Origin: a virus
IMG/VR virus record: IMGVR_UViG_3300032163_000725
Span: 1 to 41,936 of that record
DNA: 41,936 bases
Direction: 5' to 3' (one strand)
Below are positions 1 through 41,936 of the stretch, one piece after another (positions within the stretch are counted from its first letter, which is position 1; every line of letters starts with the position of its first letter). The notes beneath the pieces were generated by a model. The model did no database searches, was not told where the DNA came from, and saw only the letters and a program-made list of their open reading frames with translations. The translations under genes were made by a program, and so were the position numbers.

Positions 1-127
1 TGTAAAAGCAACAAGTCAATTATCCGGAACAGATTATAACCCCGAAAAAGCTACAGACCCCGCAAAATCGCTTACAGGGGCAATCGAAAATAATTCATGG
101 ACGTCAGCATCTGGCGGGCAGGCGAAC
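1..127. repeat. Terminal direct repeat, left copy (circular contig)
   Basis: These 127 bases are identical to the last 127 bases of the window (41810-41936). The repeat lies in the middle of a coding region that reads straight through when the ends are joined. A length of exactly 127 is a common assembler k-mer, so the repeat is more likely an assembly overlap of a circular or circularly permuted genome than a biological terminal repeat. Confidence 0.95.
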
Positions 128-595
128 CAAAGGTTTCATATCGACTTAGGATCGGCAAAAGTGATAAATAGAATATATTATGAAAATGGACATGACAGCG
201 GGGTAAGCACTGATAGAGCGCCGAAGAATTTTACCTTCTGGGGTTCAAATTCAGCAATCTCTTTTGCGGATCTTACCTATGCAACTGATACTGGATGGAT
301 ACAACTTACAACCGATATTTCGGCGCTTGTCCAACACGTCGCCGCTGACCAGGCAGACCCTAAATATGTGGTCGTTACTAACACAACAGCATATCGGTAT
401 TACGCCTTCAAGTTTGCTGATAATTGGGGCAGCGCAATTCTTATGGGAATACGCCGGGTAGAATTACAGAGTCTTCCTACCATAGATTTATACGCTTATT
501 CTGAAGCTACTATAAAAACTCAGGGGGCCTATTCTATAAAAGGAATAGCGGCCACAACAAGCGCACTGAACAAAACCCTAACAAAGACATTTTAA
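1..595 (+). CDS. Discoidin-like (F5/8 type C) tail-tip protein, 3' part of a gene that starts at 41685
   Basis: This is the C-terminal part of a 239-residue protein whose first 42 codons lie at 41685-41810; codons continue in phase from base 2. The joined protein has a galactose-binding/discoidin-like domain, with SGTYASQYPPVQSG, then KATDPAKSLTGAIENNSWTS, the strand RFHIDLGSAKVINRIYY, and later YRYYAFKFADNW and GIRRVEL. Such jelly rolls bind sugars and are common on phage tail tips. The last 35 residues (EATIKTQGAYSIKG, LNKTLTKTF) look like the first strands of a second jelly roll whose remaining strands are encoded by the next gene in the +1 frame. The stop at 593-595 may therefore be a frameshift point rather than a true protein end. 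Confidence 0.8.
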   Translation, partial: VKATSQLSGTDYNPEKATDPAKSLTGAIENNSWTSASGGQANQRFHIDLGSAKVINRIYYENGHDSGVSTDRAPKNFTFWGSNSAISFADLTYATDTGWIQLTTDISALVQHVAADQADPKYVVVTNTTAYRYYAFKFADNWGSAILMGIRRVELQSLPTIDLYAYSEATIKTQGAYSIKGIAATTSALNKTLTKTF

Positions 596-596
596 T
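590..596 (+). other. Possible +1 frameshift site TTT_TAA joining two tail-tip ORFs
   Basis: The upstream frame ends ACA TTT TAA. A tRNA-Phe on TTT (590-592) can re-pair with TTT at 591-593, moving reading +1 into AAT ATG GCT and the next ORF. The ATG at 597 has no Shine-Dalgarno sequence, unlike most genes here, and one jelly-roll domain seems to span the junction. Stop-codon-associated +1 frameshifts are known in tail genes of phages SPP1 and Listeria PSA. A one-base sequencing error in the T4 run is the alternative. Confidence 0.5.
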
Positions 597-2294
597 ATGG
601 CTGCCAAAAATTTAAGTGGAATATTACAATTAAGATTTGATCTCTACGCAAGCGTAGCGGGGACAAACTTAAAATTCGGGATCCATGATACCGGAGGAAC
701 GACCACAGAATATACTCCAGCATTAACGGCAACCAATGTATGGGAAACATTTGACTGGGATATCTCTGCCGTAGCCGATGCCAATAAGGACGCTATCGAC
801 ACTTTGATAATCACAGTTATTGGCGCTGCATTACCGAATACGTTCTATATAGATAATTTTTATGGAATAGCGGCGCCAGTTGTCACTACTCAAGCAGTCA
901 CTGGCATTGGTACCGTACAGGCTTCAGCCAACGGCAATATTACGGATTTAAGTGGCGAGTTGGCGAGTACGAGAGGATTCAAGTATGGACTTACAGGGAC
1001 AGACACATGGTCCGCAAGTGAGATCGGGACTTTTTCAGAAGGTGCATTTGCGGGGCTATTATCAAGCCTGACAGCTAACACAACCTATTATGTAAGGGCA
1101 TTCGTAACGGATTCGCTGGGCACCGCATACGGTTCGTATGTGACATTTGCAACTGAAGCGATCCCGTTCCCCATCATAGACTCGAAGGATTATCGGATAG
1201 AACTGAGGGATAATAATGGCACACTATTATCATATATACAGAATCTCGTCGATAAGGCCGCATGGTCATGGGATCGGGTGGGCGGATGCGGAGACTGTTC
1301 TCTGCGATTAAAAACAGATTTTGATGGTGTCCTTGCCGGTTCATTTACCGAGGATTCTGAGATCCGTATATACATACCAAGTGTTGCGGGAACCGCCGAA
1401 CTCTGGTATTCCGGATACATAGACAAGGTCACACCATCCATATCATTGGACGAATCTATAGAACTTTATTGCCTCGGATATGTCAACCAGTTAAAACGCG
1501 TCATAGTAAGAGAAAAGACTTATATCGGTAATGAGATAGCGGAGATCGTGCGTAATATAGCGGAAGTATACGCGACGGCATATACAGGCATCATATCAAC
1601 GGCGCCAAATTATGAAATAACAGATTTTACGGCCGATTCAATATATTTTAATGAGTCCGCGTTCGAGGCCATGACGAAACTGGCCGATATCGCAGGAAAG
1701 AGGGAGTGGGGAGTAGGCGCGGATAAAAAGATATTTTTCAAGCGCCGGGATGATTCGATTAAAAACTATTTCAACCTAACGCATGACTTTACATCTTTCC
1801 AACCCGTAAAAGATTTTAACCCTATCGTGACAAAGATATTTCTGGAGGGATCGGACGGTTATAAACAAACCTTTGAAATTACTAATAAAATATCAGTCAG
1901 GGAGAAGGTTATATCCAATTCATCTATCAGCACGGAATCGGTGGCATATCAGTTCGCCCGGGCCTATTTAAAAGAAAATGGCATGATAAGGCGATCATAT
2001 ACTGCCAAGCAGATCGGCCGGCAGACGCGCATAGAGTCAACCGTGCCAATAGGCCGGGCGATGATATCCGCCAAGATAGGCATTCGTTCAAAGTATGATG
2101 TGGCGGCTAATAAGTATGACGCCGGCATAAAGTATGACGGCGACAACCTGACGCTCCAGGTCGAGAGGATAAAATATGAACTTACGGATACTGGAGTGAA
2201 CGCGACGCTTTACCTGGGCGCGATACCTCCGAGCATTACCGACGAACTCGCGAAATTAGAATATATGATAAACCAGACACAAAACACAATATGA
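597..2294 (+). CDS. Tail-tip/baseplate protein with jelly-roll, FN3-like and hub-like regions
   Basis: A 565-residue structural protein. Residues 1-95 resemble the back half of a carbohydrate-binding jelly roll (LKFGIHDTGGTT, WETFDWDISAVADANKDA, NTFYIDNFYG). Residues 96-195 resemble a fibronectin type III or similar beta-sandwich (SLTANTTYYVRAFVTDSLGT). From about residue 200 the sequence (DYRIELRDNNGTLLSYI, WSWDRVGGCGDCSLRL, LWYSGYIDKVTPS) resembles phage tail proteins of the Gp37-like/baseplate-hub group. It follows the tape measure, Dit-like and discoidin genes in the usual tail-tip order. There is no Shine-Dalgarno sequence before the ATG, which supports production as a fusion with the upstream ORF. 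Family assignment is by eye, so the hub role is moderately supported. Confidence 0.75.
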   Translation: MAAKNLSGILQLRFDLYASVAGTNLKFGIHDTGGTTTEYTPALTATNVWETFDWDISAVADANKDAIDTLIITVIGAALPNTFYIDNFYGIAAPVVTTQAVTGIGTVQASANGNITDLSGELASTRGFKYGLTGTDTWSASEIGTFSEGAFAGLLSSLTANTTYYVRAFVTDSLGTAYGSYVTFATEAIPFPIIDSKDYRIELRDNNGTLLSYIQNLVDKAAWSWDRVGGCGDCSLRLKTDFDGVLAGSFTEDSEIRIYIPSVAGTAELWYSGYIDKVTPSISLDESIELYCLGYVNQLKRVIVREKTYIGNEIAEIVRNIAEVYATAYTGIISTAPNYEITDFTADSIYFNESAFEAMTKLADIAGKREWGVGADKKIFFKRRDDSIKNYFNLTHDFTSFQPVKDFNPIVTKIFLEGSDGYKQTFEITNKISVREKVISNSSISTESVAYQFARAYLKENGMIRRSYTAKQIGRQTRIESTVPIGRAMISAKIGIRSKYDVAANKYDAGIKYDGDNLTLQVERIKYELTDTGVNATLYLGAIPPSITDELAKLEYMINQTQNTI

Positions 2295-2302
2295 GGTGAC
2301 AA

Positions 2303-3148
2303 ATGAGCTTATATCCTTCGGCCCCGGATATTTTCGTGGATAGGACAGGCGCGGACGCAATAGCTTCAAGTGACCCAAACAATGCGTATGATGCGATAGA
2401 AAATATAGAGAACTTTCTCGGCGCATCAGGTCAGCCGCAAGCAAAACTTGCCACTCTAATAAATGTATTCAGGAACATGTTTCAGCCATTACCACAGTGC
2501 TCCTGGATGGATGCGGATACCATCGCGATACTTCCGACGTCTGGAGTTCTTTTTTCGACCAATAATTTCGTGATAAAAAGAAACACGGCAATGTTAACTT
2601 GCTGCTTATCACTACACTTGGATACAGGATCCGAACTCGCGAGCTCCTGGTATGATCTGTATCTGGTAGGAGACGGAGCTAACTCGCTGTATACAGCAAA
2701 ATTCGTGTTACAGGGTAGCGCACCATCGGGGATAACTTATAGCAAAAAGATAAATTCTTTCAGAAATGATGGATCAAGCAATCTGTTAAAAGCGCTTCAA
2801 AGTAATTATGACATGCTCTGGGATGCTCCAATATTAGTCGGTAGCGATGCTTCTGCGAGTTCTTGGAGCGGTGCTGTATCTTGTACAAACGCCATGCCGA
2901 GTATATCCACAGAAGGTTTGTTCGGGGTATCGTCAGGGCGGGGCAGCGCGGGAGTAATCAATATGTATTTGAGACCTAACGGTTCCGCCATGTCAACTAA
3001 TTTTTCAAACGGGCTTGGGGTATATACCGACGGTAATAATATAGAGGGGCAATTAAACTGCTTCACTGACTCGTTACAACAGATCCAGCATCATGGAACT
3101 GTTCAATCTGTAAAAATATCCGTTAAAGGGTACAGCATAAAGGTATAA
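2303..3148 (+). CDS. Tail fibre-like structural protein
   Basis: A 281-residue protein beginning MSLYPSAPDIFVDRTGADAI and continuing DPNNAYDAIENIENFLGA. This opening is typical of phage tail-fibre or fibre-adaptor proteins, where an N-terminal element and a short helix lead into a receptor-binding beta domain. The middle part (SSWYDLYLVGDGANS, YSKKINSFRNDGSSNL) matches a recurrent head-domain pattern in such proteins. The start has a GAGGTGAC ribosome site 8 bases after the upstream stop. It is the last of the tail-tip genes. No catalytic motif is visible; host-receptor binding is inferred from position and composition. Confidence 0.7.
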   Translation: MSLYPSAPDIFVDRTGADAIASSDPNNAYDAIENIENFLGASGQPQAKLATLINVFRNMFQPLPQCSWMDADTIAILPTSGVLFSTNNFVIKRNTAMLTCCLSLHLDTGSELASSWYDLYLVGDGANSLYTAKFVLQGSAPSGITYSKKINSFRNDGSSNLLKALQSNYDMLWDAPILVGSDASASSWSGAVSCTNAMPSISTEGLFGVSSGRGSAGVINMYLRPNGSAMSTNFSNGLGVYTDGNNIEGQLNCFTDSLQQIQHHGTVQSVKISVKGYSIKV

Positions 3149-3166
3149 TAAAACAGGAGGCATGCA

Positions 3167-3739
3167 ATGATATTAAATAGAAAAGGATTTATTCTCGAAG
3201 GCGCGGCGGTTCTCTGGGTAACCATATCGCTTATTATTGGAACGGTGGCGATATTTAAGGGCCCAGATATAGTAAAATCTCTCGGGAGCGTATGGAACGG
3301 CGGCGATAAGAACCAGACAAAACAGACGTATGAATTATCCGAAAGATATCCTGTTGGCACCATGGACGCGCAAGGCAAGTTTATCAAGATGGGCGATTAC
3401 GATAAAAAAGAGAAGCGACTGAATCTGGTAGCCGTCCAGCCACCGCTTACATTCTGGCAAAAATATGGATGGGTTTTCTTGTTGCTCGGAATCGCGATCA
3501 TCGCCTGCCCGTCATTTGGAATTTGGATATACAATAAGGCACGGAATAATATCGCGCAGCTCATCACCGGGATCGAGGAAGCAAAAAAACAGATGCCAAA
3601 AGCCTCAGCCGATATCCTGTCCGCGAACCTGTCGCGCAAGATGGATGCGTCCGTTAAGACAAAAATAAAAAAGATAAAGGGCCAGCTCGTGGCAAAGGGC
3701 GTCCTAACGACAGCCGCAGAGACGGCGCCAACGACATAG
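3167..3739 (+). CDS. Two-pass membrane protein, unknown role (possible lysis helper)
   Basis: A 190-residue protein with hydrophobic segments at about residues 8-30 and 101-122, a polar 70-residue linker (GGDKNQTKQTYELSERYPVG) and a basic, helical C-terminal tail (about 125-190). The start has an AGGAGG site (ACAGGAGGCATGCAATG). It lies after the fibre gene and before a regulatory gap, a place where holins, spanins or virion membrane proteins are often found. It is longer than a typical holin. I do not recognise the family; a membrane role during lysis or adsorption is only suggested by topology and position. Confidence 0.7.
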   Translation: MILNRKGFILEGAAVLWVTISLIIGTVAIFKGPDIVKSLGSVWNGGDKNQTKQTYELSERYPVGTMDAQGKFIKMGDYDKKEKRLNLVAVQPPLTFWQKYGWVFLLLGIAIIACPSFGIWIYNKARNNIAQLITGIEEAKKQMPKASADILSANLSRKMDASVKTKIKKIKGQLVAKGVLTTAAETAPTT

Positions 3740-3857
3740 CTATAAGTGGATCTGATCTAACTGCCCTTCTTATCTCCGCTTTTTAACGAGGATAAATATC
3801 AGGGCCGGCTACCGTATTCCGAGCGATCCATAAGTGCTGAGTTCAGGAGAAAAGACT

Positions 3858-4022
3858 ATGCCGCCGAAACTACGAAATAAACAATCTTCCTATAACCCCT
3901 TGACAAGCACAGGGTTCGGTGATATACTTCAAGCTATGGAAGTTAACATAAGATATAGAATAAAAACAGGACCACCGAATGTAAAGCTTTCCGTCGGAAA
4001 TAAGTTAAATTTTAGTTCTTAA
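3858..4022 (+). CDS. Small ORF, 54 residues, doubtful
   Basis: ATG at 3858 follows AGGAGA with good spacing and opens 54 codons (MPPKLRNKQSSYN to KLNFSS) that stop exactly where a terminator begins. The ORF contains a consensus promoter (3900-3928), and an internal ATG at 3936 falls almost at the predicted start of that transcript, giving a 28-codon, possibly leaderless ORF (MEVNIRYRIK). The region may be an RNA rather than a gene. I recognise no family. Confidence 0.3.
   Translation: MPPKLRNKQSSYNPLTSTGFGDILQAMEVNIRYRIKTGPPNVKLSVGNKLNFSS
3900..3928 (+). promoter_or_regulatory. Consensus sigma70-type promoter
   Basis: TTGACA at 3900-3905, a 17-base spacer and TATACT at 3923-3928. The -35 box is perfect, the -10 box matches 5 of 6 bases, and the spacing is ideal. 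The predicted start is near 3935. It reads toward a terminator about 85 bases downstream. Confidence 0.75.
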
Positions 4023-4051
4023 CCACACTCATAATTGGGTGTGGTTTTTTT
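3935..4051 (+). ncRNA. Candidate small RNA or attenuated leader, module A
   Basis: The segment between the promoter at 3900-3928 and the terminator at 4021-4051 would make an RNA of about 117 nt. It precedes the early gene block. It could be a small RNA, a leaderless 28-codon message (ATG at 3936), or a leader where terminator read-through sets early expression. Similar promoter-leader-terminator units occur at 12238-12361 and 25701-25860. Confidence 0.45.
4021..4051 (+). terminator. Rho-independent terminator
   Basis: AACCACACTC (4021-4030) pairs with GGGTGTGGTT (4037-4046) with one T-G wobble and a 6-base loop. The run of T at 4045-4051 follows directly. It is a strong intrinsic terminator on the + strand. 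Confidence 0.9.
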
Positions 4052-4069
4052 ATGTGTAGGAGTAGCGAG

Positions 4070-4207
4070 ATGAACAAAACAAAGTCCCTGCGAGAAAATA
4101 GAAGCAGATTTTTTATGTCAATTTCCGCCACAAGACACTTGAAGGGCTTCACTGCTCAGCCTTCGCAGGGCTCAAGTTCTTGTGGTGGTTTAATTTATAG
4201 GAGGTAG
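4070..4207 (+). CDS. Small ORF, 45 residues, overlapping a hairpin, doubtful
   Basis: ATG at 4070 follows AGGAG with a 7-base spacing and opens 45 codons (MNKTKSLRENRSRFF at the start, CGGLIYRR at the end) reaching the ribosome site of the next gene. Most of its 3' half coincides with the long inverted repeat at 4125-4188, so the protein sequence may be incidental. I recognise no family. Confidence 0.25.
   Translation: MNKTKSLRENRSRFFMSISATRHLKGFTAQPSQGSSSCGGLIYRR
4125..4188. repeat. Long imperfect inverted repeat (hairpin)
   Basis: CCGCCACAAGACACTTGA (4125-4142) pairs with TCAAGTTCTTGTGGTGG (4172-4188): 17 pairs with one wobble and one bulged C. The 29-base inner part can pair further (CTGC with GCAG). 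It ends 23 bases before the start at 4212. It resembles a REP-like palindrome or a structured 5' leader. There is no T run, so it is not a classic terminator. Confidence 0.7.
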
Positions 4208-4211
4208 CGGT

Positions 4212-4664
4212 ATGACAGCAGCCGGACAGAGCGCAATCGAGATATTAAAGAAGCACGGCGTAAAGCCGAATAAGTCGGCCAGGGCGAAGGCGGCGGTCGA
4301 GCAGGCGGTAAAGGATCGCGCGAAAGCGAAGCGAGTAGCAGGCGTGGATCCGCTCGGCGCAGCAGCGCAGAAGCGCGCCGTAGAGAATGACAAGGCCGCA
4401 GTGGCCAGGACCACAGAGCATATTGAATCACTGGGTAATACAGGAGAGAAGGCAGGATCCCGGGCCGATCTTATGGCACAGGCACAGAACGCCGGGATTA
4501 AGTATTTTCGGATCCTGAATAAGTGCGAGCTTGAAGTCGCGCTGAAACTGGCCGGAGAGAAGGATCAGATAGCCATAGATCAGCTAATAAACACGGCCAA
4601 AGCACGCTGGCAGGCCGGATGGAATAAAAAGGCACGCGAAGCCGGCGCGGCCCACAAGGAATAA
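4212..4664 (+). CDS. Small basic protein with Rho-N/SAP-like C-terminal helix motif
   Basis: A 150-residue protein. The N-terminal two thirds are Ala/Lys/Arg-rich and helical (KKHGVKPNKSARAKAAVEQA, RAKAKRVAGVDPLGAAAQKR). Residues about 85-120 (LMAQAQNAGIKYFRILNKCE, followed by LEVALKLAG) resemble the short helix-turn-helix of Rho N-terminal or SAP-like domains, which bind nucleic acid. The start has a clear AGGAGGTAG site. It is the first gene after the regulatory gap, one base apart from the RlpA-like gene. DNA or RNA binding is a guess from motif and composition; the function is unknown. Confidence 0.65.
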   Translation: MTAAGQSAIEILKKHGVKPNKSARAKAAVEQAVKDRAKAKRVAGVDPLGAAAQKRAVENDKAAVARTTEHIESLGNTGEKAGSRADLMAQAQNAGIKYFRILNKCELEVALKLAGEKDQIAIDQLINTAKARWQAGWNKKAREAGAAHKE

Positions 4665-4665
4665 C

Positions 4666-5043
4666 ATGAAACGCACCATAGTAACATTGTTGATTCTGCT
4701 TGTATGCCGGACTGCCGTGGCCCAGGAAACCACGGCGTCCTGGTACTCGCGCGCCTCGTGCGCCCGGGAAGGAACCGGCGGAGCGGATATACGGATGGCG
4801 AACGGAAGGAGACTCGTAGATGAAGATCTCACGTGTGCGGCATGGAATTACAGATTCGGCACGGTACTTAAAGTCACTAATCTCCGGACAAAAAAATCTG
4901 TCACGGTTACTGTTACCGACAGAGGCCCGGCGAAAAGACTCGTCCGAATTGGAAGAATATGTGACCTCTCGCGCGGAGCATTTGAGAGATTAGCGCCGCT
5001 GTCGGAAGGGATAATACCGGTAAAAATAGAGAGGATAAAGTGA
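4666..5043 (+). CDS. Secreted RlpA-like double-psi beta-barrel protein (likely cell-wall lysis)
   Basis: A 125-residue protein with an N-terminal signal peptide (MKRTIVTLLILLVCRTAVAQ, likely cut after Ala19) and a complete small DPBB domain: TASWYS, MANGRRL, FGTVLKVTNLRTKKSVTVTV, TDRGPAKR, ICDLSRGAFERLAPL. This is the RlpA family, of which some members are septal lytic transglycosylases acting on peptidoglycan in the periplasm. The DRGP and DLS motifs are present. The His often seen before the PFGT-type motif is Trp here (CAAWNYRFGT). No other endolysin is recognisable in the genome, so this is the best candidate for wall degradation. Whether it is catalytically active cannot be told from sequence. 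Confidence 0.8.
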   Translation: MKRTIVTLLILLVCRTAVAQETTASWYSRASCAREGTGGADIRMANGRRLVDEDLTCAAWNYRFGTVLKVTNLRTKKSVTVTVTDRGPAKRLVRIGRICDLSRGAFERLAPLSEGIIPVKIERIK

Positions 5044-5417
5044 GAAACGAGAGAGGGCAATTCATCAAAGGAAGTAACGGAAGACCAGGGAATGTCATCC
5101 CTGCCGATATCAGAAAAAAGATATCAAGCACGTTGACTGGCAGATATCAAGGCGAGGATAGCCCGACGTGGAAGGGCGGTAGATGGAAAGACGAGATGGG
5201 ATATATAAGGATCCCCATCCAGGCAGGATCCGATGCTTACGTCTATGAACATCGGATGGTGATGGAGCACATGATCGGCAGAAAGCTCAAGGCCGGCGAG
5301 ATGGTCCATCACATCAATGGCGTTAAGCATGACAACCGCCCTGTGAATTTAAGATTATTTATCAGCAGATCAGAGCACGTGAAATATCATGCGACGGAGG
5401 TGGCAAATGCGATGTAG
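5040..5417 (+). CDS. HNH homing endonuclease 1
   Basis: A 125-residue free-standing HNH endonuclease. The N-terminal part has the NUMOD3-like DNA-binding pattern (DIRKKISSTLTGRYQGEDSP, TWKGGRW), then GYIRIPI, EHRMVMEHMIG and the catalytic core MVHHINGVKHDNRPVNLRL, with a closing SEHVKYH. It starts at a GTG in a GTGA overlap with the RlpA-like gene and overlaps the next gene by 11 bases, so it sits exactly at a gene junction. Such enzymes spread by cutting related genomes that lack them. It resembles HNH genes 2 (7529) and 4 (18527). Confidence 0.9.
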   Translation: MRNERGQFIKGSNGRPGNVIPADIRKKISSTLTGRYQGEDSPTWKGGRWKDEMGYIRIPIQAGSDAYVYEHRMVMEHMIGRKLKAGEMVHHINGVKHDNRPVNLRLFISRSEHVKYHATEVANAM

Positions 5418-6507
5418 CGCTTTACCCTTGGCATCGAAATGTAGGGGATCATACAAGTTAACCGCAGGTTATGGATCCGAATTATCTCGTCTCGGCACCG
5501 CATATCATGAAGCCGCAAGAGCGAAGGTATTAAACCTTCCGTTTGACGCTGACGCTCTCAGGGCAAAATACGCGTTAACTGACGACGAGATGAGATCCAT
5601 CGATTATGGAATTTATAATCTCCAAATCAAGACGCCTGTCGGAGCGATAGTAATGGCAGATGATAAAAAGATGACAGGAATAAATGGAAAACTTACAGGA
5701 ACGCCGGACCTGGGCATCCTACATAGTAAAACCCTAACGGTCGCGGATTATAAATCCGGGTGGGGTGATGTAGAAGATCCGGAAACGAATAACCAACTCA
5801 TAGGATATGCCTTACTCATTATCGAGGAACTTATCCGAGCCGGGATAGAATTGCCGGAGAAGATCGTCCTGATGATAGTAATGCCGAAGATAAACGTCGT
5901 AAAGACTGCGGTATTTACTCTTGAAAAACTGCAGGCGCTGCGCCCGGTGATCGAGCGGATCATAGACGAGGCGGAGGCCGGCGCCGAGGACTTCACAACC
6001 GGGCCGTGGTGCCAGTCGTGCTTTAAGAGTATGAACTGCCCGGCGTTCGCGGGCCAGGTAATGACGTTGGCAAGGTACGTCCAGCCGGACGTTCTGGATC
6101 CGGTAGACGTAAAGAAGGCGCTGCAGATTTTACTGCCGATAGCAAATTCCGTGGGGCCGATGAGCGATAAGATCCAGGCGCTGGCAAAAGCATGGGTGAG
6201 GGAGAACGGACCGCTTGAATTAGGCGGAGGGCAGACGTTCTGCCAGGTGGTAGGTAATAAACAGGAGGTACAGCCAAAGAAGGCATTTGAGACGCTGAAG
6301 GAATACTTCCCGGAGGATAGTATTTGGGAGGTAATGACGGCCAGCATGACGAAGATCACCGCGCTGGCGGTAGCGACAAAGCGAGGACTGTCAACGATCG
6401 TAAAGAACCGGCTGATTGAGGCCAAGGCGTTGACACAGGAAACGACAGTGCAGTACAGAATTATAAAGGGAGGGGATAAAGGCAATGGACAAATCGAAGG
6501 AGAGTAA
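5407..6507 (+). CDS. PD-(D/E)XK exonuclease of the phage recombination module
   Basis: The ATG at 5407 is chosen because GGAGG lies 6 bases upstream; this gives 366 residues. The protein opens MRCSALPLASKC and has GTAYHEAAR, GTPDLGIL and VADYKSGWG, which match the His, Asp and E/D-x-K parts of RecB/Cas4-like PD-(D/E)XK nucleases, plus a cysteine-bearing segment (WCQSCFKSMNCPAF) like the Cas4/AddB type that can bind an iron-sulfur cluster. It is followed directly by RecT and then an SMC-like ATPase, so it probably resects DNA ends to make single strands for annealing during phage recombination or replication. Confidence 0.85.
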   Translation: MRCSALPLASKCRGSYKLTAGYGSELSRLGTAYHEAARAKVLNLPFDADALRAKYALTDDEMRSIDYGIYNLQIKTPVGAIVMADDKKMTGINGKLTGTPDLGILHSKTLTVADYKSGWGDVEDPETNNQLIGYALLIIEELIRAGIELPEKIVLMIVMPKINVVKTAVFTLEKLQALRPVIERIIDEAEAGAEDFTTGPWCQSCFKSMNCPAFAGQVMTLARYVQPDVLDPVDVKKALQILLPIANSVGPMSDKIQALAKAWVRENGPLELGGGQTFCQVVGNKQEVQPKKAFETLKEYFPEDSIWEVMTASMTKITALAVATKRGLSTIVKNRLIEAKALTQETTVQYRIIKGGDKGNGQIEGE

Positions 6508-7450
6508 GGGCGCGCTGATCACGCAGGATGAGATCAAGGGCAAAAAGAATGCCCTGGACAAGATGGCAGCAAGGCTGGACGTTTCGGCGGAGGTCCTGAA
6601 AAAGACACTCATGGCGACAGCGTTCAGTCTGTGCAAGGACGAGGCGCAGTTCCTGTCGGCTGTGATCGTGGCCAACACGTACCAGCTGAACCCGATATTG
6701 AAGGAGATGACAGCCTTCCCGGGAAAATCAGGTGGCGTGGTGCCTATAGTAATGATAGACGGATGGATCAAGCTCGTCAACCGCCAGGATAACTACGATG
6801 GCGTAGAGCTGATCGAGAACGAGAACAAAGACGGCGAAAAGAACAACAGCAAGACCACGCTGGACAGCGTCACGGCGAAGTTCTACCTCAAGGGCCGCGA
6901 ACATGCGGTCGTCATCACGGAGTATATGGATGAGTGCTATGACGGCACCAAGGGCCCGTGGCAGAAGTGGCCCAGGCGCATGCTCCGGCACAAGGCATAC
7001 ATCCAAGGTGCCAGGGTAGCCTTCGGATTCACCGGCATTTACGATGAGGACGAGGCCGCCAGGATCCGCGAAGGAGAGGCTATCGAGGCCGTAGCAGAGC
7101 CTATGATAGGCCTAAAGCACGATAAGGCAGGGAAGGACACGGCTGGAGCCGCAGTCGCGCAGCCAGCAAGCGGTCAGCCCACAGAACAGGCCGCTCCCGG
7201 AGCAGTCGTGGAGGGCCAGATCGTGCCTGCCTGGGACGACTTCGGGGATCCGGATAGGTTCGGATCGCAGGGAAAACCGATGCTCTCCAACCTTAAGAAG
7301 TGCGCGGACAAGCTCGGCCAGGAGAAGTTCGTAGCGATCCTGGGCCGGGAGGGATGGGGATCGGCGAAAGAGATCGTCAAAGTCCCGGACCTGGCGAAGG
7401 TGGTAAACGCGCTACTCAATGAGATAGCGGACGGATGCAGCGATAAATAA
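6485..7450 (+). CDS. recT: RecT/Bet-family single-strand annealing protein
   Basis: A 321-residue protein with the RecT/Bet core: QLNPILKEMTAFPG, VVPIVMIDGWIKLVNRQ and the highly conserved GPWQKWPRRMLRHKA, ARVAFGFTGIYDEDEA. The C-terminal third is an Ala/Pro/Gln-rich linker (about 225-250) followed by a small helical domain. It anneals complementary single strands and works with the 5' exonuclease encoded just upstream, which it overlaps by 23 bases. A GGGAGGGG ribosome site precedes the ATG. The recombination role follows from the family; the symbol refers to the family rather than a known orthologue. Confidence 0.93.
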   Translation: MDKSKESKGALITQDEIKGKKNALDKMAARLDVSAEVLKKTLMATAFSLCKDEAQFLSAVIVANTYQLNPILKEMTAFPGKSGGVVPIVMIDGWIKLVNRQDNYDGVELIENENKDGEKNNSKTTLDSVTAKFYLKGREHAVVITEYMDECYDGTKGPWQKWPRRMLRHKAYIQGARVAFGFTGIYDEDEAARIREGEAIEAVAEPMIGLKHDKAGKDTAGAAVAQPASGQPTEQAAPGAVVEGQIVPAWDDFGDPDRFGSQGKPMLSNLKKCADKLGQEKFVAILGREGWGSAKEIVKVPDLAKVVNALLNEIADGCSDK

Positions 7451-7528
7451 AGACGGAAGGCGGTGCCTATGCACGGGTTAAATGCAGTCCGGCAGGACAC
7501 GCAGCCGCCAACCATAAGGAGAAGATAG

Positions 7529-7966
7529 ATGCCAACTGGAGTATATGACAGGACTAAGTCAAGAACGAACCTCGGAGAGTTCGGGAAAAGGCCTCCATGG
7601 AACAAAGGCATAACAGGACAATATTCAAAAGAATACAGGGAAAAAATTAGTAACGGAGCAATGGGAAATAGATCCGCATGGAAGGGTGGGCGCAGAATTA
7701 GTTGGAATGGATATGTGCAGGTTTATAATCCCACACATCCATGCTGTGACAATCGCGGATATATCCGTGAACATAGAGTTGTAGTGGAGGCGCAAATAGG
7801 TCGATATCTTCTACCTACAGAACAAGTCCACCACCGTGGAACAAAAGACGACAACCGTCCATGCATGTTGATGGGATTTACTACCAGGGCAGCTCATAAT
7901 AGATTTGAAAAAGGGTGTGTAATTAAACTCGAGGAGATAATCTTCGACGGGAGGAAGTTAATATGA
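7529..7966 (+). CDS. HNH homing endonuclease 2
   Basis: A 145-residue HNH endonuclease with a NUMOD3-like N-terminus (PPWNKGITGQYSKEYREKIS, AWKGGRRI), GYIREHRVVVEAQIGRYL and the core VHHRGTKDDNRP. The usual HHINGxxDDNR pattern is shortened to HHRGTKDDNR, so activity is uncertain. It starts after AAGGAG and overlaps the next gene by 4 bases (ATGA), again at a junction inside the recombination operon. The 78 bases before it hold only a 19-codon ORF (7470-7529) of no clear meaning. Confidence 0.85.
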   Translation: MPTGVYDRTKSRTNLGEFGKRPPWNKGITGQYSKEYREKISNGAMGNRSAWKGGRRISWNGYVQVYNPTHPCCDNRGYIREHRVVVEAQIGRYLLPTEQVHHRGTKDDNRPCMLMGFTTRAAHNRFEKGCVIKLEEIIFDGRKLI

Positions 7967-9324
7967 AAATAATTGAACTGAGGTCAGAGAATATTAAAAA
8001 CATAAAGGCAATACGTATAACGCCTGGCGATGGAGCAGTTATATTGGAGGGAGCCAATGGCGCAGGAAAATCAGCTGTTTTGGATAGTATTTTTATGGCC
8101 CTCACGGGGCGTAAAATCGAGGAGCCGATCCGGAACGGCGAGAAGCGCGCAGAGATCAACGTTGACCTGGGAGCATATAAGGTACGGCGTATATTTACGG
8201 AGAAGGGCGATCGTCTCGAGGTAGTTAGCGCGGACGGCGCGGCATTCAAGTCACCGCAGGCCATGCTGAACGAGATCCTTGGGAACCTATCGTTCGATCC
8301 GTTACAGTTCGCGGAGATGGGCAAGAATGCTGAAGGCATGCGCCGGCAGCGCGCCATGCTTGCCGCGCTCGTGGGCCTGGATTTTACGGCCGCAGATGCC
8401 GAGCGGACCAGACTATATAACGAGCGCACTATAAAGAACCGCGAGATCAAAGGCGGGGATCCTACAAGCTACCGGCCGAGCGCAAGCCAGCCGCTACCAT
8501 TAGAGGCCCTCGTAGGCGGCCTCGAGGTCCCGAAGCCGGGCACGCCACGCCAGGAGATCAGCATGGCGGAGGCAATGAATAATCTCTCGGCCTTGGAGGC
8601 GAAGGTAGAGGCATACGCAAACGTTGTCCACGCTAATCAGAACATCACGATGACGCGCGACAATCTGCTTACGAACATAGGATCTAACATAACGGCGAAG
8701 ATGGGTAGGCTTGGTATCCTCAATCAACAGATAGCAGGGTTACAGGCACAGCAGAAAACGATGGATGTAGAAATAAATGACCTGTATGCGGAGGAGGGTA
8801 AAGTCAAAAACACTCCACTGCCACTGCAGGCGCTCCCCGAGGCCGTTCCGGAGGAGGCGATCATGAAGGCCCGGAACGACATCATCATGGTCGAGGAGGA
8901 CAACAAGGCGATCCGTAAGGCGATCGAGTATGACCAGAAGCTGGCGCAGCTCGAGAACGCCAAGAAGGACGTGGCGAAGCTCGAGGAGGCCATGCTGACG
9001 CTCGACATGGCGAAGGATGCCAACATCAAGGCGGCCAAGTTCCCGATCGATGGACTCGGCCTGACAGATGAATGCGTGACGTTCGACGGCAAGCCATTCA
9101 GCCAGCTATCGACCGGGGAGCAGATCCGCGTGTCGACCGCGGTGGCCATGGCGCTCAATCCGACGCTCAAGGTGATCGTGGTCCGGGAGGGCAGCCTGCT
9201 TGATAAGACAGGCCTGGAGGCAATCGTAGCGCTGGCCAAGGACAAGGACTACCAGCTATGGATCGAGCGGGTAGCGGACAACCAGCAGGTAGGCATATAT
9301 CTCGAGGACGGAGAGATAAAATAA
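7963..9324 (+). CDS. SMC/RecF-like ATP-binding recombination protein
   Basis: A 453-residue AAA/ABC-type ATPase. It has a Walker A motif GANGAGKS at residues 30-37, an N-terminal strand as in RecF/SbcC (IELRSENIKNIKAI), a helical middle (about 150-340, possible coiled coil), the ABC signature-like QLSTGEQIRVSTAVAMALNP, and a Walker B-like strand with VIVVREGSLLDKTGLE. It sits after the nuclease and RecT genes. In many phages this trio forms a recombination or replication-repair set in which the ATPase is thought to act with the nuclease, as SbcC does with SbcD. Confidence 0.88.
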   Translation: MKIIELRSENIKNIKAIRITPGDGAVILEGANGAGKSAVLDSIFMALTGRKIEEPIRNGEKRAEINVDLGAYKVRRIFTEKGDRLEVVSADGAAFKSPQAMLNEILGNLSFDPLQFAEMGKNAEGMRRQRAMLAALVGLDFTAADAERTRLYNERTIKNREIKGGDPTSYRPSASQPLPLEALVGGLEVPKPGTPRQEISMAEAMNNLSALEAKVEAYANVVHANQNITMTRDNLLTNIGSNITAKMGRLGILNQQIAGLQAQQKTMDVEINDLYAEEGKVKNTPLPLQALPEAVPEEAIMKARNDIIMVEEDNKAIRKAIEYDQKLAQLENAKKDVAKLEEAMLTLDMAKDANIKAAKFPIDGLGLTDECVTFDGKPFSQLSTGEQIRVSTAVAMALNPTLKVIVVREGSLLDKTGLEAIVALAKDKDYQLWIERVADNQQVGIYLEDGEIK

Positions 9325-9339
9325 AGGAGGGTGGCAGCA

Positions 9340-9546
9340 ATGGCAATGGGGAAAGTGAAGTGGTTCAACGAGAAAAAAGGGTACGGCTTCATAACACCGG
9401 ACGAAGGCGGCAAGGACGTGTTCGTCCACTTCTCTGAGATCCAGACCGAGTCCAAGTTCAAGACACTGAAGGACGGCGAGGAGGTCGAGTTCGATATAGA
9501 GGAGACGGCGAAGGGTAAGTCAGCGGTCAATGTAACGGTAATATAA
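9340..9546 (+). CDS. Cold-shock domain protein (CspA-like)
   Basis: A 68-residue protein that is essentially one cold-shock domain: [19 protein letters not shown] with RNP1 (KGYGFI), DVFVHFSEI with RNP2, and a normal C-terminal strand ending VNVTVI. It binds single-stranded RNA or DNA and usually loosens RNA structure. The ATG at 9340 lies 9 bases after GGAGG; ATG at 9346 is also possible, while the GTG at 9331 is too close to the ribosome site. In this setting it could coat single strands in replication or act as an RNA chaperone or antiterminator on phage transcripts. Confidence 0.95.
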
Positions 9547-9619
9547 ACGCGCTGGTCTACGGCGCTACCAGGTCCTGGGCATGACTTAAAACTGCCCGTC
9601 AATAAGAGGGAGGAGATAC

Positions 9620-9934
9620 ATGAGCTCGGTACAATATTATGACGCGATCCTGGAGAAGCTACAGTACCCGCAAGCCTCGAAGATAAAGAAGATTATAGCC
9701 AATGGCTGCCTACAAAGAATGAGCGACGACATCTGGGTATGTAACCCGATCTTCGGATACAACGTCACAGCATACACGCTCCGGCGCAACTACGCGGGAG
9801 CCTTCAAATGTAACTGCCAAGGACACAACAAGCGCGGCTATTGTAGCCACTCAAACGCGCTGAATATACTACTCGAAAGACCGGCCGGGCAGGACCTGTT
9901 CCAACTGGCCGGTGTAGAGATGGGGACGGTGTGA
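9620..9934 (+). CDS. SWIM zinc-finger protein
   Basis: A 104-residue protein with a SWIM-type zinc motif near the middle (FKCNCQGHNKRGYCSHSNAL: CxC, then CxH), preceded by strands WVCNPIFGYNVTAYTL. SWIM domains bind DNA or protein partners; Shu2/SWS1 recombination factors are the best-known group. It starts after GGGAGGAG and sits between the cold-shock and replication-initiator genes, so a role in DNA transactions is plausible. The protein has nothing else to place it. Confidence 0.8.
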   Translation: MSSVQYYDAILEKLQYPQASKIKKIIANGCLQRMSDDIWVCNPIFGYNVTAYTLRRNYAGAFKCNCQGHNKRGYCSHSNALNILLERPAGQDLFQLAGVEMGTV

Positions 9935-9935
9935 T

Positions 9936-10517
9936 ATGGACTGGTTCAAGGTAAAGATCAAACATGCGGAGTACGACTTCGCGGACGCACCAGATAATGC
10001 GTTCAGAGCCTGGATAATGCTGATGAGTTTCGTCGCAGCGAGCGAAAGAAAACCGAAAGAGGAACAGCTCCGGGCAAGGCTCGGTTCTGACAATTATGAC
10101 GCGCTGGAAAGCCATGCTTCACGTAACGGATACAGCCTGCAACGCATAATAAAGAAGGTTATGGAGGACGTGCAAGAGGTTAAGCGTAAAAGGGTTACAG
10201 CAAAAGACCGCCAGGCTCAATACAGGAGAGAACATCTCCACGACAATGAGCCAAGTCACACGCCACGTCACGCGTTATGTCACACGTCACGTAACGCGTT
10301 AGTAACGGGTCAAGATAAGATAAGAGAAGATAAGATAAGAGAAGATAAAAAGAAGCTTACGAAGCCTCATTTAAATTTTGAGTATTTAGACAAAAAGAAC
10401 ATGACGAATTTATTGAAGCTCCACGGAGACAAGGAGGGCCTCCGGGAGCACTTAAGGCAGATGGGTTTTTACGACGTCCGGATAACTGAAGCGTATGAAA
10501 AGGCAGGTATCTGTTAA
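9936..10517 (+). CDS. Replication-initiator (replisome organiser)-like protein with internal iterons
   Basis: A 193-residue protein. Residues 1-75 (MDWFKVKIKHAEYDFADAPD, FRAWIMLMSFVA) resemble the winged-helix N-terminus of phage replisome organisers. A charged linker follows with tandem repeated peptides (SHTPRHAL/CHTSRNAL and DKIREDKIREDK), then a short helical C-terminus. The peptide repeats come from DNA repeats at 10255-10348. Phage initiators often carry their own origin inside the gene, as lambda O does. It overlaps neither neighbour (one base after the SWIM gene). I see no helicase, primase or polymerase gene, so host replication proteins are probably recruited. Confidence 0.7.
   Translation: MDWFKVKIKHAEYDFADAPDNAFRAWIMLMSFVAASERKPKEEQLRARLGSDNYDALESHASRNGYSLQRIIKKVMEDVQEVKRKRVTAKDRQAQYRREHLHDNEPSHTPRHALCHTSRNALVTGQDKIREDKIREDKKKLTKPHLNFEYLDKKNMTNLLKLHGDKEGLREHLRQMGFYDVRITEAYEKAGIC
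10255..10348. other. Candidate replication origin: iterons plus purine-rich repeat
   Basis: Two adjacent 24-bp units (10255-10278 and 10279-10302) agree at 21 of 24 positions; each contains CACGT and ends in ACGCGTTA. They are followed by two perfect 15-bp units GATAAGATAAGAGAA (10314-10328, 10329-10343) and a third partial GATAA. A block of iterons beside an A-rich, easily melted repeat inside an initiator gene is the usual design of a lambda-type origin. Confidence 0.6.
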
Positions 10518-10553
10518 TGGTAATAGTAGCACTTATTAAAAAGGGATAAAAAC

Positions 10554-10733
10554 ATGCCAACACCACACACGCTTGGAGCGATTATGGCGATGGTCGAAAT
10601 CATGGAGGCCGGGGAGCTGAACCACTGGCTCGAGAAGCAGGGCTACACCGCGGAGGAGATAGCCAAGATCAAGGCGGACGTGGCGATCCAGCGCAAGGAG
10701 CCGAGGCACTTCAGTTATACAAAGGTCTATTAA
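10554..10733 (+). CDS. Small protein of 59 residues, unknown
   Basis: ATG at 10554 opens 59 codons (MPTPHTLGAIMAMVEIMEAG to HFSYTKVY). The protein is mostly helical and acidic in the middle (WLEKQGYTAEEIAKIKADVA). Its GC-rich third codon positions match neighbouring genes, and a GGGA element lies upstream. It sits between the initiator-like gene and a small membrane protein. I recognise no family. Confidence 0.6.
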   Translation: MPTPHTLGAIMAMVEIMEAGELNHWLEKQGYTAEEIAKIKADVAIQRKEPRHFSYTKVY

Positions 10734-10747
10734 CCAGGGAGGGGATA

Positions 10748-10912
10748 ATGTATTTAATAGCGGCATTGATAATAATAGCGATGATCGTGGTGATCGCCCA
10801 AGGCTACGCCCGGGACAAGCGGCGCCAGCATGCGCGTAAAGCCGGGCTTCCCTGCGCCGGGCACGGCGACTGCGACAGCTGTACAAATTGGGAGGACTGC
10901 GCCGAGCTATGA
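10748..10912 (+). CDS. Small membrane-anchored cysteine-rich protein (54 residues)
   Basis: ATG at 10748 after GGGAGGGG opens 54 codons. Residues 2-18 form one hydrophobic segment (YLIAALIIIAMIVVIAQ) and the rest is basic then cysteine-rich (CAGHGDCDSCTNWEDCAEL), with four Cys and one His that could hold a metal. The design resembles FeoB-associated Cys-rich membrane proteins. It overlaps the next gene by 4 bases. Function is unknown. Confidence 0.65.
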   Translation: MYLIAALIIIAMIVVIAQGYARDKRRQHARKAGLPCAGHGDCDSCTNWEDCAEL

Positions 10913-11094
10913 ACGACACTAAATTTTGCCTCCACTGTTCCCTGCCCTTTATCGCGAAATGGAATAAACGTCTGGATCCGGCATACATGGACAAAGACTG
11001 CTGCTGTAAGGCGTGCGAGCTCTCGCATTATAAAAAAGAGATCAAGAAGGCTCAACAGATATTCGGCAAAAACAGACATGGGGTGATGTCGTGA
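10909..11094 (+). CDS. Small zinc-ribbon-like protein (61 residues)
   Basis: The ATG at 10909 is chosen for its ATGA overlap with the preceding gene; a TTG at 10888 would add seven residues. The protein has FCLHCSLPF, then DKDCCCKACELSHY, i.e. two CxxC pairs that could bind one zinc, and a basic helical tail. It overlaps the VRR-NUC gene by 4 bases. Possibly a DNA- or protein-binding accessory factor; no family is recognised. Confidence 0.65.
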   Translation: MNDTKFCLHCSLPFIAKWNKRLDPAYMDKDCCCKACELSHYKKEIKKAQQIFGKNRHGVMS

Positions 11095-11402
11095 TCGAAC
11101 GTAAAGAATCCGACATCAAGCGTGCGATTAAGGGCTACTTGGAAATTAAGGGCTGCCTGGTTATGCCATACCGATCCGTTGGGATCCGTAAGCCGAACGG
11201 CAGCTACATCCCGATGCACGGGACCGGGATCAGTGATCTGCTCGGCCTTACGCGCGAGGGCAAGTTCTTCGCTATCGAGGTTAAGCGTCCGGGAGGCAGG
11301 CCCACACCGGACCAGATGCGCTTCCTCGAGAGCGTGCGGTCGTTCGGGTGCCGGGCTTTTATAGCAACGTCCATTAAGGATGTGCAGGCGCAGGGGTTAT
11401 GA
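11091..11402 (+). CDS. VRR-NUC domain nuclease
   Basis: A 103-residue protein consisting of a single VRR-NUC fold: ERKESDIKRAIKGYLEIKGC, GTGISDLLGL, FFAIEVKRPGGRPTPDQ, ESVRSFGCRAFIAT. The Asp of ISDL and the E-x-K of IEVKRP are the expected catalytic residues of this PD-(D/E)XK subgroup, which includes FAN1-type nucleases and many stand-alone phage enzymes. The GTG start lies in a GTGA overlap with the upstream gene. It probably acts on branched or junction DNA during replication and recombination. Confidence 0.9.
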   Translation: MIERKESDIKRAIKGYLEIKGCLVMPYRSVGIRKPNGSYIPMHGTGISDLLGLTREGKFFAIEVKRPGGRPTPDQMRFLESVRSFGCRAFIATSIKDVQAQGL

Positions 11403-11489
11403 ACTTGGCGTCTAAACACCTGGAGGGTGGGAGTGAAACATCTTGAAGATGAACCCTCGGTAGCGATTAAGCCGAGGAGAAGGGGTGAT

Positions 11490-11735
11490 ATGAAAAAGAC
11501 TGATGGGTTGGAACGGAATGACAGACTTATTCATGCTATTCAACAGGGTGGTATGGGTTATGGCGATGCGAAATGGATAGCAGGATTTGTCCGCACCTAT
11601 ATCTCGGGGTGTTTGCCTGCAAGTAATAGAAAATCATGCGATATATCAGAACATTATATGTTGAGATATAAAGAAGGCTGGAACGCCTATCGAGCTGAGT
11701 TAATCAAAAGGATATTCAATGATAAAAACGTGTAG
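11490..11735 (+). CDS. Hypothetical protein, about 81 residues
   Basis: The start at 11490 (MKKTDGLERNDRLI) follows GAGGAGAAGGGGTGAT. A GTG at 11433 after GGAGGG is also plausible and would add 19 residues (VKHLEDEPSVAIKPRRRGD). The protein is helical (HAIQQGGMGYGDAKWIAGFV, YKEGWNAYRAELIKRIFN) with no recognisable motif. It lies in the run of small early genes. Confidence 0.6.
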   Translation: MKKTDGLERNDRLIHAIQQGGMGYGDAKWIAGFVRTYISGCLPASNRKSCDISEHYMLRYKEGWNAYRAELIKRIFNDKNV

Positions 11736-11808
11736 AAATTGTGGCGAGGTAAGAAGTATGGCTTCTTACCGAGCCGATGTATTACTAAAAGGGAGGGACT
11801 ATGAATAA
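11719..11808 (+). CDS. Very small ORF with CxxC motif (29 residues), doubtful
   Basis: ATG at 11719 opens 29 codons starting MIKTCRNCGEVRS and overlaps both neighbours. CRNCGE looks like half a zinc ribbon, and the stop lies in the start region of the next gene, which would allow translational coupling. A perfect hairpin (11748-11770) lies inside it. No ribosome site stands out. Confidence 0.3.
   Translation: MIKTCRNCGEVRSMASYRADVLLKGRDYE
11748..11770. repeat. Perfect 9-bp hairpin
   Basis: GGTAAGAAG (11748-11756) and CTTCTTACC (11762-11770) are exact complements around a TATGG loop. There is no T run after it. It lies 30 bases before the next start codon and could protect the message or act as an RNA-processing or protein-binding site. 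Confidence 0.6.
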
Positions 11809-12067
11809 TCTATACCAGGCAATACAGGAACTGAAATCGGAGGTCGCAGAGTTAAGAAAGCGCCTCGATAATAAGGCGGACTATTTTAATATTAAGCCGC
11901 TCGAGAGTGGCGTGGATCAGCTCAAGGGCAAGGTCGACGAAGCGCGGGCCGATGTCGCTAAAATAAAGGGCGACGTTATAAAGATAAGCACTGACGTTAC
12001 CGGCGTATCTTCTCGAGTAAAAAAGATAGAGGACGCTAAAATAATCACGCAACCTCCGGTGGCATGA
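11801..12067 (+). CDS. Coiled-coil protein (88 residues)
   Basis: The ATG follows GGGAGGG. Nearly the whole protein shows heptad-like spacing (YQAIQELKSEVAELRKRLDN, VDQLKGKVDEARADVAKIKG, VTGVSSRVKKIEDAK), typical of a coiled coil that oligomerises. It overlaps the next gene by 4 bases. Such small coiled-coil proteins occur widely in phage early regions with no defined function. Confidence 0.7.
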   Translation: MNNLYQAIQELKSEVAELRKRLDNKADYFNIKPLESGVDQLKGKVDEARADVAKIKGDVIKISTDVTGVSSRVKKIEDAKIITQPPVA

Positions 12068-12252
12068 TGCCTGACATGTGCCCATACTGCCATGTGCGCC
12101 CGGTGATCCGAGTTACGTGTGGAAACCGATGGTGTCAAGCTCAACACAACAGAAAGCTCAATAGCGAATGGTATGAGCACTTCCGTCGGGAAAACGGCGA
12201 AGGATATCGCACGGACCCGAATGTCCGCGCCAAATGTTTGATACAAAGTTAA
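12064..12252 (+). CDS. Small zinc-finger-like protein (62 residues)
   Basis: The protein begins MMPDMCPYCHVRP and continues TCGNRWCQAQHNRK: a CxxC pair followed by C-x4-C with a nearby His, likely one zinc site. The C-terminal half is polar. The -35 box of a promoter candidate (12238-12243) overlaps its last codons. It ends the early gene run before a leader/terminator unit. No specific family is recognised. Confidence 0.65.
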   Translation: MMPDMCPYCHVRPVIRVTCGNRWCQAQHNRKLNSEWYEHFRRENGEGYRTDPNVRAKCLIQS

Positions 12253-12268
12253 AAACATAGTGTATATT
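12238..12268 (+). promoter_or_regulatory. Promoter candidate, module B
   Basis: TTGATA (12238-12243), a 19-base spacer and TATATT (12263-12268). The boxes are good but the spacing is long. The string ATAGTGTATA before the end of the -10 box is shared with the promoter at 25701-25730. The predicted start is near 12275. Confidence 0.45.
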
Positions 12269-12274
12269 TATAAG

Positions 12275-12361
12275 TGAAATCAACCGGGCCCTGATCAGGC
12301 TCGGATAACCATAAAGTTTATAAAGAGAAGTCGTGCATGCACGTGCGGCTTCTCTTTTTTA
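12275..12361 (+). ncRNA. Candidate small RNA or attenuated leader, module B
   Basis: About 87 nt between a promoter candidate and an intrinsic terminator. It contains a 7-bp GC-rich hairpin (CCGGGCC 12284-12290 with GGCTCGG 12298-12304; loop CTGATCA), a short A/T linker and then the terminator hairpin. It stands directly before the accessory operon, so read-through of the terminator could set its expression. Confidence 0.45.
12324..12360 (+). terminator. Rho-independent terminator
   Basis: AGAGAAGTCG (12324-12333) pairs with CGGCTTCTCT (12346-12355) with one T-G wobble, followed by six T (12355-12360). It lies ten bases before the start of the next small gene. Confidence 0.88.
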
Positions 12362-12370
12362 TGGAGGCAA

Positions 12371-12538
12371 ATGTTAGCAACTATCAATGAATGGCTACGA
12401 AAGAACAAAGTCAGGAAGCTCCGAAAGCTGATGAACCAGCTCTCGCGCCTCAAACCTTTCTACAAGAAATATCTCAAGGTCGAAAAGCGGATCGACAAGT
12501 ACATCAGATCCGGCATGCCAAAAGGAGTGACAAAATGA
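12371..12538 (+). CDS. Small basic helical protein (55 residues)
   Basis: ATG at 12371, just after GGAGG, opens 55 codons (MLATINEWLRKNKVRKLRK to SGMPKGVTK). It is rich in Lys, Arg, Leu and Tyr, helical and strongly basic, so it may bind nucleic acid or a membrane surface. It overlaps the next gene by 4 bases (ATGA). A longer overlapping frame exists from 12391 but its upstream part has no ribosome site. No family is recognised. Confidence 0.55.
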   Translation: MLATINEWLRKNKVRKLRKLMNQLSRLKPFYKKYLKVEKRIDKYIRSGMPKGVTK

Positions 12539-12705
12539 GCGGCAATGATTTTATGAAAAAGAGCTTCAAGGTCGGCGGCTACACGAAGCCGGACAAGGAC
12601 ACCTGCGCACGCTGCCGCAAGGAGATCACGACCGCGATGTACAGAGTCAAGGGCCGTAAGCTACACCAGGCGTGCTACCACAAGGAGCAAGCATGCGCAA
12701 AGTGA
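12535..12705 (+). CDS. Small zinc-binding (LIM-like) protein (56 residues)
   Basis: The ATG at 12535 follows AGGAGTGAC and is preferred over an in-frame start at 12391. The protein carries CARCRKEITTAMYRV and LHQACYHKE, i.e. CxxC then HxxCxxH, one zinc finger of LIM-like or treble-clef type. It overlaps the first radical SAM gene by 13 bases, so its translation is probably coupled to the accessory operon. The function is unknown. Confidence 0.65.
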   Translation: MSGNDFMKKSFKVGGYTKPDKDTCARCRKEITTAMYRVKGRKLHQACYHKEQACAK

Positions 12706-14087
12706 TGATGGCCTGGCCGGCGCTTAAGGATCCAAAGGGCTATGCGACTTCGGCTCAAAACAGGCAGTTTCAATGGCTCAAGGATCCCTTCTTCGCATAC
12801 CCGATCGTCCCTGCCCTTGCTATGACCATGCTCGCGCGCGCGGGGCACATCGTGAATTGGGTGGACTGCATAGCCGAGGGCCTGAACGATGTCGACTTTG
12901 CCCGGAAGCTCGTGGCGATTCATCCCGAGTATATAATCCTCGAATGCTCAACACCTATCATCAAGCAATACTGGGAAATCATAAATGGCATTAAGCTACA
13001 CCTGCCGGACATCAAGATCATCCTATGCGGCGATCACGTGACCGCGCTCCCGGAAGAAAGCAAGAAAGCATGTAAGGCTGACTTCATTGTGGAAGGCGGC
13101 GACTGGCACTATAAGGTCTTTGAGATTATCAATGAGAAGCCGTGGGACCAGAAGCAACCGATGCCTTTTATAGACAGAGTGTTATCGAAGTGGTGGCTCT
13201 ACGCCTATAAGAACGGCAACTTCAAGTACCTGCCCGGAACATACATCATGAGCGCGATAGACTGCTGGCACGCCAAGTGCACGTTCTGCTCATGGGCCAC
13301 ATACCACAAGAACTATTATCTCAGGCAGCCGAAAGACGTCCTGGATGAGATCGACTACCTGACGAATGCCGGGTTTAAAGAGATCTTTGATGACTCCGGC
13401 ACCTTCCCGGTAGGACCATGGCTCAAGGAGTTCTGCGAGGGCATGATCGCCCGGGACCTGCCGCGATATATATCCTTCGGATGTAACATGCGGTTCGGGG
13501 CCGTTAACCAGGAGGAGATGAACCTCATGGCCAAGGCCGGCTTCCGATTCGTCCTGTGGGGCCTTGAGAGCGCGAACCAGGCAACGCTTACCCGACTCAA
13601 TAAAGGCTACAGCCCGACAGATGTGGCGCTCGATCTACACGCCGCGAAGAAGGCCGGGCTCGAGTCACACCTGACCGTAATGTTCGGCTATCCATGGGAA
13701 AGCTACAAGGAGGCAAGGGCGACATATGATCTCGCACGTGGATTGCTTATCAAAGGCTTTGCTGAGAGCGCGCAGGCGACAATCTGCATACCATACCCGG
13801 GCACGCCTCTCTGGAAGGAATGTAAAGAGCAAGGACTCCTCACAACCGAGGAGTGGGCAGACTATGACATGTCAAAGGCCGTGATGAAGGTGCCATACCC
13901 GGAGAAGGAGCTGTTCAATTTCCAGCGCGGCATATACAACACGGCGTTCGATCCCCGGTTCCTACTGCGTAAGCTCGGCAAGATAAAGTCACTTAACGAT
14001 CTCAAGTATTACCTGCGCATAGCGCGCAAGGTATATGACCGCTTCGGACAGTGGCATAGCTTTGAACCGCAAAGACCGTGTAAGTAG
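12693..14087 (+). CDS. B12-binding-type radical SAM enzyme 1
   Basis: A 464-residue protein with ATG at 12693 after AAGGAG. Residues 1-150 resemble the cobalamin-binding Rossmann domain of class B radical SAM enzymes (VPALAMTMLARAGHIVNWVD, IILECSTP, DIKIILCGDHVTALP). The iron-sulfur motif is CWHAKCTFC (Cys191, 196, 199), spaced C-x4-C-x2-C instead of the standard C-x3-C-x2-C. Downstream motifs are normal (FRFVLWGLESANQATLTRLNKG, MFGYPWESYKEA, IPYPGTPLW). Such enzymes methylate or rearrange unactivated carbons, often in lipids or natural products. It opens the accessory operon. The substrate is unknown. Confidence 0.9.
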   Translation: MRKVMMAWPALKDPKGYATSAQNRQFQWLKDPFFAYPIVPALAMTMLARAGHIVNWVDCIAEGLNDVDFARKLVAIHPEYIILECSTPIIKQYWEIINGIKLHLPDIKIILCGDHVTALPEESKKACKADFIVEGGDWHYKVFEIINEKPWDQKQPMPFIDRVLSKWWLYAYKNGNFKYLPGTYIMSAIDCWHAKCTFCSWATYHKNYYLRQPKDVLDEIDYLTNAGFKEIFDDSGTFPVGPWLKEFCEGMIARDLPRYISFGCNMRFGAVNQEEMNLMAKAGFRFVLWGLESANQATLTRLNKGYSPTDVALDLHAAKKAGLESHLTVMFGYPWESYKEARATYDLARGLLIKGFAESAQATICIPYPGTPLWKECKEQGLLTTEEWADYDMSKAVMKVPYPEKELFNFQRGIYNTAFDPRFLLRKLGKIKSLNDLKYYLRIARKVYDRFGQWHSFEPQRPCK

Positions 14088-14089
14088 TT

Positions 14090-14118
14090 TTGACAATTTG
14101 GTAAAAACATGGTATACT
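14090..14118 (+). promoter_or_regulatory. Consensus promoter of the inserted HNH-like gene
   Basis: TTGACA (14090-14095), a 17-base spacer and TATACT (14113-14118), the same boxes and spacing as at 3900-3928. The predicted start is near 14125, 18 bases before the ATG at 14143, with AAGGAGG in the leader. The inserted gene therefore seems able to drive its own expression. Confidence 0.8.
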
Positions 14119-14142
14119 TCTATAAAATAGAAGGAGGTATAC

Positions 14143-14640
14143 ATGTTTGACAAAAAGGAATGGAGCAGGAAGTATTACCAAAGTAACAAAAAGAGAATCC
14201 TGGAATGCGGAAAGAGATGGTGGAAAAATAATCCTGAAAAAACAAAAAAATATAGGATAAATAGTAATGCTCGGTCCAGGGAATGGTACTATAAAAATAG
14301 AGAATATGTAATACAGCGAGAAAGAGAATACCGAAAAAGAAGATATGAGAAATATCCATGGTTAAGAACCTATGAGAATATTCAAGCGAGAGTAAACAAT
14401 AAGCCAGAGTATATAAGATACGGGATAAAAAACTTATTAACGAAAGAAGATATAAAATTTTTATGGATTCGAGATAAAGCAAGTAGCATGATTATGCCAA
14501 GCATAGATAGAAAAGACGGATATAAAAATTATACTTTAGAAAATTGTCAGTTTATCGAATTAACTGACAATTTAAGAAAGCCAAGAGCTTGGCGCAGGAA
14601 AGATATTAGTTTGCGAAATTTAAAAGGATATCCAAAATGA
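14143..14640 (+). CDS. Putative HNH-type endonuclease 3, AT-rich insertion
   Basis: A 165-residue, very basic, Tyr/Arg/Lys-rich protein. The N-terminal half is a run of charged helices (KEWSRKYYQSNKKRILE, REYVIQREREYRKRRYEKYP). The C-terminal part has PSIDRKDGYKNYTLENCQFI, a pattern seen in phage HNH-like nucleases (SIDRxDxxxxYTxxNCxF). Base composition is clearly more AT-rich than the flanking genes, and it has its own promoter, so it is probably a recent mobile insertion between the radical SAM and glycosyltransferase genes. It ends in an ATGA overlap with the next gene. It is of a different HNH subtype from the other three. Confidence 0.7.
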   Translation: MFDKKEWSRKYYQSNKKRILECGKRWWKNNPEKTKKYRINSNARSREWYYKNREYVIQREREYRKRRYEKYPWLRTYENIQARVNNKPEYIRYGIKNLLTKEDIKFLWIRDKASSMIMPSIDRKDGYKNYTLENCQFIELTDNLRKPRAWRRKDISLRNLKGYPK

Positions 14641-15356
14641 ACGAACTCGTATCCGTCATTATCCCCACAACTGACAAGGAAATGCCGATCACGCAGAAGT
14701 GCGAATACTGCCTGAAGAACTCGACCTATAAGAACATCGAGATCATCGTGGTCAACGAACAGAAGGAACGGTCAGAGCAACGCAACATCGGGATCGCGCG
14801 CGCGAAGGGCGAGTACCTGCTGTTCCTGGACAGTGACCAGTACGTATCATCCCGGCTTATATCTGAATGCGTGGGCCTGATGAAGGGCGGATATGATGCG
14901 GTCTATATCCCCGAGGTCATAATAACCACAGGATGGTTCGGGCGGCTCCGCAACTGGGAGCGGCAGTTCTATCTCGGGACACCGGTGGACGTGGCCCGCT
15001 TCGCCAAGGGATCAGTGATCGGTACGTTCGATGAAGGACTCCGGGGACCGGAGGACAGCGATTGGGACAGGCGGATCCAGGGACACAAGGCGATCAGCCG
15101 GAACGTCGTATATCACGATGACAATGTGACCGTCCGTTCGTTCCTGGAAAAGAAGGCGTACTACTCAAAGAGCATGGGCCGCTATTACGAGAAGTGGCCG
15201 CAGGATAAGGTGCTCAATTTCTGGTATAGGTGCTTTTGGATATTCATGGAGGATGGCAAATGGAAGCGATTTCTGGCACGGCCACTGTCAGCACTGGCAG
15301 TCATGGCCTTAATATTCGCAAGGGGAGTGATATACCTATGCGCCAAAAAGTCCTAA
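14637..15356 (+). CDS. Family 2 glycosyltransferase
   Basis: A 239-residue GT-A fold enzyme: VSVIIPTTDKE, NIEIIVVNEQ, RNIGIARAKGEYLLFLDSDQ with the metal-binding DSD at residues 65-67, and GPEDSDWDRRIQGH with the acidic acceptor-site motif. The last 40 residues include a hydrophobic stretch (ARPLSALAVMALIFARGVIY), so it may sit on the inner membrane face. It transfers a nucleotide-activated sugar to an unknown acceptor. It overlaps the preceding gene by 4 bases and the next by 19, as part of the accessory operon. Confidence 0.9.
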   Translation: MNELVSVIIPTTDKEMPITQKCEYCLKNSTYKNIEIIVVNEQKERSEQRNIGIARAKGEYLLFLDSDQYVSSRLISECVGLMKGGYDAVYIPEVIITTGWFGRLRNWERQFYLGTPVDVARFAKGSVIGTFDEGLRGPEDSDWDRRIQGHKAISRNVVYHDDNVTVRSFLEKKAYYSKSMGRYYEKWPQDKVLNFWYRCFWIFMEDGKWKRFLARPLSALAVMALIFARGVIYLCAKKS

Positions 15357-16300
15357 TTATAGCACCGTTCCATCGCGGAATCGGAGGCGCCGAGACTTAT
15401 CTCATGGGCCTCATGGAGATAGCCTCGAAGCGATTCGACATATCCCTGGCCTCGCTCGCCAAGCCGCCGGAAGCCTGGCAAGGCACGCCGATCAGCAAAG
15501 TAGCCGGGATATGCTGGGAGCTCCTGCGCGATGCCTGGCGATATCGGAAGCTCGACATCAAGACCGTGGATTGCCATGGCTTACAGGCTGCGCTTGTCGG
15601 CGTAATCCTCGGACAATATTACAAATTCAAGATGTGCGTAACGATGCTCGCTCTTTACGACTTCAAGGACCGGCCCTGGTGGTTCCGCTTCGCATGCCGG
15701 TGGATCCTCAATCATGCCGACAAGATATTCGTGGAAGGCGAGACAGGCAAACAGGACTTGCTGGCATGCGGTGTGCACGAGGGCAAGATCATCAAGTTTA
15801 TGCACTGGGTAGACCTGGACATATACAAGCCGGCGCCGCGCGAGCATAAAGGCGTCCGGGTGCTATTCGTAGGCCGACCGATCCCGATTAAGGGCAAGCA
15901 CATCATCGAGGAAATCGAGCGCAAGCTGTTCTATCTGAAGGACCTGACGTTTACTTACGTCGAGAACGTGCCGCATAAAGACCTCGTCAAATACTACCAG
16001 GCCGCCGATATCCTTGTTGTGCCATCGCAATACTCGGAAGGCTTCCCACGAGTGGTGTTCGAGGCGGCGGCGTGCGGATGCATTATTATTGCTAATTGCT
16101 CAGGAGCGTTGCCAGAACTAATCAAGGACTTTGGTCTTGCAGCATACTATGACAAGAGAATAGACATCTATTCTGGATTGATAAAAGAATTATACGAGAA
16201 CAGGATGGCATTAAATATAATGCAAACTCGAACACGTCTCTACGCCGAGAAGTTCTTCACACCGAAAAATGCGGAGGTGATACTTAATGAGTACGCATAG
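15338..16300 (+). CDS. Family 4 (GT-B) glycosyltransferase 1
   Basis: A 320-residue GT-B enzyme starting at ATG 15338 (MRQKVLIIAPFHRGIGGAET). It shows the donor-domain strand VRVLFVGRPIPIKGKH and the E-x7-E motif in EGFPRVVFEAAACGC (Glu234 and Glu242), both typical of GT4 retaining enzymes using nucleotide sugars. It overlaps the GT2 gene by 19 bases and the next small gene by 14. The acceptor is unknown; a lipid-linked glycan is the natural suggestion from its neighbours. Confidence 0.9.
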   Translation: MRQKVLIIAPFHRGIGGAETYLMGLMEIASKRFDISLASLAKPPEAWQGTPISKVAGICWELLRDAWRYRKLDIKTVDCHGLQAALVGVILGQYYKFKMCVTMLALYDFKDRPWWFRFACRWILNHADKIFVEGETGKQDLLACGVHEGKIIKFMHWVDLDIYKPAPREHKGVRVLFVGRPIPIKGKHIIEEIERKLFYLKDLTFTYVENVPHKDLVKYYQAADILVVPSQYSEGFPRVVFEAAACGCIIIANCSGALPELIKDFGLAAYYDKRIDIYSGLIKELYENRMALNIMQTRTRLYAEKFFTPKNAEVILNEYA

Positions 16301-16451
16301 AAAATTCTGGCCAGAAGTATTGGGCATGAGGCTGTACGAAGCGGGAGGCGTATCTTTTTATGCGTGGAATTATAAACACGCAAAGAAGAAGTCCGGCAAT
16401 AAAGAATTGTTTGTCATAAGCGAATATGGATATCCAATAAAATGCGTATAG
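16287..16451 (+). CDS. Small protein of 54 residues, unknown
   Basis: ATG at 16287 after GGAGG opens 54 codons (MSTHRKFWPEVLGMRLYEAG, then VSFYAWNYKHAKKK). It overlaps the genes on both sides, filling a gap of about 140 bases between the GT4 and radical SAM genes, which supports a real gene. It is aromatic and basic and has no recognisable motif. Confidence 0.55.
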   Translation: MSTHRKFWPEVLGMRLYEAGGVSFYAWNYKHAKKKSGNKELFVISEYGYPIKCV

Positions 16452-17767
16452 CCTTCTGTATCGCCGAGGACATAAACATCGGAGCCGGCTACGTAATAGC
16501 GCACCTGAAGGCCCAGGGGCACCAGGTCAAGCTATTCCTGGATCCGAGGCAGTATGACCGCGGCTATGCCCAGAACGGCCTGCTGGCCCGTGCTTTGTCG
16601 CAAAGGCGCCATATCTTAAGGCGCATCAAAGCCTTCAACCCGGGCATGTGCCTATTCAGCGCAGTAACGGCGAACTACCAGTGGGCGCTCAGTATGGCCG
16701 AGGCGGTCAAGCGTATATTACCAGGGACCAAGATCGTGTTCGGCGGCGTTCACGCCACGCTCGTGCCGGAGGAGGTCCGCAAGCACGCCTTCATCGATGA
16801 CGTCGTAGTCGGCGATGGCATCTCGCACTTCGGCGGGACCTTCGACCCGGAGCGCTTATGGCCAGACCGTGAGATCTTCCTCGAGCAGTTGCCGCCTATC
16901 CACAGGCGATACCAGATCTTCATGACCTCGGTCGGTTGCCCTTTTAACTGCTCATACTGCGGCAACGAGCAGATGCGCAAGGTCAGCCAGTTCAAGTTCG
17001 TCCGGCGCTCAGTCGACAGCTGTATCGCGGAGCTCTCGAACCTGAAAGTCCGCGGCATGCGCTACGTCCTATTCGTGGATGATATCCTGACATGCGATAA
17101 GAAGTGGCTGCTTGAATTTATGCCGCGGTATAAAAGAGTAATCGGCCTGCCGTTCTGCTGCTTCGGACATCCGAAGTATCTCGATGACGAAGTGGTGGCT
17201 ACGCTAAAGGTCGGAGGCTGCCACACCGTGTGGATCGGCATACAGACAGGCGATGAGGGCCTGCGTAAGAATATACTGAACCGGCCGGAGACGAACCAGG
17301 AGATCGTGGATGCGTCCGCGCGCATAAAGAAGTGCGGCATGAAGCTCATGGTGGATCATATCTTCGGGATCCCAGGGGAAAGCGCCATGTCGAACGACAT
17401 CAGCAATAATTTATACACCGTGATCAAGCCGGACATAGTGAACTGCTACAATTTATTATACTTCCCAAAAGCCAAGATCATCGAGCATGCCCTGGCGCTC
17501 GGGAACCTGACGCCGAGGCAGGTCACCGAGATCAACGAAGGAAAGGGCGCCGTGTACCAGATCACGAATAAGAGCCAGGACTTCTACCGAGAATACGCCA
17601 AGAGCTTCTGCGCCATCCCGGTCGGCGGACTGGTCGCAGAGGTGCTCCCGATGTCCATGATCAAGCTCATCGCGTACGCGCGCGCGGGCCGCATGTTCAT
17701 CCCCTGGGCGATGATACAGAATGAGATATATTTTACACTCAAAAGCTTATGGAGGAAGATCACGTGA
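16442..17767 (+). CDS. B12-binding-type radical SAM enzyme 2
   Basis: A 441-residue protein. The N-terminal Rossmann-like domain (IAHLKAQGHQVKLFLD, NPGMCLFSAVTANYQWAL, TKIVFGGVHATLVPEEV) matches B12-binding radical SAM enzymes. The iron-sulfur motif is standard: CPFNCSYC at Cys166, 170 and 173. Later segments are typical of the family (VGGCHTVWIGIQTGDEGLRK, LMVDHIFGIPGES). The C-terminal helical region after residue 350 is hydrophobic and basic. It overlaps the CDP-alcohol phosphatidyltransferase gene by 4 bases, so the two are made together and may act on the same lipid-like substrate. Confidence 0.92.
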   Translation: MRIAFCIAEDINIGAGYVIAHLKAQGHQVKLFLDPRQYDRGYAQNGLLARALSQRRHILRRIKAFNPGMCLFSAVTANYQWALSMAEAVKRILPGTKIVFGGVHATLVPEEVRKHAFIDDVVVGDGISHFGGTFDPERLWPDREIFLEQLPPIHRRYQIFMTSVGCPFNCSYCGNEQMRKVSQFKFVRRSVDSCIAELSNLKVRGMRYVLFVDDILTCDKKWLLEFMPRYKRVIGLPFCCFGHPKYLDDEVVATLKVGGCHTVWIGIQTGDEGLRKNILNRPETNQEIVDASARIKKCGMKLMVDHIFGIPGESAMSNDISNNLYTVIKPDIVNCYNLLYFPKAKIIEHALALGNLTPRQVTEINEGKGAVYQITNKSQDFYREYAKSFCAIPVGGLVAEVLPMSMIKLIAYARAGRMFIPWAMIQNEIYFTLKSLWRKIT

Positions 17768-18534
17768 AAGAATGGGCGCAAGTTTTATACGAACGCTATC
17801 TGAGTAAGCCCCTGATACGGTTATGCGTCATTACGGGCACAACGCCGAACCAGGTGACGATATACAATTTTTTAATGACGCTGATCCTGGGAGGGCTGTC
17901 CTTTGCGACCGGGCATTATTACGCAGGACTTATGATCTGTATCTTGAACGGCGTCCTCGATTATGTGGACGGCGACCTCGCGCGCGCCACGAAGCAATAC
18001 AGCAAGACAGGCGAATGGCTTGACTCGGGCGGCGATGTAATAATACAAAACAGCATCATGGCGGCCATTGCCTATGGTTTGCTCGTTGAGCACACAGGCG
18101 GAGGATTATCCCTTCCCGTGGCCGCCACCATGTTTTATTTTGTAGGGAACGCGGCGATGAACCTGATCAGCTTCCACTACAACACAACGTTCGGCTTCAA
18201 CTCGCATGCCGGGAGCGCACTGTTCCGCAAGTACATGGACACGAAGCCGCACCTGCTGAACCGCTTCCTTAAGAACCTGATAGACCCGACATCGAGCCAT
18301 ACCGGGATGATCTTCTGGACCATACGATATTGGCTGGTCTTGGGGATCCTGCTCAATCAGATGGCCGTAGCTTTTATGATTATAACTTCGATATTGGTAT
18401 TCAGAGCGACAGCCATGTACATAATCTATGCGCTACACCTCGCCGAATATAAGAAGCTCTGGCTGCTCCAGGCGCTGGCCATTATCGATGAGGGACGGCA
18501 AGAATATTATAACATTAGGATGAAAAATGGTTAA
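17764..18534 (+). CDS. CDP-alcohol phosphatidyltransferase
   Basis: A 256-residue integral membrane protein. The GTG at 17764 is chosen because it overlaps the upstream stop (GTGA) and has GGAGG 8 bases before; an ATG at 17749 is possible. It carries the full family motif D-x2-D-G-x2-A-R-x8-G-x3-D-x3-D: Asp66, Asp69, Gly70, Ala73, Arg74, Gly83, Asp87 and Asp91, in DYVDGDLARATKQYSKTG followed by EWLDSGGD. Several hydrophobic segments follow. These enzymes transfer a phospho-lipid or phospho-alcohol group from a CDP-activated donor to an acceptor alcohol in the membrane, as in phospholipid synthesis. I know of no established role for it in phages; context suggests a modified or glycosylated lipid. 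Confidence 0.92.
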   Translation: MKEWAQVLYERYLSKPLIRLCVITGTTPNQVTIYNFLMTLILGGLSFATGHYYAGLMICILNGVLDYVDGDLARATKQYSKTGEWLDSGGDVIIQNSIMAAIAYGLLVEHTGGGLSLPVAATMFYFVGNAAMNLISFHYNTTFGFNSHAGSALFRKYMDTKPHLLNRFLKNLIDPTSSHTGMIFWTIRYWLVLGILLNQMAVAFMIITSILVFRATAMYIIYALHLAEYKKLWLLQALAIIDEGRQEYYNIRMKNG

Positions 18535-18984
18535 GAGTAAGTGTAGATGTTGTGGGAAAATATTTAATGTCTATCCATATGAAATCCGTCGAGGGAGAGG
18601 AAAACACTGCAGCCGAAAGTGCTTTTATATATGGCAAAAGAAAAATATATTCACTCCTGAACGCAGAAAACAAATGAGTGATCTTGCTAAAAGTAGGGTC
18701 GGCGATAAAAGCCCGGGGTGGAAGGGTGGCATATATATAGATTATTATGGTTATCTCAGAAGATATATGCCTATGCATCCTTTCATAATAACTATGGCTA
18801 CGTCCGCGAGCACCGCCTTGTGATGGAGAAGCATATTGGTCGCTATCTTACTCCGGAAGAAGTGGTACACCATATCAACGAGATTAAGACAGATAACCGA
18901 ATAGAAAATCTTATGCTGTTTAAAAATGCGAATGAGCATACAAAATTTCATATGAAGGAAAGCGTAAAGTCTTATGCCGTATGA
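18527..18984 (+). pseudogene. HNH homing endonuclease 4, split by a frameshift
   Basis: Two overlapping frames make one HNH enzyme. The first (from 18527) has a zinc-finger-like N-terminus (KCRCCGKIF, KHCSRKCF) and NUMOD3-like [15 protein letters not shown] up to MHPF near 18782. The second (ending 18984) resumes with [20 protein letters not shown] and [20 protein letters not shown]. Inserting one base (or losing two) in CCTTTCATAAT would restore the reading. It overlaps the phosphatidyltransferase and DegT-like genes, again sitting at a junction. It is either a decayed gene or a one-base sequencing error. Confidence 0.85.
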
Positions 18985-19570
18985 AATCGTAAGACGTTTT
19001 GAGGAGCGGATCGCTGAGTACGCCGGCGCACGATACGGCGTGGCGGTGGAGAGCTGTACGGCGGCTCTCTTTCTGTGCTGTAAGTATCTCGAAGTAGAAA
19101 AAGTCGAGATACCTAAACACACATATCCGGGAGTGGCATGTTCCATTATTAATGCAGGCGGGAAAATACAATTTGATAATTGCGTCTGGACGCATGGATA
19201 TTATCAGTTATGCCCATATCAAATATATGACAGTGCATTGAGTTTTTTCCGTGGCATGTATATCCCCGGAAGTTTGTATTGCCTATCCTTCCACGCAAAG
19301 AAGCACCTGCCGATCGGCCGAGGCGGGATGATACTGACCGATAGCGAACTCGCCGCAACATGGCTACGTAAGGCACGCTTCGATGGCCGGAATGAATGCG
19401 CGCTGAAGGATGATAACATCGACATGGTCGGCTGGAATATGTACCTTACGCCCGAAGCGGCCGCACGCGGGCTCATGCTGTTTGACGCAATCAAGGACCG
19501 GGACCTGCCAGACCTCAAGGTAGAGGACCAGGGATACCCGGATCTATCACTCATAAAGGCCTATCGATGA
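18974..19570 (+). CDS. Miniature DegT/DnrJ-like aminotransferase
   Basis: A 198-residue protein, about half the usual ~370 of DegT-family sugar aminotransferases. It keeps the core PLP elements in order: [20 protein letters not shown] then [22 protein letters not shown], an Asp in YDSAL (residue 86), [16 protein letters not shown] with the likely PLP Lys110, and [17 protein letters not shown]. The segment between the Thr and Asp motifs is shortened and the C-terminal domain is absent. The family makes amino-sugars on nucleotide carriers. It could be an active minimal enzyme, a dimer relying on partners, or a remnant; its open frame and ATGA coupling favour function. Confidence 0.75.
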
Positions 19571-20115
19571 GTAAGCAATACTGGCAGGAGTTCTATCGTA
19601 AACACGACATCAAAGGGCATACGCCATTTGCCGAGTGGTGCCTGCCGTATATGCGCCAGCATCTATACGTGGCGGACCTTGGTTGCGGTAACGGCCGGGA
19701 TACTTATTACTTCGCTCGCAATTTTCACAGGGTCGTAGGGGTCGACTATGCCGTTAAACCTAAAAAATATAAAGAAGCTCATTTTGTACAGAAACCATTG
19801 GAGGACGTTATATCGAATGGGTGCTTTTACGATGTTGTATATTCCCGATTTTTCTTACACTCCATAGCATATCACGAAGTCGCTGACATTTTGAATTGGA
19901 CGCGGAACTTATTCCTTGCAGAGTTTCGTGCCAAGGGTGATGAACCGAAGCTATACCCGGACCATCCCCGGAACTTTATAGATGGCAATTCTTTTTTGAA
20001 GGACTTGGATCATTTCGGATTCGATATCATTCACTATGAAAAAGGTCGCGGCCTGGCCAAGTATAAAGGCGAGGATCCGCTTATCATAAGAGTGGTGGCA
20101 AAAAAGGAGAGATGA
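19567..20115 (+). CDS. SAM-dependent class I methyltransferase
   Basis: A 182-residue Rossmann methyltransferase. Motif I is VADLGCGNGRDTYYFAR (about residues 35-51), followed by RVVGVDYAV and YDVVYSRFFLHSI, the usual SAM-binding order. It is short, so probably a small-molecule enzyme, fitting sugar or lipid O- or N-methylation. It overlaps the DegT-like gene by 4 bases, and a sugar aminotransferase followed by a methyltransferase is a common pair in deoxy-sugar pathways. The substrate is unknown. Confidence 0.85.
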   Translation: MSKQYWQEFYRKHDIKGHTPFAEWCLPYMRQHLYVADLGCGNGRDTYYFARNFHRVVGVDYAVKPKKYKEAHFVQKPLEDVISNGCFYDVVYSRFFLHSIAYHEVADILNWTRNLFLAEFRAKGDEPKLYPDHPRNFIDGNSFLKDLDHFGFDIIHYEKGRGLAKYKGEDPLIIRVVAKKER

Positions 20116-20116
20116 T

Positions 20117-20536
20117 ATGGGATCAAAGCCAAGATTGGCGGACGCGCACGTAGAGCAGATCAGGGTGCTAAAGGGCGAAGGAAAGTCGGTCAAGGAGATC
20201 ATCGAGGTAATGGAGGCGACGTATACAGGCCTCAAGTTATCACCGTATTTAGTCTCCGGAGCGCTCAAACCAGTAAAAGGCGTGGCCATGGCCGGTGCTC
20301 CCACGGTTAAGGCGAAGCGCAAGTACCACAAACACGCGGAGAAGAAGGCCGCGGCAGAAGGATCCCCGGACCAGGACAGGGCGATCAAGGACATCCTGGC
20401 ACTACTCCAGGAGATCCACGGCGGCTACAGGCAGGTATTCTCATACCTGCGCAAGGAGCTCATAAAGAGCCGGCAGGAAGTATATCTCATGATGACCGGC
20501 GCCGGCATCGAGATCCCGGAGAGCACGATACAGTGA
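20117..20536 (+). CDS. HTH-like protein of unknown function
   Basis: A 139-residue protein. Residues 5-32 (RLADAHVEQIRVLKGEGKSV, KEIIEVMEA) look like the helix-turn-helix of resolvase or small regulator type. The middle is a basic linker (KAKRKYHKHAEKKAAAEG), and the C-terminal half is helical (IHGGYRQVFSYLRKEL, EVYLMMTGAGIEIPE). It overlaps the GT4 gene by 4 bases. It may be a DNA-binding regulator of the operon, but no family could be assigned. Confidence 0.6.
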   Translation: MGSKPRLADAHVEQIRVLKGEGKSVKEIIEVMEATYTGLKLSPYLVSGALKPVKGVAMAGAPTVKAKRKYHKHAEKKAAAEGSPDQDRAIKDILALLQEIHGGYRQVFSYLRKELIKSRQEVYLMMTGAGIEIPESTIQ

Positions 20537-21516
20537 TACTCATAATAGCAAACGCGCGTATCAAGGGCGGCCTATCCGGGAGCGACAATATCTATCTGAA
20601 CATGACCAGGCATGCCGGACATCATCGGACATGGGAGATGATGGATACGGACTTCCGGCCATTCGTTCTATGCTACATCTGGAAGATCGTCAAAGCCTGT
20701 TGGTGCGCGCTATGGGATTTTACAAAGTACGAGTTCGTATATTCGGCGAGTGACTTCTGGATGGATAGCCTGCCGGCGCTCATCCTGAAGCTTAAGGGCA
20801 ATAAGTGGGTAGCAGGCTTTTATCTATTCGCTCCCCGGGACACGTTTATATATTACTGGTCGCAGAAGATAACGATCTGGATCATTAACAAATTTGCTGA
20901 TGTCGTATGCGTTACGAACGAAAGCATGTTCAATTTCGATAAGCCGATGATCGCTGTCCACGGCGGCGTAGACCTGAAACTCGCATATCCCTCAAATGAC
21001 ATGAAGATATTCGATGCGGTGTTTATCGGGCGCCTACACTACACCAAGGGTATCGATGAGCTCATGCGGATATGGGATGGCGTCCTTAAGATTAAACCTA
21101 AAGCGCGCCTTGCAGTGATAGGCGATGGCGATACCGAAGTCGAGGCATTCAAAAAATGGCTTGACCGCACATCCGGCGTGACATGGTTCGGCTTCTTAGG
21201 GGAGGATCGCTTCGATGTTTATCGGAAATCGAAAATGGTTCTATATACAACGCCTCACTGCTATAGCCATTTTTCTATGGGGCCTGTTGAGGCTATGGCT
21301 TGCGGTTGCCCAATGGTGGCATTCGATATTCCAGTGATGGCTGACATTAAGCCGGAAGGATGCGAGATCTGTGTGAACCGACACTATTTTGTCAGGGTGA
21401 TAACAAGGGGATCAATGAAATCAAGAGAAGCAACCACCTGGGCTCGAACATGGGACTGGTCGACCAGGGCGCCGAAGATACTCAAAGAAATAAGGGAGAA
21501 GCTATGCGAATCTTAG
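20533..21516 (+). CDS. Family 4-like glycosyltransferase 2
   Basis: A 327-residue GT-B type protein starting at a GTG (GTGA overlap). It has an N-terminal strand ILIIANARIKGGLSGSDNIY, the donor-domain entry FDAVFIGRLHYTKGIDELM, VIGDGDTEVEAFKKWL and FSMGPVEAMACGCPMVAF. The second Glu of E-x7-E is present but the position of the first holds Ser, so catalysis may differ from canonical GT4 enzymes. It overlaps the RmlD-like gene by 13 bases. It probably adds a sugar in the same pathway as the other two glycosyltransferases. Confidence 0.85.
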   Translation: MILIIANARIKGGLSGSDNIYLNMTRHAGHHRTWEMMDTDFRPFVLCYIWKIVKACWCALWDFTKYEFVYSASDFWMDSLPALILKLKGNKWVAGFYLFAPRDTFIYYWSQKITIWIINKFADVVCVTNESMFNFDKPMIAVHGGVDLKLAYPSNDMKIFDAVFIGRLHYTKGIDELMRIWDGVLKIKPKARLAVIGDGDTEVEAFKKWLDRTSGVTWFGFLGEDRFDVYRKSKMVLYTTPHCYSHFSMGPVEAMACGCPMVAFDIPVMADIKPEGCEICVNRHYFVRVITRGSMKSREATTWARTWDWSTRAPKILKEIREKLCES

Positions 21517-22361
21517 TCACTGGTGCCGCAGGCATGATGGGCGAATCGATCAGGCGTGTCTTTAAGAACGACGAGATGATATATACCGATAAGCCGGAAC
21601 TTAACGTCGCCGATTATAATAGCGTGATAAGCATGATCAATAAACTGAACGGCGAAATTGATTATATTCTACACCTGGCCGCCGAGACAGACCTCGAGTT
21701 TTGCGAGAGACGTCCGGAGCTCGCGTATTACACCAACGCGATCGGCACGGTGAACATGGTGAAGCTCGCAGAGATCATGGATATCCCGATAATCTACATA
21801 TCAACAGCCGGCGTATTCTTAGGCGAGAAGAATAGCTACGATGAATTTGACAAGCCGGAACCGATCAATCACTACGGCCGGAGTAAGTGGTATGGCGAGT
21901 TCGCGGTAAGGACATACCCGAAGCATTACATCTTCCGCATGTCCTGGGCCATGGGAGGCGGGCCGGACCTCGATAAGAAGTTCGTCAACAAGATAATCAA
22001 GTTGGTCCATGAAGGACACAAGGAGATCGAGGCCATCGATGATGTGTTCGGATCACCGACATACCAGTATGACGTGGCAAGGACGATCCGCGCATGCCTG
22101 GAGCGGAAGATACCCTACGGCATATATCATGCGGCAGGGATAGGCACGGCTTCACGGTATGATGTAGCAGAGGCAATCGTTGACATATTAAATATGGACG
22201 TCGATCTTGTTATACCGGTGCCGAGCTCGCACTTTAACAATAAGTTCCCGTGCCCGCGCGCGCGTAACGAGGTTTTGAAAAGCGTGATAGCGCATCCATC
22301 CTGCATGCGGCCCTGGCGCGAATCACTGAAAGAATACCTGGAGGAATACTATGCTGCTTGA
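21504..22361 (+). CDS. RmlD-like NAD(P)-dependent sugar reductase/epimerase (extended SDR)
   Basis: A 285-residue extended short-chain dehydrogenase starting at ATG 21504 (MRILVTGAAGMMGESIRRVF). The nucleotide-binding TGxxGxxG is at residues 6-13, HLAAETDLEFCE follows as in RmlD (dTDP-4-dehydrorhamnose reductase), and the catalytic YGRSK has Tyr124 and Lys128. RmlD reduces the keto-sugar in the last step of dTDP-rhamnose synthesis. Other RmlABC genes are not in the genome, so it would work on a host intermediate or on a different nucleotide sugar. The reaction is inferred from the family. Confidence 0.85.
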   Translation: MRILVTGAAGMMGESIRRVFKNDEMIYTDKPELNVADYNSVISMINKLNGEIDYILHLAAETDLEFCERRPELAYYTNAIGTVNMVKLAEIMDIPIIYISTAGVFLGEKNSYDEFDKPEPINHYGRSKWYGEFAVRTYPKHYIFRMSWAMGGGPDLDKKFVNKIIKLVHEGHKEIEAIDDVFGSPTYQYDVARTIRACLERKIPYGIYHAAGIGTASRYDVAEAIVDILNMDVDLVIPVPSSHFNNKFPCPRARNEVLKSVIAHPSCMRPWRESLKEYLEEYYAA

Positions 22362-23865
22362 GTTTCTGAATATCTGGTGGGTGCTGGCGATCACGGCCGG
22401 GACCTGGTGCTATGTCCTGAAGTGCGGATTCGTATCGGATGACCATGCCGTTATCGCGGAGCGCAAGGACATCATCCCGGACCATGAGAAAAATCCAAAG
22501 AGCGAGAACCATTGGGTTAAGGTTTTTAACGATGGCATCGTAATGTTTTACCTGAACCGGGCGGTCCGCAAGGTGTTCGGCAATAAGCCGTTCGGCTGGC
22601 ACCTCCTGAGTTACTGCATCCATCTCATAAATACGTTCCTATTTTACAAGGTGGCACTCATGTTCGTATCAAACGATGCGGCTTTATGCGCCACGCTCAT
22701 CTGGGCTGTGAACCCGATGCAGAACCAGATCGCAGGCTGGTGCTCCGGCCGGCCTTACGGCATAGCGGCCATGATGGCGCTCGCCTGTATGCTCCTATGG
22801 CAATACCCTGTCGTAGTCGTGCCACTTTATGTGCTCGGAGTAATAACAAGCGTATCGATCGGATTCCTGCCGGTCATTCTAATGCTTGCGCATCCGGGCA
22901 CCTGGCAGGGAAGCGCTTATATCGGCGCGCTTATATTGGCCGTGCCGTTTGTGCTGTGGAAGTTCCAGAAGCGATTCTCCGTGAACGCTCTCGTGATGGA
23001 CAGGAAAAACTTCCACTTTCGCATGCGCCGATTTAATAACATCGTCCGCATTTATATGTATTATCTCGCCTCGCTATTCTTTCCGGTAACGATGGGATGG
23101 TATCACGATGCAGGGTTTGCCTACAATGAGAAGTGGGACGGCTTCAATGTGTGGGCCCTCGCAGGATACGCGACCGTGATCTATATCACCAGCCAGGGTG
23201 CCTTGGGCGCATGGTTCCTGCTCGGGATCCTGCCGCAAGCCAATATCTTCGCTACAAACTCCTACGTCCAGGATAGGTATTTATACTTCGGTAGCATGGG
23301 CCTGGCGATACTGATGGCGCCTTTGTGTGTTCAATACCCGGTGCTATTTGTGGCGATCGTGGCCATCTACGCGTCAAAGAGCTACACGTATTCGCGCCAC
23401 ATGATAAACGATGAGCACCTATACCGCGAGAACTGGCGCAATCATCCCCAGGCGACATACGCCATAAACAACCTGTCATTCTTTCTTATAAGCCAAAGGC
23501 GATATGAGGAGGCGCGCGCCTACATTGACCGCGGCCTGGCTATAGATAAAGACAATAAACTCCTATGGTATAACCTGGGTGTCACCTGGGCGGCCACTGG
23601 ACACTTCCAAAACCAAGAGGGGATCCAGCGATTCTTCCGCGCGATGGAGTGCTGGAAAAGAGCGCTACAGATCGAACCAAGGTGGAAGAAGCCGATGGAG
23701 GATCTGCAGAAGCTCGTCAAGGTGCTCGTAGACAATAAAATCGTAACGCTCGATAAGAACCAAGCGATGCCCGGGATGCCGGCGATACATGCGCCGCTAA
23801 TGAACAAGGAGGAACTGAGTGGAACAACGAATAATACAGAAGCTGGAGCCGCCGCCAGAAGTTAA
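22351..23865 (+). CDS. TMTC-like membrane glycosyltransferase (GT-C) with C-terminal TPRs
   Basis: A 504-residue protein with many hydrophobic segments in residues 1-350 and TPR-like repeats after 370 (NNLSFFLISQRRYEEARAYI, LLWYNLGVTWAATGHFQNQE, RALQIEPRWKKPM). The first loop carries the Asp-Asp pair expected of GT-C enzymes (FVSDDHAVI, Asp30-Asp31), and FGWHLLSYCIHLINTFLFYK and WCSGRPYGI recall the TMTC/PMT-like group. Such enzymes use a lipid-phosphate sugar donor and act on the outer face of the membrane. It is the only predicted outward-facing enzyme in the operon, so it may carry out the last transfer step. Confidence 0.8.
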   Translation: MLLEFLNIWWVLAITAGTWCYVLKCGFVSDDHAVIAERKDIIPDHEKNPKSENHWVKVFNDGIVMFYLNRAVRKVFGNKPFGWHLLSYCIHLINTFLFYKVALMFVSNDAALCATLIWAVNPMQNQIAGWCSGRPYGIAAMMALACMLLWQYPVVVVPLYVLGVITSVSIGFLPVILMLAHPGTWQGSAYIGALILAVPFVLWKFQKRFSVNALVMDRKNFHFRMRRFNNIVRIYMYYLASLFFPVTMGWYHDAGFAYNEKWDGFNVWALAGYATVIYITSQGALGAWFLLGILPQANIFATNSYVQDRYLYFGSMGLAILMAPLCVQYPVLFVAIVAIYASKSYTYSRHMINDEHLYRENWRNHPQATYAINNLSFFLISQRRYEEARAYIDRGLAIDKDNKLLWYNLGVTWAATGHFQNQEGIQRFFRAMECWKRALQIEPRWKKPMEDLQKLVKVLVDNKIVTLDKNQAMPGMPAIHAPLMNKEELSGTTNNTEAGAAARS

Positions 23866-23956
23866 GTGGGAAATGAAGCGGCAGGACGAAGGAAAGCTTC
23901 CGAAAAATCCTATGCTGCGCTTTATCAAAGTATTCTTCCTGGGCGATGGCTACTGA
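23819..23956 (+). CDS. Small protein of 45 residues, unknown
   Basis: GTG at 23819 lies 6 bases after AAGGAGG and opens 45 codons (MEQRIIQKLEPPPEVKWEMK to FFLGDGY). It overlaps the GT-C gene by 47 bases and the next radical SAM gene by 11. The strong ribosome site and coupling favour a real gene. No motif is recognised. Confidence 0.55.
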   Translation: MEQRIIQKLEPPPEVKWEMKRQDEGKLPKNPMLRFIKVFFLGDGY

Positions 23957-25280
23957 CATCCTGCTCGTAAATCCATTCTCATGGACCCGGGACGGCCGCG
24001 CGGCATATCTGCCATATGGGATATTATATATGGCGTCTTACCTGCGCAAGCGCGGCGTAAGCGTAGAAATACATGATTGTAATACCGCCGATTATGTCAT
24101 GGATCACATTAGCGAATCTAAGCCTGACACTATAGGCTTGTCCGTATTGACAGGACCCGTAATAAAAGAGGCTTTGGAAATATCCAGGAGCGTCAAGGAA
24201 CAGTATCCTGAAATCAAAATTGTATGGGGAGGACTCCATCCTACATTGTTTCCTGATAGCGTGAGGAGGGAAAAAAGCGTCGATTATATTATCCGCGGAG
24301 AAGGAGAAAAGGCGCTGGATAACTTATTGAACCACATGGAATATGGCAGCATCTATGACAACGCCTCGCTGATAGACCTGGACGCCGAGCCGATGCCGGC
24401 ATGGGATATGTTGCCAGACATCGGGCGCTATATCATGAACAAACACTACGGTGACCGGGTGCTTACGCTCAACACCTCGCGCGGGTGCGTAAACGACTGC
24501 GCCTTCTGTTTTAACAGCGCGATGAGTACACACAAGTGGCGCGCGCTATCGGCAAAGAACATATGGGCGCAGGTCGCGACCTTATATTTTCGATACGGCA
24601 TAAATGGCATACAATTCTATGAGGACAACTTCGATGTGGACAAGGAGAGAGTGAAGGAGTTCTGCCAGCTCATGATAAAGACAGGAATGAATAAGCACGT
24701 AAAATGGGCGCACTTCTCCTGCGTTAAGAAGGCGGACAAGGACCTGATCGACTATGAGCGAGAGGCCGGATGCCGCGAGATAGGATATGGCGTCGAATCA
24801 GGATCCAACCGTATATTGAAATTACTGAATAAGAACCAGACCACTAAAGATATCGAGCGCGCCTTCCGCGTGTGTAACAAGGCCAGAGTGAAAGCCACGT
24901 CTTTATTTATGATAGGGCTTCCCACGGAGACGGACCATGAGCTCAACGAGACGAAGAACCTGATCGGGCGCCTCCGCAGTTACCAGGATATATGTACCAT
25001 CTATCGGCCATATCCAAAAACAAAACTGCACGACATGTGCGGCATAAAGACTCCCGGGACGCTTGAAGCTCAAGCTGATTTTTATGCTTACGGAGAGCTC
25101 GACAAGGACGCGCGGAACGTCAGCGAGCTATCTACGGACATACTTCTCAAGGCACAGGCGTATTTTTATCGGAATACTCTCAAGAAGGAACTGCTATCCT
25201 GCGTAAGGGATTTTAATATTAAGCGGTTTATATATCTACTCAAGGAAGGGTTCAAATGGTTCAGGGCACATATTGCGTAA
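23946..25280 (+). CDS. B12-binding-type radical SAM enzyme 3
   Basis: A 444-residue protein. The N-terminal domain is a clear B12-binding-type Rossmann domain (ILLVNPFSW, YGILYMASYLRKRGVSVEIH, IVWGGLHPTLFPD, VDYIIRGEGE). The iron-sulfur motif is standard CVNDCAFC (Cys181, 185, 188), and the barrel motifs are typical (GCREIGYGVESGSNRILKLL, TSLFMIGLPTETDHELNETK). This layout matches class B radical SAM methylases and related lipid- or antibiotic-modifying enzymes. It ends the enzyme part of the accessory operon and overlaps a small gene by 25 bases. The substrate is unknown. Confidence 0.92.
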   Translation: MATDILLVNPFSWTRDGRAAYLPYGILYMASYLRKRGVSVEIHDCNTADYVMDHISESKPDTIGLSVLTGPVIKEALEISRSVKEQYPEIKIVWGGLHPTLFPDSVRREKSVDYIIRGEGEKALDNLLNHMEYGSIYDNASLIDLDAEPMPAWDMLPDIGRYIMNKHYGDRVLTLNTSRGCVNDCAFCFNSAMSTHKWRALSAKNIWAQVATLYFRYGINGIQFYEDNFDVDKERVKEFCQLMIKTGMNKHVKWAHFSCVKKADKDLIDYEREAGCREIGYGVESGSNRILKLLNKNQTTKDIERAFRVCNKARVKATSLFMIGLPTETDHELNETKNLIGRLRSYQDICTIYRPYPKTKLHDMCGIKTPGTLEAQADFYAYGELDKDARNVSELSTDILLKAQAYFYRNTLKKELLSCVRDFNIKRFIYLLKEGFKWFRAHIA

Positions 25281-25462
25281 AGGAGCATGAGGCGAAGATC
25301 CTCGATTCCCTGGCCGAGATCGTCCGGCACGGCTTCGGCGAGATGACGATCCAGGTCTGGGAGACGAAGGGCAGCTTCAAAACAGGCATCACGATCAAAG
25401 CCGGCCGCTCCTGGGTGTACCTGGTGACGAAAGAGATCCCCGAACTCAAGGAGATACTATGA
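25256..25462 (+). CDS. Small conserved-looking protein (68 residues), unknown
   Basis: The ATG at 25256 is inside the end of the radical SAM gene. The protein begins MVQGTYCVKEHEAKILDSLA and has regular beta strands (FGEMTIQVWETKGSFKTGIT, AGRSWVYLVTK). It resembles small phage early proteins with no known function. It overlaps the next gene by 4 bases. Confidence 0.6.
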   Translation: MVQGTYCVKEHEAKILDSLAEIVRHGFGEMTIQVWETKGSFKTGITIKAGRSWVYLVTKEIPELKEIL

Positions 25463-25593
25463 TCTGGCTACAGATTGCGTTTGATATTTTTATGCTCGGC
25501 GTTGTCTGGGCGTTCTGGACTATCTACCAAAAACTGGCTGAGAGTCAATATGAGTTTTCACAATGGGTTGCCAAAAAATTCAATGAACAATAA
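25459..25593 (+). CDS. Small single-pass membrane protein (44 residues)
   Basis: ATG at 25459 in an ATGA overlap opens 44 codons. Residues 1-23 form one hydrophobic segment (MIWLQIAFDIFMLGVVWAFW) and the rest is polar. It is small enough for a holin- or pinholin-like role but could equally be an accessory subunit for the membrane enzymes upstream. No family could be assigned. Confidence 0.55.
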   Translation: MIWLQIAFDIFMLGVVWAFWTIYQKLAESQYEFSQWVAKKFNEQ

Positions 25594-25771
25594 TAACCTG
25601 AACGACGATGGCTACAGTATTTTCCGTGATGCCTTCATGGAATGCCTGCACAAGGACTGGAAAAAGGGCAAGATATCAACAAGAAAAGTCCGGGCCATCC
25701 TTGGAATTACGGCACTCAATAGTGTATACTATAGGCATGAAGTAAAATCACGTACCAATAAAAAAATATAG
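25583..25771 (+). CDS. Hypothetical protein (about 62 residues)
   Basis: The start at 25583 (MNNNNLNDDGYSIFRDAFME) is favoured; an in-frame ATG at 25550 would add 11 residues. The protein is mixed helical with a basic C-terminus (KKGKISTRKVRAILGITALN). The promoter at 25701-25730 lies in its 3' part, much like the small ORF around the 3900 promoter. The start is uncertain because no strong ribosome site is visible. Confidence 0.5.
   Translation: MNNNNLNDDGYSIFRDAFMECLHKDWKKGKISTRKVRAILGITALNSVYYRHEVKSRTNKKI
25701..25730 (+). promoter_or_regulatory. Promoter candidate, module C
   Basis: TTGGAA (25701-25706), an 18-base spacer and TATACT (25725-25730). The ATAGTGTATA just before the end of the -10 box also occurs at module B. 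The predicted start is near 25737. Confidence 0.55.
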
Positions 25772-25860
25772 CACTATCAGCAAGGCCGCATCAGTCATAG
25801 CGGCCCCACAGGCCCCTTAAGAGGGTTAACGCAGGCATCCTGCGTTGGCTCTCTTTTTTT
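25737..25860 (+). ncRNA. Candidate small RNA or attenuated leader, module C
   Basis: About 124 nt from the promoter to the terminator. It holds a hairpin GGCCGC (25784-25789) with GCGGCC (25800-25805) around a 10-base loop, then the long terminator stem. It stands 15 bases before the methyltransferase and terminase block, so read-through could control late or packaging genes. Confidence 0.45.
25819..25860 (+). terminator. Strong rho-independent terminator
   Basis: A stem of up to 17 pairs (25819-25835 with 25839-25855, three wobbles) around the loop CAT, with the core CGCAGG/CCTGCG, is followed by T at 25854-25860. It is the longest terminator stem in the genome. Confidence 0.9.
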
Positions 25861-25874
25861 ATAATAGGAGTGAC

Positions 25875-27134
25875 ATGATCACCTGGACCACAGAGAAGCG
25901 CAAAGTTTCAGAACTCATCCCGGCCGGATATAACCCGCGCCAGATGACTGAGAAGCAGTCCAAGGACCTGACGACCTCGCTCGAACGCTTCAACCTCGCC
26001 GACCCGATCGTCATAAACACCAATAACACAATCATCGGTGGTCATCAGCGCATCGCTATATACAAGCACCACGGCAAGATGGAGGTCGAGGTAGACGTGA
26101 GAGTCCCGTCCCGGGAGCTCACACCAGAAGAAGAAAAAGAACTGAACCTGCGCCTGAATAAAAATCTCGGAGAGTGGGACCTTGACGCCCTCGCTAATCT
26201 TGACGAGGAGATGCTGATCGACGTAGGATTCGCGGCATCAGAGCTCGATGACATCTTCGACCTGGAGCCAGGCATGACGGATCCAAACGAAATACCGGTC
26301 CTGCCGACCGAAGCCAAGGCAAAACCAGGCCAGATCTACCGCCTGGGAGAGCATAGGTTAATGTGTGGGGACTCGACCGACATTGAGGCTGTAAACCAAC
26401 TTGTGCGAGGAATTGACGGCATTTTGAGTCCTATCCAGATGGTATTCACGGATCCGCCATATAATGTCAACTACAAAGGGAAGGGCGAAAATACCTCGGA
26501 AGGCATAGAGAACGACCATATTGACCCGGCCTTATTCCAAGAGTTTATAGCCAAGGTTTTTGAGAACATGTTTCAAATCATGAGCCCGGGCGCCGTTTTT
26601 TATATTTGCTCCGGATGGAGCTCTTATCCGACATTTAATGAGTCGCTCGTTGCCACAGGCTTCTACCGGGCCGGCGTGATCATTTGGAAGAAGGATAATG
26701 CCTCATACGGATGGAACGATTATCGATATAAGCATGAGTGGATACTCGTGGGCCGGCGTAAAGATGAGCGCATAAAAGCCGTGTCCATGATCTATGGATG
26801 GAAAAAGGGCGAGGGGGGGGGCGGCCATTTTTTCAGATCTACGAGAGACGAATACGATGTGTGGGAAGTGCCCCGGAAACATTCAGGCAGCTATATTCAT
26901 CCTACCGAAAAACCAGTCTGGTTAATAGAAAAAGCCCTGGCGAACTCAAGTCAACGCTACTGGAATATACTCGACCTATTCGGAGGCTCGGGCTCGACCC
27001 TCATTGCTTGCGAGCGCCTAAAGCGACAGGCTTTTATCATGGAGCATGACCCGAAGTACGTGGACAGGATTATAAAGCGATGGGAAGATTATACAAAAAA
27101 GAAAGCGGAGCTCATCAATGCCGTTCACGCTTAA
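25875..27134 (+). CDS. ParB-like/N6-adenine DNA methyltransferase fusion
   Basis: A 419-residue protein starting at ATG 25875 after AGGAGTGAC. Residues 1-130 are a ParB/Srx-like domain (SELIPAGYNPRQM, IIGGHQRI). Residues 150-419 are a DNA methyltransferase with DPPYNV at 193-198 and FGGSGST at 369-375, the beta-class order of amino-N6/N4 enzymes. Such fusions are common in phages and protect the genome from restriction or mark it for packaging. A run of nine G (26813-26821) inside the gene could slip and switch it off. The target sequence cannot be read from the protein. Confidence 0.92.
   Translation: MITWTTEKRKVSELIPAGYNPRQMTEKQSKDLTTSLERFNLADPIVINTNNTIIGGHQRIAIYKHHGKMEVEVDVRVPSRELTPEEEKELNLRLNKNLGEWDLDALANLDEEMLIDVGFAASELDDIFDLEPGMTDPNEIPVLPTEAKAKPGQIYRLGEHRLMCGDSTDIEAVNQLVRGIDGILSPIQMVFTDPPYNVNYKGKGENTSEGIENDHIDPALFQEFIAKVFENMFQIMSPGAVFYICSGWSSYPTFNESLVATGFYRAGVIIWKKDNASYGWNDYRYKHEWILVGRRKDERIKAVSMIYGWKKGEGGGGHFFRSTRDEYDVWEVPRKHSGSYIHPTEKPVWLIEKALANSSQRYWNILDLFGGSGSTLIACERLKRQAFIMEHDPKYVDRIIKRWEDYTKKKAELINAVHA
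26813..26821 (+). repeat. Homopolymer G9 tract in the methyltransferase gene
   Basis: Nine consecutive G encode the GEGGGG stretch near residue 313. Gain or loss of one G would shift the frame before the FGGSGST motif. Tracts of this length act as phase-variation switches in some bacterial methyltransferase genes; here it may also be chance or a sequencing difficulty. Confidence 0.85.
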
Positions 27135-27555
27135 TAAAACACGCAAGATCCGGATGGTGATCGACAATATAAAAAAAGGCAATCAGTTTGTGCTGTCCGT
27201 TCATACAGCCGGGATCCGTAGCACACAGACTTGGTATAATTGGGAAAAGACCAGGCCGAGACTTAAGCTATTACGCGCGGCCGTACAAGAACTATGCGCA
27301 ACAAAGCGCGTGGAGATGGTAACGGACGCGCTATTCAAAAAGGCATGTGGCGGCGACGTGGGCGCCTGCGCCTTCTTCCTAAAGAACAAAGCCGGATGGA
27401 AGGACTCGCCGTCCGTTGTCATAGAGACAGGAAACCAGATAAAGACGCCGCACGCGATTATATTCTCGGCCGTGAAAGAGGAGTGCCATATCACGACTAA
27501 CCATAATCAAATAACTATACCGGTGAAAGATGAATGTCCACAAGTCCAGCGCTAA
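27118..27555 (+). CDS. Terminase small subunit-like protein
   Basis: A 145-residue protein that lies directly before and overlaps the large terminase. The N-terminal part has a helix-turn-helix look (RKIRMVIDNIKKGNQFVLSV, IRSTQTWYNWEKTRP) and the middle has MVTDALFKKACGGDVGACAF, then LKNKAGWKD, a pattern frequent in phage small terminases and related DNA-binding proteins. It would recognise phage DNA for packaging. Assignment is by position and motif. Confidence 0.8.
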   Translation: MPFTLNKTRKIRMVIDNIKKGNQFVLSVHTAGIRSTQTWYNWEKTRPRLKLLRAAVQELCATKRVEMVTDALFKKACGGDVGACAFFLKNKAGWKDSPSVVIETGNQIKTPHAIIFSAVKEECHITTNHNQITIPVKDECPQVQR

Positions 27556-28733
27556 CGATTTACATGCCAGAGCCTGCCCAGCGAGTAATATCGGCTACGG
27601 CACGCTACAAGGTCCTGGAAGGCGGCCGCGGATCCGGCAAGAGCTATTCATTTGCGGATACGGCAGTAGCCAGAGGAGCACATGAAAAACTTCGTATCTT
27701 ATGCACAAGAGAGACGCAGAACTCAATCAGAGACTCTGTCCATCGGCTTCTTAGTGACAGAATACATACGCTCGGGTATGACAATTTTTATGTCATACAG
27801 AAGGATGCGATTTATTCCAGAAGCGGTTCAGAATTTCTATTCAAGGGCCTGCACCACAATATCTCGGAGATCAAATCTACTGAAGGGATCGACATCTGCT
27901 GGGTTGAAGAAGCCGAGAAAGTCTCCGAAGATTCGTGGACCGTTCTCATTCCTACGGTCCGTAAAGAGGACTCTGAGATATGGGTTAGCTTTAACCAAGA
28001 GGATGAGGACAGTGCGACATACGTCCGATTCATTAAGAGCCCTTCGCCAGACTGTGTCTCGGCCCATCTCACATACCGTGACAACGCCATGTTCCCGGAA
28101 GTCCTGCGCCGGCAGATGGAATACGACAAGCGCGTCGATCCCGACAAGTATGAGCACGTCTGGGAAGGAAAATGCAAAGGATATTCGGATGCCGTTATTT
28201 TCAAGGGCAAAGTATTTGTCGAAGATTTTGAGACACCGGAAGGCGTGCAGTTCCATTTCGGAAGCGACTTCGGGTTCTCGCAGGACCCTGCTGTCCTGGG
28301 CCGAATGTTTATCCAGGATAACTGCCTGTTTATCGACTACGAGGCATATGGCGTCGGCGTTGAGATTGACGATCTCGAAGTATTTTATGACTCGGTCCCG
28401 GACGTCCGCAGGTGGGAGATCATGGCAGACTCGGAGCGGCCGGACACCATCTCATACCTACACAGGAAAGGCTTTAATATCATCGGCGCTGAAAAAGGGC
28501 CCGGATCTGTTGCTGACGGCATATCGTTCCTGCGCGGGTTTGAGAGAATCGTTATACATCCGCGGTGTCCAGGCGCGATCGATAACTTTAAGAATTATAA
28601 ATGGAAGAAGGACAAGATCACCGGAAAGATATTGCCAATGCCGGTCAAGGGATCAGATCACTGGCCGGACACAGCTCGCTATGCGCTTGAGCGGTATATC
28701 AAATCTAACAATCCCAACATAAGGTTTATATAA
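27534..28733 (+). CDS. terL: Terminase large subunit
   Basis: A 399-residue packaging motor of the PBSX/Terminase_3 type. The ATPase domain has Walker A GGRGSGKS (30-37), Walker B-like IDICWVEEAE with the catalytic Glu pair (about 119-128), and VSFNQEDEDS as motif III. The nuclease domain has FGSDFGFSQDP (Asp245), ADSERPDTISYL and a late Asp in GSDHWPDTARYAL, the usual three acidic clusters. It translocates DNA into the prohead and cuts it. Overlap with the small subunit gene is 22 bases. Confidence 0.95.
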   Translation: MSTSPALTIYMPEPAQRVISATARYKVLEGGRGSGKSYSFADTAVARGAHEKLRILCTRETQNSIRDSVHRLLSDRIHTLGYDNFYVIQKDAIYSRSGSEFLFKGLHHNISEIKSTEGIDICWVEEAEKVSEDSWTVLIPTVRKEDSEIWVSFNQEDEDSATYVRFIKSPSPDCVSAHLTYRDNAMFPEVLRRQMEYDKRVDPDKYEHVWEGKCKGYSDAVIFKGKVFVEDFETPEGVQFHFGSDFGFSQDPAVLGRMFIQDNCLFIDYEAYGVGVEIDDLEVFYDSVPDVRRWEIMADSERPDTISYLHRKGFNIIGAEKGPGSVADGISFLRGFERIVIHPRCPGAIDNFKNYKWKKDKITGKILPMPVKGSDHWPDTARYALERYIKSNNPNIRFI

Positions 28734-28734
28734 T

Positions 28735-30798
28735 ATGCTGAAATTCTTCGAGGACATAAAGCTCGCCATGCAGTACCGAAGGTTTGAGAGCCAAGCCACC
28801 AAGGCGCAGAATCCGCTTGTTGAAATGTGGGGACATGAGAAAACATACGGCAAGACGCAACCGCATGACTTCGCTAACATGGTACAGAATTACCAGTCAT
28901 GGGCGTATGCCTGTATCCAGCGCAACTCCTTCAGCGTGGCCGGGACAGAGCTTCGGATATACAAAAAAATCAAATCGAAAGAAGGTATTGACTACGAGGA
29001 AATAACCGAGCATCCGTTCCTTGACCTGATGACTAACGTAAACCCATTTTTTAATCGGTTTGAATTGTGGGTGCTGACGGTTACATTCCTCGAACTTACC
29101 GGGAACGCCTACTGGTGGATGGTTAAAGATCCGCTGGGAGTGCCGCGCGCCTTATGGAACATACCCTCACACTGGATGAAGATCGTGCCATCAAAAGAGA
29201 CGTTTATAGCCGGATATGTTATGCAGCAGCCGGGTAGCCCGACAAAGGTGCCGTTCGATGTCGAGGACATAATCCACTTCAAGTATCCCTCGCCGTTCTC
29301 GCTCTATTACGGGTGCCCTCCGATGTACGCGGCCGCGTATGACATCGACATAAATAGAGAGCTGAAGGCACACGGCGTAAACTTCCTGATGAATAACGCG
29401 CAGCCCGGAGGAGTGCTCTATACGGACCAGCGGCTCGGAGATAAGGAGTTTGAACGTCTCCGCACTATGTGGAACATGCGGCATAAGGGCGGATCGAACG
29501 CCGGTAAGATGGCTATCCTCGAGGCAGGGCTTAAGTATGAAAAGACCGGATCCAACCTTCAGGAATTACAATTCCCGGAGACATCGCGCAATGTCAGGGA
29601 TTCAATTCTCGCTATATTCGGCGTGCCGGCGTCCAAACTTGGATTGGTCGAGGATGTAAACAGGGCAAACGCCGATGCCAATGATTACACATACCAAAAA
29701 GATACAGTAAGGCCGAGACTGAAACTCATTGAAGAAAAGCTCAACGAGAAGATGATGCCAATATATGACACCGGGATCGTATGCGAGTTTGATAATAACA
29801 TACCTGATGATCGCGACTTCCGCCTGCGCGAGCAGAGTGAACATATCAGATCGGGATATTCGTCAATAGACGATGAGCGTGTCGAGGACGGCAAGGATCC
29901 GTATGCCACGCCCGAGACATCGATGCCGCTGATACCTTTTAGTGTGCTCCCGGCCGGATCGCCGAAGCCGGAGCCTGTAGACCAGGGGACCGCGCCGCAG
30001 GACGAAAAAGCAAAAGGATATAAGCCTCTCCATGAGACAAAGGACAAGCGCACGCGCAAGTGGGAAGTATTCGCGGCCATGACGCAGCCACAGGAGAAGC
30101 ACTTCGGCACGTCCATGAAGCGCTTCTTTGAGCGCCAGCGCCAGATCGTCATGGACAACGTCAATAAATACAAGGCATACCCGGTCAAGGCAGGATTTGA
30201 GGCAAACATATTATTCCCGATGGGCGAGGAGAATGAAAGACTCAAGATGATCGCCAAGGCATACGTCGAGGAATCCTTCAAGAGTGGAACGCTGCTCGGA
30301 TATAACGAGCTCAATAATTCGGTAGACTTTAACCTTATCGAGCCGAATATAATCAGGGCCGTAGAAAAGCGCGTCGGCTTCTTCGCTGAAAGCGTAAACA
30401 AAAATACGGCGAACCTTATAAAGGAGGCGCTGGATCAGGGCGTATCCACAGGCGAATCGATCGATAAGATAGCCGGTCGCATAGATGATATATTTAACTT
30501 CAGCGAGAAGTTCCGCTCGGTGCGGATCGCCCGGACCGAGGTAATAGGCGCGGCCAACGAAGGCCAGCTATGGGCTTACAGAGAGAACGGCGTCGAGGCG
30601 AAGATGTGGATCACCGCGCGCGATGAGAACGTCAGAGAGAGTCATCAGATCGAGGGTCAGACCATTGAGATAAACGAGAGATTCACTTTAGCTGATGGCG
30701 AGCACCTGGACTATCCCGGGGACCGGGATGCCTCGGTGGGCAACATAGTCAATTGCAGGTGCTGCGTCAGTCCTGTCGTCAAAACACAAGGAGAATAA
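28735..30798 (+). CDS. Portal protein fused to a MuF-like head morphogenesis domain
   Basis: A 687-residue protein, much longer than an HK97-type portal (about 400-450). Residues 1-430 are the portal (WAYACIQRNSFSVAGTELRI, TGNAYWWMVKDPLGVPRAL, IHFKYPSPFSLYYGCPP, VPASKLGLVEDVNRANADAN). After a linker, residues about 480-687 form a MuF/SPP1 gp7-like minor head domain (VRIARTEVIGAANEGQLWAY, DENVRESHQIEGQTI, NIVNCRCCVSPV). The portal is the dodecameric DNA gate; MuF proteins sit inside the head near it. Usually the two are separate genes, so this is a natural fusion. Confidence 0.9.
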   Translation: MLKFFEDIKLAMQYRRFESQATKAQNPLVEMWGHEKTYGKTQPHDFANMVQNYQSWAYACIQRNSFSVAGTELRIYKKIKSKEGIDYEEITEHPFLDLMTNVNPFFNRFELWVLTVTFLELTGNAYWWMVKDPLGVPRALWNIPSHWMKIVPSKETFIAGYVMQQPGSPTKVPFDVEDIIHFKYPSPFSLYYGCPPMYAAAYDIDINRELKAHGVNFLMNNAQPGGVLYTDQRLGDKEFERLRTMWNMRHKGGSNAGKMAILEAGLKYEKTGSNLQELQFPETSRNVRDSILAIFGVPASKLGLVEDVNRANADANDYTYQKDTVRPRLKLIEEKLNEKMMPIYDTGIVCEFDNNIPDDRDFRLREQSEHIRSGYSSIDDERVEDGKDPYATPETSMPLIPFSVLPAGSPKPEPVDQGTAPQDEKAKGYKPLHETKDKRTRKWEVFAAMTQPQEKHFGTSMKRFFERQRQIVMDNVNKYKAYPVKAGFEANILFPMGEENERLKMIAKAYVEESFKSGTLLGYNELNNSVDFNLIEPNIIRAVEKRVGFFAESVNKNTANLIKEALDQGVSTGESIDKIAGRIDDIFNFSEKFRSVRIARTEVIGAANEGQLWAYRENGVEAKMWITARDENVRESHQIEGQTIEINERFTLADGEHLDYPGDRDASVGNIVNCRCCVSPVVKTQGE

Positions 30799-30799
30799 T

Positions 30800-31609
30800 A
30801 TGAAAGACAAAATGTTTCTTACTCTCAATTCAGTGGTCAAGGATATCGACGATATAGAGGGTACGCTGACCGCCTACGTGTCCACGGCCGCGCGCGACCG
30901 CATGGATGAGGTACTACTCCCGGAAGGCGCGGACCTTAAGCATTTCAAAAAGAACCCGGTCGTATTATTCGGGCACAAGTATGATGAGCCTCCGATCGGC
31001 AAGGCCTTGTGGATTAAGAACGACGGCGACGGCCTTATAGCCAAGGTCAAGTTTGCCTCGACCGAGTTTGCCCAGGAGATATTCACGCTATTCAAGGAAG
31101 GCATCATGAGCGCCTTTTCCGTAGGATTTATACCGAAACAGTGGGTGGACGGCGATGGCGAAAAGAAGGCGCGCAGGACATACGAGAAGTGGGAGCTCCT
31201 GGAGTTCTCCGCCGTAGCAGTCCCGGCAAACCCGGAAGCGCTCGCGCTGGCCATGTCGAAGGGCCTCATTAAGAGCGAAGCGTTAAAGAAGGAGTTCAAA
31301 ATAGATCCTTCGGCAGAACCGCCAGCAGGGGATCCGCCGCCAGCCGAGCCGCCGGCCAAGGACTACCTCGAAGATATAAAGGCCATGGAGGCAGAGATCG
31401 AGCACTTGGAGGAGAATAAAGTAGCGGCCATAATAGAGATCACAGCACTCAAGAAAGAGGTATCGGATCTACGCTATAAGATATATGAGATTTTACACAG
31501 ACCAGAGCAATCGAAGATCGTGCCGGAGATATCAGGAGATGAGCTCGCAAAAATAATAGGCGAACTCGTGTCTGGGGAGATCAGGCGCGTAACAGGCAAG
31601 GTCAACTAA
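30800..31609 (+). CDS. HK97-type prohead protease
   Basis: A 269-residue protein. The N-terminal half is the protease (GTLTAYVSTAARDRMDEVLL, VVLFGHKYDEPPIGKAL with the catalytic His, MSAFSVGFIPKQW with the catalytic Ser, LLEFSAVAVPANPEA). After a Pro-rich linker (AEPPAGDPPPAEPP) comes a coiled-coil-like C-terminal tail that may aid scaffolding. It cleaves the scaffold-like part of the capsid protein during head maturation. It lies in standard order between portal and capsid. Confidence 0.93.
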   Translation: MKDKMFLTLNSVVKDIDDIEGTLTAYVSTAARDRMDEVLLPEGADLKHFKKNPVVLFGHKYDEPPIGKALWIKNDGDGLIAKVKFASTEFAQEIFTLFKEGIMSAFSVGFIPKQWVDGDGEKKARRTYEKWELLEFSAVAVPANPEALALAMSKGLIKSEALKKEFKIDPSAEPPAGDPPPAEPPAKDYLEDIKAMEAEIEHLEENKVAAIIEITALKKEVSDLRYKIYEILHRPEQSKIVPEISGDELAKIIGELVSGEIRRVTGKVN

Positions 31610-31625
31610 CCAAAAGGAGTATCTA

Positions 31626-32855
31626 ATGTTCATGACACAAGAGGAGTTTGGAAAACTCCCGAAAGACCAGCAAGACCTCCTCATGAAGAAGATTGAGGAG
31701 ATCCAGTCTGGCGCGGGCGCACCTCCCGTACCGAAGGGCCTGGCGCAGCTCACGATGGATGAGTTTAAGGGCATGGTAGGCCAGGTCATAAAGGATCATA
31801 TCTCATCGATGACGCATGTCGATAAGAAGTATTTCGCGTTCCCCGGCATCGGCAAGGTCGATGACGACATATCGCCAGAGGGCAAGTTTTCAAAGACCGT
31901 GAAGTTTTTGAAGGCGCTCGCAGGCGGCGACGTTCAGACGTGCAAAACCATGTCCAACGAGGTCAGGGTAAAAGCTAACCTCTCGGAAGGTTCCACGTCA
32001 GGCGGCGGATTCCTCGTACCCGAGGAGTTTGCGTCTGAGATATTAAGACTCGCCCCGACTTACGGCGTGATCAGGCAGAACTGCCGCATCATACCTATGT
32101 CCAGCGATGTCAAGTCTATCCCGAAAGCCGGCGGCACGGAACTGACGGCCCAGTGGGTGAACGAAGCCGGACAGATCAAGTCCACAGATCCTACCTTCGG
32201 GCAGGTGCAGTTAATAATCAATAAGCTCGCAGCCATCCCAGTGGTAACGAGTGAGCTATTGGCTGATGCGAACATCGATGTGATCGCGTATCTTTCAGAG
32301 CTGATCGCGGAAGCGTTCGCGTACCAAGAGGACTATCAGGGATTCAATGGCACCGGATCTCCGTTCGTCGGAATACTCGGAGCAACCGGAGTCCCGACGT
32401 ATCCTCTCCCGAGCGGCACAGGGTTCATCTGCCTGTCCTATCCGGACTTGGTAAAGTCGACGACCGAGCTTTATGATGCGGCGACCGCCAATGCTAAGTT
32501 CTATTTGCACAGGACGATCATAGGACACTTGAGAGGTCTTATAACGACCGCAGGCGCTCCCATAATCCTGCCGACCGCGAAGGACTTCGCCGGATTCCCG
32601 TTTGTTTCAACGGAAGTCCTACCGGGCACCAGGCATTCCACCGCGAACACCGATGCCACTCAGTTTATGGTGTTCGGTGATCTGCGCAAGACGATAGCGA
32701 TGGGCCAGAGAGCCGGTATCGAAATGAAGATATCGGATCAGGCTACTGTCGGATCGAACAATCTATTCGAGAAGGACATGCAGGCCCTTCGGATGATCGA
32801 ACGAGTATCGTTCGGAGTCTTACTACCAAGCGCGAGCTTGATATTCGTATCCTAA
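31626..32855 (+). CDS. Major capsid protein, HK97 fold
   Basis: A 409-residue protein with AAGGAG six bases before its ATG. Residues 1 to about 115 form a delta/scaffold domain (FGKLPKDQQDLLMKKIEEIQ), followed by the mature part beginning near SEGSTSGGGFLVPEEFASEI, as in HK97-type capsids. Further family features are RQNCRIIPMSSDVKSIPKAG, INKLAAIPVVTSELLADANI and FGDLRKTIAMGQRAGIEMKI. The prohead protease upstream probably removes the N-terminal domain. It is the main shell protein and should be highly expressed. Confidence 0.95.
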   Translation: MFMTQEEFGKLPKDQQDLLMKKIEEIQSGAGAPPVPKGLAQLTMDEFKGMVGQVIKDHISSMTHVDKKYFAFPGIGKVDDDISPEGKFSKTVKFLKALAGGDVQTCKTMSNEVRVKANLSEGSTSGGGFLVPEEFASEILRLAPTYGVIRQNCRIIPMSSDVKSIPKAGGTELTAQWVNEAGQIKSTDPTFGQVQLIINKLAAIPVVTSELLADANIDVIAYLSELIAEAFAYQEDYQGFNGTGSPFVGILGATGVPTYPLPSGTGFICLSYPDLVKSTTELYDAATANAKFYLHRTIIGHLRGLITTAGAPIILPTAKDFAGFPFVSTEVLPGTRHSTANTDATQFMVFGDLRKTIAMGQRAGIEMKISDQATVGSNNLFEKDMQALRMIERVSFGVLLPSASLIFVS

Positions 32856-32886
32856 CATAACCGCAGGGAAAGAAAGGAGCATTACC

Positions 32887-33441
32887 GTGAGAGATTATAA
32901 GACCACGATGGAAGTTTTCAATGCCCTATCCTGCATATTGTTTGCCTCGGATTCAACGGGCAACACAGGATACGGATGTACCATCGATACCAGGGGATTC
33001 GCGGATGTACTCGGAGTGGTAACGATGGGAGCAGTAAGCGGAACAGCTGCGTCGACCGGCGAGCTGACCGTGAAGTTCCAGGAGTCAGTCAATGCCACCG
33101 GACCGTTCACCGATATCAACGATGGAGCCATTAACGGCACCATGAAGATAACGATGAATGTTAAGGGTCATACCGCCGTCACAAATCCATACGCTTACAT
33201 GGGTAAGTGCTATGAGAAGCTCGGTGTGACTTCGGTCGGAGGCACGTATCGTTTGAGATATATCCGTTGCCACGCTTCGCTGAAGGGCACCGGAGCAAGC
33301 GGGTATTTAGCCGGAGCCATCGGCGTTGCGGTTCTATTGGGCAGGCCTTCTGATACGCTTTATATTCAGAATCCCGCCTCAATAGGAAGTGGCAATGCGG
33401 ATGTCTGGCAGGGTTGGACAGTTAATTCGTTCAAGCCGTAA
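32887..33441 (+). CDS. Head-associated structural protein (possible decoration protein)
   Basis: A 184-residue protein starting at GTG 32887 after AAAGGAG. It is beta-rich (VTMGAVSGTAASTGELTVKF, GTYRLRYIRCHASLKGTGAS, YLAGAIGVAVLLGRPSDTL) and lies directly after the capsid gene and before a strong hairpin, as capsid-decoration or head-completion proteins often do. No family is recognised with certainty; a capsid-surface role is inferred from position. Confidence 0.65.
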   Translation: MRDYKTTMEVFNALSCILFASDSTGNTGYGCTIDTRGFADVLGVVTMGAVSGTAASTGELTVKFQESVNATGPFTDINDGAINGTMKITMNVKGHTAVTNPYAYMGKCYEKLGVTSVGGTYRLRYIRCHASLKGTGASGYLAGAIGVAVLLGRPSDTLYIQNPASIGSGNADVWQGWTVNSFKP

Positions 33442-33448
33442 AGTAATC

Positions 33449-33476
33449 GAGGAGAGGGCCTTCGGGCTCTCTCCTC
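33449..33476 (+). terminator. Very stable TTCG-loop hairpin after the capsid genes
   Basis: GAGGAGAGGGCC (33449-33460) and GGCTCTCTCCTC (33465-33476) form 12 pairs (one wobble) around a TTCG tetraloop. No T run follows, so termination may be partial. It could also shield the 3' end of the abundant capsid message. Confidence 0.7.
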
Positions 33477-33541
33477 ACGCAATCATATGATAGATAAATA
33501 TAAAAATAGAATGATATCGAAGTCAAAAACGAGGTGCGACG

Positions 33542-34144
33542 ATGCTGATAGGGACCGGGGACGTAAGGACATGGCTGGGGTTAAACGACAGCGACAGGAC
33601 GCCAAACGCTAAGATACTATCGCTTTGTAGCGCGATCCAGGCGTTCGTAGAAAGCTATACAAATCGGAAACTCGAGGCGCAGCGCTTTACCACGCATCCT
33701 GACCATTGTTATCTTGATGGCACAGGCAAGCCATGGATATACCTTCCCATTTACCCTATCTGGAATATATATGAAGTGGCGGTCGACAACGATAGAGAGT
33801 TCGGATCCGGGACACTTATAGGCATGGACGACATAATCTTTGATCCCCAGGGCAAAGTAATGAGCGAGGCCGGATACTTCACGCGCGGGCGTAGGAACGT
33901 GCGCTTTGATTATTATGCCGGATATGGCGCGGGATCATATCCGTTACCTGCCGATATCAAGCAGGTGATGGTAGAGATGATAGTCGAAACATATAAGTCA
34001 GGTCTGACAGCGATCCATCAGGTACAGACGCCACAGGGTGAAGTTTTCTTCCTGAAGCTACTATCAAACAACACTATGTGGAAAGAATGTCTCGGACGAT
34101 ATACGCGCATGGGAGGCTTCGATTATAGTTATGATGACCATTAG
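33542..34144 (+). CDS. Head-tail connector (gp6-like adaptor)
   Basis: A 200-residue protein with the layout of HK97 gp6/SPP1 gp15-type adaptors: MLIGTGDVRTWLGLNDSD, LCSAIQAFVESYTNRKLEAQ, IYLPIYPIWNIYEVAVDND, RNVRFDYYAGYGAGSYPLPA, DIKQVMVEMIVETYKSG. The adaptor ring binds the portal after packaging. It follows the capsid block and precedes the gp10-like gene, with which it overlaps by 14 bases. Confidence 0.82.
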   Translation: MLIGTGDVRTWLGLNDSDRTPNAKILSLCSAIQAFVESYTNRKLEAQRFTTHPDHCYLDGTGKPWIYLPIYPIWNIYEVAVDNDREFGSGTLIGMDDIIFDPQGKVMSEAGYFTRGRRNVRFDYYAGYGAGSYPLPADIKQVMVEMIVETYKSGLTAIHQVQTPQGEVFFLKLLSNNTMWKECLGRYTRMGGFDYSYDDH

Positions 34145-34532
34145 AATCGAGGGGCTGCAGAGGCTCGCGCGAAAGCTTGAGGAGGGTGCCCGGGATAAGG
34201 CGGTCAAGCTCGGAATGAATCAGTCTGCCACGCTTCTGCAAGGATGGATTCAGCGCAATAGACTATCAGGCCCACGGCCTGATTTTCTCGGAGTACTGAC
34301 AGGTAGGCTTAGAACATCCATATCAGTTAAGTCCACAGAGAAGGTGGGCGACGCTTATATTACGAAGATCGGCACGAACGTCGAATATGCGGCAGCACAT
34401 GAGTTCGGATATCCGCCGCACAATTTACGCGCCCGGCCATTTATGCGACCGGCGTTCGAGGATCCGCAGAACCAGCGGCAGATAGTAAGCATCATCGCAG
34501 AACGTCTCAACGAAGCACTGGCGAGGGAATAA
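34131..34532 (+). CDS. HK97 gp10-like head-tail completion protein
   Basis: A 133-residue protein with the gp10 pattern: IEGLQRLARKLEEGARDKAV, VLTGRLRTSISVKS, IGTNVEYAAAHEFGYPPHNL, RARPFMRPAFED. Members of this family join the head to the tail tube. It lies between the adaptor and the tail-terminator-like gene, as usual. ATG 34131 or 34134 may be the start. Confidence 0.88.
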   Translation: MMTIRIEGLQRLARKLEEGARDKAVKLGMNQSATLLQGWIQRNRLSGPRPDFLGVLTGRLRTSISVKSTEKVGDAYITKIGTNVEYAAAHEFGYPPHNLRARPFMRPAFEDPQNQRQIVSIIAERLNEALARE

Positions 34533-34978
34533 TGCTAATTGGCGCGATATTTAATCAACTTGTATTGACACTGGAAAATAACCCTGACCTTAAGGTCTAT
34601 ATCAGGCGCGTATTTAAAGGCGCTCGTTTCGATATCGGCAAAGATACGCATCCGTGTCTTATGGTCGAAGTGGTGCGTAATAATGAAATCGAAAAAGACT
34701 TCGGGCAGATTAAGCGCATATGGGCTGAGTTTGATGTCTTGGGTTTTATATATGAACAGGATCAGGAGAGCCTTATTGTAGGTGATAGCCGTAAAGAAAA
34801 ATACGGTATCCTTGACATAGAGAACGATATCCGGGCATGCCTGCAGTCATCGAATACGCTCGGCGATAGAGTGTATGACCTACAGATGCAGCCGACAGAA
34901 TTTGATTATACTTTTCTGCCAGTGCGAGGCCTGCGAATACGAACAAGAGTTTTGTACCAACAAACCGATGGTATATAA
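34532..34978 (+). CDS. Tail terminator/completion-like protein
   Basis: A 148-residue protein in the usual place of the tail terminator. It has alternating strands (HPCLMVEVVRNNEIEKDFGQ, RIWAEFDVLGFIYEQDQESL) and a final RGLRIRTRVLYQQTDG, consistent with the small alpha/beta fold of tail terminators such as lambda gpU or SPP1 gp17. Sequence similarity alone is weak, so the name rests mostly on gene order. Confidence 0.6.
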   Translation: MLIGAIFNQLVLTLENNPDLKVYIRRVFKGARFDIGKDTHPCLMVEVVRNNEIEKDFGQIKRIWAEFDVLGFIYEQDQESLIVGDSRKEKYGILDIENDIRACLQSSNTLGDRVYDLQMQPTEFDYTFLPVRGLRIRTRVLYQQTDGI

Positions 34979-34993
34979 CAAAAGGAGAATGAG

Positions 34994-35431
34994 ATGGCAA
35001 ATTTAATTTATAACAGTTTTAAGAGGGCACTATTGCAAGGTAGCTATAATGTGGATACACCTACACCGCCGATATATGTGGCGCTTCTGAATAATAGCTA
35101 CTCACCGAACATTGACACCGATATTTATGTCGGGCAATTCTTAGGAACGTATGAAGTATCGAGCGTCGGATATACGGCTGGCGGGGTAAAGTTATCAGGC
35201 CCGAGCGCTCAACAGGATAATGCGCTCAACCAGGGCATCCTTTACGGAACAAGTATATTATGGCCAAGCGTCACGTTCTCAGCGCGCGCGGCGGTTCTTT
35301 ATGGTTCTTCAGGGGTAGGTTTCTCATCCGATCCTTTAATTGCATATATAGACTTTGGCTCAGACAAAACCGCTACTGCCGGAACATTCCAGATAAATTG
35401 GGCCGCGACCGGGATATTGGCGATAACGTAA
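34994..35431 (+). CDS. Conserved phage structural protein
   Basis: A 145-residue protein of a pattern found in many tailed phages: MANLIYNSFKRALLQG, IYVALLNNSYSPNIDTDIYV, VGYTAGGVKLSG, FSARAAVLYGSS, LIAYIDFGSDKTATAGTFQI, NWAATGILAI. It is a small beta-sandwich, usually annotated only as a virion protein. It starts after AAAGGAG and precedes the repeat-rich structural protein. Confidence 0.8.
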   Translation: MANLIYNSFKRALLQGSYNVDTPTPPIYVALLNNSYSPNIDTDIYVGQFLGTYEVSSVGYTAGGVKLSGPSAQQDNALNQGILYGTSILWPSVTFSARAAVLYGSSGVGFSSDPLIAYIDFGSDKTATAGTFQINWAATGILAIT

Positions 35432-35444
35432 AGATAGGAATAAT

Positions 35445-36935
35445 ATGGCATTTATATTCGGGACAGCGGGACAAGGAGCGCTATCATCATCTAACCCGGT
35501 AAAATTTTCATTCCCGGGGAAGAGCGGCGCGAAATTATTTGTCTTGGGGATTGCAGGGGCATTAACATCAACTCGTGGAGGAGGTGCGCCTACAATATCC
35601 GGGACAGTTATGTCACAAATAGCCAACACGCAGATAGGGACAGGCGAGAATATCTGTGAGATGTGGTATATTGCTAATAATTCTGATTTAGCCGCAACTG
35701 TGAGCATACCAAATACCGGGGCTTTGAGCTTAAGACCGATAGCGTCAAGTTATATCTCAAGTTTTACTCCTACTCTTGAGGGATCAGCCGTTATGCAAGG
35801 GACGACAGTCAATCCGATATTAACCATAACGACCACGCATTTCGGGAATGTCTTGGTCGATATGTTAGCCCATGGCAGATTAAGTGGACCTACTTCATGG
35901 AATGGGACAATCATTGGTTCTAATGATGAGGGAGCATGGATAAATGCCGCACAGTACTTCCTTCCGGCATCTGCTGGAATTTTGACGGCAAGTTATGGGG
36001 TAGCCTCTGATGATGTGGCATATATACTCGCCTCATTTTTTGAGAATAATGTCGACGTTACTATAACGCAGTCAAAAATTACCGCGTCCGCGGTAATAAT
36101 ATCTCCCACGACCAGAGGCAATGCCACATTAGCACTTTCAAAAGTACTCGCGAGTTTAATTGTCAATTCTCCTACGGTAACATGCCATGCGATAATTACC
36201 GCATCCAAGATAATCGAATCTTTAATAATAAAATCTTTCACGATGAGAGGCGACGCGCAGGTTTTAATAACCAAAATTATCTCAAGCGCGATAATTAAGG
36301 ATCCGAATATTGTAGCAGTTGGGATAATAAATATCACCGTGTCCGCATCGGTTTCATCGATATCATTGATAATAAAATCCCCAGCAGTGACAGGCAGTGC
36401 TCAAGTCGCCGCATCCAGCGCGATTTCAAAGATACAGATATTCACGCCGATAATTAAGGGCAATGCGATGGTATCGTCGTCCCCTGTTTTTTCAAAGATA
36501 CAGATATTCACGCCGATCGCCATAGGCGGCGCATCGGTATCAAGTTCAAAAATTTCAGCGAATATAATAATAAAATCTCCGACTGTTATGGGTGACGCTA
36601 TCACAACAGTATCCTCATTGCTCGCTAAAATCCAGATGCTCGCTCCGACCATAGTCACTGCCAATGTGGAAAGTATAATCATATCCGCACTTAAGATAAT
36701 TTCGATGATCTCGGCATTCGACATAAGCATATATTCACAAATGAACGAAGGTGATAAGACATACAAATTAAGATTGAATGTCAAGTCCCAGGTAGCTCAA
36801 GACTTTGCGTTATCTTCTTCAGCGCAAAAAACATTAACCAAGAAGCCTCGGATAACTCGATACTCTGTTCCACCTTCTCCTATACATATAACGATAACCA
36901 AGAAGTCCCAGTTGAGTAAGATAGGAGTTCTATGA
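35445..36935 (+). CDS. Structural protein with tandem 22-residue repeats
   Basis: A 496-residue protein. Residues 1-200 are a beta-rich head (FSFPGKSGAKLFVLGIAGAL). Residues about 206-416 hold roughly nine repeats of 22 residues (example: VLASLIVNSPTVTCHAIITA), with Ile/Val, Ser-Pro-Thr and Gly in regular places, which suggests a beta-solenoid or elongated stalk. The tail end has basic short repeats (AQKTLTKKPRITRY). Codon use is more AT-rich here. Its place between head and tail genes suggests a virion-surface fibre, perhaps on the head or tail; the family is not recognised. Confidence 0.65.
   Translation: MAFIFGTAGQGALSSSNPVKFSFPGKSGAKLFVLGIAGALTSTRGGGAPTISGTVMSQIANTQIGTGENICEMWYIANNSDLAATVSIPNTGALSLRPIASSYISSFTPTLEGSAVMQGTTVNPILTITTTHFGNVLVDMLAHGRLSGPTSWNGTIIGSNDEGAWINAAQYFLPASAGILTASYGVASDDVAYILASFFENNVDVTITQSKITASAVIISPTTRGNATLALSKVLASLIVNSPTVTCHAIITASKIIESLIIKSFTMRGDAQVLITKIISSAIIKDPNIVAVGIINITVSASVSSISLIIKSPAVTGSAQVAASSAISKIQIFTPIIKGNAMVSSSPVFSKIQIFTPIAIGGASVSSSKISANIIIKSPTVMGDAITTVSSLLAKIQMLAPTIVTANVESIIISALKIISMISAFDISIYSQMNEGDKTYKLRLNVKSQVAQDFALSSSAQKTLTKKPRITRYSVPPSPIHITITKKSQLSKIGVL
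36061..36700 (+). repeat. Tandem 66-bp coding repeats
   Basis: About nine diverged 66-bp units encode the 22-residue repeats of the structural protein. Two units are nearly identical: the 28 bases at 36424-36451 recur at 36490-36517, exactly 66 apart. Recent unit duplication, and so length variation, is likely. Confidence 0.8.
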
Positions 36936-37243
36936 AGCATTATATAAATGAAATAGGGACGGAGTTTTTGATTGACTTAGGAACACTGATAGGCGCAGGG
37001 GATGTTGTCTATATTAAATATAAAAAGCCGGATGGTACCGCATCGAACACCTGGTCGGGTTCGTTATATTCAAGTTATAGCCTTATCGCTGAGCAGATTG
37101 GAACCTATTTCATAAGGCATGTCATAGTAGGAACTGAACTCAACCAAGCCGGAGACTGGGGATTCCAGGGCGTCCTCGGGAATACAGCAGGGACGTGGTA
37201 TGGCGAAACGGTCAAGGAAACTATATTCGGAGAATTTGAATAA
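36932..37243 (+). CDS. Small beta-rich structural protein
   Basis: A 103-residue protein (INEIGTEFLIDLGTLIGAGD, VVYIKYKKPDGTAS, GDWGFQGVLGNTAGTWYGET) with an Ig-like or BppU-N-like look, typical of tail or baseplate accessory proteins. It overlaps the preceding gene by 4 bases and the following by one. Role unknown, but a virion component is likely. Confidence 0.65.
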   Translation: MKHYINEIGTEFLIDLGTLIGAGDVVYIKYKKPDGTASNTWSGSLYSSYSLIAEQIGTYFIRHVIVGTELNQAGDWGFQGVLGNTAGTWYGETVKETIFGEFE

Positions 37244-37512
37244 TGCCACCGGACGAAGCTAAACACTATTGTCTAAAAGAGCAGGACTGGGGAAAGTTAT
37301 GGGAAATCGTAAAGACCTTCACATTCCACGTTCAGGAGGGCGACAAATCCGGCGGATTTCGAGACGATATCTTAAGGCTTAAGATAGACGTAAAAACATT
37401 AAAAGAGCGATTTTGGCAATCGTCATTGATCGGCGGAATTATAGGCGCATTGATCGGCAGCGGGTCAAAAGACGTTATAGCTTTTTTGATAAAGTGGCTC
37501 ATGGGAAAATAA
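37243..37512 (+). CDS. Small protein with coiled coil and C-terminal membrane segment (holin/XhlA-like)
   Basis: An 89-residue protein: a charged helical first half (KEQDWGKLWEIVKTFTFHVQ, LRLKIDVKTLKERFW) and a C-terminal hydrophobic segment (SLIGGIIGALIGSGS) ending in IAFLIKWLMGK. This layout resembles XhlA-type hemolysin/holin partners. It could provide membrane permeabilisation for the RlpA-like enzyme although that gene is far away. Its position among tail genes makes a virion membrane-contact role possible too. Confidence 0.6.
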   Translation: MPPDEAKHYCLKEQDWGKLWEIVKTFTFHVQEGDKSGGFRDDILRLKIDVKTLKERFWQSSLIGGIIGALIGSGSKDVIAFLIKWLMGK

Positions 37513-37530
37513 ACGCTTAAGGAGGTTCCC

Positions 37531-37770
37531 ATGCTTGACGATCAGAAGATCCTCGAGAAGATTGCATATTGGTATTATGAATATTTCAAAAGAGAAGGAC
37601 GGGCCGACGACCGGGATAGGGACTGGAGATACGCCGTGAGGGCGCTTATTCATTTGAAGGAGCCAATAAATTACCGTAACTATACATGGAGAAGTAATGA
37701 AGACGACTTCGGCATGTTAAGGCCGATCTTAACTGAGGCAAAAAATAACGAAAGGGAGGTTTTATGCTGA
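37531..37770 (+). CDS. Hypothetical protein (79 residues)
   Basis: The start has a GGAGG site. The protein is rich in Tyr, Arg, Asp and Glu (KIAYWYYEYFKREGRADDRD, INYRNYTWRSNEDDFGML) and helical at first. It sits between the holin-like and tail-tube genes and overlaps the latter by 7 bases. No family is recognised. Confidence 0.65.
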   Translation: MLDDQKILEKIAYWYYEYFKREGRADDRDRDWRYAVRALIHLKEPINYRNYTWRSNEDDFGMLRPILTEAKNNEREVLC

Positions 37771-38690
37771 CTCGTAGAACGGTAATAACGGCGATCGCCG
37801 AAACTGCATATGGAACTGACCCGGCGATGACCGGGACGAACGCGATACTCGCATGGGATGTGAATCTGGACGTAAAGGGCGAAGTCCTGGAGAGGTTATA
37901 TCTGAGGGATAGCTTATCGCCGATATCTCACGTCGTAGGTATGAAAGAGGTCGAGCTTTCATTTAAGAGCGAGCTTGTGGGCTCGAACGCCGCGCCGATG
38001 ATAGGACCGATTCTTTCGGCCTGCGGGTTCGGCACCGGAGTGACGACCGGGACAGCACTCGTCTACTCACTCGTATCGAGCGAAGTCAATATGCCGAGCG
38101 TCGCAATATATGTCTACAAGGATGGCAACCGCCACAAGGTTCTCGGTGCCCGGGGAACGGTAAAGTTTCTGCTCGAAGCAGGCAAATACGGTATCGCTGA
38201 GTTCGCCATGAAGGGATTATATGATCCGGTCGCGGCCGTAGCGGTCCCGGACGTATCTGGTCTGTCCGCGAACAAACCGCCGATCTGCTATAACTCAAGT
38301 TTCCAGATAGGCGGCTTCTCACCTGTATCATCGAAGCTCGAAATAGACATGGCGAATGACATCGCGCGCGCGGACAGTCTCAATGCTACATACGGCGTGG
38401 CCATGTTCAGAATTGCCGGGCGCAAGCCGAAGATGACGTTCGATGCTGATGCCGTTCTCGAAGCCTCGAATCCGTTCTGGGGTGACTGGTCCGGCCACGT
38501 GGTCGACACCTTCGCCATCGATATCGGGACCGCAGGCAACAGGTATATCCTGTCCGGCATCTTCCAGCTACTACAGCCGAAGTACGGCGACAAGGACGGC
38601 ATCTCGAAGTACGACATCGATGCCGCGCTCGTGTCGAGCAACCCGGATAGCCAGAACGATGAACTGAAGCTCACGTATATTTTGGCGTAA
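37764..38690 (+). CDS. Tail tube (major tail) protein
   Basis: A 308-residue protein with features of siphophage tail tubes: TRRTVITAIAETAYGTDPAM at the N-terminus, KEVELSFKSELVGS, PPICYNSSFQIGGFSPVSSK and KPKMTFDADAVLEASNPF. The strand-rich layout fits the tail-tube beta-sandwich. It stands before the frameshifted chaperone and the tape measure, the usual order for tube, chaperone and tape. It starts in the AGGGAGG of the previous gene's end. Confidence 0.8.
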   Translation: MLTRRTVITAIAETAYGTDPAMTGTNAILAWDVNLDVKGEVLERLYLRDSLSPISHVVGMKEVELSFKSELVGSNAAPMIGPILSACGFGTGVTTGTALVYSLVSSEVNMPSVAIYVYKDGNRHKVLGARGTVKFLLEAGKYGIAEFAMKGLYDPVAAVAVPDVSGLSANKPPICYNSSFQIGGFSPVSSKLEIDMANDIARADSLNATYGVAMFRIAGRKPKMTFDADAVLEASNPFWGDWSGHVVDTFAIDIGTAGNRYILSGIFQLLQPKYGDKDGISKYDIDAALVSSNPDSQNDELKLTYILA

Positions 38691-38715
38691 AGTTTTATAA
38701 ACAGGAGGGTGTGCT

Positions 38716-39069
38716 ATGATTAGCGGTTTGAATTTACAGGCGACTGTCGATTTTATCCTGCCGGACGATAATGACAATCCGACGGTATGGAAGATCGGGA
38801 TCATTGCGAGCGATCTACTGGCGCAGATTGGAGCGCAAGGCAAGGACAATCCGATACAGGCTTCCATTAAGTTTTTACAGCTGGGCCTTAAGGGATGGAC
38901 GAATCTGGAAGGCGTCGAATATAAGACGGAAAAGACCACGCTGGGTGGAATAGAGTGCGACGCTGTACCGATCGACCTGATCAAGCGCATCCCGCTCAAT
39001 GTCGTCATGGCATTATCAGAGAAGGTATTCGAGATTAACCATCTGACGCCGGGCGAAAGAAAAAACTAA
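38716..39069 (+). CDS. Tail assembly chaperone, short form (gpG-like)
   Basis: A 117-residue protein (ATVDFILPDDNDNPTVWKIG, IKFLQLGLKGWTNLEG, IPLNVVMALSEKVFEINHLT) right after the tail tube and before the tape measure, where lambda-type G and G-T chaperones lie. It ends GEERKN-like (PGERKN, stop) on an A_AAA_AAC slip site. By analogy it holds the tape measure protein during tail assembly. The ribosome site is AGGAGG. Confidence 0.85.
   Translation: MISGLNLQATVDFILPDDNDNPTVWKIGIIASDLLAQIGAQGKDNPIQASIKFLQLGLKGWTNLEGVEYKTEKTTLGGIECDAVPIDLIKRIPLNVVMALSEKVFEINHLTPGERKN
39060..39066 (+). other. -1 programmed frameshift site A_AAA_AAC
   Basis: The heptamer A AAA AAC ends directly before the stop TAA (39067-39069). 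After a -1 slip, reading continues CTA ATA ACG and stays open for 106 codons to 39386, although that frame has no early start codon. This is the classic signature of the G/G-T frameshift between tail tube and tape measure. Confidence 0.9.
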
Positions 39070-39386
39070 TAACGGCAGTTGACGCGATCCAGCTCGGCTT
39101 TAACTGCCATGCGTGCGACGAAAAGCTAAAGACTGAAAGGGGATGCGCCGGAACAGGGATCATCCCCTTTGAGATAGATGGCGACAGGGTATTCAGGTGT
39201 CCGCTAAAATTAGTCTCGGACTTATCATGGCATTACGTAGAGGCATATATTTTTTATAAGAAAAATCTGCTGCCTAACGGTCCGACATACACCAAGGAAA
39301 GCAAAAAGTACATCGAGGCGATGCAGGTGCTCGATGTGGAGTATGCGCGGATAGAGCGCGAGCATACGAAGAAGGCAAAGCGATGA
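39066..39386 (+). CDS. Tail assembly chaperone -1 frame extension (gpT-like)
   Basis: A 106-codon open frame with no usable start near its beginning, reached by a -1 slip at 39060-39066 to give a fused protein of about 223 residues. It contains a possible metal site (FNCHACDEKL, RGCAGTG, VFRCPLKL) and ends with helices (GPTYTKESKKYIEAMQVLDV, EYARIEREHTKKAKR). It overlaps the tape-measure start by 4 bases (ATGA). By analogy with gpG-T it would bind the tail tube to the tape measure. Confidence 0.87.
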   Translation, partial: LITAVDAIQLGFNCHACDEKLKTERGCAGTGIIPFEIDGDRVFRCPLKLVSDLSWHYVEAYIFYKKNLLPNGPTYTKESKKYIEAMQVLDVEYARIEREHTKKAKR

Positions 39387-40927
39387 TAAACGCGACAGGC
39401 TTGGAAGTAATCTTGACGTTGGATGACCGGCTTACTGCAGGATTTAATAAGTCTTTTAACTCCATACAGCAACAGGTAGAAAAAACAAGCGAATCCTTTG
39501 TCCATCTCGGCCGTGAGATATCCCAGACCGGCCGCAATATGACATTCCTCGGAGCGGCCATTGTCGGCCCGATGGCGATCGCCTTTAAGACAGCGTCAAA
39601 TTATTCAATCGAGGCAGGCGAATCGATGAAACGGCTCACAGCATCCGCGATTGACTTTCAAAAGACGATCGGCGCGGCTATGCTTCCGGTAGTAGAAAAA
39701 CTCACGCGGCTGATCGAAGGACTAAATGAGTGGTTCAAGAGATTGGATCCGCAACTCAAAAACTCCATCATCCAGGGAGCGCTCATCACCGGGATATTCC
39801 TGGTCCTGGGAGGTTCTATCTTAAGCCTTATCGGAAAGTTGGGTTCCTTAGTCGGGAGGGTGCTGCAGTTCGCTGCCGCTAATATTCCACTCCTCGTAAT
39901 GGCCGGCGCACTGCTGGCCATAATATATTATTGGGAGCAGATGCGATCGGTCGTCATGCCGATAATAGATGCGCTCCAAATCTCCGTTGATATGCTGGCC
40001 ATCGGATATAACAAAGTGGCACTCGCCATGTCGCACGTTGCCGCGTTTGGCGCGGCCATGGTCGGCAATCAGGACCTCGCTGTATGGTATGAGGAGCAGG
40101 CAATACAGATCGAATCGTCGATAGCCACACTCGAGGCCGATATGACCAGGGTGATGTCCGGCGAGGGCACGTGGGCGTCGGCCGTGGACCAGGGGATCCA
40201 GAAGATACAGAGCCTCTGGGAGTTTCTGAAGAATCCGCCACTGGCCGAAGTCGATGCCGCACTCCTGCAATTCTCTCAAAAGTTTTCTTCGGTATTTAAA
40301 CAGGCATATGATAGCGCGGTCAACATAGGCGCGCAGTCTGCAAATATACTGGTCAGCCAAATAAATACTTTCTCTGCCGGGTTCGGCAAGGCCTTCTCCG
40401 ACATGGTCCTCCATGGTAAAAACTTCGGTGAGAGCATGAATGCGGTATTCATGAATATGCTTGACGCGTTAATTTCGTCTGTCGTTCAGATGATAGCTCA
40501 GTGGGTTATATACCAGGCATTTCAAGGCATTATACTTTCCGCATCGATCGGCATGGCAACCGCAGTCGCTACAGCCTGGGCCACGGCAGCTGCGATGGTT
40601 TCTCTCGCCACGTTTGGAGCCAACGCCGGACCGGCCGCCGGCGCGATCGCAGGTGTGACAGCCATGGCAACGGCTCTCGCGGCCATACCGAAAGCCGCGG
40701 AAGGCGCAAATATTATGGGCGGCGGTAGCATAATGGTAGGAGAACGCGGCCCGGAGATCCTGAACCTGCCCGCAGGGGCCCGGGTGACACCGCTTGATAA
40801 AGCAGGTAGCGGCGTCTCAGTCCACATAAACGGTGACGTCTATACTCAAACCACTGACCAGATAGAAGAACTTGCTAATCATATATCGCGCCTCTTGGAT
40901 GAGAAGAAAAGGAGCAGGGTCCGATGA
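39383..40927 (+). CDS. Tape measure protein
   Basis: A 514-residue protein with the expected helical N-terminus (LTAGFNKSFNSIQQQVEKTS), several hydrophobic stretches at about residues 130-190 (GALITGIFLVLGGSILSLIG, LLVMAGALLAIIYYW) and 370-435, and a C-terminal NIMGGGSIMVGERGPEILNL that is common in tape measures. Tail length scales with this protein, so at about 0.15 nm per residue a short tail of under 100 nm is expected. It is shorter than most siphophage tape measures. Confidence 0.9.
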   Translation: MINATGLEVILTLDDRLTAGFNKSFNSIQQQVEKTSESFVHLGREISQTGRNMTFLGAAIVGPMAIAFKTASNYSIEAGESMKRLTASAIDFQKTIGAAMLPVVEKLTRLIEGLNEWFKRLDPQLKNSIIQGALITGIFLVLGGSILSLIGKLGSLVGRVLQFAAANIPLLVMAGALLAIIYYWEQMRSVVMPIIDALQISVDMLAIGYNKVALAMSHVAAFGAAMVGNQDLAVWYEEQAIQIESSIATLEADMTRVMSGEGTWASAVDQGIQKIQSLWEFLKNPPLAEVDAALLQFSQKFSSVFKQAYDSAVNIGAQSANILVSQINTFSAGFGKAFSDMVLHGKNFGESMNAVFMNMLDALISSVVQMIAQWVIYQAFQGIILSASIGMATAVATAWATAAAMVSLATFGANAGPAAGAIAGVTAMATALAAIPKAAEGANIMGGGSIMVGERGPEILNLPAGARVTPLDKAGSGVSVHINGDVYTQTTDQIEELANHISRLLDEKKRSRVR

Positions 40928-41688
40928 GCACCTTCGGCATTAAAGTCGGAACATACGCATTCGGCACAAACTCATTCGTGGATGCGCTCAAGATAGCCTC
41001 CGGGCGCCGCATGGAGCAGTACCCTATCATCCGCACGGACATGACCATTATCCCTGAGAACAAGGCCCAACCTATCAAAATTGACATTTCAGGCACAGTT
41101 ACCGGATCGGACTATACTTCGCTAAGGACCGCCATAAAACAGCTCAAACAAGCCGTGGATGGGGCTACAAAGGACTTTTATATTGATGACGAGCGGTTCA
41201 TCAGGGTAATATCGAGATCCTTTGACTACGCCTACATGACGCAGGATTTCGCCAACTATAACGTGGGTCTGTTAGGCGAAATGCCCTATCTCCTGGCCGG
41301 GACCGTATCAAGTTATGTAAGCCTGCCCACAACTGCCGTGACATACCCGGTCGGCAATGGTGGTGATGTGAAAGTGCCGCTCAAGATATCGATACTGGCT
41401 CCGAATGGGGGGATCCCGATAGGCACGACTATCCAGTTTGAGAATGTAACCACAGGACTTATTTGTCAATTTATAGGTGCGTTGACAGCCACGCAGACGC
41501 TCGTTATTGACTGTGGATATGATGACTATAATCGCCCGACGTTCAAGGTAGAAGTGAATGGCGTAAGCGCCATGTCAGCCTTTGAGGGAGATTTTATATC
41601 AGTCCTCCAGGGCACAAACTGGCTTAAGTTTACCGGATGCTCGGTCGCCACTGTGTCGCTCTATTGGCGGAGGGGATACGTTTCATGA
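40924..41688 (+). CDS. Distal tail (Dit)-like protein
   Basis: A 254-residue protein following the tape measure. Its N-terminal half fits a Dit ring domain (RRMEQYPIIRTDMTIIPENK, KIDISGTVTGSDYTSLRTAI, KQLKQAVDGATKDFYIDDER), and the C-terminal half is a beta-sandwich (VKVPLKISILAPNGGIPIGT, FTGCSVATVSLYWRRGYVS) like the galectin-like domain of Dit. It caps the tail tube and anchors the tip proteins. It overlaps neighbours by 4 bases on each side. Confidence 0.78.
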   Translation: MSTFGIKVGTYAFGTNSFVDALKIASGRRMEQYPIIRTDMTIIPENKAQPIKIDISGTVTGSDYTSLRTAIKQLKQAVDGATKDFYIDDERFIRVISRSFDYAYMTQDFANYNVGLLGEMPYLLAGTVSSYVSLPTTAVTYPVGNGGDVKVPLKISILAPNGGIPIGTTIQFENVTTGLICQFIGALTATQTLVIDCGYDDYNRPTFKVEVNGVSAMSAFEGDFISVLQGTNWLKFTGCSVATVSLYWRRGYVS

Positions 41689-41936
41689 AAACTGAACTTG
41701 ATTATATGGAGTACGCCTCAGATGCTGCCGCCCAGGCGGCGTACGTAACAAACGCATCGGTAAGCGGCACTTATGCCTCTCAATATCCACCGGTACAAAG
41801 CGGTACTTATGTAAAAGCAACAAGTCAATTATCCGGAACAGATTATAACCCCGAAAAAGCTACAGACCCCGCAAAATCGCTTACAGGGGCAATCGAAAAT
41901 AATTCATGGACGTCAGCATCTGGCGGGCAGGCGAAC
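41685..41936 (+). CDS. Discoidin-like tail-tip protein, 5' part (continues at base 1)
   Basis: ATG at 41685 (ATGA overlap with the Dit-like gene) opens MKTELDYMEYASDAAAQAAY, then VTNASVSGTYASQYPPV. The frame stays open to the window's end and, because the last 127 bases repeat the first 127, continues from base 2 to the stop at 593-595 for a total of 239 residues. See the entry at 1-595 for domains. Confidence 0.85.
   Translation, partial: MKTELDYMEYASDAAAQAAYVTNASVSGTYASQYPPVQSGTYVKATSQLSGTDYNPEKATDPAKSLTGAIENNSWTSASGGQAN
41810..41936. repeat. Terminal direct repeat, right copy
   Basis: Identical to bases 1-127. Removing one copy gives a circle of 41,809 bp. Confidence 0.95.

Follow-up and report, generated by a model that had tools for sequence, protein, structure and literature searches.

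Gene sets by which phages alter the surface of their host are exemplified by the gtr seroconversion clusters, for instance those of P22-like Salmonella phages, which consist of about three genes: the flippase gene gtrA, the bactoprenol glycosyltransferase gene gtrB and a gene for a type-specific membrane glycosyltransferase. Another point of reference, from natural product synthesis, is the early part of the fosfomycin-type phosphonate route, made up of Fom1, Fom2, FomC and Fom3. Larger phage glycan clusters are found among deposited genomes: Flavobacterium phage vB_FspM_immuto (MW353176) and Synechococcus phage S-SCSM2R (PQ898602) each combine glycosyltransferases, a mini-type DegT aminotransferase and a methyltransferase or radical SAM protein in one gene run. 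In Vibrio phage Va2 (MW073017), a PEP mutase and a TPP-binding protein are annotated. Bacteria are known to carry PEP-mutase-derived phosphonates on cell-surface glycans, and these phosphonoglycoproteins have been proposed to act as a shield against phages and grazers (PMC8931226). PEP mutase goes unmentioned in a survey of phosphorus genes in terrestrial phages, and the viral phosphonate genes reported from a reservoir serve degradation, not synthesis. A description of a phage PEP mutase, or of the module presented below, was not found in the open-access literature.

The DNA analysed here, a stretch of 41,936 nucleotides (the window), is an environmental phage genome of 41.8 kb that is circular and apparently complete; 127 bp are identical at both ends and one gene runs over the closure. 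Between positions 12,693 and 25,280 it contains a single co-directional block (Table 1) with genes for three radical SAM proteins (rSAM1 to rSAM3), a GT2, two GT4 enzymes (GT4a and GT4b), a CDP-alcohol phosphotransferase, a half-size DegT aminotransferase (mini-DegT), a methyltransferase, an RmlD-like reductase and a membrane protein with TPR repeats. These families, all on one strand, had been named in an earlier note made from the sequence, and Pfam bears them out. The same is true of the mostly overlapping arrangement. When start sites are chosen by ribosome-binding sites, 12,693, 15,338 and 21,504 are likelier than the upstream limits of the open frames of rSAM1 (12,672-14,087 in full), GT4a (open from 15,230) and the RmlD-like reductase (open from 21,360), and 8 of the 13 junctions then overlap by 4-19 bases, and at one more a single base separates the genes. 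The other gaps measure 55 bp after rSAM1, 150 bp before mini-DegT, and 141 and 80 bp. The block was also considered as a defence island, which was rejected: PADLOC gives no system match, its hits being confined to weak ones for radical SAM and methyltransferase proteins.

Table 1. Features of the co-directional block and of the hairpin that closes it
Feature	Coordinates	Strand	Evidence
rSAM1, radical SAM with weak B12-binding domain	12693..14087	+	Pfam Radical_SAM 1.2e-13, B12-binding 2.4e-5
HNH-like homing endonuclease ORF, between rSAM1 and GT2	14143..14640	+	PHROG HNH/restriction endonuclease ~7e-4
GT2, short, FLDSD motif	14637..15356	+	Pfam Glycos_transf_2 6.8e-12
GT4a	15338..16300	+	Pfam Glycos_transf_1 8.5e-16; EX7E motif present
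rSAM2, B12-binding radical SAM	16442..17767	+	Pfam B12-binding 8.9e-18, Radical_SAM 3.7e-16
CDP-alcohol phosphotransferase	17749..18534	+	Pfam CDP-OH_P_transf 6.1e-14, 53.1 bits (cut-off 22)
HNH endonuclease ORF, frameshifted	18527..18972	+	PHROG HNH 1e-3; open part 18527-18823, rest of domain in another frame
Mini-DegT, DegT/DnrJ/EryC1/StrS-type aminotransferase, 198 aa	18974..19570	+	Pfam DegT 4e-19, 69.5 bits (cut-off 19.8)
SAM-dependent methyltransferase	19567..20115	+	Pfam Methyltransf_11 3.3e-7; DLGCGNG motif
Small protein	20117..20536	+	No Pfam/PHROG match; 34% relative in same region of related phage L007
GT4b	20533..21516	+	Pfam Glyco_trans_1_4 8.4e-18
RmlD-like NAD(P) sugar reductase	21504..22361	+	Pfam RmlD 5.6e-61
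Membrane protein with C-terminal TPR	22351..23865	+	Pfam TPR_2 1.5e-8 only; six hydrophobic segments
rSAM3, B12-binding radical SAM	23946..25280	+	Pfam Radical_SAM 2.3e-24, B12-binding 7.5e-23
Intrinsic-terminator-like hairpin, strong	25819..25855	+	17-pair stem, then T-run; closes block ahead of ParB-methylase and terminase genes

Like the gtr clusters, the block is phage-borne and contains glycosyltransferases that would alter the host surface, together with one membrane protein that is a candidate glycosyltransferase. It lacks the make-up of a seroconversion cluster, however: no gtrA flippase or gtrB-type gene is recognised in the window, nor is a lipid-carrier ligase or dedicated polyprenyl-phosphate glycosyltransferase, and at least 11 enzymes are present, including the radical SAM proteins, the CDP-alcohol phosphotransferase and the aminotransferase. 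Since no integrase is seen in the phage genome, a lasting surface change of a lysogen is without support. The clusters of vB_FspM_immuto and S-SCSM2R differ in that they belong to genomes of 160 and 244 kb, and their annotation contains no CDP-alcohol phosphotransferase, no RmlD-like reductase plus TPR membrane protein and no trio of B12 radical SAM enzymes. The view of the earlier note that no described phage system has this combination can therefore be kept for the architecture, which appears undescribed, but not for phage glycan clusters as such, which were already known and deposited, nor for PEP mutase, which is annotated in Va2.

Five related phages share this set of genes in an unchanged order, at 32-68% identity to the window, a recurrence beyond chance. 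The common order is rSAM1, GT2, GT4a, rSAM2, CDP-alcohol phosphotransferase, an exchangeable cassette, GT4b, RmlD-like reductase and membrane/TPR protein. Orthologues of the individual proteins are 46-63% (rSAM1), 45-57% (GT2, in the same place), 32-38% (GT4a), 48-62% (rSAM2), 61-68% (mini-DegT), 45-56% (GT4b) and 47-58% (membrane/TPR protein) identical; a 43% relative of rSAM3 adjoins TerL in phage G005. Most relatives have a second GT2 upstream of rSAM1, which is not found in the window. The trees of the module and of the portal and protease genes share the split between {window, G004, G001} and {G002, G003, G006/7} (bootstrap 100 and 100), as well as the side branch of the window with G004 (100 and 97). 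The module and virion-gene trees are thus congruent on their main splits, and the module is co-inherited with the virion genes. What is upheld of the lipid/glycan pathway proposed earlier is one operon-like, phage-borne module of lipid and sugar enzymes, as judged from the families and from the gene order in the five relatives. Outside these phages, no phage record matches the module by megablast, and a scan of genomes with TerL for a host finds a best match of 52% in a deltaproteobacterial MAG, with module genes in none of the 54 loci.

The middle of the module is occupied by an exchangeable cassette, newly found here, whose phosphonate version in relatives says most about the chemistry. It is of a predicted amino-sugar type in the window and G004, of a CMP-phosphonate type in G001 and G002, and of both types in G003. 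Three relatives carry genes for a PEP mutase, an iron-alcohol dehydrogenase and a Fom1-like cytidylyltransferase, in the cassette or at the operon end; G002 and G003 additionally have a phosphonopyruvate decarboxylase, which G001 lacks. The top solved match of the PEP mutase is the true PEP mutase 1m1b (3.7e-54), the decarboxylase is present as halves and the dehydrogenase is of the PsrA type. Solved structures that match the cytidylyltransferase are limited to ethanolamine-phosphate cytidylyltransferase and to 5x3d, whose chain bears the label PEP phosphomutase and which we take to be the CyTase domain of Fom1. At the family level, all four functions of a CMP-activated phosphonate route are matched in G002 and G003. 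Unlike the Fom genes, those of the phages are split and short, and they are embedded among glycosyltransferase and CDP-alcohol phosphotransferase genes. All these phosphonate-type proteins score below the NCBIfam equivalog cut-offs, so that their substrates are ones that we infer. Similar sets occur in one partial relative and in one unrelated complete phage (G009), in the latter together with PseB/PseF-like, sugar-transferase and glycosyltransferase genes. PEP mutase is missing from all seven of the remoter phages that have an rSAM1-like or mini-DegT gene, and the PEP mutase of Va2 is only 33% identical and lies outside a glycosyltransferase/CDP-alcohol phosphotransferase operon, interleaved with nucleotide metabolism. 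In the window itself, PEP mutase, phosphonopyruvate decarboxylase, iron-alcohol dehydrogenase and CMP-transferase give no match even at the relaxed threshold of E < 0.02, only the aminotransferase cassette being present; the CDP-alcohol substrate of the phosphotransferase would then have to be supplied by the host.

In this last enzyme the family motif D-x2-DG-x2-AR-x8-G-x3-D-x3-D is intact (DYVDGDLARATKQYSKTGEWLDSGGD at residue 71), and no NCBIfam equivalog reaches its cut-off. A scan of viral contigs with the single sequence gives nothing; relatives are detected only with alignments. The closest solved structure to the family profile is AF2299 (5.3e-12), which has the motif in common with the phage family and carries a fused cytidylyltransferase-like domain. 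In the module phages, by contrast, the two functions are separate or the cytidylyltransferase is missing. As for the radical SAM proteins, three B12-type enzymes had been claimed. This is right for rSAM2 (CPFNCSYC) and rSAM3, which combine the canonical CxxxCxxC motif with a B12-binding domain, as in class B (B12-dependent) enzymes; in rSAM1, the B12-binding part is under the Pfam cut-off (24.6 versus 32.1 bits) and the cluster cysteines form C-x4-C-x2-C, with x4 to x13 among relatives, instead of the canonical motif.

Mini-DegT has about half of the two-domain norm of ~370 aa missing, and is not a full-length family member. Its PLP lysine region is kept, with SFH-x-KK and GG invariant across 46 relatives. 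The AlphaFold2 model (pLDDT 94.4, pTM 0.91) has GDP-perosamine synthase, ArnB, PseC and WbpE as top Foldseek matches, with a TM-score of only ~0.40 when normalised by the full-length targets. Relatives occur on 216 viral contigs, often next to a GNAT acetyltransferase. It can be regarded as a putative aminotransferase that would make an amino sugar in the proposed pathway. The RmlD-like reductase has dTDP-4-dehydrorhamnose reductase 5u9c as its top solved match (4.9e-47), and in GT4b the first Glu of EX7E is replaced. The membrane/TPR protein contains the motifs SDDH and QDRYLY, with SDDH and QDRYxY invariant in six module members, and these suggest a TMTC-like GT-C enzyme. Of the earlier designation as a GT-C/TPR enzyme, the TPR part is confirmed by profile and the GT-C part is not confirmed: profile searches of the window protein give TPR repeats only, Pfam PMT_2 is detected in just one of eight sequences (1.6e-3), and a fold search with a pLDDT-70 model matches TPR only, the membrane half corresponding to no solved fold. 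Here too, a single-sequence scan of viral contigs gives nothing and alignments of relatives are needed.

Taken together, the block is rather probably an old set of biosynthetic genes, inherited within the phages, by which a modified glycoconjugate is made and displayed on the surface of the infected cell. In the best reading, this glycoconjugate bears an activated amino-sugar or a phospho/phosphono group and alters the envelope of the host; we infer the product, its acceptor, its purpose and the order of the reactions from the gene content. The RmlD-like reductase and mini-DegT would yield a deoxy- or amino-sugar nucleotide, and GT2, GT4a and GT4b could assemble a short glycan on a carrier in the membrane. 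Onto this glycan or a lipid, the CDP-alcohol phosphotransferase would move a CMP- or CDP-activated head group, determined by the exchangeable central cassette. The head group or the sugar might be altered by the methyltransferase and the B12-type radical SAM enzymes, and the membrane/TPR protein may act as a sugar transferase at the outer face. Most simply, the altered receptor or envelope would exclude competing phages. It could further be imagined, more tentatively and with somewhat less than even chances, that the lineage has a modular pathway in which CMP-activated head groups, including phosphonate, are coupled to a surface glycan or lipid by the CDP-alcohol phosphotransferase, the cassette (amino sugar, phosphonate or both) being swapped while the coupling machinery is kept.

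Alternatively, the enzymes might decorate the phage's own virion by glycosylating its capsid or tail, as certain other viruses with glycosyltransferases of their own do. Inheritance together with the virion genes and a location before the packaging and head genes would agree with this, but it seems unlikely, as both the CDP-alcohol phosphotransferase and the TPR protein belong to the membrane, which is better suited to work on the envelope than on a virion in the cytoplasm, and a related phage without the module (L008) has a gene resembling O-antigen ligase at this position. An ordinary modification of LPS or O-antigen with standard sugars, the phosphonate genes of the relatives being unconnected additions, is quite unlikely as well. 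It would account for the absence of such genes from the window, mini-DegT is common in environmental phage glycan clusters, and deposited phages have similar glycosyltransferase/DegT clusters; against it, none of the six module phages lacks the CDP-alcohol phosphotransferase or the radical SAM enzymes, the cytidylyltransferase sits between CDP-alcohol phosphotransferase and GT4b in four of them, and the CDP-alcohol phosphotransferase, rSAM1 and the TPR protein have no relatives in 50,697 phage records. Synthesis of a natural product that diffuses away, such as a phosphonate or an aminoglycoside-like compound acting against competitors or in defence of the infected cell, is suggested by the PEP mutase, decarboxylase, iron-alcohol dehydrogenase, Fom1-like CyTase and B12 radical SAM of G002 and G003, which match the early fosfomycin route, and by the apramycin enzyme AprD4 as the closest solved relative of rSAM2 and rSAM3. 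This is nevertheless improbable: the membrane transferases and three or four glycosyltransferases indicate that the pathway ends in a glycan, neither an exporter nor a resistance gene nor a peptide-forming enzyme is seen, and the C-P genes are missing from the window. That host genes are present by chance, through an assembly chimera or recent capture of a host island, has very little probability in spite of the single contig from an environmental assembly and the likely cellular origin of each family, given the identical ends with a gene across the closure, the gene order common to five other phages, the congruent trees and a pattern search of 84,980 species genomes in which none of the 187 hits was related to rSAM1, and neither the chimera nor the scattered morons envisaged in the earlier note were encountered.

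If the surface-glycoconjugate reading is true, phages that carry phosphonoglycan synthesis would reverse the proposed anti-phage shield: in contrast to bacterial phosphonoglycoprotein production, the genes sit in the phages themselves, which would rebuild the surface, probably against competitors. C-P bond synthesis and CDP-alcohol chemistry would then join the means by which phages alter envelopes, and part of the environmental phosphonate would be virus-made. The module would constitute a defined, testable set of about 10 genes.

Two HNH insertions interrupt the block; like the exchangeable centre, they were not mentioned in the earlier note. The 55-bp and 150-bp gaps each adjoin one of these endonuclease ORFs and a local dip in G+C (0.41 and 0.45). 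The ORF between rSAM1 and GT2 has no counterpart at the same place in the relatives, and just 5' of it, at 14090-14118, lies a promoter-like site (11/12).

The co-directional block begins with a radical SAM gene (rSAM1), an HNH ORF, a GT2, a first GT4 glycosyltransferase (GT4a), rSAM2, a CDP-alcohol phosphotransferase (CDP-OH-PT) and a broken HNH ORF, followed by a half-size DegT-type aminotransferase (mini-DegT), a methyltransferase, a small unknown ORF, GT4b, an RmlD-like reductase, a membrane/TPR protein and rSAM3. All lie on one strand, as the earlier note had stated, and this is the + strand; the overlaps of mostly 4-25 bases that it described become, after start correction by ribosome-binding sites, overlaps of 4–19 bases at eight of the 13 junctions. 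A 17-pair hairpin with a T-run closes the block ahead of the packaging genes.

Relatives were collected by scanning 2.9 million viral contigs for the terminase, which gave 80 loci, and profiles of the module proteins gave more; full-length contigs of the closest relatives were taken for comparison. The same neighbourhood, a search for which had been proposed as a check, recurs in five related phages beyond the window (G001, G002, G003, G004 and G006+G007), always in the order rSAM1, GT2, GT4a, rSAM2, CDP-OH-PT, an exchangeable cassette, GT4b, RmlD and membrane-TPR, with proteins 32–68% identical to those of the window. G006 and G007 overlap by 55 bp at their ends and carry the same sample number, from which we infer a single phage; G012 is near-identical to G003 and G011 to G004. 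An extra GT2 precedes rSAM1 in most relatives, and in three a different methyltransferase precedes CDP-OH-PT. A tree built from four concatenated module proteins shows the same deep split and the same G001 position as one built from portal plus protease, the sole difference being the arrangement inside the G002/G003/G006–7 group; the module has thus long been travelling with the virion genes. In a related phage without the module (L008), an O-antigen-ligase-like (Wzy_C) gene occupies the same slot, before ParB-methylase and terminase.

The cassette contains mini-DegT without a cytidylyltransferase in the window and G004, and mini-DegT with one in G006/7. In G002 it consists of PEP mutase, a split phosphonopyruvate decarboxylase, an iron-alcohol dehydrogenase (Fe-ADH) and a cytidylyltransferase, and in G003 of the same set plus mini-DegT. 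In G001, the cytidylyltransferase lies in the cassette, and PEP mutase and Fe-ADH come after the TPR protein; no phosphonopyruvate decarboxylase was recognised in this phage, which may reduce phosphonopyruvate directly or use a host decarboxylase. PEP mutase, decarboxylase halves and Fe-ADH also occur in G008, a partial contig, a short way before the packaging genes. Among themselves, the phage PEP mutases share about 60% identity, and their top solved match is a true PEP mutase (3.7e-54); the KxNS stretch is retained and the EDK motif before it is altered. Solved matches of the cytidylyltransferase are only ethanolamine-phosphate cytidylyltransferase and 5x3d, the CyTase domain of Fom1. All the phosphonate proteins score below their NCBIfam equivalog cut-offs, and therefore we infer their substrates. 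An unrelated complete phage, G009 (IMGVR_UViG_3300009431_000520; L201-L203), has its own version of the set at 32-48 kb, with PEP mutase, decarboxylase halves, Fe-ADH, PseB- and PseF-like proteins, an aminotransferase, a sugar transferase, GTs and a membrane protein.

CDP-OH-PT has a complete catalytic motif, and the profile of its family finds solved CDP-alcohol phosphotransferases, with AF2299 as the top match. Mini-DegT, at half the normal length, is predicted to adopt the fold of the PLP domain of sugar aminotransferases (pLDDT 94). Viral contigs with a member of this half-size family (about 195-215 aa; L118-L197 and the window gene) number at least 216, and identity is 50-68% for the best 80; the family is common in environmental phages, with GNAT acetyltransferase and GT genes as frequent neighbours, and appears to be a minimal sugar aminotransferase specific to phages. 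The cluster motif is canonical in rSAM2 and rSAM3; rSAM1 retains the three cluster cysteines, with a first spacing of x4 to x13 across seven orthologues, which is unusual among radical SAM enzymes. With 193 bits the RmlD-like protein falls short of an NCBIfam equivalog cut-off of 224, though it closely resembles true dTDP-4-dehydrorhamnose reductases. Neither a GT-C profile nor a GT-C fold gave a match to the membrane half of the TPR protein, so that the GT-C label given to it earlier is unconfirmed and depends on two conserved motifs only.

Judging from the enzyme families, sugar nucleotides would undergo reduction and amination, and a short glycan would be assembled on a membrane carrier. 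CDP-OH-PT would attach a CMP/CDP-activated group, probably hydroxyethylphosphonate in the relatives; in the window, the activated alcohol would need to come from the host. The radical SAM enzymes and the methyltransferase would alter the attached group, and the TPR membrane protein may complete its display. On balance, we lean towards a module that makes a surface glycoconjugate, for which superinfection exclusion would be the simplest purpose.

Cultured phages with glycan clusters exist, and such clusters are already known; a plausible novel core would be the phage-borne, exchangeable synthesis of a phosphonate head group. For rSAM1, CDP-OH-PT and the TPR protein, deposited phage records contain no relatives, and no description of this gene combination was found in the open-access literature. 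Vibrio phage Va2 (MW073017; L264) has an annotated PEP mutase, but outside any such operon. In Va2, ribonucleotide reductase genes lie between the PEP mutase and a TPP-binding protein, so phosphonate chemistry may exist in further phages.

Coordinates of features in the window and in compared loci
Feature	Sequence	Position	Strand
Identical ends	window	1-127 and 41810-41936	
HNH-like ORFs	window	5040-5417, 7529-7966, 14143-14640	
HNH endonuclease ORF, split	window	18527-18972	+
mini-DegT	window	18974-19570	+
Hairpin and T-run	window	25,819–25,855	
Wzy_C gene	L008	5964-7217	
PEP mutase and Fe-ADH of G001	L088	11553-13261	
rSAM2 of G003 with insertion	L093	13471-15720	minus

The window, an entire virus record of 41,936 bases, is circularly closed and apparently complete at about 41.8 kb, since its ends are identical over 127 bases and one gene spans the closure. 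The end identities of the window and of G004 and G009 (119 bp each) resemble assembler k-mer overlaps of closed circles, and look like these and not like biological terminal repeats. To the left of the block come tail genes, a DPBB (lytic transglycosylase-like) protein, a PD-(D/E)XK nuclease, RecT, an ATPase and VRR-NUC, and to its right lie ParB–methylase, terminases, portal, protease and capsid. The window proteins that were searched showed no integrase. Both HNH insertions of the block coincide with local G+C minima, and the HNH ORF directly before mini-DegT is split by a frameshift. In G003, an insertion that resembles an intein and includes an HNH-type region breaks rSAM2 inside CxxxCxxC, as judged by eye; the boundaries are CPYN/PLRGDTKV...VLVSN/CTFC, the first inserted residue being Pro, not Cys.
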